64,000 nucleotides of DNA from Dehalobacter sp. DCA. GTDB lineage: Bacteria; Bacillota; Desulfitobacteriia; Desulfitobacteriales; Syntrophobotulaceae. Made by a program: the position numbers and the translations under genes. Of the stretch, positions 1 to 64,000 are shown piece after piece (the first letter of the stretch is position 1; each line of letters starts with the position of its first letter). The stretch covers positions 2,499,001-2,563,000 of the forward strand of contig NC_018866.1 of the NCBI RefSeq assembly GCF_000305775.1, given 5' to 3'. A model generated the notes under the pieces. It did no database searches, was not told where the DNA came from, and saw only the letters and a program-made list of their open reading frames with translations.

Positions 1-475
1 GGCGTTGTTTGACCACAAATTGGTAATCTAGCAGCTCAAAGAAACGTTCCGGAGCTGAAATGCACGCAACTGCGTCCTCTTCTGAATTCTCTTGTTGAAA
101 AATATCTTCTGTAATTCCTAGCAATGAGAGCAAATGATCGTTTACATTGTCTTTACGCCATGAACGAGCAGCGACAAATTCGACTATTTCCTTCAAATCA
201 GTTGATGCCTGATATTTCTTTGGCATTACATCGCGAAACGATAGTATGTCGTTTTTTCCCAGTCGAGTGAGAAATAATTGCCGAAAAGACTTGTCCTTCA
301 GAATCGTTACACCATGTATTGTAGCAATCATATCTGCCAATGTGGTCTTCTTAAATAACGACTGATCATTTGGTGTCCATTCAATCAGCATGTCAGCAAG
401 ATTATTTCCTAGAAGAGCTTTCAACTCGTCCGTTGCATATGTTGACAGCACCTTCTTGAATCTGGTTAAATCCAT
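1..475 (-). CDS. Probable SF2-type helicase, N-terminal part only (runs off window)
   Basis: The 3' end lies outside the window, so only about 158 N-terminal residues are visible. The ATG at 475 is preceded by GAGGT seven bases upstream, and that site overlaps the stop of the cysteine desulfurase gene, so the two are probably co-translated. The visible part is soluble and helical. It ends in ELLDYQFVVKQR, which resembles the Q-motif that opens many DEAD/DEAH helicase cores (inference from a short match). Its position as the last visible gene of a phosphorothioate-type operon suggests a role in modification or restriction. No Walker motif is visible yet, so the family call rests on that short motif and on context. 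Confidence 0.4.
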   Translation of the reverse strand, partial: MDLTRFKKVLSTYATDELKALLGNNLADMLIEWTPNDQSLFKKTTLADMIATIHGVTILKDKSFRQLFLTRLGKNDILSFRDVMPKKYQASTDLKEIVEFVAARSWRKDNVNDHLLSLLGITEDIFQQENSEEDAVACISAPERFFELLDYQFVVKQR

Positions 476-485
476 TTCTCTTACC

Positions 486-1637
486 TCAACTATTCTCTAG
501 GATATACTCTAATGCAGCTTCAAGCTGTACGAAATCTTCGTCAGTATTAAAATACCCGACGCTGAATCTCACCGTTCCGGAGGGGAAAGTCCCTAAGAAG
601 CGGTGAGCATCCGGAGCACAATGTAGCCCAGAACGGACAGCGATGTCTCGTTCGCTGAGTATCTGCCCAATGTTATCACTACTATATCCCTCAAAGACCG
701 TTGAAACGACACCAATGCCTAGTGCAGGGTCAAGCGGTGATACAATCTTAATGTTACTATACCTTGAGAGCAAATCAACCAACCGCTTGTGGTTTTCATT
801 TTCCTTCTCGAAAATCGTATTTATTCTGACACGGTCAATCCATTTTAAGGACGCATTTAGACCTGAGATTGCTTGTATGTTTGGGCTTCCGGATTCATAG
901 CGGTCAGGCAGAACATCAGGAAGTAAAGGGTTTGCTGAATCTGTTCCCGTACCACCATAAAGCAGCGGTTCCAGGCGGAAATCAGGGTTCATTATGAAAC
1001 CGCCTAAACCCAGAGGTCCGTAAAGCGTTTTATGAGCGGCGAATACTGCATAATCAATGTTATTGTTATTGAGGTCGGTATCAATGAGACCCATTGTCTG
1101 GCACATATCGATAACGTTCGTTGCGCCGTATCTCTTTGACTGAGTGCAAATTTCAACAATAGGAGCGATCACACCACAAACGTTACTTGCATGACTTATT
1201 ATGACTACGTTCGGCCTGTTCTCGGCGAACTGATACTTGATCTGCTCAAGGTCATAATTATAGGTCTCCTTATTAAAGGCAAGGGTGATCACATTGAACT
1301 TGAAGGTCTGCGCCGCATAGTTGATAACCCTTGTAACCGCGTTATGTTCGAAGGGAGATACGTATATGTTGAGGTTATCCTTGCAGATGAGACTCCGCAG
1401 AATGAGGTTTAATGCTTCTGTCGCTGAAGGTGTGAAAATGACCGTTTTGTTGTGGCAGCGGTTGAGGTCGAGAAGTAGTCTGCGGGTTTCGGCAACGAGC
1501 GCCGCGGCCTTAGCTGCCAGTTTATGCTGACCACGCCCGACATTCACGCCGCATTCACGGTAGAAAGTATCCATGAACTGATAAACTTCTTCCGGTTTAG
1601 GAAAAGTCGTTGCGGCATTATCAAAATAGGCGGTCAT
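486..1637 (-). CDS. Cysteine desulfurase (SspA/DndA-type, class V aminotransferase)
   Basis: This is a PLP-dependent enzyme that takes sulfur from cysteine onto an active-site cysteine persulfide. Visible are the N-terminal DNAATTFPKP motif, the Schiff-base lysine in AAHKTLYGP (about K203) and the catalytic cysteine in RSGLHCAP (about C340). The length of 383 aa is normal for the family. The sequence resembles the SufS-like cysteine desulfurase family rather than housekeeping IscS. In this operon it most likely supplies sulfur to the PP-loop enzyme encoded at 8006-9721 for DNA backbone phosphorothioation, as DndA/SspA do. It lies 16 bp downstream of the DGQHR gene and immediately before the helicase-like gene. 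The family is clear; the pathway assignment is by context. Confidence 0.9.
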   Translation of the reverse strand: MTAYFDNAATTFPKPEEVYQFMDTFYRECGVNVGRGQHKLAAKAAALVAETRRLLLDLNRCHNKTVIFTPSATEALNLILRSLICKDNLNIYVSPFEHNAVTRVINYAAQTFKFNVITLAFNKETYNYDLEQIKYQFAENRPNVVIISHASNVCGVIAPIVEICTQSKRYGATNVIDMCQTMGLIDTDLNNNNIDYAVFAAHKTLYGPLGLGGFIMNPDFRLEPLLYGGTGTDSANPLLPDVLPDRYESGSPNIQAISGLNASLKWIDRVRINTIFEKENENHKRLVDLLSRYSNIKIVSPLDPALGIGVVSTVFEGYSSDNIGQILSERDIAVRSGLHCAPDAHRFLGTFPSGTVRFSVGYFNTDEDFVQLEAALEYILENS

Positions 1638-1653
1638 AGTATTCTCCTCATTT

Positions 1654-2907
1654 TTATATGTCTATTTCAAGTTGGTTTGCGGCTTCTACTTGTGTCATTT
1701 GAACCGCACTTGCGTAAGCACTGATAAGTCTCTTTTGCTCATCTGGCAATAACAGGTTTTTATCATAATAATGAATTAGGAGTAACTCTACAGCCTTATG
1801 ATGATTCACAAGCATCTTATGGTTTTTTCTATCCCACAGGACACCACCCCATTGGGCAGAATTAATATTTAGTTCAATTTTATTCATTTTCCTTGCTATG
1901 TCCTCGAAGCTATTTTCTGTTTTTTTATGGATAACGAGAATGGATTTAACGAATGGAATTAGTGCAGCTGGTCTAAAAAGAAGGTTTCCTCCATTTCGAT
2001 TTCTAAAATTAGTTGTATTTGCGGGATTACTAATATAACTCTTAATATCATCGATTTCGCTGACTAGACTATCCCAGAATTCTCTACATAAGATTTCAAA
2101 TTTAGATAGTTGTTCATCATTTGGTCTAAATCTTATATACTCTTTTGCCTTTGTTCCACCTTTTACTTTTCTTCCATCAGGATCTTTTACCTCAACATTA
2201 GCCAGAAAGAGGTTGAGCAGTTCGTAATTGCTTTCATAAAAAGTAATTATCGAAGTAAATGCTTTAGTATTGCTCTCTGGTATAGCTTTTCCTTTCGCAT
2301 CAAGAATCCTTTCGTTTTCAAATAGAGGAAAAGATTCTAGTAGATTACGTGAGACAATTGCAACACAATCATCTTCATCTAGAGCAATAATATCTCTCTT
2401 CGATACAGGTTTTGCATATCGGTTTAAAGTGCTGAATAACCGCCTCGCACGTTGCATGCCTGTTTCGTCGTTTTTGTGACCAATAAAAATGACAGATATA
2501 CGTTCTGATACAAACTTATCACTCTTTTTTAAAACCTCTTTTATGCCTTCTACTCTGTGTTGTCCATCAACCGGAAAAATCTTTTCATCGCCAGTCAATT
2601 CAAGCAATCCAATGTCATAATATTCCTCATCGGCACCAAAGTCTAGACGGATCTCATGCCACTGTGGATCACCGTCATATACGGCTAAAACTAATGAATT
2701 AAAAAAACGCTCTTCCTGCTGCTCAATGTAGGTTGCTATTTTCTTATAGTTATCGGTAATACTTCGTTGAAGCATTTCTCGAAGGACAGTTGATTTATGA
2801 AGCTCATCATCAACTGGTTTAACATACTTCCTTACTTGCTCAAATGTCATAGTCGAAATATAATAAACCCATACTCCAATCCTTGCCCTAATTGCAGGAA
2901 TTTTCAT
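1654..2907 (-). CDS. DGQHR-domain protein, DndB-like
   Basis: The protein of 417 aa carries the signature DGQHR at residues 114-118, in the context IFPVDGQHRVEG, followed by RRLFSTLNRYAKPV about 45 residues later. This layout is typical of DGQHR proteins, including DndB. Known members are regulators of dnd operons or DNA-linked proteins of phosphorothioate systems, and the PT-sensing effector SspE uses a related DGQ-type motif. The ATG follows AAGGGGGAAGG. It sits 12 bp after the GIY-YIG gene in the same direction. It could be a repressor, a PT sensor, or the sensing partner of the neighbouring nuclease. The sequence supports the domain but cannot decide among these roles. Confidence 0.85.
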   Translation of the reverse strand: MKIPAIRARIGVWVYYISTMTFEQVRKYVKPVDDELHKSTVLREMLQRSITDNYKKIATYIEQQEERFFNSLVLAVYDGDPQWHEIRLDFGADEEYYDIGLLELTGDEKIFPVDGQHRVEGIKEVLKKSDKFVSERISVIFIGHKNDETGMQRARRLFSTLNRYAKPVSKRDIIALDEDDCVAIVSRNLLESFPLFENERILDAKGKAIPESNTKAFTSIITFYESNYELLNLFLANVEVKDPDGRKVKGGTKAKEYIRFRPNDEQLSKFEILCREFWDSLVSEIDDIKSYISNPANTTNFRNRNGGNLLFRPAALIPFVKSILVIHKKTENSFEDIARKMNKIELNINSAQWGGVLWDRKNHKMLVNHHKAVELLLIHYYDKNLLLPDEQKRLISAYASAVQMTQVEAANQLEIDI

Positions 2908-2919
2908 AGTCCTTCCCCC

Positions 2920-3435
2920 TTACACTGAGAATGCTTTGACGGCTGTCCGAATTTGTTTATCTGGGATCATATCATTAAATGGCGGTAATACCTTATTAAT
3001 GATCTCCGATTCTATGGAATCAATAAGGTCATTATCAGTTAATGGTAAATACCTAACATATAGGTATTGCCCCCAGCCTTCAATCATTCTTTTTACCTTT
3101 GGCCTAGACTGCTCTTTTATATACTCCTTGCATCTTTTTCTAAGGTTCTGGTTATAAGTATAATGCGCACGTCCCACGTACAATAAATAAAAGTGTGAGT
3201 TGGGAATTAAGTTTGGTTTTGCGACAAAGAGATAAATTCCTCCTGTATTGGTAGGGAGATCGCTCATCTCAGAGTTAAGATCGCCATCTGCAGCAAGGAA
3301 CTTCGCCTCAAGCCAAACTTGCGTTGCGTGAAGCTCTGCCTTTATTTTTGCATCAAAATTATCCCAAAAAAAAGAATTTAAAACAAAATCAACTTTTGAA
3401 GTAGGTATAGAGCTTAGAATGTCTATCTCTTTCAT
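2920..3435 (-). CDS. GIY-YIG family endonuclease in phosphorothioate-type operon
   Basis: The 171-aa protein shows the full GIY-YIG layout. It has GIY at residues 66-68, YVG at 86-88, an arginine-rich helix (LRKRCKEY, R99/R101), a glutamate at about 142 in SIESEIINKV, and PPFND with N154 twelve residues later, as expected for the catalytic Glu/Asn pair. The first 60 residues are an extra helical segment of unknown function. The start codon overlaps the stop of the ATPase gene as ATGA, which implies translational coupling. Such nucleases cut or nick DNA with a single metal ion. In this operon it could be the restriction effector or a nickase that opens DNA for sulfur insertion. Confidence 0.75.
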   Translation of the reverse strand: MKEIDILSSIPTSKVDFVLNSFFWDNFDAKIKAELHATQVWLEAKFLAADGDLNSEMSDLPTNTGGIYLFVAKPNLIPNSHFYLLYVGRAHYTYNQNLRKRCKEYIKEQSRPKVKRMIEGWGQYLYVRYLPLTDNDLIDSIESEIINKVLPPFNDMIPDKQIRTAVKAFSV

Positions 3436-6400
3436 TTGCTCAACCTCTCCAAAATATCAATCAATACTTGGCGTTTCTCATGCTCGCTGATCGACTGTCC
3501 CATTTCTTCAATAGCTGTTTTGATTTCATTAAGGAGCAACTTTGCACGGTCACTGTAGGCCGTCTTGTTAAATCGCTTTACGACCCCAACACCATCAGCA
3601 TCTGTAAAGATGATTTCATACGATGATGTTTTTTGCTTATCTGAATCAGTTTGGGCATTAAAGCCCTCGACAGTTTCTTTGAATGCTTGCAAATCCCTCA
3701 GGAAAATATCTACCGTATCACTATTCCAATCATCAATTCGCAAATAGGTGACTGCTTTAGTAAGGCGCTGTATGAAGGAGTTCTCATCATTTGTTACCGT
3801 CGCCATCAGTTCAAGAATTTTACTTTCGCTGCCGAAAAATAAGTGCTGCCTCGTTCTCTCGCTTAAGGTTTCGTACCAATCCTTAATGGTGGACGCCAAA
3901 CTTCCGTTTGACTTTCCACTTGCAAACAACGTTTTGACCGCGTTGTTCAAGTAAACAATCAGATTTTTAACAGCGCCATCATACTCGTCCTTGGTTGCTT
4001 TGATATTATCGACAACATTCACGTTGAATGTCCTATATCCGTAGGTATCGAAAATCTTTTCAAACAGGAATTCGCGCGGATTGACGTTCATCTGTTTGAG
4101 GCTGCCTAAAAACTTCCTCCGGTCTTGCGCGATCTTTTCCGGTTTATTGTTTTCGCTATACTTCTGCGTTGATTCTTTGGCGAACTTCGGTAAGGACAGA
4201 TACCAGCGGTTCATGGCGAGAAACAGATAGGTAAAGCTGTTATAGGCTTTCTCACGCTCGGTGACAAATTCAGAGAAGACTTCTTCTAACTGTGCCATGT
4301 ATTGCGCCTTTTCCTCATTCCAATTTTCGAGGATAACAGAGTATTCGCTCGGTGACTCATTAATATCATTGAGCAACTCAGGTGTGATCTTAACCTCGTT
4401 GCCGCGATATAGGATCACAAGGTTGTTCTTATACAAATGAAGTACGAGGGCGATGTATATAGGGATTACACCATACTTCAATCCGAATCCGTTTCTATGG
4501 AGCGTAAGCGTATCATATAGAGACTGAAAGCTTACCCCATCATGCCTTGCGGCATTCTCTGTGAAAAAAGTGCTAATCTGAGTAAGCAGATCCGTCATCC
4601 TGTTATCTGCAGGCTGGAGCTGAATCCTAGGATCGGTATCTGCGTTTTCAAGCACTCCTGTTTTTATGAGGGTGCTACGCATAATGGAGACATCCTGACC
4701 TGTACCCGAAAGACCAATATTGGGGGCAAGTTCGTTTGCAAGCAGGCCCGCTAGTATTTTGGTGCGACTGTTGATTGCAACGGTCGGAAGATCATTCTTA
4801 TTGATCGACTCATTGTTGATGATGGGTGTTCGATTAAACACTGCCCCACAGATATCCGAGAGCAAGCCTGACAGTTGTGCCTTACGCCGAAAGATGTTCT
4901 GATTCGCATTATAGAAGTAATATGCGCTACCCTTTTCGGGCCTTGCATAGCTGTTGATGAAGCTACCTACAACATCCGATAAATCCTCAACGTATATGGC
5001 ATACTCATCATTCAATATTTCGTCTCCCGACTCTGCCGCTTCATTTTTGAGATATGTGACCGCCGCATAGTCGAGTGCATCCTTCGTAATGTCTACCCAC
5101 TTTTTCGGAAGGATAAAGACGATACGCTCGTGGGGATTATTATCTGAGAGTATTGCTTGGCGCAGCTTCTCGATTTCATCCTCACTTCCGGGAATAATAG
5201 CGTAAATAACACCGTCTGCATTGCTACCAGAGATTTTTCTGTCCCAATCTGTGATAGCCCAAAAATCTTTACTGTCAATAAAAGTAAAGTCAAAATAACG
5301 GATTATATTATTCGCATCGTTATAGGCGGTCGGGTACATATAGCTATCAAAGGCAGATTCATTGAGAATTTTTGTAGCCGTCGTGACCGACAACCGCTGA
5401 GCCTTATACTTGGCGATTTCCTCCTGTATGTCAACACCGCTTGTTTCCTTGATCTTAAGATAGTTGTTGCTCCGCTTGAGATAAACCACACAATCATTGT
5501 CGATTAAGTCTTTGAGGGTAAGATCGATCTCTTTTGTGGAACTAAACGAATCGCGGTAAGCGTCAACGATCACGTCTACAACAGGCGGCAACTTCTCAAA
5601 CTGCTCTACCAGATAAATAAGAGCGATGGTCTTGATGATCTTTTCGTGCAGCGGTTTCCCTTCCACTCTCCGAAGGACGCTCGCCGTCAGCTTATATATC
5701 TTGTGAGCTTCGCTTGTGTACGGCTCTTTTCTGAGTAGAGGCTCAAAGTAGTCATAGATGTAGTCAGGCGTGAGCAATTCAAAATCTCCAGCCGAAGCAA
5801 TGAAGTCTGACAGCGTATGCTTTTCATCCGCAGACAAGAAAGTAAACAGAGTGCGTTCATTCTGCGCTACCTTCTCAGACAGGCGTGGCAGGATGAAAGT
5901 TGAAATCGGGTGCAAAGGATAGCAGCCCTCAATTGCGGTCGTAACCTCATCCTGATTGTTCTTATCAAGCAGTCCGTTTTTGATGAAACGATCCTTGAAG
6001 TCACCAAAACGTAATCGGTTTGCTAGGAGAAACGGCTCCCACAACGCTGGATTCTTTTTTATGACCGCCGATATAATCTCATACATCTGTGAATAGTTAT
6101 TATGGAGATTAACGTGCTTAAATCGGCCGGACACACCGCGCCAACCGTCCACCTTATCTTTCGGAAGGTTGCTATCGATGTAGTTGGCGATATCTTTATG
6201 GCTTATGAGCATGAGGTGCATTTGCGTATTGCCGCTGCGATTGCACTTTTCAGCGAAATCCTGCAAGAGCTTAATGTCGCTGTTTGTAGCTGAGGCGATG
6301 CTTGATTCAAGATACTTGCTGAATTCATCGTATATCACATAGACGCCGCAATACCCCTTGTCCTTCAGCTTGACAGTGATATTCTCATAAAGATCGACAA

Positions 6401-7067
6401 TATCAAAGCCCAGGAAGGGATTGAACATGCTGCCAGATGTCAACGTCGGATATACCTGCGCAAACTCTTCGTAAGCATTCACGTCGTATTCGTTAAGGGC
6501 GAGTATGAAATCGCTCACGGATTTGCTGAGCGTAGCTTTCAGTTTTTTATATGTATCGTGATACTCATCCCGCCATTTCTCAATCTGATTAACCGCTGCT
6601 TTGAAATGTGTCTCGGGCATAAGGTCAGAAAAGCCTTCTTCACTGAGGGCTTGCTGGATGGCACTTAGAAAAGACTGCGTGAGGCTCGTACTACTGCCGC
6701 GCACTACGATTGGAAGTATCTTCTGGTCGCTGTTTATGTACTCAATAGCAAATCTGTAAAGATCGGGATTGCTTGCTTTCATCTTTTCAAGAAGCGCGCC
6801 GAACAGAGCCTTACCTGTGTCTTCACCTTTCCGGAAGAGCATAGACAGTAAGACCAAAATAATATGGGATTTCCCTCTGCCGTATGCGCCGATAAGTATC
6901 CTGGCTCTCTGTGTTGAAGTCGGCACTGTAGAAAGCAGCACGTCCTCAATCACGTCAAGAGACGACATAGTCGGAATAAATCCCCGAACCTTATCGTCAT
7001 TATTCAGGTCATAGGCGATATTGACAGAGGTTTGAAACCCCTTGGATATTTCAATCAGTTCTCTCAT
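3432..7067 (-). CDS. Large P-loop ATPase of phosphorothioate-type operon (SspC/BrxC-like)
   Basis: The protein has 1211 aa, with a Walker A motif GAYGRGKSH at residues 60-68 and a probable Walker B VYVIYDEF ending at about residues 247-248. The GxGKSH form and the great length recall the large ATPases of defence islands (SspC of Ssp systems, BrxC of BREX). I cannot separate these families by eye. The remaining 900 residues show no recognisable catalytic motif and are probably helical scaffold. AAGGAGC precedes the ATG. The gene lies between DUF4007 (24 bp gap) and the GIY-YIG gene (ATGA overlap). It likely powers assembly or DNA translocation of the modification or restriction complex. Confidence 0.75.
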   Translation of the reverse strand: MRELIEISKGFQTSVNIAYDLNNDDKVRGFIPTMSSLDVIEDVLLSTVPTSTQRARILIGAYGRGKSHIILVLLSMLFRKGEDTGKALFGALLEKMKASNPDLYRFAIEYINSDQKILPIVVRGSSTSLTQSFLSAIQQALSEEGFSDLMPETHFKAAVNQIEKWRDEYHDTYKKLKATLSKSVSDFILALNEYDVNAYEEFAQVYPTLTSGSMFNPFLGFDIVDLYENITVKLKDKGYCGVYVIYDEFSKYLESSIASATNSDIKLLQDFAEKCNRSGNTQMHLMLISHKDIANYIDSNLPKDKVDGWRGVSGRFKHVNLHNNYSQMYEIISAVIKKNPALWEPFLLANRLRFGDFKDRFIKNGLLDKNNQDEVTTAIEGCYPLHPISTFILPRLSEKVAQNERTLFTFLSADEKHTLSDFIASAGDFELLTPDYIYDYFEPLLRKEPYTSEAHKIYKLTASVLRRVEGKPLHEKIIKTIALIYLVEQFEKLPPVVDVIVDAYRDSFSSTKEIDLTLKDLIDNDCVVYLKRSNNYLKIKETSGVDIQEEIAKYKAQRLSVTTATKILNESAFDSYMYPTAYNDANNIIRYFDFTFIDSKDFWAITDWDRKISGSNADGVIYAIIPGSEDEIEKLRQAILSDNNPHERIVFILPKKWVDITKDALDYAAVTYLKNEAAESGDEILNDEYAIYVEDLSDVVGSFINSYARPEKGSAYYFYNANQNIFRRKAQLSGLLSDICGAVFNRTPIINNESINKNDLPTVAINSRTKILAGLLANELAPNIGLSGTGQDVSIMRSTLIKTGVLENADTDPRIQLQPADNRMTDLLTQISTFFTENAARHDGVSFQSLYDTLTLHRNGFGLKYGVIPIYIALVLHLYKNNLVILYRGNEVKITPELLNDINESPSEYSVILENWNEEKAQYMAQLEEVFSEFVTEREKAYNSFTYLFLAMNRWYLSLPKFAKESTQKYSENNKPEKIAQDRRKFLGSLKQMNVNPREFLFEKIFDTYGYRTFNVNVVDNIKATKDEYDGAVKNLIVYLNNAVKTLFASGKSNGSLASTIKDWYETLSERTRQHLFFGSESKILELMATVTNDENSFIQRLTKAVTYLRIDDWNSDTVDIFLRDLQAFKETVEGFNAQTDSDKQKTSSYEIIFTDADGVGVVKRFNKTAYSDRAKLLLNEIKTAIEEMGQSISEHEKRQVLIDILERLSK

Positions 7068-7090
7068 GTGCTAAGCTCCTTGCGACCTAA

Positions 7091-7999
7091 TCATCCATTG
7101 ATTTCTCTGTAATATTCACTCACGCAATCGTAGAAGTTCCAGTTAGTCAGTATATTTATAACATCCAGCCCCGCCGTCCTATTCACCTTGATATGGCCGA
7201 GTATTTCAATCTTATATAGAAGTGACGTTAGGCTTATGATGTCAAGGTTAAAGGCTTTTCCTGCATTTCCGTTATCATTCTGGATACTGGATATGCGGAC
7301 TTCTTTCTCACCGCGAGCCTGGTCAACGAGGACGGCAAGCAGAATCAGAGGATGAAGCATGTCCTTTTTCGGTGCGCTCTTGCGATATATCTTTTGTCTG
7401 CCTCCGCCTTTCTCCGTTCCCACAATATCGATAAGCCCGAGCTCTCCGAGGGGGCAATCAATATTGCTTTCGGGCTTGACCTTTTCAGAATTTGACTTCA
7501 TGCGAGAAACATAAGTGTTGATTATACAGTTGAAGTCGTCTTCAATTGTCCTCATAGGCTTTTCGCCTTCATCGCTGTTGCGAAGGAACTTGCTTATCTG
7601 CGCGAGGAAGTCCTCCCGCGTGAACTCAGTCATTTTGAATTCATTGAAGAAATACCACCACGCCGTAGCCTCTGTGTCAGTCGCTTCTTTATCGCGGACG
7701 AGCATATAATGGAGCAACCACAATGTCCCCGTTTCTTCGAAGTACGGATCATTCGCTTGGATAATCCTGCCTAGATCAGTGGGCGTCTGTACTCTTGGTC
7801 CTGTGTCAGCCTCTCCGGTCAACCCGACTGCCACCATCCAGTAGCGTAGGGCTTTGACCATGTTTGCGCCAATGCCAAGTACGTCCATAGGGTTATTTGT
7901 CTTGCTGATAAATACATCAGAGGAGGCGAGAACACTTCGCATTCCCTTAGAGAGCCAACCCTTTCGGATAAAAAATGTATCATGAGCGCGGAATTTCAT
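7091..7999 (-). CDS. DUF4007 family protein (SspB-like)
   Basis: The 302-aa protein starts with MKFRAHDTFFIRKGWLSKG, the diagnostic N-terminus of DUF4007. This family occurs almost only beside phosphorothioation genes, and the SspB nickase of single-strand Ssp systems is, to my knowledge, of this type. The C-terminal half looks like a winged-helix DNA-binding region. It lies only 6 bp downstream of the PP-loop gene, so the two are one operon. No classical nuclease motif is visible. By analogy it may nick DNA so that sulfur can be inserted. The family is confident; nickase activity is inferred from the family. Confidence 0.85.
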   Translation of the reverse strand: MKFRAHDTFFIRKGWLSKGMRSVLASSDVFISKTNNPMDVLGIGANMVKALRYWMVAVGLTGEADTGPRVQTPTDLGRIIQANDPYFEETGTLWLLHYMLVRDKEATDTEATAWWYFFNEFKMTEFTREDFLAQISKFLRNSDEGEKPMRTIEDDFNCIINTYVSRMKSNSEKVKPESNIDCPLGELGLIDIVGTEKGGGRQKIYRKSAPKKDMLHPLILLAVLVDQARGEKEVRISSIQNDNGNAGKAFNLDIISLTSLLYKIEILGHIKVNRTAGLDVINILTNWNFYDCVSEYYREING

Positions 8000-8005
8000 A
8001 TATTT

Positions 8006-9721
8006 TTATCCTTTCGTCCTTAAATACTTTCCCATCGTACAGCCGCCGTCAAGGTACTTTGCGGTTACGCACATTTTGCACCGCTGACACTTCTGCAAGT
8101 TTATCTGGTAGACGCCACCAATTATTGAGATCGCACCGAACCGGCAGAGGGACTCGCACTTGAGGCAGCGCCGGCAGGCGTTGTATTTCCTTATTTGATA
8201 ACTCACCATACGCTGGAGGTCATCGTGCCTTGCCACATTCATTGTCTTGACCTTTACCGAATACTCATAGCCTTCCTGAGCGAATGGCTGAATTGAAAGG
8301 ATAGGCGTATTAGTCTTCATGTCCACAACAATTGTCTCGTTGATGAGCTTTCGTCCGAGTTCAGGAGCTATTCGCCCGAACGGAACGAACAGGCTAATGA
8401 AGCTGTCGTCTATCGGTTTATTAAGCTGATAGACCTTAGCGTTGTCCTCGGTGGTGCAGTTTGTGTAACGGATCTTAACATCCTGTGCGGCTTCAAGGCC
8501 GTTACCGCCTTGACGAGCTTTCCACTTTCCGCTGTTGATGTATTCTTCCGGATCAGGCTTTCCGATGCGCTTCGCAAAGTTGACGAGGAAGTTATGCCAC
8601 TTCTTGTATTGATCAGGCATGTATATCTGAGATAGGAACTGTGCCCGCTCATTGTTATTCGGGCAGCACCAACAACCTACGCGGTCATAGCCGAGGCGGT
8701 AGGCCGCGTTGAAATCTATTTCTTCTCCGAATATATAGAGCCAAATGTCGATGTCTTTCCAGAGGAAGATGGACGACGCCACCTTCTGCTTCTGGATTTT
8801 TACTGACTCAGCGTTATCCTCAACTCGGTTATACTTGCTGCGAGCGACAGACTCGCACTTGCGGATACCGTAAAACGTGAGTATATCCTTATCGCAGTAC
8901 ATGCTGTTCAGGACACGGGTGATGGGTCCCGTCTTGAACATCGAGCAGCACCACCGGAGCATTCTTGCTGGAGGTCCAATGTCCTCGCACATGTTAAAAA
9001 AGTCCTGCTCGCGATTGATCGCGGTCTTGAAAATCGCTTTGGGATTCGCCTTACGATAGCGCTCGGCGTATTCTACGGTAAGCGGAAACTCTAGCGTCGT
9101 ATTTCCGAAGATATGTACGAGGGAAGGGTCTCCGAGAGCCTTGATAGTCAAGTCAGCTGTAACTGTAGAATCCTTGCCTCCCGAGAACGATATCACCAGG
9201 CACTCACGCGGGTATGGCTTTACAGTCTGTTTGATGAATGTATGCGCCTCGTCAATGATGAATCTCAGCCGGAGCCGGTTGATACTGACGAAGGTCTTTA
9301 TGTTATCCTCGAAAAAGACGGAGCTGTTCTGCTGTGAGAACTGCTCTAGCTGCCGTTGAATATCAGTGACCGTCTGATTCTTATATGCCTTCAATGAAAC
9401 CGTCAGAGGTTTCCCGTCTATGTAATACCTATTGTTTGATGCCCAAACACTTTTATCCATGTAGGCGAGCGGCTTTCCTGTCAAAACCTCAAGAAGTAGG
9501 CGCTCTTCGGGAAAAACGGGGCGAAGGTCCGTGCATAGATAAGAGGTTGTCTGTTTACATGATGGGCAGATATCCTTATCGATATCAGTGGCAAACTTAA
9601 TGATCGGTGCCTTGCAGTTCTCGCACCAGTAAATTTCGAGCGGAATATCCGGCTCAGTTACTGTTCCGCACAGCTCGCATTTTTCAGTCTCTGTTTCGCG
9701 GCTACAAGCCCTGCACCACAT
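8006..9721 (-). CDS. Zn-ribbon/PP-loop/ferredoxin DNA sulfur-transfer enzyme (DndC/SspD-like)
   Basis: The 571-aa protein has three parts. Residues 1-60 hold cysteine pairs (C3/C6, C15/C18, C33/C36, C52/C55) typical of zinc ribbons. The middle is a PAPS-reductase-like PP-loop domain with SFSGGKDS at about 178-185, RWCCSMFKTGP, and a cysteine cluster GCWCCPNN. The C-terminus has two ferredoxin-like clusters, CRRCLKCESLC and CQRCKMC. DndC and SspD are ATP pyrophosphatases that activate the DNA backbone for sulfur insertion. Here a zinc ribbon and an electron-transfer module are fused to that core. It is the first large gene after the XRE regulator. The enzyme class is clear; the DNA substrate is inferred from the operon. 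Confidence 0.85.
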   Translation of the reverse strand: MWCRACSRETETEKCELCGTVTEPDIPLEIYWCENCKAPIIKFATDIDKDICPSCKQTTSYLCTDLRPVFPEERLLLEVLTGKPLAYMDKSVWASNNRYYIDGKPLTVSLKAYKNQTVTDIQRQLEQFSQQNSSVFFEDNIKTFVSINRLRLRFIIDEAHTFIKQTVKPYPRECLVISFSGGKDSTVTADLTIKALGDPSLVHIFGNTTLEFPLTVEYAERYRKANPKAIFKTAINREQDFFNMCEDIGPPARMLRWCCSMFKTGPITRVLNSMYCDKDILTFYGIRKCESVARSKYNRVEDNAESVKIQKQKVASSIFLWKDIDIWLYIFGEEIDFNAAYRLGYDRVGCWCCPNNNERAQFLSQIYMPDQYKKWHNFLVNFAKRIGKPDPEEYINSGKWKARQGGNGLEAAQDVKIRYTNCTTEDNAKVYQLNKPIDDSFISLFVPFGRIAPELGRKLINETIVVDMKTNTPILSIQPFAQEGYEYSVKVKTMNVARHDDLQRMVSYQIRKYNACRRCLKCESLCRFGAISIIGGVYQINLQKCQRCKMCVTAKYLDGGCTMGKYLRTKG

Positions 9722-9777
9722 GGATCAATCTCCTTTCCCGAAGTCGTTTTGGACAATTAGAATCAGTACTACGAGCC

Positions 9778-10005
9778 TTACTCAGATGCCTTCATAACTG
9801 TTGTACCCGGCACGACCTCCATAATATCAGCAATATCGCAGTCGAGAGCCCTGCAGATCTTCAGCAGGACGTCTGTCGTGATGTTCTCACATTTTCCAAG
9901 TTTCGCCATAGAGGTAGTGCTGATCCCGGATGCTTGCTTAAGGTCCTGTTTATTCATACCCTTATCGATTAGCAGCTTCCAAAGCTTGTTATAACTGATA
10001 GCCAT
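9778..10005 (-). CDS. XRE-family (Cro/CI-type) regulator
   Basis: This 75-aa protein is a single helix-turn-helix domain with the pattern KQDLKQASGISTTSMAKLGK, ending near ALDCDIADIMEV as in small Cro-like repressors. GAGGTG sits upstream of the ATG. It is the promoter-proximal gene of the minus-strand phosphorothioate-type operon, 56 bp before the PP-loop gene, and faces away from a small plus-strand gene. It most likely controls this island. No operator palindrome could be pinned down in the intergenic region. Confidence 0.85.
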   Translation of the reverse strand: MAISYNKLWKLLIDKGMNKQDLKQASGISTTSMAKLGKCENITTDVLLKICRALDCDIADIMEVVPGTTVMKASE

Positions 10006-10214
10006 AATGACACCTCACCTCTGGAGAGTCGGATACTGTGTGTGTTTACTCATATTATATAGCTTCTTGGAAGGTCATACAACGAAATTTGCGTGTTCGC
10101 AAATATTTTCTTCGAAGTTAAATACACGCTGCCCGCTCTGAACTTCATTACTTACCATATGTTATGACACGGAACCAAGAAGAAATTTCTCAATGAAAAT
10201 CGTGGAGACTGGCC

Positions 10215-10391
10215 ATGACGCAGAACCGTTCATTTAAAGATTATGTTGCAACTCGTTTTTATCACAAGCTGTACGATGCTGTATCTAAATATCTGGAACA
10301 GAATCATCAGGTTCTTGATGTTTCCTCAAGACGAGAGCGCCAAATTAGTAAGATTACAAAAACCTCTGTGTTAATGTTAAGTACCAATTAG
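10215..10391 (+). CDS. Small basic hypothetical protein, possibly a gene remnant
   Basis: A 58-aa open frame starts with MTQNRSFKDYVATRFYHKL and ends at TAG. A purine-rich stretch (GTGGAGA) precedes the ATG. The amphipathic, aromatic N-terminus looks like a real protein, but the basic C-terminal tail could be read-through after a break, so the gene may be the 5' end of something larger. It is transcribed away from the XRE gene. I do not recognise the family. Confidence 0.4.
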   Translation: MTQNRSFKDYVATRFYHKLYDAVSKYLEQNHQVLDVSSRRERQISKITKTSVLMLSTN

Positions 10392-10430
10392 TAAAGATCT
10401 TTTATTGAATAATCCTCCAGCGAGTAAGTA

Positions 10431-10466
10431 AGCAAGCAGATTAATGCTTAAATTAATCTGCTTGCT
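10431..10466. terminator. Perfect 15-bp inverted repeat, probable terminator
   Basis: AGCAAGCAGATTAAT is mirrored exactly by ATTAATCTGCTTGCT around a six-base loop. It lies between the small plus-strand gene and the end of the DUF3892 gene and could serve either. There is no long T-run, so termination efficiency is uncertain. Confidence 0.5.
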
Positions 10467-10480
10467 ACTAACTGCTTTTC

Positions 10481-10756
10481 TTATTCTCTTGGAAGATTCA
10501 ATAAATTGTCTTTTGTGGTATAGTCCGGCGTTGACTTTACATACTTTTCACCATTAACACTTGTAGCATGTACCACATTAGGGTACGGGGTAATATTTAC
10601 TTGTAAAGTTCCAGGGTGCTCTTTAACATAATCATGCACTGCAGCTTTCGTGTAATATCCATCCTGAGTACTACCCGTAATATAGATGGAATCAATTTCG
10701 AGTAAATTATTGGATGTACCACATCCAGTCTTCATTTTAATTTTCGTAGCTCTCAT
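10481..10756 (-). CDS. DUF3892 family protein
   Basis: A small protein of about 91 aa with the DUF3892 pattern: a beta-rich N-terminus, KAAVHDYVKEHPGTLQVN, then VNGEKYVKSTPD near the C-terminus. The start chosen is the ATG at 10756 (MRATKIK), which has GAGGT six bases upstream; a longer frame exists but lacks a ribosome-binding site. The function of DUF3892 is unknown. It follows the internal-repeat protein in the same direction and may share its transcript. Confidence 0.75.
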   Translation of the reverse strand: MRATKIKMKTGCGTSNNLLEIDSIYITGSTQDGYYTKAAVHDYVKEHPGTLQVNITPYPNVVHATSVNGEKYVKSTPDYTTKDNLLNLPRE

Positions 10757-10791
10757 AAGGTTACCTCTACTTTCAATCAATTCCTATTCAT

Positions 10792-11034
10792 TCATCTTTC
10801 CTTTTCTGCCTGAGAGAGGACACTTCCAGCAAGTGATTTTGTCAGATCATTGTATTTACTGCTCTGAAGAACTTTCGAAGCAATGTCTTCCATTTTGGAA
10901 CTTGTTTGATTATCTTTGGCAATTTGTGAAAGAACGCTGCCTGCTAAAGTCTTCTGAATATCTGATGCTTCTGGATTAGCTAATATTTTTGCCGCTTTTG
11001 ATGCCATACTTTTAGATGTTGATTTTGGGTTCAT
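10792..11034 (-). CDS. Small hypothetical protein with two internal repeats
   Basis: The 80-aa protein has a perfect AAAGGAGG site. It contains two copies of a 30-residue unit ending in KTLAGSVLSQ and KSLAGSVLSQ, each starting with a helix of the type ASKxxxxL. The composition is Ala/Ser/Lys rich with no cysteine or membrane segment. I do not recognise a function; the duplication suggests a small helical-repeat protein. It lies between the ImmA/IrrE cassette and DUF3892. Confidence 0.7.
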   Translation of the reverse strand: MNPKSTSKSMASKAAKILANPEASDIQKTLAGSVLSQIAKDNQTSSKMEDIASKVLQSSKYNDLTKSLAGSVLSQAEKER

Positions 11035-11061
11035 ATCTTTACCCTCCTTTCTTTAATATAT

Positions 11062-11090
11062 AAACGGCAACCGAAGTCCGGCTGCCGTTT
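11062..11090 (-). terminator. Terminator after ImmA/IrrE gene
   Basis: On the minus strand AAACGGCA pairs with TGCCGTTT around a G/C-rich loop, followed by an AT-rich tail. It overlaps the stop codon of the ImmA/IrrE gene and ends the sigma/ImmA cassette. Confidence 0.6.
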
Positions 11091-11868
11091 AGTAATCATC
11101 ATCCTCTAATCTAACTATTGATAATTTCATGTCTAACTTTGAGAAATACCACGTTTGCTCATAACAGCGAGTATCTTGTGAATAAGTACTATCTTCAAAC
11201 CAGGCATTTGGGTCAACATAGCCCTCCTGTCTCATTTTATCTACATTCGTAATGTAGGATAAAGTATTATTACTGATCTTTCCGTTTTTCAATATCGACC
11301 TGCATTCAGGAGATTTCACTACCCTTTGAATTATATTATTTTTTTGGCTAATTAACGCAACATTTTCGTCACTTAATTCAATCATCCTGATAATTGCAGA
11401 TGTCAGCGAAATTTCATACTGCTCGGATAGTTCCTGCGCAATATCTAGGGAGATATCTCTTGTCCTCAATTTGTTTAGAACAATATTCCTTGGCAAAAGA
11501 AGTTGAGCGGCAAATTGATTTGCTTCTCTCTCCTTAGTTTTGGTATTTATCCCCATATTGAAATCTTCTTTCCGGCAGAAATGAACTCCATGGTGAATAA
11601 ACAAATGACCGATTTCATGAGCGATAGTAAAACGTTTTTGATTATTATTGTAAATATCCGGAGAAATGACAATAAGCTTTTTTAATCCCTTAACTTTACA
11701 AGCTCCTAAGATACCTTCTTGTATAGGGGCTTGTTTCAAATGGATATCAAGTGCATTGATAACATTATCCAAATCTAGAGCTGAATTATCGTTAATTCCT
11801 AGTTCTTTACGCAAATCATCCGCATACCATTCAGGATTTCTTCTTTCATAAAAGAAGGATTTATTCAT
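11089..11868 (-). CDS. ImmA/IrrE family metalloprotease
   Basis: About 259 aa. The zinc site is FTIAHEIGHLFIHH, which contains HExxH, and REANQFAAQLLLP follows about 30 residues later, as in ImmA and IrrE. The start is taken at 11868 (MNKSFFYERR), where ATGAATAA overlaps the end of the previous gene. The longer frame would run through the whole upstream gene. These proteases cleave repressors or anti-sigma-like proteins in response to DNA damage or mobile-element signals. Here it follows a sigma factor and a small acidic protein, so the acidic protein is an obvious candidate substrate. Confidence 0.85.
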   Translation of the reverse strand: MNKSFFYERRNPEWYADDLRKELGINDNSALDLDNVINALDIHLKQAPIQEGILGACKVKGLKKLIVISPDIYNNNQKRFTIAHEIGHLFIHHGVHFCRKEDFNMGINTKTKEREANQFAAQLLLPRNIVLNKLRTRDISLDIAQELSEQYEISLTSAIIRMIELSDENVALISQKNNIIQRVVKSPECRSILKNGKISNNTLSYITNVDKMRQEGYVDPNAWFEDSTYSQDTRCYEQTWYFSKLDMKLSIVRLEDDDY

Positions 11869-12187
11869 CACTAAATTCCTCATTAAATAGCTCATCAATA
11901 ATTCTCTGAGCATCATCGTTTCCGTCAGAATCCTTACGGTCTTTTCTAAAATCAGCAGCTTGGGGCAATGAATATAACTGTTCCTTATAGTCATTAATTT
12001 TTTTAAAAACAGCATCAAATTCTTGAGTATAAGGTACGGAGATAGTCATATTAATTATTTTAGATAATTCCTTAAATTCTTCAATATCATCTTGAGCCAA
12101 ATTTTCGTAAAAATAATTATAATCTATGTCTTGTCCTGAAGTTATTTTATCAGTGTAAATGACAAGAGCTTCATCTAAACTAATCAT
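11861..12187 (-). CDS. Acidic small protein between sigma factor and ImmA/IrrE
   Basis: A 108-aa protein starting at MISLDEALVIY; GGGAGGT lies just upstream, which favours this start over a longer one. It is acidic and helical with a charged tail rich in Asp and Glu (FRKDRKDSDGND, then EELFNEEFSDE-like). No known domain is recognised. Its place between a sigma factor and an ImmA/IrrE protease, with an 8-bp overlap with the latter, suggests it is a regulator such as an anti-sigma or antirepressor that the protease degrades. This role is inference only. Confidence 0.65.
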   Translation of the reverse strand: MISLDEALVIYTDKITSGQDIDYNYFYENLAQDDIEEFKELSKIINMTISVPYTQEFDAVFKKINDYKEQLYSLPQAADFRKDRKDSDGNDDAQRIIDELFNEEFSDE

Positions 12188-12241
12188 CAGAATTACCTCC
12201 CTGTAAGTTAATGTCATGAAGCTTATCAATTCGTCGCACTC

Positions 12242-12814
12242 TTATAACTTTTCTTTTAAAATTTTTCTTAGTGATTTCAATGCCCGGCTATACAATGAAT
12301 ATATTGCTGACTCACTCTTCTTGGATATTTCTGATATTTGTTCAAAAGATACTTTGTTAAATAGTCTTAATTGAATAATTTGTTGATGTTCGGGGGAGAG
12401 TTGGTTAATAGCTGCAATAATAGCATCATGAATTTCTTTGTTGAGGATAACAAACAATGGATCTACGCTAAATAAGGAAATAATATGGTCAAACTCGGCA
12501 TCCGGCATGTCTTCAAGCAAAGTATTTTTGGTTTTTTTCCTAAGTTGTTCCATAATAACAAACTTAGCAATACCGATAACCCAGCTGGCAAATTCCGATG
12601 AACCATCATAGCGCTCTAATTTTTCTATACTCCTTTTCAAAGACTCCATAATGATATCGTCTATATCATGGCTATCCAAGGCGCTTCCTTTAGTCCGGGA
12701 TACCACATATTTCTTTAAAAGTGGTAATGTTTTTGAATATAATTTTTGACCTGCTGCCTCATCTCTGCATAAATATTGATGTACAAGTTGATAGTCTTCT
12801 GAATGTTTACGCAT
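12242..12814 (-). CDS. Sigma-70 family RNA polymerase sigma factor
   Basis: About 190 aa. Region 2 is visible as DIDDIIMESLKRSIEKL with ASWVIGIAKFVIMEQLRKK. Region 4 is QLSPEHQQIIQLRLFN followed by the helix-turn-helix SFEQISEISKKSESAIYSL. The start is the ATG at 12814, with GGGGGTAGG five bases upstream; a TTG five codons earlier is less likely. Region 3 is absent, as in ECF-type factors. It is the first gene of a three-gene cassette with the acidic protein and the protease and probably directs transcription of its own or nearby accessory genes. Confidence 0.85.
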   Translation of the reverse strand: MRKHSEDYQLVHQYLCRDEAAGQKLYSKTLPLLKKYVVSRTKGSALDSHDIDDIIMESLKRSIEKLERYDGSSEFASWVIGIAKFVIMEQLRKKTKNTLLEDMPDAEFDHIISLFSVDPLFVILNKEIHDAIIAAINQLSPEHQQIIQLRLFNKVSFEQISEISKKSESAIYSLYSRALKSLRKILKEKL

Positions 12815-12870
12815 ATAGCCTACCCCCAAGCTTTAAAATCTTATAAATGTTTATCTTTCCTTACTTATTC

Positions 12871-13019
12871 TCATTCTGACACATCAGATTCGTCGGTCCC
12901 ATTACTGTCTACAGTTTTTGTTGTTTTATCCGACGGATAACCGTATTTCTTCTGCAGCCGCTTTATAGTCATGTTAATTTTGGTCTGAAAATTATCACGA
13001 ATGCCCCAATACAAAAAAT
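12871..13019 (-). pseudogene. Remnant of type I restriction enzyme HsdR, C-terminal tail
   Basis: Reading the minus strand gives an open segment of about 48 codons ending in TGA, with WGIRDNFQTKINMTIKRL and then LQKKYGYPSDK. This matches the conserved end of HsdR subunits, in which a helical segment is followed by (R/K)KYGYPPDK. Nothing upstream continues the gene; a NUDIX gene starts there instead. It is a relic of a deleted type I restriction-modification locus. Confidence 0.55.
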
Positions 13020-13020
13020 A

Positions 13021-13479
13021 TTAGAAATTAACACCGTGTACGCTATTGAAATTGTTTTCAGTATTTATAATATGATCGCTCCCCAACCTCTCCACCACCT
13101 CAACATCCACCGGACAAAACGTATATAGTCCCAATTCCTCCGCCCTCAACCACCGTATATTCCGGTGAACCATTCTTTCCAGCTCCCCCTCAATAATCCG
13201 GCTCTCAAAGAAAGTAAAGCACATCTCATTATCCCCATAAGTATACCGACTCTCCGCAAACACCTCATCAACCTGTATCGTCACGCCCAGCTCCTCCTGA
13301 CATTCCCGAACCAGACATTCTTCCAAGCTTTCCCCTTCTTCCTGCTTCCCACCCGGAAACTCCCAAAGCATCGGACAGCTTCCCGTATTATCCCGCTGAC
13401 AAATTAAAATCTTATCATCCTGCCTTATGATGGCTGCGGTGACTTGCGTTACTATTTTCTGATCCATCATTTCGTCCAT
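13021..13479 (-). CDS. NUDIX hydrolase (MutT-like), copy 1
   Basis: About 152 aa with a perfect Nudix box: GGKQEEGESLEECL followed by VRECQEELGV. The N-terminal TQVTAAIIRQDDKILICQR and LWEFPGG are typical of 8-oxo-dGTP-type hydrolases that clean nucleotide pools, although the exact substrate is unknown. Several ATG codons lie close together; 13479 was chosen because the preceding GTGGGTTGAG aligns with the start of the paralogue at 18270. The C-terminus has an extra tail of about 17 residues (INTENNFNSVHGVNF) that the paralogue lacks, probably added by a recombination that also left the HsdR relic next door. Confidence 0.85.
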   Translation of the reverse strand: MDEMMDQKIVTQVTAAIIRQDDKILICQRDNTGSCPMLWEFPGGKQEEGESLEECLVRECQEELGVTIQVDEVFAESRYTYGDNEMCFTFFESRIIEGELERMVHRNIRWLRAEELGLYTFCPVDVEVVERLGSDHIINTENNFNSVHGVNF

Positions 13480-13535
13480 CATCTCAACCCACAATTAATT
13501 TATTGGTTTTCTTAATAAACTTCGCTGGTATCGGC

Positions 13536-13814
13536 TCATGTAGCTGCCAGATAATATTCATCGGCGGCTGCCTTCATGTTTGACATAATCGGGTAGCCCC
13601 AGTAACGTATACGGTGCTGCCCCGGTGGCATCCGTTTTATATTCCAGTACAAATAGCAGTACCTTGCTGCCGTTTGCTTAATGATGGATATAACGCTGAC
13701 CCGTTGGCGAATCTTCCGATGTCGTGCTCTGGCTCTAGGCCTAAATAATCGGTAGACAAAAACAAGGATAATAAATAACCATAGGTATCAGAAATTGATA
13801 AAGATTGAGGCCAT
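13536..13814 (-). pseudogene. Small membrane protein gene interrupted by an in-frame TGA
   Basis: ATG at 13814 has AGGAG six bases upstream. The frame is open for 92 codons except for a TGA at codon 9. The first codons read MASIFINF, and after the TGA come YLWLFIILVFVYRLF, a membrane helix, and a strongly basic segment (RPRARARHRKIRQR). The tail ends KAAADEYYLAAT. Because helix and frame continue smoothly across the stop, it is probably a nonsense mutation, a read error or, least likely, recoding. Confidence 0.4.
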
Positions 13815-14144
13815 GCTTTTCTCCTAATTATCGACTTCATTTTCTATCTAGTTTGGTTGAATTCACCATATGAGATATAATTCTCCTTATTTCCTTCAGT
13901 TCCTGTTTATTTTTCCCATTAAAATAAAAACGAAATAACGAGTTTTCTTGTAAGTCTTAGTAAACCACCACAAAACCACAAACTGATTACTCCTAGGCAT
14001 CATTAAATTACCTCAGGGGTTATATTCCTGCAAATCTATATTTTTTGTTCATAGTTCCTGATAAAATCATGCCAAATGAGAGTAATTTTGTTCTTATCTA
14101 AGGGCTTTTTTCTTTATTTAGAACAATTTTGTGAGGTGTCCTTT
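13815..14144. other. 330-bp AT-rich intergenic region
   Basis: No gene, strong hairpin or repeat is evident. It separates the interrupted minus-strand membrane gene from the plus-strand SLOG gene and must contain both promoters; none is clear enough to mark. Confidence 0.4.
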
Positions 14145-14666
14145 ATGATTCATCCAAAAACCTGCGGCTTCACCGGCTATCGTCCATCTAAGCTCCCTTC
14201 CCCCAACAATAAAAAGCATCCCGCCTGCCTGCGTTTAAAAGCTTTAATCCACGACACTGTCGAAGTAGCCATTCATGACGGCTACACCCACTTCATCTGT
14301 GGCTTTGCTCTGGGTTCGGATACTTATTTCGCGGAAGCGGTTCTAACATTACGCGCGGTTTATCCTCAGATCACCCTGGAAGCAACCCTTGCTTGCGAAG
14401 CCCAGGCGGAAAACTGGGCACAGAAAGACCGGGACAGGTTCTATGACCTCTTATCCCGGTGTGATGTCGAGACCTATATCAGCCGTAAGTATTATCCGCG
14501 CTGTTATCTGGACCGGAATCGCTATATCGTCGACCACTCGCGGCGGCTGATCGCGGTGTTCGACGGGAAACTTGGAGGAACGATGTATACCGTGAACCGA
14601 GCCCAAGCCAAAAAGATCGAATTAGTCATCATTGATCCGAATTCCTATGCCGTGAGTAACATTTAA
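14145..14666 (+). CDS. SLOG-family protein (DUF1273/YpsA-like)
   Basis: A 173-aa protein starting at MIHPKTCGFTGYRPSKL, with GAGGTG upstream; a longer frame begins at 14076 without such a site. CGFTGYRP at the N-terminus, FICGFALGSDTYFAE in the middle and LIAVFDGKLGGT near the end form the Rossmann-like nucleotide-binding pocket of the SLOG superfamily. Members bind nucleotide-derived ligands, and some act in stress or phage-defence signalling. The true ligand here is unknown. It stands alone and ends in a strong terminator. Confidence 0.8.
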   Translation: MIHPKTCGFTGYRPSKLPSPNNKKHPACLRLKALIHDTVEVAIHDGYTHFICGFALGSDTYFAEAVLTLRAVYPQITLEATLACEAQAENWAQKDRDRFYDLLSRCDVETYISRKYYPRCYLDRNRYIVDHSRRLIAVFDGKLGGTMYTVNRAQAKKIELVIIDPNSYAVSNI

Positions 14667-14720
14667 GCCGGACAAGGCATATATTGTATTGGAATCGAAA
14701 ATATCATCCGTTTCCGTATA

Positions 14721-14757
14721 AGCAGAAGCCCGGTTTGTCGCTGACCGGGCTTCTGCT
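14721..14757 (+). terminator. Rho-independent terminator after SLOG gene
   Basis: AGCAGAAGCCCGGT pairs perfectly with ACCGGGCTTCTGCT across a nine-base loop and is followed by TTTT. Confidence 0.85.
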
Positions 14758-14950
14758 TTTTGACTTGCCATTTATATCGCCGAATATATCGCTTAATATA
14801 TCGCCAGTTTTCTTGATAAATTCTTCTTAAAATTATAATTGCTGTCAAGGAAAGAACGAAATCTTGCTCAGTTTAAAATTCTGGGTAAAGAAGGTTAATG
14901 GATCATTTTGGTGAATTTAATATTATATTCCATTCCAGCGGAGGTAAAAA

Positions 14951-15886
14951 ATGTTTATTGAAAAATATGATATCATTATTATCGGAGCTGGGCCGGCAGG
15001 GCTGATTTGTGGCAGGACTTTGGCATTAGCTCATAAAAAATGCTTGATTCTAGAAAAGAAGCTTAATTTGCACGGGAAGGTATGCGGAGATGGAATCTCC
15101 AGCAGATGTGTCAAGGTGTTGGAAGCATTGAATATTTCACCGGAACTGTTAATTCGAGCAGGCGGTCATCCTGTACACTACAATATAGCGATACATCCAA
15201 ACACGATCCATAAGTCAAAAGATCAGGAAAACGAGGCAAGTGCTGAATATGGTATTGGGTTATCCAGAGATACGCTAGCCGATATTTTACTGGAGCAAGC
15301 TGTGAAGGCAGGATGTGAAATCAGATTCGGTGCAGATGGCATGGAAATCAGTCACACAGACGACGGGTATTTTTGGGGTAATGCTTGGGGACGGGATATT
15401 GTTATTGCGGCAGGAGCTGCTACTGGATATAAAATTCATCGCCAAATGGGTAAAGGGAGTCATAACCTTAAATATTTACCCGCTGGAATATCCAGCAGGG
15501 TTGTTGCCAATACGGATTTGTCGGACGATGCCTTTTATTTTGTATTTGATTCAGAGGAGCAATTTGCAGGGTACTCCTGGGCATTTCCGCTTGGAAACCG
15601 CTTATGGAATATTGGTTCTTGGAGCAATCAAAAGGCAGTCAATTTAAAAGCCCAATATAGCACTTTTATGAAAGGTTTTGTGGCACAAAATTTTAACATC
15701 TTGTCTTATGACAGGGTTGCAAAAGGTGGAATCATTGGTGCGGTCCCCCCCAATTTGGAGATCGAAGTCAATGATCTATGCATTGGAGATTGTGCTTTTT
15801 GTACCGATTTCATGACTGGAGAAGGAATATCTTATGCGATGATTTCAGGATATAAACGGGCCATCGACCTGCTTCAACAGGATTGA
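14951..15886 (+). CDS. FAD-dependent oxidoreductase, geranylgeranyl reductase family
   Basis: The 311-aa protein opens with IIIIGAGPAGLICG, the GxGxxG dinucleotide site at residues 12-17, followed by a KVCGDGIS motif. Near the end CIGDCAFCTDFMTGEGI matches the second FAD-contact motif (GDAAG..P.TGEGI) of the geranylgeranyl reductase family. GGAGGT precedes the ATG. These enzymes reduce isoprenoid double bonds or related polyenes; members in Firmicutes are mostly uncharacterised. It is monocistronic and lies between a terminator and a convergent lipoprotein gene. Confidence 0.8.
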   Translation: MFIEKYDIIIIGAGPAGLICGRTLALAHKKCLILEKKLNLHGKVCGDGISSRCVKVLEALNISPELLIRAGGHPVHYNIAIHPNTIHKSKDQENEASAEYGIGLSRDTLADILLEQAVKAGCEIRFGADGMEISHTDDGYFWGNAWGRDIVIAAGAATGYKIHRQMGKGSHNLKYLPAGISSRVVANTDLSDDAFYFVFDSEEQFAGYSWAFPLGNRLWNIGSWSNQKAVNLKAQYSTFMKGFVAQNFNILSYDRVAKGGIIGAVPPNLEIEVNDLCIGDCAFCTDFMTGEGISYAMISGYKRAIDLLQQD

Positions 15887-15995
15887 TGACGGGTTAAGGG
15901 CTATTGCACAACAAACTGACTAGTTCTTATTTATATACCTGATCAACGTTCGGCAATACATATATAAAAGGAAATAGACCGCCAATCTGCAACTG

Positions 15996-16877
15996 TTAAT
16001 ACAGATAGATATCCGACGGCGCGTGCTGAGAGGCCGCCTGCTTATTCTTGGGGCTTTTGCTGCAGGACATATAAGTGAAATAAAGTTCTCCTTCCGGGTC
16101 GTTTACCGCAAATTCAATCTTCCATTCGCAGCCCAATTCCAGAATCAAACTCGGATTTTTTAATATCAAACTGTCTTGCACCTGCCAAAAGGTAAGTCCC
16201 TTATTTTCTTCGTTTTTCATTTCTGTCCAAACTGCTTTGCCGTTTTTCGAATAACCTTCCTCGGCAGGGTCACTGTCCAGTTCATGAAAAAAGTAGCCTC
16301 TGATCGTCGCCTCCCATTTATCCGGCCCTCGTTCGGTCTTGCCCTTGTTTTTGAGTCCGGTCAATTCATAGATCGCCCAGCCGTGCGCATCAGAACCGTA
16401 TCTAATGGTATACTTGCCATCCTCATAAATAAGCTCTGTTCCATCTTTTTGCGTATCAATTACCGGCCAGAAGAATCTCGTCACCTGGCGGTCAAAATTC
16501 TCTTCGCTGATAGAACCGTCCACAAAGTCCTCACCGGCATTGAAAATAATATAATGCGTAAGGTCGTCCCATGCCGGCGCTTGGCCGAAGGTAAACTCCG
16601 GCAAGAGTCTCAGCTCATTGCCGTTCTTGGAAAAATAGTCCTGAAAGAACAGCATAAGCTCCGGCGTAATCTTCGTTTCACCGTTTACAATCTGGTTCGT
16701 ATAGAACTCCTGCTGATGCGCGTATCCCGCAGGGCCGCTATCAGCGCCATCCCCGTTTTTAAGCGCTGTTTCCGAATCATACTTCTCCGATATAGGGGAA
16801 GGCGCAGGTGAACAAGCAGACAAAAACAAGAGGATCATGATTAATACCGGGATTATCGCTTTCTTAAAAACCTTCAT
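15996..16877 (-). CDS. Secreted lipoprotein of unknown function
   Basis: About 293 aa. The start at 16877 (MKVFKK) has GAGGTG upstream. A signal peptide ends in the lipobox LFLSAC, so the mature protein is anchored by a lipidated cysteine. The mature part is beta-rich and soluble, with many Trp/Tyr/Gly residues. I recognise no domain. It follows a broken upstream open frame (16898-17065) in what was probably a two-gene unit. Confidence 0.7.
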   Translation of the reverse strand: MKVFKKAIIPVLIMILLFLSACSPAPSPISEKYDSETALKNGDGADSGPAGYAHQQEFYTNQIVNGETKITPELMLFFQDYFSKNGNELRLLPEFTFGQAPAWDDLTHYIIFNAGEDFVDGSISEENFDRQVTRFFWPVIDTQKDGTELIYEDGKYTIRYGSDAHGWAIYELTGLKNKGKTERGPDKWEATIRGYFFHELDSDPAEEGYSKNGKAVWTEMKNEENKGLTFWQVQDSLILKNPSLILELGCEWKIEFAVNDPEGELYFTYMSCSKSPKNKQAASQHAPSDIYLY

Positions 16878-16897
16878 GTTATTCACCTCGCCCATCA

Positions 16898-17065
16898 TCA
16901 CTTAAACAGTTCCCCATATGTCCACTCTTCGCCGGTGAATTCCAGCGTGTATTTAGCTGAGACCGCCTGAGCGTTCTTTTCTTGCAGTAGGTATTCGGCG
17001 TAATCCTGCCAGAGGTTTTCCTGCTTAATCCAAAGGGCTAAAAGTATGCATATATAAATTCCGTA
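16898..17065 (-). pseudogene. C-terminal gene fragment upstream of lipoprotein
   Basis: The minus strand has an open stretch reading LALWIKQENLWQDYAEYL and ending TYGELFK plus TGA, but no start codon with a ribosome-binding site in frame. A stop lies in frame just upstream. The amino-acid pattern looks protein-like (hydrophobic segment followed by a charged helix). It is probably the 3' end of a gene lost by deletion or frameshift. Confidence 0.35.
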
Positions 17066-17202
17066 AATCAACATCTAATTCACTCTACAAAAAAAATGTA
17101 TTCCCAAAATTAAAAATAAAGACCCCACTATGCTGTTTATGGCAGAAGGATATTTCCATTTGGCTAAATTAACTACATTTGTATAATTCTCTACAATCCT
17201 CA

Positions 17203-17370
17203 CTATTCCTGTCCACAAACTGGGCAAGTATGTGAACTGCGGAATTCAGCAATAGGCGAACTTTTATACTCATCCCTAAAGATTTGACGGCTTATTCTGC
17301 CGCACTTAAGGCAAGCCACGGTCGCCACTTTTGAGCCATCTTTACTCGCTAAAAGTACCATAACGGACAT
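17203..17370 (-). CDS. Small zinc-ribbon-like protein
   Basis: A 55-aa protein starting at MSVMVLLASKDG, with GGAGG eight bases before the ATG; a start 11 codons upstream lacks this. ACLKCGRIS and HTCPVCGQE supply two CxxC pairs, enough for one zinc site. It may be a small DNA- or protein-binding ribbon. No family is recognised. Confidence 0.55.
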   Translation of the reverse strand: MSVMVLLASKDGSKVATVACLKCGRISRQIFRDEYKSSPIAEFRSSHTCPVCGQE

Positions 17371-17572
17371 ATCGTGAACCTCCAGTTCTTCTGATTCTAT
17401 CAAGATTAATCCTCATTTTGTGTTGCACTATTAGAAATTTTCTGTGTCAGCCGCTGCTCCTGGCCGAATCCATTCGTAGACTTCGGAAATCTTGAACTTT
17501 CACTGCCGACCGACCTTTTGCGCGGGCATAACTTTTCAATTGTGAAATTTGTTGTTTTTGACGTATATAAGC

Positions 17573-17731
17573 CTACTTTTTTGAAAGTTTTACTCCCCAT
17601 ATATTAATGGCAATCCCAATGATTGGCAAAACCCATATCCACCAAGGCATATTTACAATAATCATTTGAATAGTAAGAAATGTCCAATGAAGAACTTCAC
17701 CCATATCAATATTGAATTTGATAATTATCAC
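17573..17731 (-). CDS. Possible 52-aa single-pass membrane protein
   Basis: A GTG start with AAGGAAAG upstream opens a frame whose middle is MPWWIWVLPIIGIAINIW, a clear membrane helix, ending in VKLSKK. The C-terminal positive charge suggests it faces the cytoplasm. It overlaps an antisense-like frame on the same strand that lacks a good start and is not kept. No family is recognised. Confidence 0.35.
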   Translation of the reverse strand: MIIIKFNIDMGEVLHWTFLTIQMIIVNMPWWIWVLPIIGIAINIWGVKLSKK

Positions 17732-17868
17732 ACGCTTTCCTTAAATTTTTTCGTATTTCTTCACAAATTTTTACAAATTCAACAAGAAAAATTTTATGGA
17801 TAATTGCATGTAAGATTTTACTCCCCATTATAGACATAGTCCTACTTCCTTTTAAAGGCTAGTCTTTA

Positions 17869-18270
17869 TCATATTTGCCCCTTCCCCAACCTCTCCGCCA
17901 CTTCCACATCCGCCGGACAAAACGTATACCGTCCCAACTCCTCCGCCCTCACCCACCGGATATCCTGATGAACCGTTCTCTGCAGTTTCCCTCCGATAAT
18001 CCGACAATCAAAGAAAGTAAACTGCATCTCTTTATCCCCATACATATACCAACTCTCCGCAAACACCTCTCCCACTCGTACCGTCACGCCCAGTTCCTCC
18101 TGGCATTCCCGAACTAGACATTCAGCCAGAGTCTCCCCTTCTTCCTGCTTCCCGCCCGGAAATTCCCAGAGCGACGGGCAGCTGCCGCTGTTGTCTCGCT
18201 GGCATATCAAGATTTTCCCATCCTGCCGCAGGATCGCCGCAGTAACCTGCGTTATTTTCTTCTCTTCCAT
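17869..18270 (-). CDS. NUDIX hydrolase (MutT-like), copy 2
   Basis: 133 aa, a close paralogue of the NUDIX protein at 13021-13479. The Nudix box is GGKQEEGETLAECL followed by VRECQEELGV, and the N-terminal TQVTAAILRQDGKILICQR is nearly identical. It ends eight residues after VEVAERLG, without the extra tail of copy 1, so this is probably the ancestral form. The likely role is hydrolysis of damaged or unusual nucleoside triphosphates. The start ATG follows GGGTTGAG. Confidence 0.85.
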   Translation of the reverse strand: MEEKKITQVTAAILRQDGKILICQRDNSGSCPSLWEFPGGKQEEGETLAECLVRECQEELGVTVRVGEVFAESWYMYGDKEMQFTFFDCRIIGGKLQRTVHQDIRWVRAEELGRYTFCPADVEVAERLGKGQI

Positions 18271-18424
18271 TCATCTCAACCCACTATCAATTGATTGGTT
18301 TGATGTTTTTGAACTGCACTCTTAAACATTTCATAGCTCTATATTTTTACTTGGCTAAAATACCCAATTTTGTTTAATTCTCTTTTATTTTTCTATTTCC
18401 TTTTGTTTTTTTACAATAAATTGC

Positions 18425-18460
18425 AAAAAGATGCTGCAAGTTATGCGTAGCATCTTTTTT
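18425..18460. terminator. Bidirectional terminator upstream of toxin gene
   Basis: AAAAAGATGCT pairs with AGCATCTTTTT around a 13-base loop, with A- and T-runs on both sides. It insulates the toxin promoter from upstream genes. Confidence 0.7.
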
Positions 18461-18472
18461 GTTATTATATGG

Positions 18473-18498
18473 TTTATTTTGGCAATTTATGCTATAAT
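18473..18498 (+). promoter_or_regulatory. Extended -10 promoter of the Hol-Tox gene
   Basis: TGCTATAAT at 18490-18498 is a consensus extended -10 element. A -35 is weak. It lies 61 bp before the toxin start codon, leaving a structured leader that includes the perfect Shine-Dalgarno. Confidence 0.5.
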
Positions 18499-18558
18499 AA
18501 CCCTACAACAGATGGCGTGCAGGGCGGTCGGCATTCCCTCCGGAAAGGAGGTGATGCC

Positions 18559-18642
18559 ATGGAAGTATATCAAACATTAACACTGATGATATCCTTCGGA
18601 ACATTGGTGGTTTTGATACTTTCGTTTAATAAAAAGAAATGA
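18559..18642 (+). CDS. Hol-Tox family putative type I toxin
   Basis: A 27-aa peptide: MEVYQTLTLMISFGTL, a hydrophobic helix, then LSFNKKK. This matches the holin-like toxin family (pattern MxxxxTLxLMxxFGT followed by a membrane helix and a basic tail). AAAGGAGGTGATGCC is a perfect Shine-Dalgarno. Such peptides insert in the cytoplasmic membrane and are held silent by antisense RNA. The 3' untranslated part carries a hairpin terminator, and a promoter faces it from the other side (see antisense RNA). Toxicity is inferred from the family. Confidence 0.75.
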   Translation: MEVYQTLTLMISFGTLVVLILSFNKKK

Positions 18643-18745
18643 CCGCCCCTTCACAGTGGTTGACGGTCATTTCCGTTATCCATTAACCGACCGCCCTTAA
18701 AGCGGCTGTTGTGAGGAATCATGTTTGCTGCATGATTCCTCTTTG
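18630..18745 (-). ncRNA. Putative antisense RNA antitoxin
   Basis: On the minus strand TTAACT at 18768-18773 is separated by 16 bp from TATAAG at 18746-18751, giving a start near 18740. The RNA would cross the 3' end of the toxin transcript. It would stop at the hairpin GAAATGACCG/CGGTCATTTC (about 18636-18672), which is followed by TTTTTATT. This is the usual layout of txpA/bsrG-type antitoxins. No transcript data are available. Confidence 0.5.
18713..18745 (+). terminator. Terminator of the toxin transcript
   Basis: GAGGAATCATG pairs perfectly with CATGATTCCTC around seven bases and is followed by TTT. The same stem recurs inverted at 28334-28361, where a group II intron is inserted. Confidence 0.65.
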
Positions 18746-18843
18746 CTTATATTATATACCATAGTTAAGTTAAAATACATAGTTATATGTAAATTTTTGT
18801 TAAAACATTCATTTCTGCCGTTGTTGTTTAAAGGTTTCATAGG

Positions 18844-19566
18844 TCATGATGCTTCCTCCCCCAACGCTTCCCTCGCTTTAGCGGAATAATAATTCTTTAT
18901 CTTCCACGCTGCCGCTTTTTGCAAATACGGCGCTGCCAATTCCTGCTTGCCGGCTTTCAGATAAGTCAGACCGATAAAGTAATTGTTTTCCACTTCTAAA
19001 ATAAAAGCATCATAGATCAGCGTCGTTTCTTTCAAACTGAGGACAGTCTTTTTCTTTTTGCTTTGCGGCGGCTGGTAGTTTCGGACGTATTTCAGTGCCG
19101 CTTGGAAATCTCCGCGGCAGCTTTCTCGCAAAGCCAGAAGGGGCTGTAATTCATTGTTATCATAAAGTTCTCGAGCCTTATCCAGCATCTCGCCGGCGTT
19201 TTCCAATTCTTGTTCTAACAGCAGCAAATTGATTGCATAAAGGCAGTGATAACAATACAGAAGTTTGTTGTCCTTGATGTCTTCCAGTTTGATTTCATCC
19301 AATACGGCGAGGGAACGGTGCAAATCCCCAGCGCGGTTATGACAGTTGGCAATATTATATACCATGGGGTTTTTTAATTTAGGGTTACGCTTGTAAGCTG
19401 AGGTGTTCATCGTCTTTTTCATTTTTTCAATTGCCTGTGCATAGTCCCCTTTTGCCATAAGCTGCAGAGGGTCCATAAAAGAATAGAGCCGCAGTAAGGT
19501 CAAACCTATGAATATGACCAGGACGACACAAAGATAAATATAGACAAAATCAAGAAGATGACGCAT
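18844..19566 (-). CDS. Membrane-anchored TPR-like protein
   Basis: About 240 aa. The start is ATG at 19566 (MRHLLDF) after GGAGGGAGG. Residues 5-28 form one membrane helix. The rest is helical with tetratricopeptide-like pairs, for example YAQAIEKMKKTM, VYNIANCHNRAGDLHRSL and YFIGLTYLKAGKQELAAPYL. TPR proteins act as scaffolds for other proteins. The partner is unknown; the gene stands alone between the toxin locus and the CDGSH gene. Confidence 0.65.
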   Translation of the reverse strand: MRHLLDFVYIYLCVVLVIFIGLTLLRLYSFMDPLQLMAKGDYAQAIEKMKKTMNTSAYKRNPKLKNPMVYNIANCHNRAGDLHRSLAVLDEIKLEDIKDNKLLYCYHCLYAINLLLLEQELENAGEMLDKARELYDNNELQPLLALRESCRGDFQAALKYVRNYQPPQSKKKKTVLSLKETTLIYDAFILEVENNYFIGLTYLKAGKQELAAPYLQKAAAWKIKNYYSAKAREALGEEAS

Positions 19567-19618
19567 GCTTCCTCCCTCCAATCATGTGACGCTTTCCTAT
19601 AAGTTATCAATTTTTTGG

Positions 19619-20320
19619 CTATTTCACAATGTTTCGATCTGAGTATTTTATCTGAACATGACTTGCATCACAAAAGGGTATCCGGCTTGACTCTCCGCAG
19701 CGGCAAAGGGCATAGCGGTTTCTAAGCTCATATTCAGTACCATCGGCTGATTCAAGCGGAATATTCCCCGTGACAAAAATCCCGGCGCTTACACCCAATT
19801 CAGAATCCTGAACGATTGCAATGGAAGGATCGTATTCAGGTTCGGTCCTCTCCCCCGTTTTCTCTACCGCTGTCAGTCTCCCGGTTGGACAATCGCTCGC
19901 AGCCCGAATTGCTTCCCTGATATTTTCCTCATTGTAAGACCGCTCTGTAAGTTCCCACACACTTCCCTTGTCTCGGTGACAGAATCGGGCATAGGCACAC
20001 CGGTTATCATCCATCAGATCGATGCCGGGGCCCTCCATCCATTCGGCCCTGTCTTCATACCTTGCTCTGGATGCTGTTTCAGTGCCGACAAAACCTATTT
20101 TTGCATGGGAACCGTCACAAAAAGGCGGGTTCTTTGAGTTTCCGCAGCGGCATAACGCATACGTCTCGGCCTGAGGAAGCTTGCGGCCTTCTTTCAGCTC
20201 ATATTTCTTTCCATTTGGAACGATTATTTTTTCCGACAATGGCACATTTCCAGAAACAAGATACGGTCCGTTCTTTACGATCTTAATTTTACATTTCTTT
20301 TGGTCCTTTAACATAATCAT
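19619..20320 (-). CDS. Triple Fe-S protein: CDGSH - Fer4_19-like - CDGSH
   Basis: About 233 aa. The first CDGSH domain reads CRCGNSKNPPFCDGSH and the second CRCGESSRIPFCDASH; each supplies the three Cys and one His that bind a redox-active 2Fe-2S cluster. Between them NRCAYARFC and, about 30 residues on, DCPTGRL resemble the divergent one-cluster ferredoxin Fer4_19. The protein is therefore probably an electron-transfer or Fe-S-sensing module in the cytoplasm. The second motif has Ala for Gly in CDGSH, which should not affect ligation. The start is ATG at 20320; GAAGAAGGG precedes it. Confidence 0.85.
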   Translation of the reverse strand: MIMLKDQKKCKIKIVKNGPYLVSGNVPLSEKIIVPNGKKYELKEGRKLPQAETYALCRCGNSKNPPFCDGSHAKIGFVGTETASRARYEDRAEWMEGPGIDLMDDNRCAYARFCHRDKGSVWELTERSYNEENIREAIRAASDCPTGRLTAVEKTGERTEPEYDPSIAIVQDSELGVSAGIFVTGNIPLESADGTEYELRNRYALCRCGESSRIPFCDASHVQIKYSDRNIVK

Positions 20321-20609
20321 AGTTCCCTTCTTCATCTCCAAACGGATTTTTCCTCACTGCGACCGCGTCCAATATGGCCTGCAATTTCTCTTATTTCACG
20401 CTGTCGCCGGCGTTATCAGGATCGTCAATCACGGGGGTGCTCGCAGACCATGATGAGTATAGACAGAAGACCAGAAATAAAACTGAACATTCTTTTTCCC
20501 TACATTAATTATACCAAAAATATTTCTCTAATAACATTCTTATAATTATCCTATATTTTGTGTAAGATAGAACTTATCATACTTAAGCCAAACTTAGGGG
20601 GATAAACTT

Positions 20610-22850
20610 TTGGAACGGGACCGCCTTGATCAAGATTTTGAAATCAGACGCCTGGAGCAGGTGCTGGCTATTGCCCGGGAACAATTAGACTGCGCCCTGC
20701 AAAAGAGCGAAGAAAATAAAGAGGCCATTATTGCCGCGAAGTTAGATATGTGGGAAGATACTTCCCGCTCCATCTCCGGCCTTTGGAATATGGATAATTT
20801 TCATGAGCTTGTCGAGTTGAGCCAGTACGCCAATCCGGTGTCGGAACGGGTGTCGGATTATGAACGGGATGCCGCTAAGATCCTGGCTTTAAAAAGATTG
20901 CTCTATTCCCCCTACTTTGCTCGGATCGATTTTCAGTTCGAGGGTGAGGAGCTGTTAGAGCCCGTCTATATCGGGCGGTCTTCGCTGCAGGACGGCCTGA
21001 CCCGGGATATGGTTGTCTATGACTGGAGATCTCCCATCGCCAGTGTTTTTTACCGCTTTGGTCCGGGGAAAGCGTTCTATGAGTCACCGGGCGGTAAAAT
21101 AACGGGAGAGGTGCATTTAAAACGCCAATACGAGATCAAAGATGGCAAACTGCAATATTTCTTCGATGCGGATATTCAAATCATTGACGAATTCCTGCGC
21201 GAACTGCTTTCCCGGAATGCTTCCCCTAAAATGAAAACCATCGTCGAAACCATCCAGAAAGACCAGGATCTGGTGATCCGCGATCTGGAAATGGATTTAC
21301 TGATGGTCCAGGGAGCTGCGGGAAGCGGCAAAACTTCGGTGGCGCTGCACCGCGCGGCTTATCTGATGTACCAGGGGCTGGCGGCCAAGCTGGCTTCCAA
21401 TGAGATTGTGATTATTTCTCCCAACACCCTGTTTGAACAATACATCGCCAATGTCTTGCCTGAGCTGGGCGAAAAGAATGTCCAATCGCTCGTCTTTGAA
21501 GAAATATTCGGCAAGGTTTTGCAGACTGATTCTATCCAAAGCAGGAATCAATATTGGGAAAGCCTGCTCTCCCCCGGCCAAAACGGCGGAAGTATCGCCA
21601 AAAGCAGCATGGCCTTCAAAGGTTCCGGCCTGTTTGCTGAAATTTTGAGACGTTTCATTAAGGATTTGCCTTATCGCTGGCTGCCGTTTGCTGATATTTA
21701 TTATGACGGAAAGATTGTTGCCAACCGGCAATTGCTGAAAACTAAGATCCTGAGAGGCGGTCAGGAATTCCTGCTGAGTGTGCGTTTAAAGCAATTGGAA
21801 GCGTCGATTCTGCAAATCGTCCGTGAGCTGCGTCCGAGCCGTCTGGAAAAGTTAAAAAAGTTCATTCAGGCCAAGCCCGAGCATGAATTCGAAGTGGAAG
21901 AAGGTACCCGGCGGTTATCCATTCTGGAAAGCGCCGCCTTGCTGAAGAAGATACGAAGCTTTACCGAGCTGGATTGTCCGGAGCTTTACCGGAAGCCGTT
22001 CAGCGATAAAAGCTATTTTTATCATTTAGCCGAAGGTCTGGAGCTGCCTGATTGTATAGAAGAGATTTTGGACTACACCAGGGAAAACCTGCAAAAGGAT
22101 GGTTTACTTTATGATGACGCCCTGGCCCTTACTTTTCTCCATCTCCATATCAAAGGATATACCGCTTACCGTGATATCAAGCAAGTTGTGGTCGATGAAG
22201 CCCAGGATTATGATCCCCTGCATTTTGAAATACTCCACGGTCTGTTTCCCAAAGCGCATTATACGATCCTGGGCGATATTCATCAGACCATAGGGAAGCA
22301 GGAAGATTCCGCACGCTATGAACAGATTGGCAAGATATTCGCTAGACCTAAATCCACGCTGGTGACTTTGGACAAAAGCTTCCGCTCCACCAGGGAGATC
22401 TTGGCGTACAGCGCCAGGTTTCTTGACCAAAGCGTTAAGCTCCATAGTTTTGGGAGATCGGGAGATGCGCCTGCCGTGTTTGTGGCGCCGAACCGGGCGG
22501 CTCTGACTGCTCTCCTGCTTGCGGAAATTAAAACCTGCCGGGAAAAGGGTTACCAATCAATCGGGTTAATCTGTAAAACGGAATACGACGCCCTTGCCTT
22601 ATATGAGCAGCTCAAGGACCAAAGCGATATTCAGCTGCTAAAAGGTGATGTTCAATTTGATTTAAGCGGCGTATTCCTGATCCCGGTCTATCTAGCCAAA
22701 GGCCTGGAATTTGACGCCGTACTGATCTGCGAGGCCGATCAGGAGCATTATCACAGCGCTGATGATAAGAACCTTTTATATATTGCCTGTACGCGGGCGC
22801 TGCATAGACTGAACCTTTTTTATACCGGAGAGATCAGCCCGCTTTTATAA
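20610..22850 (+). CDS. HelD-like UvrD/Rep-family helicase
   Basis: 746 aa with a TTG start after TTAGGGGG. The long charged N-terminal coiled region (residues 1-60) is typical of HelD, which reaches into RNA polymerase to release it from DNA. Walker A is QGAAGSGKTSVALHR, the DEAQ Walker B is VVVDEAQDYDP, and LDKSFRST plus KGLEFDAVLI and YIACTRA supply later superfamily 1 motifs. It is convergent with the CWB2 gene, with only 8 bp between the stops. HelD proteins recycle stalled polymerase. The assignment against other UvrD-like helicases rests on the N-terminus and length. Confidence 0.85.
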   Translation: MERDRLDQDFEIRRLEQVLAIAREQLDCALQKSEENKEAIIAAKLDMWEDTSRSISGLWNMDNFHELVELSQYANPVSERVSDYERDAAKILALKRLLYSPYFARIDFQFEGEELLEPVYIGRSSLQDGLTRDMVVYDWRSPIASVFYRFGPGKAFYESPGGKITGEVHLKRQYEIKDGKLQYFFDADIQIIDEFLRELLSRNASPKMKTIVETIQKDQDLVIRDLEMDLLMVQGAAGSGKTSVALHRAAYLMYQGLAAKLASNEIVIISPNTLFEQYIANVLPELGEKNVQSLVFEEIFGKVLQTDSIQSRNQYWESLLSPGQNGGSIAKSSMAFKGSGLFAEILRRFIKDLPYRWLPFADIYYDGKIVANRQLLKTKILRGGQEFLLSVRLKQLEASILQIVRELRPSRLEKLKKFIQAKPEHEFEVEEGTRRLSILESAALLKKIRSFTELDCPELYRKPFSDKSYFYHLAEGLELPDCIEEILDYTRENLQKDGLLYDDALALTFLHLHIKGYTAYRDIKQVVVDEAQDYDPLHFEILHGLFPKAHYTILGDIHQTIGKQEDSARYEQIGKIFARPKSTLVTLDKSFRSTREILAYSARFLDQSVKLHSFGRSGDAPAVFVAPNRAALTALLLAEIKTCREKGYQSIGLICKTEYDALALYEQLKDQSDIQLLKGDVQFDLSGVFLIPVYLAKGLEFDAVLICEADQEHYHSADDKNLLYIACTRALHRLNLFYTGEISPLL

Positions 22851-22858
22851 GAAGACAA

Positions 22859-24367
22859 TTAAATTCGTTCAAAAGCACTGATAAATCCGCCCATGATCGC
22901 ATCCGCTAATTGATCATTCATGCTAATCGTCCAGCTATTATTATTCTTCACTAGATTCACTTCAATTGTGGTCGTTGTTGTCTGGTCCTCATTTGCAATG
23001 GCGTCAAATAATAGTTGCATTATCACTTTTTCTGCTTCTTCATCACTCAATTGTTCCGCTTCAGGCAGCAACGCCTGTTCAACCCCAAATCGGACAACGG
23101 CATCGATATAAGCATCCAGGACGGCCGCGAAATCGGTATTGCTAATTTCTGCCGTAACGGTCGCCGTATCACCGTTAATTTCTGAAGATACGATGTTGTA
23201 ATCAAGTTTTGCGAAAAGCAAGGCAATATCTTCATCTGTGATCGTTATATCGGCAGGCTCATCATAATCATTGAAATTATCATAGCTGAAATACCGGTCG
23301 GCTGTATCCTGATCCATCACTTTGATAGCATCCATAGCGTTGGCAAATGCTTCCCCGGGCTGCTCCAGAATAATACAAGAATATATCTGGTTTAACGCAA
23401 GCGGTTTCACAACACTGGTACCACCGACAGAATAGATTTTATTGATTTGCCCTACTTTACCTGTTAAAAAGGTTTGTACGGAAGGGTCAATGCCGTTGCC
23501 AACAAGCAGAATAGCTTTCCCCTGCTTGGCTGCTAATGCGGAACCTGCTAAGGCATCGGGAAAGTTGGTCCCTGTAGCAACAAAGATTGTATCCGTAGCT
23601 TGGCCAAGGCCTGTGATCAAGTTGATCGCTGTTTCATATCGATTATTTCCGCCATAACGGGTTGGATTCGGAAGTCCGGATTCCACTTGCGCACTGATGA
23701 CGCTGGTCCCGCCGGTAATAATCGTATCGGATATTTGCAGATCTGTTAACACATCAGCTGTCGCATCAGGCAACGTATTTGTTTCTGTCAGTAAAATGGG
23801 TACTCCGTTTTGCGCTGCCCAGGAAGATACCGCCAAAGCATCAGGGAAATTCTGGGCATATGCGATGACAGCCTTATTTGTGCGGAGTTTTTGATTCTCT
23901 TGCAGATACTTGGCGATGTTCGCCGAAGTCTCATAACGATTATCGCCTGCGATACGATGAACCGTATAATCAGCGGACAGACCTTCTTCAATGGCGGTGG
24001 ATACAGCACCGGTACCGCCAAGGATAAAGACCGTTTGCGCTTGGAGACGTTCCAGTTCAGTTGCTGTATCGGGAGTTAAGGCTTTGCTGTTCGTTAAAAG
24101 AATCGGAGCATCATAAGCTGCCGCCAGTACAGCGCCGGCTAAAGCGTCCGGAAAATTGTTATCACGAACCAGGATAACGGCATTTGAACCTGAAGGCCAT
24201 CCTTCTTTCGAGATCTCAATCGCAGTTAACGTCCTGTTATCCCCAGCAAGTCTTTTACTTTCTACTGCCTGAACAGCATAAGCTTGTAAAGGTATTGCGG
24301 CAATTGTGATTGTGATGATCAGTGCCATAGACAGCAAAAATTTCAACCAATTTTTTCGAAATTTCAT
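22859..24367 (-). CDS. Secreted protein with three CWB2 cell-wall-binding repeats
   Basis: 502 aa. A signal peptide (MKFRKNWLKFLLSMALI...) is followed by three CWB2 repeats with the usual ALAGAVLAAAYDAPILLTN, YAQNFPDALAVSSWA and TNFPDALAGSALAAKQGKAI signatures. These bind anionic wall polymers and anchor surface proteins. After about residue 320 comes an acidic alpha/beta domain resembling the DUF4878/DUF5105 class of small extracytoplasmic domains, ending in a Trp-containing strand (NNNSWTISMND). GGAGGAAGAG precedes the ATG. Confidence 0.85.
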   Translation of the reverse strand: MKFRKNWLKFLLSMALIITITIAAIPLQAYAVQAVESKRLAGDNRTLTAIEISKEGWPSGSNAVILVRDNNFPDALAGAVLAAAYDAPILLTNSKALTPDTATELERLQAQTVFILGGTGAVSTAIEEGLSADYTVHRIAGDNRYETSANIAKYLQENQKLRTNKAVIAYAQNFPDALAVSSWAAQNGVPILLTETNTLPDATADVLTDLQISDTIITGGTSVISAQVESGLPNPTRYGGNNRYETAINLITGLGQATDTIFVATGTNFPDALAGSALAAKQGKAILLVGNGIDPSVQTFLTGKVGQINKIYSVGGTSVVKPLALNQIYSCIILEQPGEAFANAMDAIKVMDQDTADRYFSYDNFNDYDEPADITITDEDIALLFAKLDYNIVSSEINGDTATVTAEISNTDFAAVLDAYIDAVVRFGVEQALLPEAEQLSDEEAEKVIMQLLFDAIANEDQTTTTTIEVNLVKNNNSWTISMNDQLADAIMGGFISAFERI

Positions 24368-24531
24368 TCTCTTCCTCCAATTTAAAAATATTAAGACAAA
24401 AATACTCCAAGAAAAATTATAGATTGAATCAAGTAATATTTCCTTCTGAAATTACTGGTAAAAGTACTCCAGAGGATAATCACTTTTCAAATCCAATGTA
24501 TAAAAAAACAAACCTAATAAGATATTTAATA

Positions 24532-26429
24532 ATCGAGTAGGAGGGGGCGTCTCGCCCCCGGCCTCTCACACCACCGTATGTGCGGTTCCGCGTACGGCGG
24601 TTCAATAGTTTAAGTGCAGTACCTCGTATTTCTTGGCTATGTCATCATAGCCGAGGGATTCGAGGTATTTGTCAGTCAACGTATGATTAAGTATCCCGCT
24701 CCCGGCTACTCTCCAGTAGCCTTTGCCAGTGTACCCATTCTTGTGTGCCCAGTAAACCGACATGCCGAGTGCTATCAAGTTCCCGATTCGGGTTTTTGGT
24801 TTCTTCCACTGCTTCCAGATATACATCCGTATCCGTCGTTTCAGCCACCTGTTCAGTTCCTGAATTCTGCTCTTCATACCGGCAATAGCGTAATAATTAA
24901 GCCACCCCGTTGTATATAGCTTCAGTTCCTTCAGAATCTGTTGAATGGCCCTTCCGCGATTCCGTTTTGTGATGCCTTTGAGCTTTTCCTTGAATTTCTT
25001 CATTGACTTTTCATGCACCCGTATTCCCGTACCTTTGCCCGTCCTGTACAAGGCAAAGCCAAGGAACTTAAGCTTCAGCGGTGATCCCGCTTTACTCTTT
25101 TCCGAGTTCACTTTCAGCTTTAGTTTCTTCTCAAGGTACTGCTTACAGCTTTCTAATACACGTTCTGCTGCTCTGCGGCTCTTGGTGTAGACAGCAATGT
25201 CATCCGCGTATCGCAAATGCTTGTGCCCCCGTCTTTCCATTTCCTTGTCGAATTCATTGAGGTAGATATTCGAAAGTAACGGAGATAACGGGCCTCCCTG
25301 TGGGCTGCCTTCCTCCGTCTTGCTTTTCACTCCATTCTCCATGACTCCGCTTTTCAGAAACTTCTTGATGAGGTCTATAATCCGCTTATCTTTTACTTCT
25401 TTGCGTATTATATTCATCAGCAGTTCATGATTCATCGTATCGAAGTATTTTGACAGATCGATATCCGCTGCGCGGGTATATCCCTGTTCGTAGTACTCTT
25501 TCGCTTCCTTCATGGCTTGCTGTGCGCTGCGCCCCGGTCGATAGCCGTAGCTTGCCTCCGAAAACAGCGGTTCAAAGATTGGTTGCAATATCTGCACCAA
25601 TGCCTGTTGCACCATCCGATCAATGACCGTTGGCACACCAAGTTTTCGTACTCCTCCATCCGGTTTGGGTATCTCTACTCTCCTAACCGGTTGAGGCCTG
25701 TACATCCCGTTTCCTAAACTCTGTAGCAACTCCTCTCTGTGTTTCCTGAGCCAGGGCAGCATTTCATCCACGGTCATTCCGTCGACTCCTGCTGCTCCAC
25801 CGTTTGACTTAACCCTTTTGAAAGCCCTGTTCAGGTTTTCTCTGTCCAGAAGTCTTTTCATTAGGTCGACTGCACCGTCTTTTTCCTTGGTTTCTCGTTC
25901 AACGATGCTCCGCGCTCCGCCGTTGTCTTCGGGTTCCACCCTATCTTCCGGGCGGCAGCCAAGGTTTCCCTCGTATTCTGCCTTCTTCACATCGTCCACC
26001 TTCTTCCTTCTTCAAAAGACTACTACTGTTCAGCCCTTCCCGCGTTTCCGCGGTACTATAGCTTCTGCTGACTTCTCATGCCTCAGCTACACATCACTGC
26101 GCGGTTTGCTCCTGTGGGTCGTCGAATGCGTCCCTCTTGTCGGGAGCGTGGTATGAGATCTCCCCGGGTAAGAACAACAACCTTCATCCCATGTAACCGC
26201 CGCATTTACTGTACAGGGTTCGGGTAGTATTGGACTTTGTTTTATTAAGCAAACTCGTCCACCCTGATTCAGCCTTATATGCGGTTTCTGTTCGTCGGTT
26301 CAGGACTTTGCTTACGGCTTCCTTTAGATTCCACCTCACGATGGACACCCTTGCCGTTCGGCTAGCACTTCCTACTACCAAGCGTGCAGCGGACTCTCAC
26401 CGCCGAGTTGTTGCCCATGCCGGGCGCAC
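24532..26429 (-). mobile_element. Group II intron (class C-like), downstream copy of a tandem pair
   Basis: 1898 bp. On the minus strand it begins GTGCGCCCGGCATGGGC and ends in a G/C hairpin (GGGGGCG/CGCCCCC) followed by TCCTACTCGAT. The domain V-like CGTACGCGGAACCGCAC segment lies just inside the 3' end, and the LtrA-like protein is in the 3' half. It is directly joined to the second copy at 26430 with no spacer; its 3' side borders unique AT-rich sequence. Confidence 0.9.
24602..25999 (-). CDS. ltrA: Group II intron reverse transcriptase/maturase
   Basis: 465 aa with a GTG start after GAAGGAAGAAGG. Reverse-transcriptase blocks are visible as GVDGMTVDEM, RRVEIPKPDGGVRKLG, SYGYRPGRSAQQA, DIDLSKYFDTMNH, GSPQGGPLSPLLSN and the catalytic LRYADDIAVY, followed by the GIIM-type maturase domain (LNYYAIAGM, then a basic helix). 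There is no HNH endonuclease domain, consistent with class C introns. The protein splices the intron RNA and copies it into DNA. Confidence 0.95.
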   Translation of the reverse strand: MDDVKKAEYEGNLGCRPEDRVEPEDNGGARSIVERETKEKDGAVDLMKRLLDRENLNRAFKRVKSNGGAAGVDGMTVDEMLPWLRKHREELLQSLGNGMYRPQPVRRVEIPKPDGGVRKLGVPTVIDRMVQQALVQILQPIFEPLFSEASYGYRPGRSAQQAMKEAKEYYEQGYTRAADIDLSKYFDTMNHELLMNIIRKEVKDKRIIDLIKKFLKSGVMENGVKSKTEEGSPQGGPLSPLLSNIYLNEFDKEMERRGHKHLRYADDIAVYTKSRRAAERVLESCKQYLEKKLKLKVNSEKSKAGSPLKLKFLGFALYRTGKGTGIRVHEKSMKKFKEKLKGITKRNRGRAIQQILKELKLYTTGWLNYYAIAGMKSRIQELNRWLKRRIRMYIWKQWKKPKTRIGNLIALGMSVYWAHKNGYTGKGYWRVAGSGILNHTLTDKYLESLGYDDIAKKYEVLHLNY

Positions 26430-28327
26430 ATCGAGTAGGAGGGGGCGTCTCGCCCCCGGCCTCTCACACCACCGTATGTGCGGTTCCGCGTACGGCGGTT
26501 CAATAGTTTAAGTGCAGTACCTCGTATTTCTTGGCTATGTCATCATAGCCGAGGGATTCGAGGTATTTGTCAGTCAACGTATGATTAAGTATCCCGCTCC
26601 CGGCTACTCTCCAGTAGCCTTTGCCAGTGTACCCATTCTTGTGTGCCCAGTAAACCGACATGCCGAGTGCTATCAAGTTCCCGATTCGGGTTTTTGGTTT
26701 CTTCCACTGCTTCCAGATATACATCCGTATCCGTCGTTTCAGCCACCTGTTCAGTTCCTGAATTCTGCTCTTCATACCGGCAATAGCGTAATAATTAAGC
26801 CACCCCGTTGTATATAGCTTCAGTTCCTTCAGAATCTGTTGAATGGCCCTTCCGCGATTCCGTTTTGTGATGCCTTTGAGCTTTTCCTTGAATTTCTTCA
26901 TTGACTTTTCATGCACCCGTATTCCCGTACCTTTGCCCGTCCTGTACAAGGCAAAGCCAAGGAACTTAAGCTTCAGCGGTGATCCCGCTTTACTCTTTTC
27001 CGAGTTCACTTTCAGCTTTAGTTTCTTCTCAAGGTACTGCTTACAGCTTTCTAATACACGTTCTGCTGCTCTGCGGCTCTTGGTGTAGACAGCAATGTCA
27101 TCCGCGTATCGCAAATGCTTGTGCCCCCGTCTTTCCATTTCCTTGTCGAATTCATTGAGGTAGATATTCGAAAGTAACGGAGATAACGGGCCTCCCTGTG
27201 GGCTGCCTTCCTCCGTCTTGCTTTTCACTCCATTCTCCATGACTCCGCTTTTCAGAAACTTCTTGATGAGGTCTATAATCCGCTTATCTTTTACTTCTTT
27301 GCGTATTATATTCATCAGCAGTTCATGATTCATCGTATCGAAGTATTTTGACAGATCGATATCCGCTGCGCGGGTATATCCCTGTTCGTAGTACTCTTTC
27401 GCTTCCTTCATGGCTTGCTGTGCGCTGCGCCCCGGTCGATAGCCGTAGCTTGCCTCCGAAAACAGCGGTTCAAAGATTGGTTGCAATATCTGCACCAATG
27501 CCTGTTGCACCATCCGATCAATGACCGTTGGCACACCAAGTTTTCGTACTCCTCCATCCGGTTTGGGTATCTCTACTCTCCTAACCGGTTGAGGCCTGTA
27601 CATCCCGTTTCCTAAACTCTGTAGCAACTCCTCTCTGTGTTTCCTGAGCCAGGGCAGCATTTCATCCACGGTCATTCCGTCGACTCCTGCTGCTCCACCG
27701 TTTGACTTAACCCTTTTGAAAGCCCTGTTCAGGTTTTCTCTGTCCAGAAGTCTTTTCATTAGGTCGACTGCACCGTCTTTTTCCTTGGTTTCTCGTTCAA
27801 CGATGCTCCGCGCTCCGCCGTTGTCTTCGGGTTCCACCCTATCTTCCGGGCGGCAGCCAAGGTTTCCCTCGTATTCTGCCTTCTTCACATCGTCCACCTT
27901 CTTCCTTCTTCAAAAGACTACTACTGTTCAGCCCTTCCCGCGTTTCCGCGGTACTATAGCTTCTGCTGACTTCTCATGCCTCAGCTACACATCACTGCGC
28001 GGTTTGCTCCTGTGGGTCGTCGAATGCGTCCCTCTTGTCGGGAGCGTGGTATGAGATCTCCCCGGGTAAGAACAACAACCTTCATCCCATGTAACCGCCG
28101 CATTTACTGTACAGGGTTCGGGTAGTATTGGACTTTGTTTTATTAAGCAAACTCGTCCACCCTGATTCAGCCTTATATGCGGTTTCTGTTCGTCGGTTCA
28201 GGACTTTGCTTACGGCTTCCTTTAGATTCCACCTCACGATGGACACCCTTGCCGTTCGGCTAGCACTTCCTACTACCAAGCGTGCAGCGGACTCTCACCG
28301 CCGAGTTGTTGCCCATGCCGGGCGCAC
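26430..28327 (-). mobile_element. Group II intron (class C-like), upstream copy of a tandem pair
   Basis: 1898 bp, apparently identical to the other copy. Its 5' end (GTGCG at 28327) abuts TTTTAA just after a terminator stem at 28334-28361, the preferred insertion site of class C introns. Its 3' end at 26430 is directly followed by the 5' end of the next copy. Confidence 0.9.
26500..27897 (-). CDS. ltrA: Group II intron reverse transcriptase/maturase, second copy
   Basis: The same 465-aa protein as at 24602-25999, with no difference seen over the whole length. The intact YADD site and full-length frame suggest that both copies are recent and may be active. Confidence 0.95.
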   Translation of the reverse strand: MDDVKKAEYEGNLGCRPEDRVEPEDNGGARSIVERETKEKDGAVDLMKRLLDRENLNRAFKRVKSNGGAAGVDGMTVDEMLPWLRKHREELLQSLGNGMYRPQPVRRVEIPKPDGGVRKLGVPTVIDRMVQQALVQILQPIFEPLFSEASYGYRPGRSAQQAMKEAKEYYEQGYTRAADIDLSKYFDTMNHELLMNIIRKEVKDKRIIDLIKKFLKSGVMENGVKSKTEEGSPQGGPLSPLLSNIYLNEFDKEMERRGHKHLRYADDIAVYTKSRRAAERVLESCKQYLEKKLKLKVNSEKSKAGSPLKLKFLGFALYRTGKGTGIRVHEKSMKKFKEKLKGITKRNRGRAIQQILKELKLYTTGWLNYYAIAGMKSRIQELNRWLKRRIRMYIWKQWKKPKTRIGNLIALGMSVYWAHKNGYTGKGYWRVAGSGILNHTLTDKYLESLGYDDIAKKYEVLHLNY

Positions 28328-28333
28328 TTAAAA

Positions 28334-28361
28334 GAGGAATCATGCGTTAACATGATTCCTC
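28334..28361 (-). terminator. Terminator stem used as intron insertion site
   Basis: On the minus strand GAGGAATCATG pairs with CATGATTCCTC around six bases, followed by TTTTAA and then the intron. CCTAAAGCGGC and TGAGGAATCATG upstream match the toxin 3' region at about 18698-18723, so this is a related element without its toxin gene. Confidence 0.7.
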
Positions 28362-28538
28362 ACAAAAGCCGCTTTAGGAGCGGTATGCTTAGAGAATGAG
28401 CGAATAAACCGCTATCCTTGTTATAAGACAACCTGCTTCAAAGACAGTCAAATATCTACGTTTCGGAAACGACTATAAAACACTAATTTATATTGATAAG
28501 CATAACAGAAAATCTGAAGATTTCATCATAGCAATCTT

Positions 28539-29489
28539 TTACTTCACGCGTCCAATTAAATTTCCGTACCCTTCCCGCTCCATATCTTCTTTGGGCACAA
28601 ACCGCAGCGAGGCGCTGTTGATACAATATCTCAGACCGCCGGATTCCCTTGGCCCATCAGCAAACACATGCCCCAGATGGGCATCACCGGCACGGCTCCT
28701 GACCTCGGTCCGCAGCATGCTATGGGAAGTATCGGTCTTTTCCGAGACTACATTCGGATCGATAGGCCTGGTAAAGCTCGGCCAGCCGCAGCCTGATTCA
28801 AATTTATCCGAGGAGACAAAAAGCGGCTCGCCTGTCGTAATATCCACGTAAATACCCGGCCGGAAAATGTCCCAGAACGCGTTATGAAACGGCGGCTCGG
28901 TGGCATTATTCTGCGTCACTTCGTACTGCATTCCGGTCAGGGTTTGGCGCAGCCTGCCAGGATCCGGCGCCTGATAATCGTCTGGGTTAATAATGGCCCC
29001 TGCCGCCTTCGTGAATTGATCCTTGCCGATGTGACAATAGCCTTCCGGGTTTTTATCCAGATATCTTTGGTGGTACGCTTCCGCCGGACAGAAGTTCTCG
29101 ATTGCTTTTATCTCGATCACGACAGGTTTATCGTAGTTTTTTTGCAGCTTGGCCAGGGACCGTTCTATCACCGGCAGATCATTAATATCCGCATAATAAA
29201 TCCCGGTACGGTATTGCGTCCCCTTGTCGCCGCCCTGCCGGTTAAGTGAGACCGGATCAATCGCCTGATAATATAATTCCAGCAAGAATTCCAGCGGCAC
29301 AATCTCCGGATCATAGTCTACATACACCGTCTCGGCATGTCCGCTGCCGCGCTGACACACATCCTCATAGGTCGGGTTCGCGGTCTTGCCATTGGCATAG
29401 CCCACTTGCGTGGAACGGACCCCGCGAATAGACGCAATATATTTTTCCATACCCCAAAAACATCCGCCTGCAAGATAAATCTCAGACAT
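28539..29489 (-). CDS. msrAB: Fused peptide methionine sulfoxide reductase MsrA-MsrB
   Basis: 316 aa. The N-terminal MsrA domain has the catalytic [11 protein letters not shown] (C10) and [12 protein letters not shown]. The C-terminal MsrB domain has [24 protein letters not shown] and the catalytic [11 protein letters not shown]. Together they repair S- and R-methionine sulfoxide in proteins, using thioredoxin as reductant. Of the usual MsrB zinc cysteines, the CxxC pairs are not obvious, so this MsrB may be a zinc-free form. The gene appears monocistronic and lies downstream of the intron pair. Confidence 0.95.
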
Positions 29490-29649
29490 AACAGACCCCC
29501 CATGATATCAGATGATGATATAATTCTCTGAAGCATGCGCTTTATTTTCTTTCATCCATCGTTGACCGTGACTGCAAAAAGAGCTCACATATCATACATC
29601 TTTTGTAAATAAATGGTTTGTTTTGCCAATATGTGTTATCATTAGTCTG

Positions 29650-29694
29650 CATGATTTCCTCTTTGTTTATAGTATATACTCTTATTCAAGTCAA
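29650..29694 (-). promoter_or_regulatory. Relic of a type I antitoxin promoter
   Basis: On the minus strand TTGACT (29689-29694), 17 bp, TATAAA (29666-29671), then AGAGGAAATCATGCAGAC. This closely matches the antitoxin promoter and first bases at 18740-18775, but the rest of the RNA and the toxin gene are missing. The promoter itself looks strong and could still be active. Confidence 0.45.
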
Positions 29695-29954
29695 AATACA
29701 AACTACAGACCGGGGTTCTTGCGCAACCAAACAGGCGTATTATCTTTCATTTATAAAGTAAAATTTTAGGAGATGAAACTTGATAAATGGAGGGATCGTT
29801 AAATCTCCAAGGGGCTTGGCAATAAGGCTCAGGTCAAATTCGAGTGGGCCGATACGAAGAGACTTAAACTTCATGTCGATAAACTGGTTGCTAACACTGA
29901 ATATCTTTTGTCCATCTTTGTAAATTCTTTGCATCTTTTGTTCATTAATAAAAA
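29695..29954. other. Intergenic stretch without a convincing gene
   Basis: Only a 64-codon minus-strand frame without a ribosome-binding site is present. Together with 29490-29649 it forms a 500-bp gap between msrAB and the LysM lipoprotein gene whose only clear elements are the relic promoter and the terminator at 29955. Confidence 0.4.
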
Positions 29955-29985
29955 GAAATCCGGCTGTCTGGAATAGCTGGATTTC
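29955..29985 (-). terminator. Terminator after LysM lipoprotein gene
   Basis: On the minus strand GAAATCCAGCT pairs (one G-U) with AGCCGGATTTC around nine bases, followed by TTTTTATT. Confidence 0.75.
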
Positions 29986-30010
29986 CTTTATTGTGGATAC
30001 AACTATAATT

Positions 30011-31519
30011 TTATGGAATTAATATCTTTTGTCCCTCATAAATCAAATCTGGACTGGATAGTATATTTTTATTTGCTGCGTATATTTTCATGTAAAGTGA
30101 AGCATCACCATACTCTAATTGGGCTATCTTTGCCAGGGTATCTCCTGCTTTCACGGTATATATTCTTTGCTTTTCACCGGCAACGATATCCGGAAGCAGC
30201 CCCTCAGGCGGAAGGGTTAAAACCATTCCTGCGTATAAACGGTTATTATTCTTCTCAATCATGTCACGATTTGCCTCATATATCTTACCGGAGTATTTGT
30301 AACTTCCGTAATGGTTTAAGGCGATCGTAGCTAACGTATCACCGGGCAGAACCTTATATGTGCTGTTAACCACTTCTACGTCTGTTTTTGGTATCAGGTC
30401 AAGATAACTAAACGAGTTGCTTGAATTTAACTCAGGCATTTGAATGTCCACGGGTACGTTAATGTTTGTTATATCTGTATCATAGTTAAACGTAAGATTC
30501 AAAATGCCGGTAACATCCGATTGAATTTCTTCTCCGCCTACGGTATCATTCATCAATTTATTTAATGCTGCCATGTCGAGCTTTAGGTTAATACTTCCAT
30601 TTTCATGGGTGATATAACCTTCGCTTGAAATCGTATACGTTAACTCGATGCCTTTGTCCCCTAGAATAGGAACATCATTCAATTGATCCATGACTGAATT
30701 AAATTCAGTCAAAGACTCTTCATCAATAGAACCAAATTCCGATGAACTGTCCGAAAGCTCACTATACTGAGCAATTATCGTGAAATAGTCATTTAAGAAG
30801 TTCGACGCTTCTTTGTCCTTAGCAAAGTTATTCATCGCATAACGGATAAATTCCTTCAATTGTGCATCATTAAGTTTTATCGTATATTTTTGTGAGCCAA
30901 GGCCATCGTTTGCCGATTCACTAACGACGTCAATATTCGGGTTGAACCTTTGAACATAACTGTTTAGAAAATCAGTACTTTTTTTCTGTAGATCTGACTG
31001 CAATTTTATAAGGTTCGTCACATCCATATTTTTAAGATCCGTATTTTTCGCATCAAAAGGATTTATAACCATATATGGCTTTCCAGCATATCCAGGGGGT
31101 AAATATGCTGCTGCAATTTGCGGAATTTTAAAGACTTCAATTAGCTTTGGAGTTTTTCCTGAGAAATCTTCATCTACCCAAAACGGCATGTTAATATTAA
31201 GACCGGATGCAATTACGTTACAATCTGCCTGTAATTTAGCGATTGTTTTTTCTTCGTTACAATTCATTTTCAAAACGACATCGAGTTTCGCATTATTTAA
31301 CATCTCAGCAACTGAATCGATTTGTTCTTGGTCTGCCTGATCAAACCCTGTGCCGGACATTTGAAGAGACATCGTCATATGCTGCTGCATTGAAGCCACA
31401 TCTTGCATTTTCATATAGGCATTAAAGATTGCCAGCTGATTTTGGGTACAACCAGCTAATACCACAATGAAGACAAATAAGACCGTAAGAATCAAAGCTG
31501 TTTTTTTTCTAATCTTCAT
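30011..31519 (-). CDS. Lipoprotein with two C-terminal LysM domains
   Basis: 502 aa. The signal peptide ends in the lipobox VVLAGC. A large beta-rich region (about 30-385), similar in texture to LppX/LolA-like folds that sample hydrophobic ligands, is followed by two LysM domains. The first is YKVLPGDTLATIALNHYG to MVLTLP and the second YTVKAGDTLAKIAQLEYG to QKILIP. LysM binds peptidoglycan, so the protein tethers both to the membrane by lipid and to the wall by LysM. It is monocistronic with its own terminator. Confidence 0.85.
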   Translation of the reverse strand: MKIRKKTALILTVLFVFIVVLAGCTQNQLAIFNAYMKMQDVASMQQHMTMSLQMSGTGFDQADQEQIDSVAEMLNNAKLDVVLKMNCNEEKTIAKLQADCNVIASGLNINMPFWVDEDFSGKTPKLIEVFKIPQIAAAYLPPGYAGKPYMVINPFDAKNTDLKNMDVTNLIKLQSDLQKKSTDFLNSYVQRFNPNIDVVSESANDGLGSQKYTIKLNDAQLKEFIRYAMNNFAKDKEASNFLNDYFTIIAQYSELSDSSSEFGSIDEESLTEFNSVMDQLNDVPILGDKGIELTYTISSEGYITHENGSINLKLDMAALNKLMNDTVGGEEIQSDVTGILNLTFNYDTDITNINVPVDIQMPELNSSNSFSYLDLIPKTDVEVVNSTYKVLPGDTLATIALNHYGSYKYSGKIYEANRDMIEKNNNRLYAGMVLTLPPEGLLPDIVAGEKQRIYTVKAGDTLAKIAQLEYGDASLYMKIYAANKNILSSPDLIYEGQKILIP

Positions 31520-31776
31520 TAAGTTACTCCCCTCTCCACTATTTATAACTATACGAATATAATTAATTCTTCAGCTTAATGCCAATACCTCCCAAATTTT
31601 CAATATTTTTATACGCATGGCTTATCAGCCGGCGGATCATATATGAAAATCGGCTGATTTTGTTGTCTTTCGCCTTGAGATTAATCTCTTTGCCTGAACG
31701 CCTGGAAAACAATGGGCATATACTAAAAAGGACATGCTCTTCGGACAAGCAAAAAACCAGGAAAAGAGGTAAGCCT

Positions 31777-32001
31777 ATGACTTTCGTGGTAAACACGTTG
31801 GACTCCGTGCTGGCAACCCGCTATCAGACAGGGACTACCGCCGGCGGCGCACCTGTTCTCCGGCAAAAAAGCCTGACCGGCGTTAAAGCAACGGCAGCTG
31901 ATCAGGACGTATACGATGTGGCTGTCGCATTATCAAGCCTGGTGGATTATCCATTGACAGATATCCGCCGCCTGAAAATTTTCGAGCTGGCCGATGAATA
32001 A
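31777..32001 (+). CDS. DUF1659 family protein
   Basis: A 74-aa protein starting at MTFVVNTLDSVLATRYQTG, with AAAAGAGG eight bases upstream; the longer frame from 31579 is not supported. It ends DYPLTDIRRLKIFELADE, typical of DUF1659. These small beta proteins occur as a pair with DUF2922 in spore-forming Firmicutes, with unknown function. The DUF2922 gene follows 33 bp downstream. Confidence 0.85.
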   Translation: MTFVVNTLDSVLATRYQTGTTAGGAPVLRQKSLTGVKATAADQDVYDVAVALSSLVDYPLTDIRRLKIFELADE

Positions 32002-32034
32002 ACCGGCCAAATAATTCCAGGGTGGTGACAGAGC

Positions 32035-32274
32035 ATGGCAATAACGAACCAGAAAGTTTTAAGAATGGTATTCACAACCATAGGTGGTAAGGCGTTTACC
32101 ATTACCCTTCCCCAGCCAAAGGCAGGCCTTACGCTTGCCCAAGTCGGGACGGTCATGGACCTCATTATGGCAAAAAATATTTTTGCCACTTCCAGTGGGG
32201 ATCTGGCAACCAAGAGAGATATTAAAGTGGTAGATACTACCACGGACGATCTCTACGATCCCCCCCAAGAATAA
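32035..32274 (+). CDS. DUF2922 family protein
   Basis: 79 aa with LRMVFTTIGGKAFTITLPQP and VMDLIMAKNIFAT, the DUF2922 pattern. GGGTGG lies upstream of the ATG. It is the second gene of the DUF1659/DUF2922 pair; the two probably work together. Confidence 0.85.
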   Translation: MAITNQKVLRMVFTTIGGKAFTITLPQPKAGLTLAQVGTVMDLIMAKNIFATSSGDLATKRDIKVVDTTTDDLYDPPQE

Positions 32275-32338
32275 AATACTCCAGCTAAGCTGTCCGGAGA
32301 GCATGGCTGGTTTTAAGGCATAATTTATTAGAGGAATT

Positions 32339-32356
32339 GGCGGCCGCAAGGCCGCC
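32339..32356 (+). terminator. GC hairpin with GCAA tetraloop after DUF2922
   Basis: GGCGGCC, loop GCAA, GGCCGCC. The stem is perfect and the loop is a stable GNRA type, but no T-run follows, so it may act as an RNA 3'-end stabiliser rather than an efficient terminator. Confidence 0.45.
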
Positions 32357-32402
32357 CTCGTACAACACAGCGCACAGTTATCGTGTTAATCAGAATCTTT
32401 TG

Positions 32403-32933
32403 TCAGAACTTGTTGTATGATACGACATCTTCTATTCGCTTAAATTCCGAATGTCCGGGGAAAGGCTTTGCATCCGGCGCAGGATAACCCATCACCAGCA
32501 AGGCGACCGGCTCAATGTTGTCCGGAATCGCAAACTCTTCCCTAATAGCCTCAGGTATAAAGTACATGACCCACGTCGTGCCCACGCCCAGCGTCGTAGC
32601 CTCCAGCATCATGTGTGTTGTTACAATACTCGCGTCGATAACTCCGCTGATCTTGCCGTCGTATTCCCGTTGCCAGCATTCGTTCTTATCGTAGCAGATA
32701 AGCATTGCGGCAGATGCGCCAAAGTGGCATTTCGTGCATTTTCTGAGCTTTGCCAATCCTTCTTCGCTGTTGATGACCAGAATCTTCTGCGGTTGGCGGT
32801 TGCAAGCAGTCGGTGCGAGGTGTCCCGCTTTCAATATTTTGTCCAGCGTATCCTGTTCGATCGCTTTGTCGGTAAAGTTGCGCACTGAATAGCGTTCCTC
32901 TGCCAGTTTTAAAAAGTCTATATTCGTGTTCAT
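32403..32933 (-). CDS. Nitroreductase family protein
   Basis: 176 aa. The FMN-binding motif RYSVRNFTDK near the N-terminus, HLAPTACNRQPQ, and LGVGTTWVMYF with EPVALLVMGYP near the C-terminus mark the nitroreductase fold. Such flavoproteins transfer hydride from NAD(P)H to quinones, nitro groups or flavin. The substrate is unknown. The CTKCHFGASAAMLIC segment holds three cysteines unusual for the family. Confidence 0.9.
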   Translation of the reverse strand: MNTNIDFLKLAEERYSVRNFTDKAIEQDTLDKILKAGHLAPTACNRQPQKILVINSEEGLAKLRKCTKCHFGASAAMLICYDKNECWQREYDGKISGVIDASIVTTHMMLEATTLGVGTTWVMYFIPEAIREEFAIPDNIEPVALLVMGYPAPDAKPFPGHSEFKRIEDVVSYNKF

Positions 32934-33014
32934 TAATGTCCCCTCGATTCAATCAAGTTACGCGACATGCGTGGCGCACCCGGTGAGTGTTGCCTTGATC
33001 AGCGATCTCCCAGG

Positions 33015-35039
33015 TCAACGGGCAGGCGAGCCGATGCCGATAACGGTAGCGTCGTTGGTGACTCCGGCGGGAAACCTGGCTTGGTTCGGATCGTTTTTTT
33101 CCGCCAGGACAACCGGGCAATTGTTCTGGGCAGCCAACGGTGCAACCATCAGAGCCGCGGCCAAAGAGTAACTGTCAGCAAAGTAAACCTTGCTGGTCGC
33201 CAGCCCCATCTTCTCGTTAAAATCCTGGTTGGTCACGTAGCGATCCACGCCGGACATGCGGCGGAATCCGTTTGTATCCTGGACTCTGGACGTACCACCC
33301 AAGATAACCAAATGATTGGCGTCTAGTCCAGCCTTTAGTAAACTCCAAGCTTCGGGATGATAGACGCCGGCTCCATCCGTTATGCGGATAAGCCATCCGT
33401 TGGCCGCTGCATAGGGCCCGGCGCTCACGGCGTCGGCCAGAGCATCAAAACCTACGAGGAATACCCCATGTGGATCAGTAATTTCCTTTCCTACCAGGTC
33501 CGCCGTCTCCGCGCGCCCTTCTCCTTGCAGCACTTTTGCCTCGAGATCGGGGATGGCTGCTTTCAATTTCTCAGACACGACATCCGCTTGGAAGCCGATG
33601 CAGTAAGCTCTTTTTGCTCCCAGCCGTTTTATCTCACCAATCACTTCGGCCGTTGGGACGCCACCTTCCACCATAAGGATCGGCGCCTGCTCCTGGCCGG
33701 CCAAGGGTGCTGCTGCCAGGGCGTCGATCAAATGGTTGTTTTCTCCGGGGACGACGACCACTGAATCGGCCTTTAGCCATCCTTCTTGGGACACTTTTAC
33801 TGAGGTAGCCGGCGTACTACCCCCGTCAATGGTTCTGTCCGCAGTAATTCCGCTCGCCGGCATGGCCGGCTCGGAAACTTTCAGCCGTACGACGGCGATG
33901 ATATTGGAGAGTTGGCGCCCGGCGGGCGTTATGGTCCTGCCGCCCAGCCACAGGGCGCTGGAGGCGCCGCCGTCTAAATTCATGGCGTCTGTTAGGTTAT
34001 ACACCTGGGCAACCTGAGCCAAATTTTTGATCGTAAGACCCGGCGTGGTACCGAAAACCAATTGTTTGTCGGTCGTCAGCCCGATGAACGAACGATTGCC
34101 GGCAGCCGTGGTGAGTTTCGGGTCGTTCCAGCCCTCGCCGACCGGATCGGCAGTCACCTGTCCATCCAAGATGAGGCTCGGGCCGCAACCGGTGATGTTG
34201 GTCAAATTGATCCAATCGGCCGTATCATCCGTATTGGTGCGGCTATTCCATACTTGCCGCACAAAATCAATCGTCGATCCAACATGGAATAGCTGGCGGT
34301 AGGCGCTGTCAGCCGGCATCAGCAACAAAAATCCATCAGCCGGAATTGCCGTATTGCCCTGGCTGATATTCGTAACCGTACCTTTCTGCAGAACTTTCGC
34401 ACCGCCCGCTGTATAAACGCTACCCGTCACGTCTTTGACATTGCGTACCACCACACAGACCATATCTGTGTCCCCGGTTTCCGTACCGTAATCCGGGGTG
34501 ATTATCGCCTCGCGATAACCCGTATAGCCGGCTGGCCTGATGACATTCCAGTTGCGCAAGTAAAAGAGTTGTTTATAGAGATAATTGCCTCCGCTAACGT
34601 CGACATAGACGTACTGCCTGAAAGACACCCTATCCAGCTCCGCTTCGCCGGCGCTGCCGAAACCTATCATGCTGCTGGTTTCATAGTGCATCGTTGCCCC
34701 GTTATGTACCAACGTCCCGTTTATGGGCTTCTTGCCTTCATTGTAGGCCTCAAAGAACGCGCCGTTGACTGCCGCTAATACCTCATACTTGTTTTTGTCT
34801 ATGCTGCCGATGATCTGCTCGAAGGGCTTAACCTCGCCGACTTTGCCTGCCGGCACGGAAAGCACACGGATATTGGGATCATTCAGATCGGCGCGCACCG
34901 CCTTAATTGTGGTGGATTGACCGGCAATACTGACGGACTTGTCGGCGCTCATCACCGAGCTTGAGTCGGCCCAGACCGTCGGTGCCTGCCAACACACCAG
35001 CGTCAGGGTAAAAATCGCAACCAATAATCTCTTTACCAA
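33015..35039 (-). CDS. Phosphodiester glycosidase (NAGPA-like) fused to CWB2 repeats
   Basis: 674 aa with a signal peptide. The first two thirds carry the NAGPA/phosphodiester glycosidase domain: AAVNGAFFEAYNEG, then TGCGPSLILDGQVT, RSFIGLTTDKQLVF and DAMNLDGGASSALWLGG. The last third is made of CWB2 repeats (DALAAAPLAGQEQAPILMVE, DALADAVSAGPYA, SLAAALMVAPLA), which anchor it to the wall. The enzyme domain removes sugar from phosphodiester linkages; here the substrate is probably a wall or teichoic-acid glycan. Confidence 0.85.
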   Translation of the reverse strand: MVKRLLVAIFTLTLVCWQAPTVWADSSSVMSADKSVSIAGQSTTIKAVRADLNDPNIRVLSVPAGKVGEVKPFEQIIGSIDKNKYEVLAAVNGAFFEAYNEGKKPINGTLVHNGATMHYETSSMIGFGSAGEAELDRVSFRQYVYVDVSGGNYLYKQLFYLRNWNVIRPAGYTGYREAIITPDYGTETGDTDMVCVVVRNVKDVTGSVYTAGGAKVLQKGTVTNISQGNTAIPADGFLLLMPADSAYRQLFHVGSTIDFVRQVWNSRTNTDDTADWINLTNITGCGPSLILDGQVTADPVGEGWNDPKLTTAAGNRSFIGLTTDKQLVFGTTPGLTIKNLAQVAQVYNLTDAMNLDGGASSALWLGGRTITPAGRQLSNIIAVVRLKVSEPAMPASGITADRTIDGGSTPATSVKVSQEGWLKADSVVVVPGENNHLIDALAAAPLAGQEQAPILMVEGGVPTAEVIGEIKRLGAKRAYCIGFQADVVSEKLKAAIPDLEAKVLQGEGRAETADLVGKEITDPHGVFLVGFDALADAVSAGPYAAANGWLIRITDGAGVYHPEAWSLLKAGLDANHLVILGGTSRVQDTNGFRRMSGVDRYVTNQDFNEKMGLATSKVYFADSYSLAAALMVAPLAAQNNCPVVLAEKNDPNQARFPAGVTNDATVIGIGSPAR

Positions 35040-35116
35040 TCCCTGTTCTCCTTTCAGATCTTCTCAGGATTCTTTTGCGCTGATTCTCATTATTTGAATT
35101 CTACCCCATAAAAAAA

Positions 35117-35150
35117 CGGCATGTCAACAGCCTATGTGCTTTTCATGCCG
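35117..35150 (-). terminator. Terminator of the 18-aa ORF unit
   Basis: On the minus strand CGGCATG pairs with CATGCCG around a 20-base loop, followed by seven T. The only open frame just upstream is the 18-aa gene. Confidence 0.6.
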
Positions 35151-35239
35151 CGTCTTTCAATCAAAAAATAATGAAAAAGAAAACAAAGGTATGGAGAAAT
35201 GCCTGTCTTTCATAAGGACAACTTTCGTATTCTAACAGT

Positions 35240-35296
35240 CTAGAATTTGATCCTCGGTATGTCCGCTTCCTTGTAATAAATTGCATCGAAATCCAT
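35240..35296 (-). CDS. 18-aa micro-ORF with perfect ribosome-binding site
   Basis: ATG at 35296 follows AAAGGAGGTACTGAA. The peptide is MDFDAIYYKEADIPRIKF, ending in TAG. A terminator stands about 90 bp downstream, so this is a free-standing transcription unit. It may be a signalling or regulatory peptide, a precursor of a modified peptide, or the surviving 5' end of a lost gene. I do not recognise it. Confidence 0.4.
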   Translation of the reverse strand: MDFDAIYYKEADIPRIKF

Positions 35297-35582
35297 TTCA
35301 GTACCTCCTTTAGGTTTTTCATTTTTTAAAGAAAACTTATATTTTTCGTATTTTAATAAATAGGAAGGGCTGTCCTTTTCTAGATTATCCTATAAAATAT
35401 CCTGTTGCTGTAATTTGACTTCTTCTATATCCCCGTCAAAAATGGGTACGGGAAGCCTTTTCCAGCCGGTATTGCGCCACTTTTTTTTTTGACAATAAAT
35501 TGCAATGAAACTCTAAGGTATGGACTTTTTCGAACATGAAATACTAATTGTTAACGGATAATTTTTTCGACAGGAGATATTC

Positions 35583-35717
35583 ATCATGACCAAAGACAGT
35601 CAGCCTGATAATAAGAAAGCCCGCATGGAAAAAGCCAAAAATCAAACTCCGCTGACAAGGGAAAATCAAAATCAAAATAAGAATGCCCATAAGCAATCCA
35701 TCGAAAATAACGATGTG
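35583..35717 (+). CDS. Small hydrophilic protein, spore-protein-like composition
   Basis: 44 aa, MTKDSQPDNKKARM..., then EKAKNQTPLTREN and a tail rich in Asn/Gln/Lys. GGAG lies nine bases before the ATG. Composition (no Cys or Trp, many Asn, Lys, Gln) is like minor small acid-soluble spore proteins, but no family motif is evident. A second small gene follows 13 bp downstream. Confidence 0.45.
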
Positions 35718-35730
35718 TAAAGGAGTGATT

Positions 35731-35862
35731 GATATGGCCAACGGAAACAAAATCAGAAACACGAAAAACAATAAAAAAGAAGATGGAAAATTCCATTCCA
35801 ACACAACCGCATTCCGGCCGCTGGTTTTTGTCTTTTTCAACGTTCAGATAATATCCGCCTAA
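35731..35862 (+). CDS. Second small hydrophilic protein; 3' end altered by junction
   Basis: 43 aa starting MANGNKIRNTKNNKKEDG after AAAGGAG. The first 27 residues match the style of the preceding small gene. The last 14 (PLVFVFFNVQIISA) are hydrophobic and are the antisense reading of the DUF1848 remnant, so the original 3' end has been replaced at a recombination junction near 35800-35820. Confidence 0.35.
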   Translation, partial: DMANGNKIRNTKNNKKEDGKFHSNTTAFRPLVFVFFNVQIISA

Positions 35863-36135
35863 ACGTTCAAAGCGCTCTTGATCAATACAATGTGCCTGAC
35901 GGATGCCAAATTCTCCGCAATCAATATCCTCTGCACAGGTATCCATATCCATTCCGAACTGTTTTGCGGTCTCTGCAATCCGCTGTATTAATTCTATTTT
36001 CTGATAGGACGTCGGTTTAATGATATTGAATGTCCGAATGTTCGCTCCGTCTTTTACCATTTTGCATAATATGCCGGAATATCTGTTCGCCTGCTTACAC
36101 TTATTATCATTGTCGGTTTTCCTTTGCTTTTCCAT
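35800..36135 (-). pseudogene. DUF1848 gene remnant (C-terminal part)
   Basis: The minus-strand frame encodes KIELIQRIAETAKQF, TCAEDIDCGEFGIRQAHCID and NVEKDKNQRPECGC, the characteristic C-terminal half of DUF1848, in which KDKNQR is followed by CGC. Normal members are close to 300 aa and continue for another CxxxCxxCY-like region. Here the frame loses the family pattern directly after CGC, and the N-terminal half is missing too. Confidence 0.65.
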
Positions 36136-36161
36136 TTCTTGTATAATAAAACGATCTCCAT

Positions 36162-36890
36162 TTATTCTAATAAAATATCCAGCATTTTTTTCGTGTTATT
36201 TAAGAAAGAACGCGTGATTTGATAATGCTCCGTCTCTTCATAGCGTACCTGCTCAAATCCGTCACGAATCTGATAGATCAAGGCATCCGGGTAGGCCATG
36301 ATGATCGGGGAATGCGTGGCAATGATAAACTGAGACCCTTCGTTGATCAGTTCATGCATCCTTGTCAGCATCGACATTTGCCGTGAAGGGGATAACGCCG
36401 CCTCCGGTTCATCCAGTATATAGATACTCTCCCGGCAAAACCGATTCTGAAAAACCGCAAAAAATGACTCGCCATGCGACTGTTCATGCAGTGACCTTCC
36501 GCCATAAACCCCTTCCAACATTAAATCTTCAACATTGGAGGCAAAATTATAAAAGCTCTCTGCTCTGAAGAAGAAACCATCTCTGGGTCTTTTGGCTCCT
36601 TTAATAATTTTGATATATTGATTCAAGTCTGAATGCGTCGCTCTGGAAGTGAAATTAAAATTTTTTGTCCCGCCTTCCGCATTAAAACCAAACGCAATCG
36701 CGATTGATTCTAAAATAGTTGATTTTCCCGAACCATTTTCACCTACTATGAACGTTACTTTGGGGTGAAAAGACAACCTGTCTAAGTTCTTGATAGCAGG
36801 TAAATCAAAGGGGTATTCCGCAAAGGATGGGACGCGCTCCCTGTCTAATTCAATATAGCGTATGTACTGGCTAAGGCTGTTGAATTCCAT
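36162..36890 (-). CDS. AAA family ATPase (ABC-like, AAA_21/15 type)
   Basis: 242 aa. Walker A is FIVGENGSGKSTILE (residues 48-62), a signature-like SHGESFF precedes Walker B SIYILDEPEAALSP, and the switch histidine is in FIIATHSPIIM. This is the compact form of predicted ATPases related to SMC/ABC proteins (ABC-type head without membrane partner). Function unknown. GGGGGTAG lies just upstream of the start. Confidence 0.85.
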   Translation of the reverse strand: MEFNSLSQYIRYIELDRERVPSFAEYPFDLPAIKNLDRLSFHPKVTFIVGENGSGKSTILESIAIAFGFNAEGGTKNFNFTSRATHSDLNQYIKIIKGAKRPRDGFFFRAESFYNFASNVEDLMLEGVYGGRSLHEQSHGESFFAVFQNRFCRESIYILDEPEAALSPSRQMSMLTRMHELINEGSQFIIATHSPIIMAYPDALIYQIRDGFEQVRYEETEHYQITRSFLNNTKKMLDILLE

Positions 36891-37088
36891 TATTCTACCC
36901 CCTTACCGATTTGATCCTTGCCGCTCATTGATTGAATACATATCCAATAAAGAAAAAACGCCTTTATCAAGGGTGCATATCGTTTGTTTACTGGCTGCCG
37001 TAATCGTTACCAATAAATACCTGATTACTGCTTTCATAAACAGGCAGACTATAAGATAAACTCATTTTCATAGGAAGGATATGATCTT

Positions 37089-37403
37089 ATGGCCTTACTT
37101 GGAAACCCATTTGTAGCAAATGTCCCTAAGCAGATGTCCAATGAGGAGTTGGCTCAGGCCCTTCGGGTTGATATTGCAGGGGAGTACGAAGCAATTATTG
37201 GCTATGAATCTCATGCTATGGCAACAAATGATGAGAGAGCAAAAAAGGTTCTCCATCATATTGCTGATGAAGAAAGACAACACGTCGGAGAATTAGAACA
37301 GCTGCTAGCCATCATTAGTCCCAAGGACTTGACGTCCATAGAAAAGGGAAGACAGGCCGTACAACAGCAGCAATCTCAAAATTTCCAGGCCCCTATGCAA
37401 TAA
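37089..37403 (+). CDS. Ferritin-like (rubrerythrin-related) protein
   Basis: 104 aa. DIAGEYEAIIGYESHA and, about 30 residues later, IADEERQHVGELEQLL provide paired E and ExxH sites typical of one ferritin-like di-iron subdomain. Only two long helices are present, so the protein must dimerise to form the four-helix bundle. The tail is Gln-rich (VQQQQSQNFQ). It could handle iron or peroxide; it may also be packaged by an encapsulin, but no shell gene is in the window. GGAAGG precedes the ATG. Confidence 0.7.
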   Translation: MALLGNPFVANVPKQMSNEELAQALRVDIAGEYEAIIGYESHAMATNDERAKKVLHHIADEERQHVGELEQLLAIISPKDLTSIEKGRQAVQQQQSQNFQAPMQ

Positions 37404-37419
37404 GGATTCATTATCTTCT

Positions 37420-37935
37420 TCACATTACCTCACGTTTTAACTGCTCAATTTTCCACTGGCATTTCCACACGATCTTTAACATTGCTAAAGCAATAATCCC
37501 AAGCAAAACGGTAAAAGCGCCAAAGACAACCTCACCGCTATCCATGGCTGCCATCAACTCCACAAAGAAACAGATGATCTCTATGGCCAAAAAGACGGTG
37601 AAAAAACGCTTGATCTTACTGTATTGCATGATCTTGGATTGGACATCCGTATACATCTCAAAGGGACCGTCCGCAGCCTTTTTCCGCAGAAAGACCCATC
37701 TGAACCACTGACCGACGACTTCTACGCCCGTATCTTCCATGAAAGATGCATAATCAGCCTTGTCCCCGTCCCATTTATCCAATAAATCGATCTGATAATT
37801 GTATTCACCAGGGTCGCAGGGTTCAAATGTATAAAATCCAAGGAAAAATTTTTGAAAGGCCCATCCTTCCAAAGACATTTTTTGAAGCCAATCCTGTTCG
37901 GCATCTTTGTCATAATACATTCTGAATTTTAACAT
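37420..37935 (-). CDS. DUF2812 membrane protein
   Basis: 171 aa. The N-terminal half, with KMSLEGWAFQKFFLGFYTFE and the CDPGEYNYQIDLLD segment, is DUF2812. Two membrane helices follow at about residues 115-155. DUF2812 genes commonly sit next to PadR regulators, as here, with three bases between the genes. The PadR protein probably senses a membrane or envelope signal together with it. Confidence 0.85.
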   Translation of the reverse strand: MLKFRMYYDKDAEQDWLQKMSLEGWAFQKFFLGFYTFEPCDPGEYNYQIDLLDKWDGDKADYASFMEDTGVEVVGQWFRWVFLRKKAADGPFEMYTDVQSKIMQYSKIKRFFTVFLAIEIICFFVELMAAMDSGEVVFGAFTVLLGIIALAMLKIVWKCQWKIEQLKREVM

Positions 37936-37938
37936 CTT

Positions 37939-38268
37939 TTATATCCGCCCCTCGTTTATCTTTTTTGCATTCCTGACAAGTTCATTCAGCCTTTGGACTT
38001 CGTTATGAAAGACTTCCGCACCCCGGCTCGTCAGAAGATATTCTTTTTTCTTTCTGGATTCCTTATCCTCACTGTATAAACGGATCCACCCTTTTGAAAG
38101 CATGGAATTAATCGCCCCGTATAAGGTCCCCGGTCCTAATGTGACTCTTCCGCCGGTCATTTCGCTGATATTCTGAATAATCCCGTAGCCATGATTCGGT
38201 GTGCGGACCGCCAATAAGATATAAAACAAGGCTTCTGTCAAAGGTGTATTATTATCCAAACCAATCAT
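37939..38268 (-). CDS. PadR family transcriptional regulator
   Basis: 109 aa. The PadR winged helix reads EALFYILLAVRTPNHGYGI, then RVTLGPGTLYGAINSMLSKGWI and KEYLLTSRGAEV. It is the first gene of a PadR-DUF2812 operon and probably represses it; three CGATATAT elements just upstream are candidate operators. Confidence 0.9.
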   Translation of the reverse strand: MIGLDNNTPLTEALFYILLAVRTPNHGYGIIQNISEMTGGRVTLGPGTLYGAINSMLSKGWIRLYSEDKESRKKKEYLLTSRGAEVFHNEVQRLNELVRNAKKINEGRI

Positions 38269-38272
38269 CCTC

Positions 38273-38317
38273 CGATATATCTTCCTACGATATATAATAT
38301 ATCATCTGCCGATATAT
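38273..38317. promoter_or_regulatory. Three CGATATAT elements, candidate PadR operators
   Basis: The octamer CGATATAT occurs at 38273, 38288 and 38310, all within 45 bp upstream of the padR start codon. PadR proteins often bind AT-rich palindromes that overlap their own promoter. Confidence 0.5.
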
Positions 38318-38355
38318 GTGTCAATAATCTTTTACTCCCTGGATAAAAAAAAATC

Positions 38356-38376
38356 CCGTGGAACACCTCTCCACGG
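38356..38376 (-). terminator. Hairpin with T-run on the minus strand
   Basis: CCGTGGA pairs with TCCACGG around seven bases, followed on the minus strand by GGATTTTTTTTTA. It closes the holin-4/DUF2089 operon or the older SDR gene. Confidence 0.65.
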
Positions 38377-38452
38377 AAACAGCAGCATTTTTGTTAAGCC
38401 GCCTGCTTAAAACTGTTTTGTAAAGCGAACTGGCCTATAAACCTCGCTTCTT

Positions 38453-38540
38453 CTAATTATTGATGATCGTCCCGCCGTTGATATGCAGGATTTGCCCCGA
38501 CATATAGGCGGAATCGGCACCGGCCATTTTCTCCCCAAAA
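38453..38540 (-). pseudogene. Remnant of SDR oxidoreductase C-terminus
   Basis: The minus-strand frame reads KMAGADSAYMSGQILHINGG and ends INN before TAG. This is the conserved end of short-chain dehydrogenases of the FabG type (A.Y.TGQ.LHVNGG). No other part of such a gene remains. Confidence 0.6.
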
Positions 38541-38599
38541 AGCAGTATTCATTCCGCAAACAATCATTCATCTCAGGGCGCGTATATCAATAGGCTTGA

Positions 38600-38938
38600 T
38601 CATTTTTTTATATCCTTGATTAACCAGTTAAACAGCGACACGATGAGGGATGTCAAAAAGGCTGCGACGAATCCGTGGATTCCCAGACCGGGCATTAATG
38701 CCGCCGTAAGCATGACCATCCAAGTATTGACAACCAGGATAAATAAGCCGAGGGTCAGTAAGTTAAAGGGAAGGGTCAGCAGGATAACCACGGGCCGGAT
38801 GAACAGGTTGATCACACCAAGCAGTACCCCAGCCCCAAGCAATGTTAGCGGGCTATTTACCGTAATTCCCGGTACGATATAAGAAGCGGCTAATAATGCC
38901 AAAACATTGGTCAAACATGTCAGGATCAATTTGCGCAT
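38600..38938 (-). CDS. Phage holin family 4 / YvlD-like membrane protein
   Basis: 112 aa with four membrane helices: LTCLTNVLALLAASYIVPGI, TLLGAGVLLGVINLFIRPVV, LPFNLLTLGLFILVV and LTAALMPGLGIHGFVAAFLT. The NLFIRPVVILLTLPFNLLTLG loop is diagnostic of this family. In Bacillus the related yvlD lies with yvlB, and here too it follows a SHOCT-like gene and DUF2089. It is probably an envelope-stress membrane protein rather than a phage lysis factor. Confidence 0.85.
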   Translation of the reverse strand: MRKLILTCLTNVLALLAASYIVPGITVNSPLTLLGAGVLLGVINLFIRPVVILLTLPFNLLTLGLFILVVNTWMVMLTAALMPGLGIHGFVAAFLTSLIVSLFNWLIKDIKK

Positions 38939-38953
38939 GATCTGTTCCCCTTA

Positions 38954-39322
38954 TTAAACGAAGTCCACATAGATTTGGATTGCCTTGTCTTCGATCTCAA
39001 CCATCGTAAATCTGCCGTGGATACGCAACTCCCGGATGATATCCATGACGGTTTGGAGAACGGAGCTCACAGGCATTCCAGCGATAGTTCTGCGCCATTT
39101 ATCGGCGGCTTGTATTTCCCCGCCGACGCATTTTTCCTCGTCGCGCTTTCCCTTAAGCTTCATGATCCGCTCCCATACCCAGGCGATATCCTGTATGGCC
39201 TCGAAAGTATCTTCCACTACCCAAACCGGGATAGGAATCAGCCATTTCCTGTGGTTTTTGTTTCGGATGCTGACCACGATCAGAAAAGCTTTACGCGGCT
39301 GCTTAGTCCACAAATACCTCAA
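38954..39322 (-). CDS. Hypothetical protein of the DUF2089/yvl operon
   Basis: About 122 aa; the start is unclear. TTG at 39322 overlaps the previous gene by 20 bp, and AGG triplets lie around it. The N-terminus is basic and hydrophobic (KAFLIVVSI, WLIPIPVWVVED), followed by a soluble helical part and a beta end FTMVEIEDKAIQIYVDFV. The last strands resemble those of the SHOCT-like upstream protein. No family recognised; the operon context suggests envelope stress. Confidence 0.55.
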   Translation of the reverse strand: MRYLWTKQPRKAFLIVVSIRNKNHRKWLIPIPVWVVEDTFEAIQDIAWVWERIMKLKGKRDEEKCVGGEIQAADKWRRTIAGMPVSSVLQTVMDIIRELRIHGRFTMVEIEDKAIQIYVDFV

Positions 39323-39755
39323 CCTTCATCCTTCCTTCGTGCGGATCATCGACATCGACATCTACCAGTTTACCGCCGGAAGATCCTTGTTCTAATTCCT
39401 GGATAAGTTCATTCAGCAGGTATTCAAGGTCGATTCCTCTTTTGTCGATTTCACCTTTTGCTTCCGGCGGGATGAAGGCCATCGCCGCATTGGCCAGCTT
39501 TGTCACCGATTTAACCAGGTTCATCGGAATATTGACGTTGACTTTCGGCGCTTTCTCACCTTCTACTCGAACCCGTAAAAAACGGTTCGCAAAAACCGAT
39601 ACGGCAGGAGTGACTTCAGGTGCACTTTCCTCGATGGCTTTCAGAAGCTCCATCCCTTCGGCTGCAGTAATTTTACCCTCTTGAATCATTTCCAGGACTT
39701 TTAACCTTTCGCTGCTCATGACATCATTCCCTTTCTTATTCTCCAACCTTCTCAT
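39303..39755 (-). CDS. SHOCT-like protein (YvlB N-terminal type)
   Basis: 150 aa. The SHOCT-like helix pair is ERLKVLEMIQEGKITAAEGM, followed by FANRFLRVRVEGEKAPKVNV. That segment ends in a beta domain of short strands as in YvlB. The start ATG overlaps the DUF2089 stop as ATGA; an internal ATG 12 codons later has AAAGGGA and may be used instead. It likely oligomerises and regulates or assists the membrane protein encoded two genes downstream. Confidence 0.8.
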   Translation of the reverse strand: MRRLENKKGNDVMSSERLKVLEMIQEGKITAAEGMELLKAIEESAPEVTPAVSVFANRFLRVRVEGEKAPKVNVNIPMNLVKSVTKLANAAMAFIPPEAKGEIDKRGIDLEYLLNELIQELEQGSSGGKLVDVDVDDPHEGRMKVEVFVD

Positions 39756-40150
39756 TTTCCAAGCTTTTTCAGGCGGCTGGCGGCTTCCTGCGAAGTGATT
39801 TCTCCGCGATCTAGAGCGTCCAGAATCTCCTTGCGGTTTTCTCTTTCCTCCTGCAGATCCGAACCATCCACTTTATACCCTAATGCTTGAATGACGCTGT
39901 CCAGGCGTCCCCTGACGGTAGGGTAAGAAATTCCCAGTTCTTTTTCCACATCTTTGATGTTACCCCGGCACTTAATAAAAACTTCAATAAATTCAAGCTG
40001 GTCGGGAGGGAGCTGACAAAATTTGCACGGGGTAAATTGCCCTTCCAGGGTAGTGTTGCAGTTCATACAGTTCAGTTTACTGACATACAGGCTATGTCCG
40101 CAAATCGGACACAAACCCGGCGCTTTGTATTTAATTATTTTCACCCCCAA
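39752..40150 (-). CDS. DUF2089 regulator with zinc ribbon
   Basis: 132 aa. Zinc-ribbon cysteines are GLCPICGHSL, LNCMNCNTTL and PCKFCQLPP. A helix-turn-helix follows as RGNIKDVEKELGISYPTVRG, and a SHOCT-like end, LDALDRGEITSQEAASRLK, closes the protein. It heads the operon DUF2089 - SHOCT - unknown - holin-4, which matches the yvl arrangement, and probably controls it. Confidence 0.85.
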   Translation of the reverse strand: MGVKIIKYKAPGLCPICGHSLYVSKLNCMNCNTTLEGQFTPCKFCQLPPDQLEFIEVFIKCRGNIKDVEKELGISYPTVRGRLDSVIQALGYKVDGSDLQEERENRKEILDALDRGEITSQEAASRLKKLGK

Positions 40151-40339
40151 ATTGGAACCACTCTAAGATTTTACAAATTAAGAATAGCAACAAATATTAA
40201 TTTTGTCAACTAATATGTTAATTATATTAATGCAATAATTAATTATTTTAATATCATTCATATTCTTCTATAAATTTAAAAATTGATTAAGGTGAGAAAA
40301 AGCCGCGATGAAGGTTAGCATACCCACTTCATCTGCGGC

Positions 40340-40504
40340 AATATGATCAGCAAAAATGCTGCGATGGCTTCAGGCCTCATGTTGAGATTCGGGATCGGCG
40401 GTCTTGGCGTAGGTCTGGTAGGATTGTTGGTGGAATATTCCGGTATTGTTCCGGTTATCCAGTTGTTAATCTGGCTTCCTTTGCTGGCCATCATTCCTCT
40501 TTAA
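40340..40504 (+). pseudogene. Remnant of an MFS transporter C-terminus
   Basis: On the plus strand the frame MISKNAAMASGLMLRFGIGG, then LGVGLVGLLVEYSGIVPVIQ and LLIWLPLLAIIPL ends in TAA. This is the last helix pair of major-facilitator transporters of the fosmidomycin-resistance type. The rest of the gene is absent, and its end overlaps the convergent small membrane gene. Confidence 0.55.
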
Positions 40505-40727
40505 CTTCTTTATAAAACCGATTACCGGTTTCCGGTTCATAATAGACTTTAAGTTTTTTACCGTTAACTGGGTCGATAAAAACTTCATCCGTAGCCATAT
40601 ACCCTTTGGGTATATCGTTTCCATGATTCTTTCGATAGCGTTTATCCCAAATTAACCATGAAAGGAAGGCAATAATAAGAAATATCCCAACTTCCAATAA
40701 TATATAGATTTCAGCCGCTATTCTCAT
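40491..40727 (-). CDS. Small single-pass membrane protein
   Basis: 78 aa from MRIAAEIYILLEVG; AGAAAG lies before this ATG. One membrane helix (IYILLEVGIFLIIAFLSWLI) is followed by a soluble segment with DEVFIDPVNGKKLKVYYEPE, a small beta domain seen in other short Firmicutes membrane proteins. It starts one base after the stop of ybjQ, so the two are co-transcribed. Confidence 0.6.
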   Translation of the reverse strand: MRIAAEIYILLEVGIFLIIAFLSWLIWDKRYRKNHGNDIPKGYMATDEVFIDPVNGKKLKVYYEPETGNRFYKEVKEE

Positions 40728-40728
40728 C

Positions 40729-41052
40729 TTAAGCTTCTTTCTCCACCACAACCGCAGTTCCAAAGGCGACAATCTCACTCATGGTCTGTCCAATTTCGCT
40801 GGAATCAAACCTCATCATCACAACAGCGTTTGCTCCCATAGCCTGGGCATTCTTAACCATACGGTCTATCGCCTGTTTACGGGTATCTTCAAGTAGGGCG
40901 GTATATTCATGGATTTCCCCGCCGATAAGACTGCGCAGCCCAGCAATGATATTCCCGCCTAATCCCCGGCTGCGAACAACGAGACCGAACACCTGACCTT
41001 TAACATCTGTTACTTTGTAACCTTTGATATTTTCGGTCGTAACGATTAACAT
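40729..41052 (-). CDS. YbjQ/UPF0145 heavy-metal-binding-like protein
   Basis: 107 aa. TENIKGYKVTDVKGQVFGLV, RSRGLGGNIIAGLRSLIGGE and AMGANAVVMMRFDSSE define UPF0145 (YbjQ). Members form pentamers and may bind metal; the physiological role is not settled. It heads a two-gene unit with the small membrane protein. Confidence 0.9.
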   Translation of the reverse strand: MLIVTTENIKGYKVTDVKGQVFGLVVRSRGLGGNIIAGLRSLIGGEIHEYTALLEDTRKQAIDRMVKNAQAMGANAVVMMRFDSSEIGQTMSEIVAFGTAVVVEKEA

Positions 41053-41267
41053 GCTATCACTCCCTTTTTATTCTTATTTTACAAATCTTTTAGCCAGCTT
41101 ACAATTATTTTTGCAATTTTTTACTCAATCCATTCTATTAATAAACAGCTGTCCCAAGATATCTGCTAAAATGCCAACCGGAACACATGCCGTTAAAATG
41201 ATATTTCCTCCGTTTTATGGTATTCTAGGAGTATTGTACAAAATCGATCCTCTAAGGAGATCCTTTC

Positions 41268-44200
41268 ATGGCCTTATTCAACGTCACAGAAAGGGAGATT
41301 CAAGCCCTTGCCGGCAATCGAAAATCTTACGAGCTCGGTGTCATTTATGCACAGAGCCGGAAGGTAAGCAACTTCAATTTTGACCCTGAGCAAAGGGTCA
41401 TCGAAGCGAATGTCACCGGCAATTGGCGCTATAATGTCCGTATCGTGTTAAATCAAAGCGGGACCGTGAGCGCCGCTCATTGCACTTGCCCGGCCTACGC
41501 CGAATATCCCGGAGCCTGTAAACATGTCGTCGCAGTTTTAAAAACTGCACGGCAAAAACTTTCTGCCATACAGTCTTCATTTTCCGATTCCGCCAAGGCC
41601 GGCAGTGAGTTCATGACTTTCATCTCCGACCGCAAGCAGGAGAATCCGCTGGAAGAGCTTAACCTTGAGGTGGGACTTCAGCTCAGTACGGTTTTTCGCA
41701 AAATAAGTGCCCAACTTCAGCTGAAAGTAGGCTTAAAGCGTCCTTATGTTGTTAAAAACTTAAAGGATTTTTTACTTGCCGTAAAAAATGAGCATTCTCT
41801 GGACTTTGGGGCAAAATTCACCTATGATCCGACCCGTCACAAATTTAAAGAAACTGACGCGCCTTTGATCGCCATGCTCCAGGATATGCTGGCCCAATAT
41901 GAAGCTTTCCAGGAAATCAGGAATGTCTCCTATTTTGCCTATACAGCTTCTCCGTTCAGTCAAAAACCGTTTGTACTCAGCACTTACTATTTGGGCAAAT
42001 TATTGGATGCGCTGGGATCAAAGCCTTTTTCCCTGCATGCCGGTTTTGCCAACGGCTACGAAACAACGGAAATTCTAACTGTAAATATCAGACGGAAGGA
42101 TATCCCGCTAGACTTTTCCGTAGAGGCCGAAGAACAAAATATCCTTCTGTTGCTGCAAAATGAACCGCCTGTCCCGTTAACCGCAGATGGGAGATATTAT
42201 CTTTACAACCGGCAGATTTATCAGGTCTCTCAGGAGCAAACCGAATTCCTGCCCAACCTGCTCAAAGCCCTGAACGGCAAGCAGCGTCCAGGTATTCTGT
42301 TTACTGCGGCGCAAAAAGACCGGTTTGCTTCAGAAGCCCTCCCGTTTATGCAAAAAATCGCGACAGTCAGCGTAGAGCCAACACTTGCAGACAGATTTAT
42401 CCGTGAGGATTTGCAGCCGAAGATCTATTTTGACCGGGCCGGAGAAAACGGAGTTACAGCCCGCCTGGAATTTCATTACGGGGAGATCTTGATTAATCCG
42501 TTTTCTTCACGCGGGGGCTTCCGGACTGCGCCAGGTAATGATCAAATCCTGATCCGGGATCTTGAGCAGGAAAGAAAGATCCTGAATATCTTTGAACAGG
42601 CTGATTTTATCGTATCCGAAGGCAAAATCAGTCTGGAGGATGACGAGAAGATCTTTGATTTTACCGTCAAGGGATTTCCGGAGCTTCAAGATCTGGCAGA
42701 AACCTACTATTCCGATGATTTCCGATTGAAAATTCAAACTTCCGCCACCTTTTCCGGCCGGATTCGTCTGGATGAATCCCTGGATATGCTGGAAGTCTCT
42801 TTTACCTGCGGTGATGTTGATCCGGGGGAATTAGCTGATATCTTTCAATCCCTGCAGATGAAGAAAAAATACTACCGCCTGCGTGACGGCTCATTTCTTG
42901 ATTTGCAGCAGCATGACTTGGAAGCCATGAGCAAACTTCTCGATCACCTGGATCTGAAGGGGCAGGATTTAACCAACCAAACGCTTCACCTCCCGAAGTT
43001 CCGGGCCCTGTACATTGACAGCTTCCTCAGGCAGGCCGACCTTTCTGGAATCCAACGCAATAAGGCTTTCAAACAACTGGTCCAAAGCATTCTGGAGCCC
43101 CAGGACGGGGAATATGATCCTCCGCTGCCGCTGCAGCAGGTGCTGCGTGATTACCAGAAAACAGGTTTTAAATGGCTGAAGACGCTTGCTTCCTATGGTC
43201 TGGGCGGTATCCTTGCCGATGACATGGGTCTCGGCAAAACCCTGCAGGTCCTAGCCTTCGTTCTATCGGAAAAGCTCACTGCTGCCCAAAATCCCTCCTC
43301 TTTATTACCGTTTTTAGTCATCGCACCGACTTCCCTGGTCTACAACTGGCAAAGTGAAGCAGAGAAATTTACGCCTGACCTTCATGTGCTCGTCATCGAT
43401 GGGCAGCCTGCGGAGAGGCAGGAACAAATCAGCCGGATTGCGCCAGCTGATCTTGTTGTCGTTTCTTATGCCGTACTGCGCCGTGATATTGAACAATTCT
43501 CCAAGTTGGCATTTTCCTATTGTTTTTTGGATGAGGCCCAAAACATCAAGAATCCGCAAACCCTCAATGCCAAGTCTGTCCAGAAAATACAAGCCAAAGG
43601 ATATTTTGCTCTAACCGGAACACCCATTGAAAATTCCCTGTCGGAGCTCTGGTCCATCTTTCATTTCATTATGCCCGGCTATCTGCCCAGCCACCAGGAA
43701 TTTCACAAGAAATACGCCCTGCCCGTGTCGAAAGGAGACACGGAATCTCTTCAGGAATTGAGCAGGCAGATCAAGCCGTTCATCCTGCGCAGACTGAAAG
43801 TGGATGTCCTAAAAGAACTGCCCCCCAAAATTGAAACGGAGATCAAAGCAGCTTTGACAGATGAGCAACGAAAAATCTACCTGGCCTACCTCCAGCAAAC
43901 GAAACGTCAGCTTGCCGAGGAACTGGCTGTCTCAGGTTTTGCCAAAAGCCAGATTAAAATACTGGCAGCCTTGACCCGCCTGCGGCAAATCTGCTCCCAT
44001 CCGGCAATGTTTATTGAAAATTATACGGGGGGAAGCGGCAAAATGCTGTTGTTTCAGGAGATTTTGACAGAATCGCTGGACGCCGGACATCGGATTCTGG
44101 TCTTTTCCCAGTTTACTTCGATGCTGGATTTGATTCAGGACGACCTTAACCAGCATAAGATCGCGCACTTTTACCTGAGCGGTTCTACCAAGGCTCTGGA

Positions 44201-44549
44201 AAGAACTCAAATGGCCCAAGCCTTTAATAACGGTCAAGGCAAGGTCTTTCTTATTTCTTTAAGAGCAGGCGGGACGGGCCTTAACCTGACGGGTGCCGAT
44301 ACTGTCATTCATTTTGACCCCTGGTGGAATCCGGCCGTTGAAGACCAGGCTACGGACCGCGCGCACCGGATCGGGCAAAACAATTCGGTCCAGGTCATCA
44401 AGCTTTTGACCCAAGGGACCATTGAAGAAAAAGTCAACGCCTTGCAGGCTAAAAAGAAAAAGCTGATCGATTCCGTCATCCAGCCCGGAGAAACGATATT
44501 GTCCAAGCTAACAGAACAGGAGCTCAATGCGCTGTTTGATTTTGACTAA
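41268..44549 (+). CDS. SNF2-family helicase with SWIM zinc finger
   Basis: 1093 aa. Near the N-terminus HCTCPAYAEYPGACKHVVAV is a SWIM zinc finger (CxC...CxH). A long bacterial SNF2-associated region follows, then the helicase core: Walker A DDMGLGKTLQV (about 645-655), DEAQ box FLDEAQNIKNP (about 755), TGTPIENSLSELWS, and the C-terminal SLRAGGTGLNLTGAD and DQATDRAHRIGQ motifs. AAGGAG precedes the ATG. Such proteins translocate on DNA and remodel bound proteins; the bacterial role is mostly unknown. It is monocistronic. Confidence 0.95.
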   Translation: MALFNVTEREIQALAGNRKSYELGVIYAQSRKVSNFNFDPEQRVIEANVTGNWRYNVRIVLNQSGTVSAAHCTCPAYAEYPGACKHVVAVLKTARQKLSAIQSSFSDSAKAGSEFMTFISDRKQENPLEELNLEVGLQLSTVFRKISAQLQLKVGLKRPYVVKNLKDFLLAVKNEHSLDFGAKFTYDPTRHKFKETDAPLIAMLQDMLAQYEAFQEIRNVSYFAYTASPFSQKPFVLSTYYLGKLLDALGSKPFSLHAGFANGYETTEILTVNIRRKDIPLDFSVEAEEQNILLLLQNEPPVPLTADGRYYLYNRQIYQVSQEQTEFLPNLLKALNGKQRPGILFTAAQKDRFASEALPFMQKIATVSVEPTLADRFIREDLQPKIYFDRAGENGVTARLEFHYGEILINPFSSRGGFRTAPGNDQILIRDLEQERKILNIFEQADFIVSEGKISLEDDEKIFDFTVKGFPELQDLAETYYSDDFRLKIQTSATFSGRIRLDESLDMLEVSFTCGDVDPGELADIFQSLQMKKKYYRLRDGSFLDLQQHDLEAMSKLLDHLDLKGQDLTNQTLHLPKFRALYIDSFLRQADLSGIQRNKAFKQLVQSILEPQDGEYDPPLPLQQVLRDYQKTGFKWLKTLASYGLGGILADDMGLGKTLQVLAFVLSEKLTAAQNPSSLLPFLVIAPTSLVYNWQSEAEKFTPDLHVLVIDGQPAERQEQISRIAPADLVVVSYAVLRRDIEQFSKLAFSYCFLDEAQNIKNPQTLNAKSVQKIQAKGYFALTGTPIENSLSELWSIFHFIMPGYLPSHQEFHKKYALPVSKGDTESLQELSRQIKPFILRRLKVDVLKELPPKIETEIKAALTDEQRKIYLAYLQQTKRQLAEELAVSGFAKSQIKILAALTRLRQICSHPAMFIENYTGGSGKMLLFQEILTESLDAGHRILVFSQFTSMLDLIQDDLNQHKIAHFYLSGSTKALERTQMAQAFNNGQGKVFLISLRAGGTGLNLTGADTVIHFDPWWNPAVEDQATDRAHRIGQNNSVQVIKLLTQGTIEEKVNALQAKKKKLIDSVIQPGETILSKLTEQELNALFDFD

Positions 44550-44700
44550 AAAAGCCTACCAACCCCACCACGGGCACACGCGGCAAAGCATTAAGCCCTA
44601 AACCCTCGGGTTTAGGAAATCCCTTATAAATGGAAAGTTAGTTCTTGTAGAAGTATTCGTACGGTGATATGATAGATCCTAGAAGCAGGGGGATGAGCGT

Positions 44701-44925
44701 ATGGATAAATCGGATTTAATTCTGGAAAAGCTAAGCTCCATGGAAAAGGCTTTACGAACAGAGATTAAAATGCTCAGCGACAAGCAAAATGAATTTACTG
44801 AGAAGCAAAATGAATTTTCCGAAAAACAAGATATGACTTGGCAAGCTATCCGGGAAATGAGAGATGAACTGACAAATAATAGCTTAAAAATAAAAATTAT
44901 TGACAACAAGGTAAAGGCTTTATAG
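44701..44925 (+). CDS. Small coiled-coil protein
   Basis: 74 aa, almost all one helix. Two identical-looking heptad blocks, NEFTEKQ and NEFSEKQ, sit in the middle. GCAGGGGGATGAG precedes the ATG. It probably dimerises as a coiled coil; no family is recognised. A compact terminator overlaps the stop codon. Confidence 0.55.
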   Translation: MDKSDLILEKLSSMEKALRTEIKMLSDKQNEFTEKQNEFSEKQDMTWQAIREMRDELTNNSLKIKIIDNKVKAL

Positions 44926-44936
44926 CCTTTTTTTTT
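44911..44936 (+). terminator. Terminator of the coiled-coil gene
   Basis: AAAGGC and GCCTTT close a short loop, followed by a run of nine T. The stem overlaps the last codons of the gene. Confidence 0.7.
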
Positions 44937-45141
44937 CCTTTATTTTTTGACACGTTTTTTGACATAAAGTTCAATCTTCATTTGCATTATAAGGCAATTC
45001 TGTAAAATAGTTGATGCTTTCTGAAAAATGATGAAGGAAAATGTAGTTAAAAGTAGAATAATTTGTTTAATAGCCATTGATTACTTTATCAAAAATGATG
45101 TAAATCTGATCTCAGCAGTATTTCCATCAGAGAAGGGAAAT

Positions 45142-48100
45142 ATGGAATCATCACATTTTTTTTCAGTTTTATTTTTCTTTTCTTGTGTAATGAGCGGTTC
45201 TCTTGGGGCCTATACACTTTATCTTGACCCGAAAGCCGGATTGAACAAAGCTTTTTTTGCGCTGTGCATTTCCTTGAGTCTATGGGCTTTCGGGTTTTCC
45301 ATTTGCGTTTCTGCCCAGAATCAAGAACTTAGCTTAATCTGGCGTAGGATCTCAGTCGTTGGTTGGGGTTCGTTTTTCAGCATCCTGCTTCATTTCAGTT
45401 TAATTCTAACCGAGAAAAAAAATTTGTTAAACAAATGGTGGCTATACCTGCTGCTTTATTTCCCCTCAGTCCTGACAATGTATATTTATGGGATCTCCGG
45501 TTCTGCGGAATCGAAGTATAAGTTAATTCATACGGTCAATGGCTGGATTAATGTTCCGAATAGTGGCTTTAATTCTTTTTTCAATTATTATTATATTATT
45601 TTCTGCATCGTTTCCGCAGGAATGATTTGGTTATGGGGGAGAAAAGCTTCTGCCCCCAATAGTAAGAAAAAGGCAAGACTCATCCTATCTTGGATTATTG
45701 CGACTTTAATCTTTGCATCCTTTACGGATATTGTCGCCAGCACTTTTTGGAAAATGCCGCTTCCCCAATTGGCTCCTTTTATTATCTCGATGTCGCTCAT
45801 CGTCATTTGCTACGCAATTAAAAAATACGGACTGATGAAGCCGGAAAAGATCATCAATGCTGAAGAAACCATCTTAAATGAATCCACCCGCGGAAATATT
45901 ATCAGCTATATGGCCTTTGCTATGTTTGCCTGCGGCGTTATCAATTTTGTTTCGTTTTTTCTTTTTAACATGACAAACGATTTAACGCCTGTCATATTGA
46001 CAAGTATTGCTATTCTTTTTCTAGGACTTGTCATTTTGTTCGTGAAGTGGATGCCTATAGCGGAAAATAAAAAAGATATTACTTATTTTGTGGCGAGTGT
46101 TGTGGCCATTCCAATTTTTACTTTAAGGTTAATTGAAACCGGGAGTATTACGGTTTGGGCGTTTCCTATTATTTTTGTAATTATCGCCCTGGTGTTCAAT
46201 CAACGCATTATCTTAGTGTCATTGGGAATCTCCATCATATCTACCCAGATTCTGGGCTGGTTCATCGCGCCAAAGGTTAACATTGAGATAAATGCTCAAC
46301 ACTATTTGGCAAGAATCTTATTTTTCCTTGTCGTTCTTGGGTTGGCTTTCTATGTCAATAAACTGTACATTCGCAGACTGAAAGAAAACGCTGAGCAGAT
46401 AAAACTGCAGAAATTAATCTCGAAGATTTCTTCGGATTTCATCACAGCAAATCAAATGAATCTAGAGCAGAAAATCAATCAGGCGCTTGAGGAATGCGGA
46501 CGGTTTTTTGAGATGGACAGGGCATGGATCTATCTACTGGACAGGGAGCAACATCGCGTTACCCTTCCGTTTGCTTGGTACCGGCATGATCGTGTTATCA
46601 GAGAAGCGATAGAATGCCCGGGAGCGGAAGACTCGATCCTCATGAATCAGATATCAGAGGGCAAAATGATTCATACAAAATCAGAAATTTGCCTACCCAT
46701 TGCTGGGAACGGTCAGATATTAGGCTCATTCGGGATTGATTCCCGCAGAATCCCTAAAAAATGGCGTGAAGACCAGATTGATTTACTCAAGGTCATTGCA
46801 AATATTTTGGGAGACGCTCTGACGAAAGTCCAGGCGGAAAGAGAAATTAAACAATTAGCCTACTATGATCATTTAACGAAGCTACCCAACCGAGTGTTGT
46901 TCCAGGACAGGGTTACGCAAGCGATCCACCAAGCCGGCCGGATTCAAAAGATGCTCGCGGTGATTTTCCTGGATCTTGATTCTTTCAAAACGGTTAATGA
47001 TACTTTGGGTCATGAAGGCGGGGACGAACTGATCACTAAAGTCGGGCAGAAATTATTGGAATGCACCCGCAAAACCGACACGGTATCCCGTTTTGGCGGC
47101 GATGAATTTCTGATTATGCTGAATAATATTTCCGACTATCAAGATGTTATGGCCGTTGCCGATAAAATAATGGGTTTATTCAAAGAACCGGCGGTATTAA
47201 GAGGTAAGGAATTCTTTGTTACAGCAAGTGCAGGGATTGCGCTATATCCTATTGATGGACAAGATACAGAAACGTTAATTATAAACTCGGATATTGCGAT
47301 GTATAAGGCCAAAGAAAAAGGGAAAAACCAGTATGCCCTCTGTTCTTCCGAGATGAAAGAGGACATTCGGAATAAAATGATACTGAAAAACAGTCTGTTC
47401 CGAGCTTTAGAACGCGAAGAATTGTTAGTGTATTACCAGCCTCAGGTCCATCTTCCGGAAGCAAAAATCATCGGAATGGAAGCTTTGTTAAGATGGAAGC
47501 ATCCGGAGTTGGGAATGGTATCCCCGGCAGTATTCATCCCGATTGCCGAGCAAAGTGGGATCATTAACACGATCGGAGAATGGGTACTTAAAACAGCTTG
47601 CCGGCAAAATAAGATCTGGCAGGAAAAAGGATATCCTCCGGTGCGGATGTCTGTTAATATTTCGGTAAATCAACTTCGTGACCCGAATATTGTTGAGCAG
47701 ATCGCAAATGTCCTTCAAGAAACCGGACTTCAACCCAAGTATCTGGAATTAGAAATTACAGAAGGTTCTGCGATAAATGAAGCAAATATTATTCAGGTTT
47801 TAAACGATTTTAAGAAATTAGGGATTACCATCTCTATCGACGACTTTGGCACAGAATACTCCTCTTTAAACAGGCTGAAAAATTTGCCGATCGATCGCTT
47901 GAAGATGGATATGCATTTTGTTCATGGTATTGAAGAAGATGAAAAAGACAGAGCAATCACCAAAGTTATCATAAATCTTGCTAAAAATCTAGACCTGGAG
48001 GTTATTGCCGAAGGGGTGGAAACCGAGAAACAAGTACAATTCTTAAGTCGGAACATGTGCAACGAGGTTCAGGGTTATTATTTCTACCGACCAATGCCTG

Positions 48101-48150
48101 CTGAGGAAATCGAAGAATTATTAAGAAAACCATGCGCCAATATCCTATAG
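45142..48150 (+). CDS. Membrane-bound GAF-GGDEF-EAL protein (cyclic-di-GMP turnover)
   Basis: About 1002 aa. The ATG at 45142 with GAAGGG upstream is preferred to the frame start at 45028. The N-terminal half holds about ten or more membrane helices of histidine-kinase-like (7TM) type, followed by a GAF-like domain with CGRFFEMDRAWIYLLD. The GGDEF domain has an intact RFGGDEFLIML; the EAL domain has MEALLRWKHPELG, VNISVNQLRDP, LELEITEG, DDFGTEYSSL and VIAEGVETEKQ, so all metal and catalytic residues of a phosphodiesterase appear present. It can in principle make and break cyclic di-GMP in response to a membrane signal. Confidence 0.9.
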   Translation: MESSHFFSVLFFFSCVMSGSLGAYTLYLDPKAGLNKAFFALCISLSLWAFGFSICVSAQNQELSLIWRRISVVGWGSFFSILLHFSLILTEKKNLLNKWWLYLLLYFPSVLTMYIYGISGSAESKYKLIHTVNGWINVPNSGFNSFFNYYYIIFCIVSAGMIWLWGRKASAPNSKKKARLILSWIIATLIFASFTDIVASTFWKMPLPQLAPFIISMSLIVICYAIKKYGLMKPEKIINAEETILNESTRGNIISYMAFAMFACGVINFVSFFLFNMTNDLTPVILTSIAILFLGLVILFVKWMPIAENKKDITYFVASVVAIPIFTLRLIETGSITVWAFPIIFVIIALVFNQRIILVSLGISIISTQILGWFIAPKVNIEINAQHYLARILFFLVVLGLAFYVNKLYIRRLKENAEQIKLQKLISKISSDFITANQMNLEQKINQALEECGRFFEMDRAWIYLLDREQHRVTLPFAWYRHDRVIREAIECPGAEDSILMNQISEGKMIHTKSEICLPIAGNGQILGSFGIDSRRIPKKWREDQIDLLKVIANILGDALTKVQAEREIKQLAYYDHLTKLPNRVLFQDRVTQAIHQAGRIQKMLAVIFLDLDSFKTVNDTLGHEGGDELITKVGQKLLECTRKTDTVSRFGGDEFLIMLNNISDYQDVMAVADKIMGLFKEPAVLRGKEFFVTASAGIALYPIDGQDTETLIINSDIAMYKAKEKGKNQYALCSSEMKEDIRNKMILKNSLFRALEREELLVYYQPQVHLPEAKIIGMEALLRWKHPELGMVSPAVFIPIAEQSGIINTIGEWVLKTACRQNKIWQEKGYPPVRMSVNISVNQLRDPNIVEQIANVLQETGLQPKYLELEITEGSAINEANIIQVLNDFKKLGITISIDDFGTEYSSLNRLKNLPIDRLKMDMHFVHGIEEDEKDRAITKVIINLAKNLDLEVIAEGVETEKQVQFLSRNMCNEVQGYYFYRPMPAEEIEELLRKPCANIL

Positions 48151-48172
48151 ATACATAGTTTTTCTACAAAAA

Positions 48173-49303
48173 TCAACTCCACCCACCGATTGTTTTCGCC
48201 GTAAATTCCTCATGTACTTTCTTCAGCAAAACCGGGATACTCAGCGCCTGCGGACAATGTTCCTCACAGATTCCGCAAGAAATACACTGATCAGCTCCGG
48301 AACCGGAGGGGAGCAAACTTTCCCTGTACATCCCTTTGTCTACCCAATGCGTTTTCATGAGCTGGTGGCTGTTATAGAGCCTGAATATTTCAGGAATGCT
48401 TACGCCTTGGGGACAGGGCATACAATAGCTGCAGCTTGTACAGCCGATGCTGTTATTAGACTCGAAAGCTTCCCGGATTTTTTTGATCAGATTTTGGTCG
48501 GCCTCGGACATTGCGTTGACTGCAGATTCATCAAAGATCCGCAAATTGTCCTTCAACTGCTCCAGCGTGCTGGCCCCACTAAGAATCACGGAAACCTCAG
48601 GCATATTGTAAAGCCAGCGGAAACACCACGCGACCAAGGATCTCTTCTCCGGATATTGATGAACCAAATCAGCGACTGCTTCGGGAACGTTAGCCAGCAT
48701 GTAGCCGCCCCTTAACGGTTCCATGATAACAACCGCCAGACCCTTTCCTGCCGCATATCTCAACCCCTCAATCCCGGCCTGCTGATTTTCATCCAGAATA
48801 TTCAGCTGAATTTGTGCCATTTCCCAGTCAAAGGCATCCACGACCTGTTTGAATGCCGGTAGTGTCCCATGAAAAGAAAAACTCTTGTGCAGTATTTTAC
48901 CCTTTTGGATCATTTTATCAAGGAAAGTAAGACCATCAAAATGATTGACTTTCTCCCAATTGTCATGGTTCATGTTGTGGAGAAGATACATGTCGATATG
49001 ATCGGTTCCCAAGCGTTCCAGCTCTTCATCCAAGTATTTCTCGAAGTCTCCGTGTCTGCCGATTTTCCATATAGGGCTTTTAGTGGCGATCAGCGCCTTA
49101 TTCCGATAGCCCCGTTGAAGTGCTTTCCCGGTAATCATTTCACTGTTTGGATACATGTAAGCGGTGTCCAGGTAATTGACTCCGTGATCCACCGCATACC
49201 GCACCATTTCTATCGCTTCTTTTTCATTTTTCGGGAACCGCATACAGCCAAGCCCCAGCCTTGAAACTTGAAGTCCCGTTTTTCCAAGTAGCGTATATTG
49301 CAT
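48173..49303 (-). CDS. Aldo/keto reductase with two ferredoxin-like clusters
   Basis: 376 aa from MQYTLLGKTGLQVSRLGLGC. The TIM-barrel signature includes YLDTAYMYPNSE and the catalytic Lys region ALIATKSP. The C-terminus binds iron-sulfur clusters: CTSCSYCMPCPQGVSIPEI and CISCGICEEHCPQALSIP. This class of aldo/keto reductases is common in anaerobes and couples substrate reduction to ferredoxin rather than to NADPH alone. Substrate unknown; monocistronic. Confidence 0.9.
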   Translation of the reverse strand: MQYTLLGKTGLQVSRLGLGCMRFPKNEKEAIEMVRYAVDHGVNYLDTAYMYPNSEMITGKALQRGYRNKALIATKSPIWKIGRHGDFEKYLDEELERLGTDHIDMYLLHNMNHDNWEKVNHFDGLTFLDKMIQKGKILHKSFSFHGTLPAFKQVVDAFDWEMAQIQLNILDENQQAGIEGLRYAAGKGLAVVIMEPLRGGYMLANVPEAVADLVHQYPEKRSLVAWCFRWLYNMPEVSVILSGASTLEQLKDNLRIFDESAVNAMSEADQNLIKKIREAFESNNSIGCTSCSYCMPCPQGVSIPEIFRLYNSHQLMKTHWVDKGMYRESLLPSGSGADQCISCGICEEHCPQALSIPVLLKKVHEEFTAKTIGGWS

Positions 49304-49350
49304 GATATTACACTCCATTTTATCTTCATTCTTTGTTATACCCTATTGCG

Positions 49351-49818
49351 TTATTTACTAAACATCCCTTTAATTTTCTTCCACAGTCCGGTGCCAACCA
49401 TATTATCGGCAACTTTTATGATTTCCTGGACTTTAATCAGGATATCGCCCTCACCGGCCCAGTGCCTGCGGACAACTTCCGGGCTCGTGTTATTAATAAT
49501 GGTGTTCAGGACATAAGCAGCCACGGATATATCGTCAACAAATCCTACCGGTCCTACAAAGAGCTCAGGGATTAAATCAATCGGTGAGACAAAATAAGCA
49601 ATCGCAATCGCCAGTTTTGCTTTATCGTCTACGTTGACTTCCTTGTCTACAGTCAGTTTGCACAGAAGATGAAATAAGTCGGGGGCAATCAGGATATACT
49701 CTGCATACTTATTCGTTTTACCTTCCTCACTTGTGAAGTAGTCCTTGATCTTTTTCCTTAGAGATTGATAAAAATCATTATGGTCGTTCTCATGGTCGTT
49801 CCTCATTTGGTCACTCAT
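49351..49818 (-). CDS. YkvA-like DUF1232 protein
   Basis: 155 aa. The DUF1232 motif is AIAYFVSPIDLIPELFVG, followed by VGFVDDISVAAYVLNTII, a helical hairpin in the membrane or at its surface. The N-terminus is charged and soluble. Function unknown. It is separated from the aldo/keto reductase by a short gap in the same direction. Confidence 0.85.
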   Translation of the reverse strand: MSDQMRNDHENDHNDFYQSLRKKIKDYFTSEEGKTNKYAEYILIAPDLFHLLCKLTVDKEVNVDDKAKLAIAIAYFVSPIDLIPELFVGPVGFVDDISVAAYVLNTIINNTSPEVVRRHWAGEGDILIKVQEIIKVADNMVGTGLWKKIKGMFSK

Positions 49819-50039
49819 GATCTAACCTCTTTTCGTTATTTTTCGTTATTTTATGTACAACAGAATATTTTATAGGCTTCGTCTTTTATTGCTTTTATTG
49901 TATCTTCTTTCTCTAACAATTGCACCAAGGTTTGTCTATTAAAATTGGTGGGCTAAGCTTAATTCAAAGGGTATTTTCCTGTCCATGACGAATATCTTCT
50001 TAACCGACAATAACCTATTACGCTTGGAGAAGGTAAATC

Positions 50040-50741
50040 ATGAAAATTACTGACAAGAAGCTTCTTACGATTACCGTCCTATTGCTCATAAGTACCTTGA
50101 TCCTTTCCGCTTGCAGCTTTAAAAACAATTCTTCTGCTCCTTCGGCTGCAGTTTCCTCCGCTGGAACCGATGACACCAGTGATCAGGAAGTGGTTTCAAA
50201 TTTAATTATGAAAGGTGCCGGTCTCAGAGAGATTTCTTATCATCTTGTAACAACGAATGCGGGGGTATCTTCCGAAAGCAGCGTTTGGTTCCAAGATACC
50301 AAAATGAAAACGGATACGATTACGAATGGGCAAAGAACGATCTCCATCTTCGATTTAGAAAAGGGAGAAATCGTTTCCTACCGGCCAGGACAAAATGTGG
50401 CTGCAAAGGTAAATATTAACGAATATAAAGGGAATGACAATATTACCCCCATGGACTATTCACTGGCATTAGATACAGATGAAAATGCTGATGTAAGTTA
50501 CCAAATCATCGGAACACAAATGCTTAACGGATTGGAATGCAAAATAATTTCTGTAACCAGCGGCCAAGGGAATTATAAAGATTGGTTAAGTACAAAATAC
50601 GGAATCGTCATTAAGTTTGAACTGGTTCAGGATGGGCAGACCAACACCTCAGAATATACAGACATTAAAGTCGGTGCAGGTTCCATCCCCGAAGGTACAT
50701 TTGACTTACCGAAAGAGATTCTTATTCAACAAACCCCATGA
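50040..50741 (+). CDS. LolA/DUF4412-like lipoprotein
   Basis: 233 aa. The signal peptide ends in the lipobox LILSACS. After a Ser-rich linker the mature protein forms an unclosed beta-barrel pattern typical of LolA-like proteins, for example VWFQDTKMKTDTITNG, GEIVSYRPGQN and SVTSGQGNYKDWLST. A short C-terminal segment EYTDIKVGAGSIPEGTFDLP is seen in many outer-sheath lipoproteins. It may carry lipids or act as a sensor; there is no partner gene nearby. Confidence 0.7.
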   Translation: MKITDKKLLTITVLLLISTLILSACSFKNNSSAPSAAVSSAGTDDTSDQEVVSNLIMKGAGLREISYHLVTTNAGVSSESSVWFQDTKMKTDTITNGQRTISIFDLEKGEIVSYRPGQNVAAKVNINEYKGNDNITPMDYSLALDTDENADVSYQIIGTQMLNGLECKIISVTSGQGNYKDWLSTKYGIVIKFELVQDGQTNTSEYTDIKVGAGSIPEGTFDLPKEILIQQTP

Positions 50742-50831
50742 GGATATCCATGACTTCTTCCAGATACTTTTAGGAATTTTTTACCGGTATAATGATTGAA
50801 ATTTTGAGGTATCCTATTTAAGGTTAAAGAA

Positions 50832-50861
50832 AAGGGAACCGTATTCTCTCACGGTTCCCTT
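50832..50861. terminator. Bidirectional terminator between lipoprotein and SASP genes
   Basis: AAGGGAACCGT pairs with ACGGTTCCCTT around eight bases; A-rich before and T-poor after. It serves the convergent genes on both sides. Confidence 0.7.
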
Positions 50862-50894
50862 CCGGCTTATAATCATTTGTTCCCGAAAATCAGT

Positions 50895-51041
50895 TTAACG
50901 CATGCCAAGGCTTTCAAAAGTCTTCTTCACCATGTATCCACCTACGGAACCATTTTGTCTAGCAGATGTATCAGGGCCTAAGCTTACACCCATTGAACTA
51001 GCTGCCTGACTCTTGTCTATAGGAAGTCTATATTTTGCCAT
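50895..51041 (-). CDS. Short alpha/beta-type small acid-soluble spore protein
   Basis: 48 aa from MAKYRLPIDKSQAASSMG, with AAAGGAGGG upstream; a longer in-frame extension lacks a start signal. The core LGPDTSARQNGSVGGYMVKK matches the second conserved block of alpha/beta-type SASPs (GADTxARxNGSVGGExxK). The first half that normally carries the GPR cleavage site is shortened. SASPs coat and protect spore DNA. It is evidence that the organism sporulates. Confidence 0.85.
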   Translation of the reverse strand: MAKYRLPIDKSQAASSMGVSLGPDTSARQNGSVGGYMVKKTFESLGMR

Positions 51042-51215
51042 TACTTTTTCCCTCCTTTCCTTTTTGGAATGTACACTTATTATTAACATATTTACCTTTT
51101 CTACACTGGCAGTTTTTGTTATCGATTATATCGTCGAAAGAAGACCGGCACTCTTGATACTGCCCCCTGAATATATTGACATTAAACGAAGATGCTTTTG
51201 GGCGGGTGGTATTGT

Positions 51216-52103
51216 ATGAACGCTGTGGATCGTATATCCAAAGCTTTTCAATCTGCTGAAGAAATCCCTATTGACGATTCCTCGAAGATGATTTTAATGA
51301 GTGATGTCCATAGGGGGGACGGCAGCTGGGCTGACGATTTTTCCGGGAATGAGAATCTGTATTTTGCAGCGTTAACGCATTATTATAAGGAACAGTACAC
51401 GTATATCGAGCTTGGTGACGGTGACGAACTGTGGAAGTATAAAAACATGTCGGACATCGTGCCTGTTCATAAGGATACATTTTCACTCCTGCAAAAATTT
51501 TATAATGAAGGCCGCGTTTATTTCATTTACGGAAACCATGACATGGTCAAAAGTAATGATCATTTTGTACAGAAATGCTTTAACCGGTACTATGATGCCG
51601 AGGAGAAGCGTCACGTTCCTTTATTTGAGAATGTTAAATTTCGCGAGGGGCTCGTTTTACGGTATAAGGATTCAGACCGAAAAATTCTTTTGATCCACGG
51701 GCACCAAGGCAGTATGTTGGACTATACGTTTTGGGGGTTAAGAAGATTTCTGGTCAGATATGTATGGAAGAAACTTGAGTTATTCGGCTTCAAAGACCCC
51801 ACCAGTACAGCCAAAAATTATCATAAGAAAGATTCTATAGAACAAAACCTTACTGAATGGGTCAACCAGGAAAAGCACATGTTGATTGCCGGTCACACCC
51901 ATAGGCCCATGTTCCCTGATGCGGGTAAACCGCTTTATTTCAATGACGGCAGTTGTGTTCATCCCCGTTCGATCACGGGGATAGAGATCGCGGAAGGCAA
52001 TATTACACTGGTTAAATGGAATGTCAAAACCAAGGATGACGGTACCTTGTATATAGGCCGGGAAGTTCTTGCAGGACCCAGAGACTTAAAGGAATACCTT
52101 TAA
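51216..52103 (+). CDS. Metallophosphoesterase (calcineurin-like)
   Basis: 295 aa from MNAVDRISKAFQSAEEIP, with GGGTGG upstream. Metal-binding motifs are ILMSDVHRGD, YIELGDGDELW, IYGNHDMVK, LIHGHQGS and IAGHTHRPMF, all present in the right order. The GD..D motif reads GDGDE rather than GDxxD. A terminator overlaps the stop. Members hydrolyse phosphate esters of nucleotides, lipids or sugars; the substrate is open. Confidence 0.9.
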   Translation: MNAVDRISKAFQSAEEIPIDDSSKMILMSDVHRGDGSWADDFSGNENLYFAALTHYYKEQYTYIELGDGDELWKYKNMSDIVPVHKDTFSLLQKFYNEGRVYFIYGNHDMVKSNDHFVQKCFNRYYDAEEKRHVPLFENVKFREGLVLRYKDSDRKILLIHGHQGSMLDYTFWGLRRFLVRYVWKKLELFGFKDPTSTAKNYHKKDSIEQNLTEWVNQEKHMLIAGHTHRPMFPDAGKPLYFNDGSCVHPRSITGIEIAEGNITLVKWNVKTKDDGTLYIGREVLAGPRDLKEYL

Positions 52104-52112
52104 GTCCCTGGG
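52077..52112 (+). terminator. Terminator overlapping the metallophosphoesterase stop
   Basis: CCCAGAGACTTAAAG pairs (with one mismatch) with CTTTAAGTCCCTGGG around six bases, then CTTTCC. It lies partly in the coding region. Confidence 0.75.
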
Positions 52113-52225
52113 CTTTCCTCTTATTTTGTATCGTCAGCAGTGTCGCTTTTGGCCTGCTTGCGAAAAGCCTTGAGGGGTCAGGCGTGTTCAGATCTATTCG
52201 CAATCAAAAGGGGCTGCCGGAGCTA

Positions 52226-53710
52226 TCAGAGCATCTTTCTGATGCTTTCCGCCGTATGCCGCTGAAAATTGAAATCCCGGAATGTTTCTTGACGCGACGC
52301 TCCGAGCGCAGATCCAGCTGATTGATCAATGGCTGCTTTAAGATCCGCCTTCAGGCTCTGATCAGTTGTTTCCTGGTATAAGGTGTAGATGTACGGGACC
52401 GCTGCCTCAGACAAGCCGGACAAAGCCTGCACATCGAGATTCTCCAGGGTTCCGTTACTGTATCTGTCAATATTATAAGCAGCAATTCGGCCGTCGATGT
52501 TCCCGTAGCTCAGGATCATGAAAAACACTACAAATCCGACCAGCATGATCCTGGCTGCGTTAAATTTTTTAAACTGTCTGACGGCAATCACCGCAAACAG
52601 AAAGAGCAGTACAAGCATAAACCAGGTCGTATAGACACGCAGCGGGGTCAAACCAAAATAATGGATGTACATCACCATCTTGCTAATGGCCGTAATGATC
52701 AACATCAGGGTGAAAAGGCATAAAATGGCTGTTTCTATTTGCAGAATCCTCACCTTGTCCCTTTTCACAATGAGATGGGCCACCGTAATCACGACCATAT
52801 TGATTCCGGCTACCGCACAAAGTTCAAAAAAGCCTCTGCGGGCATACTCCGCATGCGTCATGAGTTCCGGGAGACGGCCATTGAATGCCGAGAAAAGATA
52901 GGTGATCTGAGAAAGGAAGAAGACCATAAAGACAAGATTCAATGCTGTCAATGCGGTGTATACGGTCACTCCCGGGGAAAAACGGAAAGCAGCGGCCGTT
53001 TTGTCAACAGTCTCGATGGTGACATATCCCGTATTCCTCCCATGCCGGTCGCCGTAAATCAATCCGTATAGATAACAGGCAACGGGAATCCCCATCAATA
53101 TCTGGACAATAATATTCATCGATACCGAAAACTGCAGATTGGCGATCATCCCTGCGAAAACAGCATCGGCTCGTGTCAATAGGTTGATGACTGCGGCCAG
53201 GATCGGAATCATCACAAGAATACCAACCGCTCCGGCCAGAAGGGATTTTCCCTTTTGATTTCTGCCAAACAGTCCCTTGACCGCGCCAAAGCAGCAGGCA
53301 AAATTGCGAAATGGGATGACCAAAACTTGATTAAAAAAATCGCCCAGGATATAAACGGAGATCCTTTTCTCCAGGTTTCTGCCCGTAGACAGGCTGATCC
53401 AATAGATGACAGCGGCTGTAAGAAAGATAAAATTCAGTCCTTTGATCAGGATATTGTCAAAAAGCAAGAAAACCAGGGACGACAGGATAATGACAATGAA
53501 ACACAACCAGCTCGTTCTTGTTTGACGGAACTTACCTGATTTCAGATATAGGACGGTAGACAGACAGAATATCGCTGCAAATAAGGTAACACCCGCACCA
53601 AGACCGGCAGCCAGGATCAGATTCCAATATAAGAAGCCGCAGACCAGCATGGCCAATGCGAAAACAATATCACTCCTTGTATAGGTTGCCGTATCCGTAC
53701 TGTTATTCAT
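52226..53710 (-). CDS. DUF4173 multi-pass membrane protein
   Basis: 494 aa with about eleven to twelve membrane helices and the DUF4173 core ALTALNLVFMVFFLSQITYL, then FSAFNGRLPEL and ARRGFFELCAVAGIN. The last 70 residues are soluble and helical. Its start overlaps the end of the XRE gene by 8 bp. The group DUF2975 - XRE - DUF4173 is a common Firmicutes envelope cassette of unknown function in which the small regulator probably controls the membrane proteins. Confidence 0.85.
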   Translation of the reverse strand: MNNSTDTATYTRSDIVFALAMLVCGFLYWNLILAAGLGAGVTLFAAIFCLSTVLYLKSGKFRQTRTSWLCFIVIILSSLVFLLFDNILIKGLNFIFLTAAVIYWISLSTGRNLEKRISVYILGDFFNQVLVIPFRNFACCFGAVKGLFGRNQKGKSLLAGAVGILVMIPILAAVINLLTRADAVFAGMIANLQFSVSMNIIVQILMGIPVACYLYGLIYGDRHGRNTGYVTIETVDKTAAAFRFSPGVTVYTALTALNLVFMVFFLSQITYLFSAFNGRLPELMTHAEYARRGFFELCAVAGINMVVITVAHLIVKRDKVRILQIETAILCLFTLMLIITAISKMVMYIHYFGLTPLRVYTTWFMLVLLFLFAVIAVRQFKKFNAARIMLVGFVVFFMILSYGNIDGRIAAYNIDRYSNGTLENLDVQALSGLSEAAVPYIYTLYQETTDQSLKADLKAAIDQSAGSALGASRQETFRDFNFQRHTAESIRKML

Positions 53711-53921
53711 CTCCCTGTTCTCCTTTCCGATACTCTAATAAATCTCCGGGCTTGCAATTCAGAACCTTGCAGATTTCTTCCAAGGTCGAAAAGCGGATAG
53801 CCTTGGCCTTGTTGTTTTTCAGAATTGAAAGATTAGCCGGAGTGATTCCGATTTTATCCGCCAGCTCACCGGCAGGAATTTTTCTTTTTGCCATCATAAC
53901 GTCGAGATTAACGACAATCAA
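53703..53921 (-). CDS. XRE-family regulator (YozG-like)
   Basis: 72 aa with helix-turn-helix KIPAGELADKIGITPANLSI and the typical end LEEICKVLNCKPGDLLEYRK. It is the middle gene of the DUF2975/DUF4173 operon, starting 14 bp after DUF2975 and overlapping DUF4173 by 8 bp. It probably regulates the operon; YozG-type proteins are usually found beside DUF2975. Confidence 0.9.
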   Translation of the reverse strand: MIVVNLDVMMAKRKIPAGELADKIGITPANLSILKNNKAKAIRFSTLEEICKVLNCKPGDLLEYRKGEQGDE

Positions 53922-53935
53922 TGAGAATCCCTCCC

Positions 53936-54382
53936 CTAAATCGTAAAATCATTTTCTCTTTTGATAACGATCGCCTGTTCAAAAACATTTTTGATCACTC
54001 TCAGGATCAGCCCTAAAAAAGCGGCACAAACGGCTATAATCACAAAAAGAATATAATAAAATCCTGAGATGAACAAAATGGCGGAGACGACAAAACTGCA
54101 CCATGACAACGCCCGCAGGAGCTTGACATTTTTTTCTACAAACACTTCTTCCCGCCTGATGTTGGAAAGAAGCCTGCCAAGGCAGATCAAGGATAACATC
54201 CCCGGCAGAACACAGGCATAGACCGTTAGGAGCAAGGAATGAATGATTTCAGGATTTTTTCCTGTGTAGTTTACATATGTAGGGATTAAATTCGGCATAG
54301 CAAAAGCTGCGCATATGACCAGGACAATGGCGATCTTGGTACAAATGGAAGATAGTCTTACGGACTTACTTGGATTCCACAT
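53936..54382 (-). CDS. DUF2975 membrane protein
   Basis: 148 aa with four membrane helices: KIAIVLVICAAFAMPNLIP, LLLTVYACVLPGMLSLICLG, WCSFVVSAILFISGFYYIL and IIAVCAAFLGLILRVIKNVF. The last helix with RVIKNVFEQAIVIKRENDFTI matches DUF2975. It is the first gene of the operon with XRE and DUF4173. Confidence 0.85.
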   Translation of the reverse strand: MWNPSKSVRLSSICTKIAIVLVICAAFAMPNLIPTYVNYTGKNPEIIHSLLLTVYACVLPGMLSLICLGRLLSNIRREEVFVEKNVKLLRALSWCSFVVSAILFISGFYYILFVIIAVCAAFLGLILRVIKNVFEQAIVIKRENDFTI

Positions 54383-54507
54383 TGTATCATACCCTTTCTA
54401 TCTATTTTGGTTCTATTGTAAATGGTATATTATTGTAAGTCAATATTAATTTATCATTTTTCGATATATTTATGTTGTTTATAGATAAATCCAAACTTCA
54501 AGTCAAC

Positions 54508-54576
54508 CGCCATCAACCATCAACCATCAACCATCAATCATCAACCGTCAGTCCGTCAGTCCGTCAGTCCGTCATC
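54508..54576. repeat. Short tandem repeats, 7-bp then 8-bp units
   Basis: The unit CATCAAC (with one variant) recurs about five times from 54510, followed by about four copies of GTCAGTCC. They lie between the DUF2975 gene and the Zn-ribbon gene, upstream of any visible promoter. Their function is unknown. Confidence 0.75.
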
Positions 54577-54670
54577 CCATTATCCGGACGCCCCCAACCC
54601 CCCACAATTCCTGACGGTGATGGAAAAAGATATTAAACAGATCATCAAAGCAAAATATTAACTAAAAAAA

Positions 54671-54705
54671 ATAACCTTGGAATGACTTGAAAGTTCCAAG
54701 GTTAT
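54671..54705. terminator. Bidirectional terminator closing the DUF5685/DnaJ operon
   Basis: AACCTTGGAA pairs with TTCCAAGGTT around eleven bases, with A- and T-runs on both sides. Confidence 0.8.
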
Positions 54706-54763
54706 TCTTTTTAGTTCTTGCAGTTTATGAAGTACTACTATGATCAAATTTATTTGTTCTTAG

Positions 54764-55174
54764 TTATAAGCGGATATAGAGCTCGAATTCATGATGGCAG
54801 CAAGGGCACTTTACTGTATGTTTGCCTTTTCGCCGCGGCAGCCGAAGTACTCTTTTACAGTGCGGACATTTGCGGAAACGGTGGGTTTTAATTTCTTTGA
54901 TTCGGCGCATCGTCAAAGAACCTTCAGCCTTAATCCTATTCCACATTTTCATGAATTTATCGTTTTCCTGGCGTCTTTTATAGATGTTTCGGGATAAGCT
55001 TCTGAAGATCATTACAGCCAGAACGGCCCCCATCAAAATACTGATGATACCGGAACGGATAAACGTATTGGCGATCAGCAATACAAACCAGACCCCAAGT
55101 AAAGCATAATACAACTGATCAATTCCGTACCGGCCAATCATCAAACGTGTCAGCTTATTTTTCAAATTACCCAT
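54764..55174 (-). CDS. Membrane protein with C-terminal zinc ribbon
   Basis: 136 aa from MGNLKNKLTRLMIGRYG; GGAGTGGGA precedes this ATG. Two membrane helices (YYALLGVWFVLLIANTFI and ISILMGAVLAVMIFRSL) are followed by a basic linker and a zinc ribbon with KCPHCKRVLRLP and VKCPCCHHEF. It is the third gene of the operon with DUF5685 and DnaJ. The ribbon could sense metal or bind a protein client; downstream of a Mn riboswitch a metal role is attractive but unproven. Confidence 0.75.
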   Translation of the reverse strand: MGNLKNKLTRLMIGRYGIDQLYYALLGVWFVLLIANTFIRSGIISILMGAVLAVMIFRSLSRNIYKRRQENDKFMKMWNRIKAEGSLTMRRIKEIKTHRFRKCPHCKRVLRLPRRKGKHTVKCPCCHHEFELYIRL

Positions 55175-55200
55175 TGTTCCCACTCCTTACGCAATTCTCA

Positions 55201-55770
55201 TCAACAGAACGGACAGCAAAGGTCCGCGATACATAAGCCAAAACAGAGTTTGTCCAGCGTGTCATTCGGCATGCCGAAGCTGCGTCTTTGTTGCTGATAA
55301 ACGCGTCCGCCGCGTTGCAGCATATTTAAGATGCGTTGGTATTCCGGATTGCCGGGATTCATGCGTACGGCTGTTTCGGCGTGGTTCAGCGCAATGATGA
55401 TGTTGCCGATACCGGCATTGGCAACAGCACTGCAATAGTACCATTCGGCACTTCGGTCACTCATCCTGGCCAGAATATTCAGCGCCTCGCGAAAATAGCC
55501 CAAATTGATATAGTGTTTTACCGAATCATACGCTGAGGAAGCATATTCCCGGTAAGCGTTGCTTCCGTTGTAATAGGTGTTTGGGTAGGGGTTTCCGCTT
55601 TTGATCTGTTCGTAAGCGGCATTGATTTCACTCATTTTCTTAGCCGCTTCTGCATTGCCGGGGTTCAGGTCCGGGTGGTATCTTTTGGCCAGTTTGCGAT
55701 AGGCTTTTTTTATTTCATCATCCGCAGCCGTCTGAGGAACACCAAGTACTTGATAAGGATCGGATATCAT
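55201..55770 (-). CDS. DnaJ-domain protein
   Basis: 189 aa. The J-domain runs over the first 60 residues: [20 protein letters not shown], then [11 protein letters not shown] with the HPD motif that stimulates DnaK. No zinc finger or classical client-binding domain follows; instead there is a TPR-like helical part ([33 protein letters not shown]) and a cysteine-rich tail [14 protein letters not shown] that could bind metal. It starts 6 bp after DUF5685. It is probably a specialised co-chaperone. Confidence 0.85.
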
Positions 55771-55776
55771 TCTTTC

Positions 55777-56589
55777 TTATCTCCCCTTCACTTTCTTATT
55801 CGCTGCTTCATACCTTGTCCAAACGCCTGAATAGAGAATGTTTTCAATAAGGTTTTGATCGCGTTTGATTGGCAGTTGTCGGTATTTTTCCATACAGTCG
55901 GCCATAAGCAGATTTAATATTTGCGGAAAATGATCTGTTGACAACGCAGTCAGCGGATTATAGCATTCCTTTTGGATGTCCTTTTTGAGATCAAGACAGG
56001 CATCCATAATGTAAATGAATTTGCCAAGCGATTCTCCAAAGTTACGTAAATCTTGAGCATCGTCATCTTCTTTGAAAACGAACACTTCGCCCATGAGTCT
56101 GCCGAAACAACCTGCAGGAATATCCGGTTTCAGTTCCCCTGATTTTTCTATGTCGGAAAGGGTGTTCAAGCACTCACTGATGACAGCACATTGCCGGGGA
56201 TGGCGGATGGCAGCCTGCCTGTATTTCTTTTCGAACAGCTTGGCTTCACCCAGCGACAGGATCTTCCGTTCGTCCTTCCAATCATCAAGAAATTTGAAAT
56301 AAGTCAGGACAATACTCATATCGGCGGTATAATCTGAGATCTCGTTCTGCCAATAGCAGTGAGGTTTGCGGGGATGCATGATGCATCGCCCGGTTTGAAT
56401 GGTAGTATCTTTCTGATAAAGCGCGGAAAGGAACAGTACGAGGAAAGTCATGTCATAGTTTAGTGTGATACGGCTAAGGGTGCCGTGACGGTCTCCCAGC
56501 GTCTGGCATAAACCGCAGTAGCACGACCGATAGTGTAGTTTTTCTTCGGAAGTTAGCTTATCGATATTGGCGACGACATAACCGAACAT
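55777..56589 (-). CDS. DUF5685 family protein
   Basis: 270 aa from MFGYVVANIDKLTSEEKL; AGGTG lies six bases before this ATG. The YRSCYCGLCQTLGDRHG motif with two close cysteines, GRCIMHPRKPH, LTYFKFLDDWKDE and LGKFIYIMDACLDLKKD are typical of DUF5685, a helical family often next to DnaJ genes. The DD and DxxxD motifs with the cysteines suggest metal binding. It is the first gene after a manganese riboswitch, so it may serve Mn handling. Confidence 0.85.
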   Translation of the reverse strand: MFGYVVANIDKLTSEEKLHYRSCYCGLCQTLGDRHGTLSRITLNYDMTFLVLFLSALYQKDTTIQTGRCIMHPRKPHCYWQNEISDYTADMSIVLTYFKFLDDWKDERKILSLGEAKLFEKKYRQAAIRHPRQCAVISECLNTLSDIEKSGELKPDIPAGCFGRLMGEVFVFKEDDDAQDLRNFGESLGKFIYIMDACLDLKKDIQKECYNPLTALSTDHFPQILNLLMADCMEKYRQLPIKRDQNLIENILYSGVWTRYEAANKKVKGR

Positions 56590-56631
56590 ATTTTTCACCT
56601 GACTTCATTCATATCTTATTTAAATATAAAT

Positions 56632-56744
56632 AAAAAAAACCTTCACCCCCAAGGGCAAAGGTCTCGCTTACAATCAGTCAATTGCAATAAAGCCGGGATC
56701 GAAATCCGTCTTGACGACTTTATTATCCAGCTACTCCCCTTTGA
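56632..56744 (-). promoter_or_regulatory. yybP-ykoY manganese riboswitch with intrinsic terminator
   Basis: On the minus strand it opens with AAAGGGGAGTAGC, continues with AAAGTCGTCAAGACGG, has CCCGGCTTTATT pairing back to the AATAAAG arm, and closes with AAGCGAGACCTTTGCC. Each is a fixed piece of the yybP-ykoY consensus, including the two L1/L3 loops that hold Mn2+. GACCTTTGCCC then pairs with GGGTGAAGGT and is followed by eight T, which is the expression platform. It lies 43 bp before the DUF5685 start codon. Confidence 0.9.
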
Positions 56745-56935
56745 TTTACGATAACGCAATTATACCAGAAGGAAAATGTTGATGCAACTACGAATATTTT
56801 GTTTTGCAAAAAATTTACTGCTAATATAACATAAAAAAAAACGGCTGTGATACAATAAGTCTAACCTGAGGGAAGTACTATGTTCATTCAAAAATGATGT
56901 GTGTATCCTTAACAGACAAGGAGGAGGTAACATCA

Positions 56936-57817
56936 ATGACCGTCATTCAAACGAAGAATCTCACGAAAAGTTACAACAAGGCAAGGGGCATCGTCGACGT
57001 GAATCTTGATGTCATGGAAGGAGAGATCTTTGGGTTTATCGGGCCAAACGGCGCCGGCAAATCGACGACCATCCGAACGTTGCTCGGGCTTATCTACCCC
57101 ACCAAGGGAAGCGCCGAAATCTTCGGTAAAAATTGCAGTGAGTTCCCGGAAATACGCAAAGAAGTGGGCTATCTGCCAAGTGAGGTATTTTATTACGATA
57201 ACATGAAGGTTATCGATCTGCTCAAATATTCCGCGAGCTTTTACAAAAAGGACTGCATGAAGAAAATTAAGGAGCTTGCGGAGATCATGGATCTCGACCT
57301 CAAGAAAAAGATCGACGATCTCTCTTTTGGCAACAAAAAAAAGGTTGGCATTGTTCAGGGGTTGCTCCACGAGCCTAAACTGATCATACTCGACGAGCCA
57401 ACCAGTGGCTTAGACCCGCTGATGCAGCAAAAGTTCTTTGACATTATCGCGCAGGAGAATCAAAAGGGTGCCACTGTATTCTTTTCATCGCATATTCTTG
57501 ACGAAGTTCAGAGGATGTGCGACAGGGTAGCATTCATCAAAGACGGTAAAATCATAAAACTTGAAAAAATGAGCACGCTTCAGGCAGATAGCTATAAGAG
57601 TTTTAAAATTGAAGCAAAATCTCCCATAGCCGGAGAAATCTTCAATATCAGTGGTGTAAGCCGGCTTGAAATCAAAGAGAATACGGCTGATTTTATTTTC
57701 AAAGGCAACATTAATTCTATGATGAAAAAAATCGCGGAGATTGAGCTTGTCAACATATCCATTTACGAACCTGACCTTGAAGAGATCTTCATGCATTATT
57801 ATGCCAAGGAGGGTTGA
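56936..57817 (+). CDS. ABC transporter ATP-binding protein
   Basis: 293 aa from MTVIQTKNLTKSYNKARG; GGAGGT is upstream. Walker A GFIGPNGAGKSTTIR, signature LSFGNKKKVGI (usual LSGGQ altered) and Walker B LIILDEPTSGLDP are present, followed by the H-loop SSHIL. It forms an exporter with the two permeases that follow. The drug-exporter/bacteriocin-immunity type (CcmA-like) is likely; the substrate is unknown. Confidence 0.9.
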   Translation: MTVIQTKNLTKSYNKARGIVDVNLDVMEGEIFGFIGPNGAGKSTTIRTLLGLIYPTKGSAEIFGKNCSEFPEIRKEVGYLPSEVFYYDNMKVIDLLKYSASFYKKDCMKKIKELAEIMDLDLKKKIDDLSFGNKKKVGIVQGLLHEPKLIILDEPTSGLDPLMQQKFFDIIAQENQKGATVFFSSHILDEVQRMCDRVAFIKDGKIIKLEKMSTLQADSYKSFKIEAKSPIAGEIFNISGVSRLEIKENTADFIFKGNINSMMKKIAEIELVNISIYEPDLEEIFMHYYAKEG

Positions 57818-57822
57818 TCGTT

Positions 57823-58623
57823 ATGAATATGTTTTGGCACGAGCTTAACTCGCTGCGAAAATCGACGATTCTATGGACATGCACTTTGATTGCACTCGCT
57901 GGGATTTACTTTTCTGTCTATCCCGCAATTGCGAATGATGCGGCAGATTTTAAAAGGCTGCTGGGCGGCTACCCGGCGTCGGTGAGGGCAATACTCGGTA
58001 TTTCGCTTGACAGCATCACTTCTCTTTTGGGCTTTTATTCGATGATATTCACATTTATCACACTGTGCGGTGCCATTCAGGCCATGAATCTCGGCGTCTC
58101 CATTCTTTCCAAAGAAACGAGGGAAAGGACAGCCGATTTTCTTCTCGTCAAGCCTGTTTCGCGTTCGGCTATTGTCAGCTCCAAGCTTCTGGCTGCACTA
58201 ACCATGCTCATAATCACGAACGTAATCTATTATGCGGCTGCCTCCATCCTTGCCGCCATGGTTAAGACAGCGGATTTCAGCGTTACGCTGTTTTTTATGA
58301 TCAATCTCACGCTGCTTTTCATTCAGCTCATTTTTTTCTCAATCGGGGCTGCAGTCGCGGTGATCATTCCAAAGTTAAAATCCGTGCTTCCGGTCTCACT
58401 CGGGGTCGTTTTTGGATTTTTCTTTATCGGAGCGCTTTTAGCCGCCGGTGAAAATGATGCGGCACGCTTTCTCTCACCGTTTAAATATTTTAATCCTTCT
58501 TATATTATTAGAAATTCAAACTATGAAGCCCCCTACCTTATCACAGGCGCTGTTATTGTTATTATTGCAACGGTAACCACCTATATCATTTATGCCAAAA
58601 AAGATATCCATGCCGTGAGCTGA
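57823..58623 (+). CDS. ABC-2 type permease 1
   Basis: 266 aa from MNMFWHELNSLRKST; GGAGGG lies upstream and the frame overlaps the ATPase end. Six membrane helices in the ABC-2 arrangement are visible (for example LLGFYSMIFTFITLCGAIQA, then FLLVKPVSRSAIVSSKLLA). The conserved KETRERTADFLLVKPVSR cytoplasmic segment contacts the ATPase. Confidence 0.85.
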   Translation: MNMFWHELNSLRKSTILWTCTLIALAGIYFSVYPAIANDAADFKRLLGGYPASVRAILGISLDSITSLLGFYSMIFTFITLCGAIQAMNLGVSILSKETRERTADFLLVKPVSRSAIVSSKLLAALTMLIITNVIYYAAASILAAMVKTADFSVTLFFMINLTLLFIQLIFFSIGAAVAVIIPKLKSVLPVSLGVVFGFFFIGALLAAGENDAARFLSPFKYFNPSYIIRNSNYEAPYLITGAVIVIIATVTTYIIYAKKDIHAVS

Positions 58624-58658
58624 TTAACTTTGGGTTTCACTAAAAGGGAGGTCGGATC

Positions 58659-59453
58659 ATGAATATTTTTTTAAGAGAATTAAAGGCCAATAAAAAAGCA
58701 TTGATCATATGGTGCGTTTGTATGTTTTTGGGAGTTTTAAGCGGCATGGGTAAATATACCGCCTATTCGGCAGGCGGACAGTACAACAAAATTTTTGACA
58801 ATATACCCTACTCCATCAAAGCGCTGTTGGGAATGGGCTCATTCGATGTAACCACGATGTCCGGGTATTTTGCAATGTTGTTTCTTTACATTGAGATTGC
58901 GGCTGCCATCCATGCTGTTTTGCTCGGAGCCGGTATTGTTGCCAAAGAGGAACGCGACAAGACGACCGAATTTCTGATGATCAAGCCCGTCTCAAGAGAT
59001 ACCATTATCACTTCCAAGCTTCTTGCAGCCTTTGTGAATGTGGTCATTCTGAATGTTGTAACGCTTGTTTCTTCACTTGTTATGGTCGCTGCTTACAATA
59101 AGGGAAATGACATTTCAAGTGAAATAGTAATGTTCATGTTGAGCATGTTCATCGTTCAGCTTATCTTCCTTTCGCTTGGAACAGCACTGTCAGCTTTCCT
59201 CAAGAATCCGAAAACTTCGGGTTCCCTTGCCGCGGGGATACTCTTCGCTGCATTCGTGATATCCAAAATAACGGACATAACAGACAAGCTGAACGCTCTT
59301 AACCTACTCTCGCCTTTTAAATATTTTAGTTATGTTAATTTGGCAGAGGGTAATGGGCTCGACCTAACGGCTGTTATACTCTCGCTCGGGCTTGTTTCTA
59401 TCTTTTGTATCTCCACCTATGTCTTTTACCGAAAAAGGGATCTGCACGTTTAA
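58659..59453 (+). CDS. ABC-2 type permease 2
   Basis: 264 aa, a paralogue of the first permease: KEERDKTTEFLMIKPVSRD is its coupling helix, and the helix order is the same. The two permeases probably form a heterodimer with two copies of the ATPase. GGGAGG precedes the ATG. Confidence 0.85.
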   Translation: MNIFLRELKANKKALIIWCVCMFLGVLSGMGKYTAYSAGGQYNKIFDNIPYSIKALLGMGSFDVTTMSGYFAMLFLYIEIAAAIHAVLLGAGIVAKEERDKTTEFLMIKPVSRDTIITSKLLAAFVNVVILNVVTLVSSLVMVAAYNKGNDISSEIVMFMLSMFIVQLIFLSLGTALSAFLKNPKTSGSLAAGILFAAFVISKITDITDKLNALNLLSPFKYFSYVNLAEGNGLDLTAVILSLGLVSIFCISTYVFYRKRDLHV

Positions 59454-59605
59454 CCCTTCAGCCGGGTATCTTCATCTTCACTTAATCCCTTTCGATAAGG
59501 TCTGTCGCAGGTCATTGCATCCTATGAATCTGCAACCGCAATAGGGGCCGTATTAGTGTATTCCCTACATTTTTTCCTATCAATGCGATCCTCATTAAAT
59601 CAATT

Positions 59606-60120
59606 CATTCCAAAGATTCATAAAAGCATTGCTGTCTACTTTAAAGAATAAATCAACACCGTTGTAGTAAACATATCCCTCTTTAAAAAGCCTTAGTTGG
59701 ACTTTACTGCCGTCATTCAAGGTTACGTATTTGCTTAATCGAATAATCTTCAACATAAAACAGATAGATCACTGCTTTTAATTTTACAGGGAGCTTAAGA
59801 ATCTCCTTCATGACATCACTGTCAATAGGATCTTCATAGTACGCTTCTATCGCCTCCATTTTTATAACGCGTTTGTGCCACACACTCCGAAGCCTATCTT
59901 TGCAAAGATTTACAGTAATTTTGATCAGCCAGGCCTTTTCGTGTTGATCATCGTTAAACCCAGGTGAGTTGTACAATAGTTTACAAAATGCGTCTTGCAT
60001 GACTTCTTCCGCATCTTCTTTACTTCCAAGATGAACCATGGCGATTTTAAAAAGCATCTCGCCATAACTACTGTATTTTGTTGAAAAAGTGTTCGTAAGC
60101 CGCGGTGACGATTCTTGCAT
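59606..60120 (-). pseudogene. Truncated ECF sigma factor fused to a C-terminal remnant
   Basis: Sigma region 2 (EDAEEVMQDAFCKLLYNS, EKAWLIKITVNLCKDRLR) and the start of region 4 (LPVKLKAVIYLFYVEDYSIK) are intact, but after QIRNLE the frame stops, before the recognition helix. In another frame the sequence goes on SKYVTLNDGSKVQLRLFKEG, YVYYNGVDLFFKVDS, ending FYESLE and TGA, which is the tail of an unrelated beta protein, possibly an anti-sigma partner. The gene is therefore a deletion fusion and should not give a working sigma factor. Start ATG at 60120 after GGAG; an upstream ATG at 60144 lacks a site. Confidence 0.65.
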
Positions 60121-60248
60121 AGGGTAAATTCTCCTTTCATCCATAAAACGAGTGAACTCAGGAAAAAGTCACATTCTTTTCCAGAGAGTCCTAACCTTAC
60201 CCTAGACGAACTTTGCGCTCTCTTTCTGATATTCAGACTTATATAAAA

Positions 60249-60288
60249 TAAAAAACTGATGAACATGTCATTGTTCACCAGTTTTTTC
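60249..60288. terminator. Bidirectional terminator between ECF relic and DNRLRE gene
   Basis: AAAAAACTG-TGAACA pairs with TGTTCA-CAGTTTTTT around a short loop, with A- and T-runs on both sides. Confidence 0.75.
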
Positions 60289-60400
60289 GTAACAGAAGGA
60301 AAATATCAATCGTAGCCTGAAACATCTTGTCCCAAAAAACATATGATGTACAAACTCGAATTTTCAGTTACAGTCATTAATTTTGAGAGAAGGTATGAAA

Positions 60401-61477
60401 ATGGCTACGCTAACCCTGAATATACCCGATACGACTTTCGTCTCATCTTACCTGCCCGACATGAATTTTTCATCCTACCCACTGGTTTATTCCGGTACAG
60501 ATAGTTCATTTCAAAACTGCATCAGTTTCCTGCAAATTGTTTTGCCTGTGTTACCGGTCACTTCCGTTGACAGTGCCTTGCTCGAATTATCTGTGATTGT
60601 TAAAAGCGGTGCTGCTCCAAGTCCGCTTGTTGTCAACAGAGTAACCGATCCATTTAGTACAGCCACCGTGACTTACAATACACGTCCTGCTTTCACTGCA
60701 ACACCATCCGAGATTGATATTACAACAGAAGATTTATATACCACTGTCCAAATTGATGTCATAACGCTGATCAATGGTTGGCTGAACGGAACTTATCCCA
60801 ACAACGGCATGGCGTTGACGAATTCTGACGGCACTTCTGTCGTTGCAGTTGCCACGAATAGCATCAACTACGAACCATTTGATCCAAGATTAGTTTTAAC
60901 TTACACCCCGGTGAAACCGGATACTGCGCTTTGCTTCAGCTATGCGCAGTTGGCGCACCTTATTGAGCAGCTGATCACCTTGTATCCCACAAATACCATG
61001 TCCGTTTTTTTAACAGGTTTTAGTCCTTCCGCGATCACCGGGACTCCGTATCAACTGTATGTATCCCCCGAAGGAACCTACGGAATGATTTTTATTTTGC
61101 TTGATAACGGACAGCAAGAAGCGATTCCGCTCAATGCCATTGCCGCAATTTATACAGGCGATGGAACGGTATACGATCCTTCGATCACCTACCTGCCCCC
61201 GCCACAGTTCCCAGACGGTTGTGACAAAAACCTGATTACTGCTTATCACGACTATGTGCCGGTTTCAACAGATGTCCAAATGTATTTGGGGTCTATCGTT
61301 CAGGCTTCAGGACTGGTTTATAAAAATGAATATGGCATCTTGGTCCTGTCTGATGCAGATGGCAATACACCTGTCTTTATCCCGGTTATGAATATAACCT
61401 CCATTTTCCCGGTAACTCAGAACAGCAGCGGCCAAAAGGCTGCCCTCCCCCGAATTGCCATTACAAACAAAACGTGA
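60401..61477 (+). CDS. DNRLRE-domain protein
   Basis: 358 aa from MATLTLNIPDTTFVSSYL; AGAAGG lies seven bases upstream. The first 165 residues match the DNRLRE (carbohydrate-binding-like) pattern: RVTDPFSTATVTYNTRPAFT, then VQIDVITLINGWLNGTYPNN and PRLVLTY. The rest is an unknown, beta-rich region with repeated PxPVFIPVMNITSIFP-like strands. No signal peptide is seen, so it may be a spore-surface or intracellular structural protein rather than a secreted enzyme. Confidence 0.75.
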   Translation: MATLTLNIPDTTFVSSYLPDMNFSSYPLVYSGTDSSFQNCISFLQIVLPVLPVTSVDSALLELSVIVKSGAAPSPLVVNRVTDPFSTATVTYNTRPAFTATPSEIDITTEDLYTTVQIDVITLINGWLNGTYPNNGMALTNSDGTSVVAVATNSINYEPFDPRLVLTYTPVKPDTALCFSYAQLAHLIEQLITLYPTNTMSVFLTGFSPSAITGTPYQLYVSPEGTYGMIFILLDNGQQEAIPLNAIAAIYTGDGTVYDPSITYLPPPQFPDGCDKNLITAYHDYVPVSTDVQMYLGSIVQASGLVYKNEYGILVLSDADGNTPVFIPVMNITSIFPVTQNSSGQKAALPRIAITNKT

Positions 61478-61505
61478 CCAAAACCGTTCCGCCGTACGCA
61501 GTATT

Positions 61506-61549
61506 CTGCCTTTGAAATCAGGATCTCTTCAGCCTGACTTCAAAGGCAG
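61506..61549 (+). terminator. Terminator after DNRLRE gene
   Basis: CTGCCTTTGAA pairs with TTCAAAGGCAG; an inner TCAGG/CCTGA stem extends it, and TTTTG follows. Confidence 0.8.
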
Positions 61550-61633
61550 TTTTGTTGAAAGTTCTTCAATTTCCCGAATAACATGTTTAATCGGTTTATT
61601 TCAAAATACTTTATGAACATAAGCACAGCTATT

Positions 61634-61699
61634 TTAGCAAAATTCACACTGAAAAGGACAACCCCGGCTGGTTAATACGGTATTGGTATACGGCATCAT
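61634..61699 (-). pseudogene. Radical-SAM/B12-type motif remnant
   Basis: The minus-strand frame reads MMPYTNTVLTSRGCPFQCEFC and stops at TAA. GCPFQCEFC holds the CxxxCxxC cluster of radical SAM proteins, and the preceding PYTN..TSRG is the usual lead-in after a B12-binding domain. Only 21 codons remain, starting 4 bp before the end of the LCP gene. Confidence 0.45.
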
Positions 61700-63252
61700 A
61701 GTAGAAATACCGCTGTTATGACCCCCGATCCGGCCGCATTTGTCGCTGTTGCGCCCGGTACTGTGAAATAGTTTGCGCCAATGCCTTCCAATGTATATCC
61801 TTCTTTCGGAACCAGTGTGATGGTCGCTGTGTATTGCTGGCCTTCCACAAAGAGGGCGTCGGCCGGTGTCCAAGTGACCGACCCCGTATACTGCTCCGTT
61901 TCGGTGATCGCTGTCACAGGTGCCGCTCCCGGTGCGGGCGGTGTAACCCCGGCTATTCCCGAAATGTCGATGGTGGCTGCTGACGCTATAGGTGGTAACG
62001 CCTTGAACACTGCCGTAATGACCCCGGATCCTGCAGCATTATGCGCTGCTGCTCCCGGTACGGTAAAGAAGTTCGCACCGACGCCTTTTAAGGTATACCC
62101 TGCTTTAGGAACGAGCGTAATCGTCGCTGTATATTCCTGACCTGCAACAAAGGTACTGTCAGCAGGCGACCAGGTGATTGTTCCTGAATACTGCTCCGTT
62201 TGGATCGTAGTCACGGGTATGGCTCCCGGTTCAGGTGCAGTTACGCCGGATATTTCCGGTATATCGATCGCAGCTGCCGTAGACGGGGCCGCAAGGTGGG
62301 CTTTAACTTCCGGATCCAAGGAGGCAAGGACCGTACTGTCCCAGACTTTATCGGTGGTTTTACCCAAAAGAAGGTTCTGAGCGACTTCTTTGGCTGCGTC
62401 TCTGTTTACCTCCCAGTAGCTTAACCCGTCAAGATTAATCGCATCGCCGGGCAGTGTTTGGGTCACGATCGTTGCCTCTTCAAAGGACTTGGCCGCCCCG
62501 GCGAGTTTTAGGAGATCTTTCAGAGACAAGTCTGTTTCCACAGCCTTCATTAATTCCGGAATTAGCTCGGGCAATTTTAATAGGGTGGCAGGCTGAAGCA
62601 TTTTTTTACCTACAGCGGTCAGTACTTTCTGCTGCCTGGCGGTTCTCCCGATATCGGCGGTTGCGTCATGACGGAAACGGGCATATTGGAGCGCTTTTGT
62701 CCCGTCTAATTCCTGTACCCCGGCTTTTAGGTTGATATAGCCGTCCTCTTTATCCCCGGTCTCATACTTCATGTCTTTTTCCACGTCAATGGTGATCCCG
62801 TCCAGCGTATCGATCATGTCCTTGAACCCATCAAAATTCGTCAGGACATACCCGTCCAGCTCAATACCGGTCAGTTCGGTAACCTGTTTTTCCAGCTCCG
62901 GAATCCCTTTTAACATGGGAACGGCATTGATCTTACAATAGTTTTTTGATCCGGGGAGCGTTACCCGGGTGTCTCTCGGAATGGACAGTAAGGAAATAAG
63001 TTTCGTCTTCGGGTCAAAGCTGGCTACAATAATCGAGTCCGAATTGTAAGAACTTGCCCCTGGCCTTTTATCCGTCCCGATCAAAAGAATACTGACCCGA
63101 TTGTTCAAATTCACACTGTCGCCGGGCAGACTGCCTCCCTTAGCGAAATAGAAGGCAAATGCTGCCGTCCCGGCAACAATGCCTGCGATTACCAGTGCTA
63201 TGATCATAAAAACTTTTTTCAGTTTTTTCTTCTTTTTCTTTTTTTCAACCAT
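61696..63252 (-). CDS. LCP (LytR-CpsA-Psr) protein with two C-terminal Ig-like repeats
   Basis: 518 aa from MVEKKKKKKKLKK, after GGGGTG; the longer frame is not supported. A membrane anchor (VFMIIALVIAGIVAGTAAFA) is followed by the LCP domain: SILLIGTDKRPGASSYNSDS, LLSIPRDTRVTLPG, INAVPMLKGIPELEKQVTEL and ALQYARFRHDATADIGRTAR. This domain transfers teichoic acid or other anionic polymers to peptidoglycan. The last about 190 residues are two copies of a 95-aa domain (TITWSPADSTF and SVTWTPADALF start corresponding strands). These probably bind the wall surface. The repeats are an unusual addition to LCP proteins. Confidence 0.85.
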   Translation of the reverse strand: MVEKKKKKKKLKKVFMIIALVIAGIVAGTAAFAFYFAKGGSLPGDSVNLNNRVSILLIGTDKRPGASSYNSDSIIVASFDPKTKLISLLSIPRDTRVTLPGSKNYCKINAVPMLKGIPELEKQVTELTGIELDGYVLTNFDGFKDMIDTLDGITIDVEKDMKYETGDKEDGYINLKAGVQELDGTKALQYARFRHDATADIGRTARQQKVLTAVGKKMLQPATLLKLPELIPELMKAVETDLSLKDLLKLAGAAKSFEEATIVTQTLPGDAINLDGLSYWEVNRDAAKEVAQNLLLGKTTDKVWDSTVLASLDPEVKAHLAAPSTAAAIDIPEISGVTAPEPGAIPVTTIQTEQYSGTITWSPADSTFVAGQEYTATITLVPKAGYTLKGVGANFFTVPGAAAHNAAGSGVITAVFKALPPIASAATIDISGIAGVTPPAPGAAPVTAITETEQYTGSVTWTPADALFVEGQQYTATITLVPKEGYTLEGIGANYFTVPGATATNAAGSGVITAVFLL

Positions 63253-63483
63253 TACATTCACCCCATTTTGATTTTGTGCCATAAAAAACATACCACTTAT
63301 TACCGCGGGTATCAATACCAATTTTTTGTTATTCTGCCAACTAAGCAATAAATTTTATCGCAGTATCCAACATTTCTTGCTTAGTGAAATCGATTTGATC
63401 TGATTTTTGAGATAGTACCATTATTCTCGGCATGCAATTTGAGAGATCATTGGCAAATAATTTTTACAAAACCAGAGAAAACT

Positions 63484-63523
63484 AATGAATACTTACTCTT
63501 CTAAAATGAATACTTACTCTTCT
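63484..63523. repeat. Direct repeat of 19 bp upstream of the ferritin-like gene
   Basis: AATGAATACTTACTCTTCT occurs twice in direct succession, just before the ribosome-binding site of the gene at 63538. It may be a duplicated operator or replication slippage. Confidence 0.6.
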
Positions 63524-63537
63524 ATAGGAGATTTAAA

Positions 63538-64000
63538 ATGGATGAAAAACGAACAGCAAAATTAAAAAGGATCTACGAGCTAGAGAACCTTCAGATTCAT
63601 TATTATCAGTCCCAATTGTCTGAAAGCGACGACCCGATATTTAACAAAGCTCTATTCAAAATCGTCGAAGCTGATAAAAAGCATGCCGGATTTTTTACTG
63701 AGCTTTTTCTTGAACATAACGTAGACATCCCGCTAATCACAGCAGGTATTGCCGACATTGCCGGGAGCATTATCGGGGAGGCGATTGAATTAGCCGGGCA
63801 GAAAAATATCTGTAAGATTGGGTTTGCCTTAGAAAATCAGATATTGGAAATATACGCTCACTTAGTAGAAGAAAACCTAAATTCAGATTTATTAGATAAG
63901 CTCATAGACTTTAAGATTGATAAGGAATTTCATGCCTTATGGCTGCAACACTATGCTCAGTATCTAAAACACCAAAAATTCTATAGCAATAATCTTATCC
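63538..64000 (+). CDS. Ferritin-like protein, 5' part (runs off window)
   Basis: The ATG follows TATAGGAG. Visible are 154 residues of long helices with YELENLQIHYYQSQL, EADKKHAGFFTELFLEHNV and LENQILEIYAHLVEENL, the spacing of E and ExxH groups expected in ferritin-like or rubrerythrin-like di-iron proteins (COQ7 branch). The C-terminal part is missing. Metal binding is inferred from the helix pattern. Confidence 0.55.
   Translation, partial: MDEKRTAKLKRIYELENLQIHYYQSQLSESDDPIFNKALFKIVEADKKHAGFFTELFLEHNVDIPLITAGIADIAGSIIGEAIELAGQKNICKIGFALENQILEIYAHLVEENLNSDLLDKLIDFKIDKEFHALWLQHYAQYLKHQKFYSNNLI

Follow-up and report, generated by a model that had tools for sequence, protein, structure and literature searches.

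Defence operons are costly and often toxic, and to our knowledge all the local controllers known for them act as repressors. CapH-CapP, which controls CBASS, Bub and other immune operons, was reportedly described by Lau in 2022. The 64,000-nucleotide stretch of Dehalobacter sp. DCA analysed here (the window) contains a CapP-like metallopeptidase gene, and the gene directly upstream of it encodes a small acidic protein and not the HTH repressor CapH (Pfam, NCBIfam). These two genes are preceded by a gene for an ECF-type sigma factor, and all three occupy 12814 to 11089 of the minus strand (Table 1). This raises the question of what a sigma factor, an acidic protein and an M78 metallopeptidase do together beside a defence operon. 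Judging from its sequence and from its relatives, the cassette is probably a positive, protease-gated sigma switch for the adjacent defence island. A preliminary description had proposed that cleavage of the small protein by the protease frees the sigma factor, and this reading is backed, indirectly and in outline, by the conservation of the triad, by mirrored promoters in its relatives and by a shared tail of the small protein.

The sigma factor gene (gene 1) is separated by a gap of 54 nt from the gene of the acidic protein (gene 2), which overlaps the metallopeptidase gene (gene 3) by 8 nt. The small protein encoded by gene 1 has both sigma-70 region 4 (Pfam Sigma70_r4, 2.9e-10) and sigma-70 region 2 (Sigma70_r2, 3.6e-8). 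It also matches NCBIfam sigma70-ECF (1.8e-21), its nearest solved structure is SigW (2e-11), and an hhalign comparison of the window sigma and its Desulfosporosinus counterpart with ECF sigma factors gives 99.9%. The protein encoded by gene 2 contains 27 D and E against 11 K and R residues and has no family in Pfam, NCBIfam or PADLOC, no HTH match and no recognised anti-sigma domain, in agreement with the preliminary description of an acidic protein of unknown family. Its AF2 model is helical with a mean pLDDT of 68, residues 69-90 scoring below 50, and a fold search with this model matched no solved fold. Gene 3 matches Pfam Peptidase_M78 (2.1e-14) and, over almost the whole model, PADLOC capP (9.9e-47), and its nearest solved structure is CapP (7t5t, 1e-15); the AF2 model of the protease had a pLDDT of 44 and was left out of the analysis. 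The catalytic HEIGH motif and the reading frames of all three genes are intact. Coordinates, Pfam, NCBIfam and PADLOC thus confirm the close or overlapping arrangement of the three genes noted earlier.

Table 1 Features of the cassette and of its downstream neighbourhood in the window
Feature	Position	Strand	Basis
Candidate sigma-autoregulated promoter GTGTC...AAGGAAAGAT	12849..12885	minus	Suggestive only
Gene 1, ECF-type sigma-70 factor, 190 aa	12242..12814	minus	Pfam, NCBIfam, closest structure
Gene 2, acidic protein of 108 aa, proposed as anti-sigma and as substrate of CapP	11861..12187	minus	Sequence
Codons A77-R84 of gene 2 (AADFRKDR), weak A-A-R tail variant, candidate cleavage region	11936..11959	minus	AA[DN]FR in both Bacillota copies
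Gene 3, CapP-like ImmA/IrrE (M78) metallopeptidase, 259 aa	11089..11868	minus	Pfam, PADLOC, structure
80-aa protein, no known family	10792..11034	minus	Pfam search
Like element GTGTC...AAGGAAAGAT upstream of the DUF3892 gene	10790..10826	minus	Suggestive only; overlaps end of 80-aa gene
DUF3892 protein, recurrent cassette companion	10481..10756	minus	Pfam 1.6e-10
Small XRE/HTH_26 (VanU-like) regulator	9778..10005	minus	Pfam, NCBIfam
PAPS-reductase-like protein, BrxP/SspD-like	8006..9721	minus	PADLOC BrxP 4e-77, SspD 3e-11
SspB (DUF4007)	7091..7999	minus	Pfam 4e-85, PADLOC SspB 3e-58
SspC-like ATPase	3432..7067	minus	PADLOC SspC 1e-116
DndB-like protein	1654..2907	minus	PADLOC DndB 1e-20
SspA/DndA-like cysteine desulfurase	486..1637	minus	PADLOC SspA 6e-39

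Behind gene 3, in the same orientation, lie genes for the 80-aa protein, the DUF3892 protein and the small XRE regulator, and then an Ssp/Dnd-like DNA-phosphorothioation defence operon. SspA, SspB and SspC are matched in the window, while the SspD position is taken by a PAPS reductase closer to BrxP. The region 486-9721 resembles a hybrid phosphorothioation operon, in which SspA, SspB and SspC are joined by a DndB-like protein, by a further protein of 171 aa and by this BrxP-like reductase in place of a typical SspD. The 80-aa protein was tested as a homologue of the 92-aa proteins found on plasmids (see below) and is unrelated to them.

Absence of the three genes elsewhere had been set beforehand as grounds for refuting the preliminary description, but the triad recurs in a Desulfosporosinus MAG and on many plasmids. 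Contig JARLHU010000113 of the MAG (G034) carries the cassette in identical gene order, and the proteins share 35% (sigma), 44% (acidic protein, the best conserved) and 35% (peptidase) identity with those of the window. A PDC-M36A-like gene and then Wadjet jetABCD come after this cassette. The window DUF3892 protein is 62% identical to that of a gene near the Desulfosporosinus cassette, a higher value than for the cassette genes themselves. Among 82 genomes of the class the MAG is the only one besides the window to carry the cassette, a scan for gene 2 across 84,980 genomes returned the MAG as its sole match, and searches at the level of order, class and phylum (acidic-protein profile over 398 phylum genomes) gave no third Bacillota copy. 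The 13 other peptidase matches, which are the best CapP relatives and come from 12 further genomes of the 398, have no sigma neighbour, and their partners are MqsA-like HTH proteins, HsdS or a fused HTH. Ordinary ECF factors are the closest sigma relatives in the 398 genomes, and 0 of the 29 fetched non-window loci have an M78 gene. No relative of window gene 2 or of the window sigma was found on viral contigs, nor of window gene 2 on plasmids. Bacillota CapP-like genes lie after DUF4258-like and MqsA-like HTH genes, or after an HsdS gene, at loci L018-L026, L030, L062, L135, L027 and L029.

Further copies of the triad lie on 22 plasmids and on a viral contig, where they often face Bub or CBASS operons. 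A search with the window peptidase gave 96 plasmid records at E<=1e-6, and the 20 that were inspected, four of them reached via other matches, comprise 15 triads and five pairs of an HTH gene with ImmA. With the C. sphaeroides peptidase as query, 26 records reached E<=1e-20, and the triad is present in 20 of 20 inspected. In the plasmid triads the genes mostly overlap, gene 1 encoding about 180-210 aa and gene 2 about 120-145 aa ahead of the peptidase; the start of gene 1 in S. meliloti is uncertain because it runs to 248 aa from the first start codon. The viral contig with the triad is L133, and a further one, L134, has genes 2 and 3 with no intact gene 1. A Microvirga plasmid (L117:4869-5453) carries a gene 1 relative alone, without small protein or peptidase.

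A profile of 13 proteobacterial gene 1 proteins can be aligned over 155 columns to ECF sigma factors (95%, E 2e-8), compared with less than 2% for the controls (reversed sequences and gene 2), and five records are annotated by NCBI as sigma-70. By this comparison gene 1 of the proteobacterial plasmids is a divergent sigma-70 factor. The Bacteroidota gene 1 proteins (Spirosoma, Pontibacter) reach 50% to ECF sigma and 94% to proteobacterial gene 1 and are probably sigma factors as well.

The position of the triad is that of the repressor/protease pair CapH-CapP in other loci. Annotated neighbours are Bub operons in Celeribacter, two Paracoccus, Pontibacter and Pseudosulfitobacter, and CBASS operons in Roseivivax, B. 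septentrionale, Pseudoalteromonas and Cereibacter sphaeroides 2.4.1, the last being a laboratory strain with a complete copy of the cassette (plasmid pDE) opposite the CBASS operon. Other annotated neighbours are ThiF and patatin (Bradyrhizobium 26S5) and DUF2188 or DUF3892 genes, and next to several triads (Spirosoma, Azospirillum, Aestuarium, Sphingomonas and unannotated records) no defence operon is recognised. The sigma-type and HTH-type controllers look interchangeable because HTH and ImmA genes stand at the equivalent place of the Bub operon of Jiella and the CBASS operon of Polaromonas JS666. The 13 sigma-type copies from proteobacteria form one group (99/99) in a tree built from 34 CapP proteins, a result compatible with one or with several origins. 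At loci L120, L127, L128 and L193 the first gene under the divergent promoter, ahead of DUF2188 or CBASS genes, encodes a conserved 92-aa protein (65-79% identical) with no Pfam family above the cut-off.

The intergenic region between gene 1 and the divergent operon of the proteobacterial plasmids contains two mirrored copies of the ECF-type promoter TGTCCGA-N16/17-GCATAG, one of which reads the sigma gene and the other the opposite operon; in B. barranii a DUF3892 gene lies under the mirrored promoter. When scored with a leave-one-out matrix, the site facing gene 1 was equalled by at most 1 of 300 dinucleotide shuffles at every one of 10 non-redundant loci. The copy on the side of the opposite operon beat every shuffle at 8 of 10, being weak in Paracoccus SCSIO and 26S5. 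This test is not blind because the mirrored promoter was first seen by eye in those sequences. The near-copies P. marcusii and S2214 were left out of this set, and Pontibacter, which the test did not touch, does not fit. With the leave-one-out matrix no such sites were found at five CapH-type (HTH-type CapP) control loci. The independent test is provided by seven loci fetched later, a set without L133 (contig edge) and L134 (no intact gene 1), in which the ends of the promoter regions of S. meliloti and Novosphingobium were chosen by hand on records without annotation. The forward site was recovered at six of the seven (<=4/300 shuffles), the reverse site at five (<=3/300) and the pair at six (<=2/300), with Pseudoalteromonas failing. 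An exact search for the motif across 13 whole plasmids (1.71 Mb) gave 13 matches, all but one within the promoter region of the cassette, and the reversed control pattern matched once in the same plasmids. Drift of the element tends to affect both sides of one locus (TTCTGA in 26S5, TGTCCGC/GCCTAA in Azospirillum), which is what two copies read by a single sigma factor should show. A generic two-strand dyad search of the intergenic regions did no better than shuffles.

Proteobacterial gene 2 proteins contain a C-terminal segment such as MAARNGKELSERD, and unrelated Bacillota proteins that are encoded directly before CapP (MqsA-like HTH proteins and two HsdS) have like ends, LAARGG..GISERD and IAARGD. 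Within the last 45 aa, 13 of 17 gene 2 proteins and 10 of 11 other CapP partners carry the pattern A[AF]R, against 38 of 1098 background ORFs; the pattern was picked after the tails had been seen, and the independent test is the set of gene 2 proteins fetched later, of which eight in nine contain it. An HMM built from the non-sigma CapP partners only ranked gene 2 proteins 2, 3, 6, 7 and 14 among 3447 ORFs, with window gene 2 at 30 and others down to 294, and did no better than shuffles for gene 2 of Celeribacter, P. marcusii, Polaromonas and Azospirillum. The reverse HMM is weaker (p 3e-4 for the 11 partners) and placed window gene 2 202nd of 2754. The tail resembles the DdrO loop E116-L117-R118-G119, the region of the PprI cleavage site, in which R118 is needed for ssDNA-stimulated cleavage (PMC10904395). 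We read the gene 2 tail as the putative CapP recognition or cleavage region, and the tails shared by the MqsA-like HTH and HsdS partners suggest that CapP may cut antitoxins and type I specificity subunits too.

Tail and promoter signals are less marked in the window's own copy. Between window gene 2 and plasmid gene 2 the comparison gives 0.1%, a relationship that is undetectable, and window gene 2 lacks the A[AF]R pattern proper. Its variant AADFR sits in a low-confidence stretch of the AF2 model, and under the HMM of the other CapP partners window gene 2 outscores all but 11 of 500 shuffles. Neither the window nor the Desulfosporosinus contig contains the plasmid promoter motif, and a search with this motif found no sigma site for the window ssp operon. 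The two GTGTC...AAGGAAAGAT elements lie 71 nt (sigma gene) and 70 nt (DUF3892 gene) from the ATG, and such a pair arose in 6 of 200 shuffles at any distance and in 1 of 200 at equal distance, values that are suggestive only because several regions were tried and part of the element is coding. Desulfosporosinus shares no element of this kind. By sequence, a promoter pair placed to serve both the switch and the opposite operon exists in the proteobacterial plasmid relatives and is only suggested in the window.

In the proposed switch the cassette would stand in for the repressor CapH of CapH-CapP. At rest, the ECF sigma factor would be kept inactive by the small protein. The CapP-like protease would be activated, probably by ssDNA or DNA damage by analogy with the CapP and PprI families, a signal that is likely because of the defence context (the Ssp-like operon and the CapP-type protease), which the preliminary description had overlooked. 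It would then cut the small protein near the C-terminus, where the tail motif is common to other CapP partners, and the freed sigma factor would lead RNA polymerase to its own promoter and to the second copy before the defence operon. Sigma factor, inhibitor and protease would in this way be made together with the defence proteins in a positive feedback until the signal ends. We infer that the ssp operon of the window is controlled by its cassette in this manner.

The roles could be distributed otherwise, with the protease cleaving or activating the sigma factor itself, or with the small protein serving as a chaperone or co-activator and not as an inhibitor. Such roles would fit the lack of an anti-sigma family match for gene 2 and the fact that some gene 2 proteins are not acidic overall. 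However, the A-A-R tail of the proteins encoded before CapP sits in gene 2 and not in gene 1, and a sigma gene followed by that of a small protein is the usual order of sigma/anti-sigma pairs, so that both variants appear quite improbable. A toxin-antitoxin or addiction module, carried along passively by defence islands and plasmids and without influence on the genes beside it, is a most improbable account of the triad. It would fit the many plasmid-borne copies, the pairing of Bacillota CapP relatives with DUF4258/MqsA-like proteins, the few triads that have no divergent gene (Sphingomonas) and the Microvirga plasmid on which gene 1 stands alone. Against it, the mirrored promoter points at the adjacent operon in most loci and has hardly any second match per plasmid.

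A further reading concerns the window only and is compatible with the general mechanism. The window triad may be a relic or act on other genes, with the small XRE gene controlling the Ssp-like operon. The XRE gene lies directly before the ssp operon, for which no sigma site was found, and a gap of 475 nt separates the DUF3892 gene from the XRE gene and the operon. A relic is at odds with the three intact frames and the preserved HEIGH motif, as well as with the DUF3892 protein that accompanies both Bacillota cassettes at 62% identity, and we consider this reading rather unlikely for the window and the protease-gated sigma switch the better account of its cassette.

RsiW, RsiP and RseA belong to ECF sigma/anti-sigma pairs that are activated by regulated proteolysis. 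The cassette resembles these pairs in the small protein that follows the sigma gene, in proteolysis as the proposed trigger and in a candidate autoregulated promoter (only suggestive in the window), but its small protein is soluble and has no recognised anti-sigma domain, and the same operon encodes a cytoplasmic M78 protease and has defence operons as its proposed targets. CapW/BrxR, CapH-CapP and CapK-CapS are named as controllers of immune operons (PMC13373217). As described there, CapH-CapP shares with the cassette a CapP-type M78 protease at an immune-operon promoter, the CBASS and Bub loci and a probable ssDNA signal (PMC13373217). The cassette differs from it in having a sigma factor and a separate small protein with no HTH repressor, and in that it would activate with positive feedback where CapH-CapP derepresses. 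PprI(IrrE)-DdrO also relies on an M78 protease, and PprI cuts DdrO at a loop near the C-terminus in which one Arg is critical (PMC10904395), but DdrO is a DNA-binding repressor and the system has no sigma factor. CapK-CapS and CapW/BrxR are likewise swappable controllers of immune operons and respond to DNA damage (PMC13373217), whereas their proteins and chemistry are unrelated to those of the cassette. No description of a sigma-CapP cassette was found in the accessible parts of the searched literature (including PMC13373217, PMC10904395, PMC12839542, PMC8195603, PMC7159879, PMC11153139 and PMC12255303), a search that covered few subscription papers.

On a broader view we lean slightly towards a mobile and widely shared class of controllers, which would combine a damage-activated CapP, a portable soluble anti-sigma protein with an A-A-R tail, a dedicated ECF sigma factor and two mirrored promoters through which switch and defence operon would be raised in step. 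CapP would be a general cutter in this class, because the A-A-R tail is also found on unrelated proteins encoded before CapP (MqsA-like HTH antitoxins and HsdS), and its substrates would acquire the tag. If so, CBASS, Bub, Wadjet and phosphorothioation systems would have a control logic of another kind, a sigma-based activator with built-in feedback, many 'hypothetical' genes beside defence operons would be explained, and the promoter motif would predict the regulated operons.

The window holds further features away from the cassette operon. Upstream of the sigma gene, an ORF of 47 aa (12871-13014) gives the impression of a C-terminal remnant of a type I restriction subunit. Two NUDIX-type proteins (13021-13494 and 17869-18270) look similar by eye, and, also by eye, two identical 465-aa ORFs of the group-II-intron reverse transcriptase type lie 1.9 kb apart at 24602-25999 and 26500-27897.
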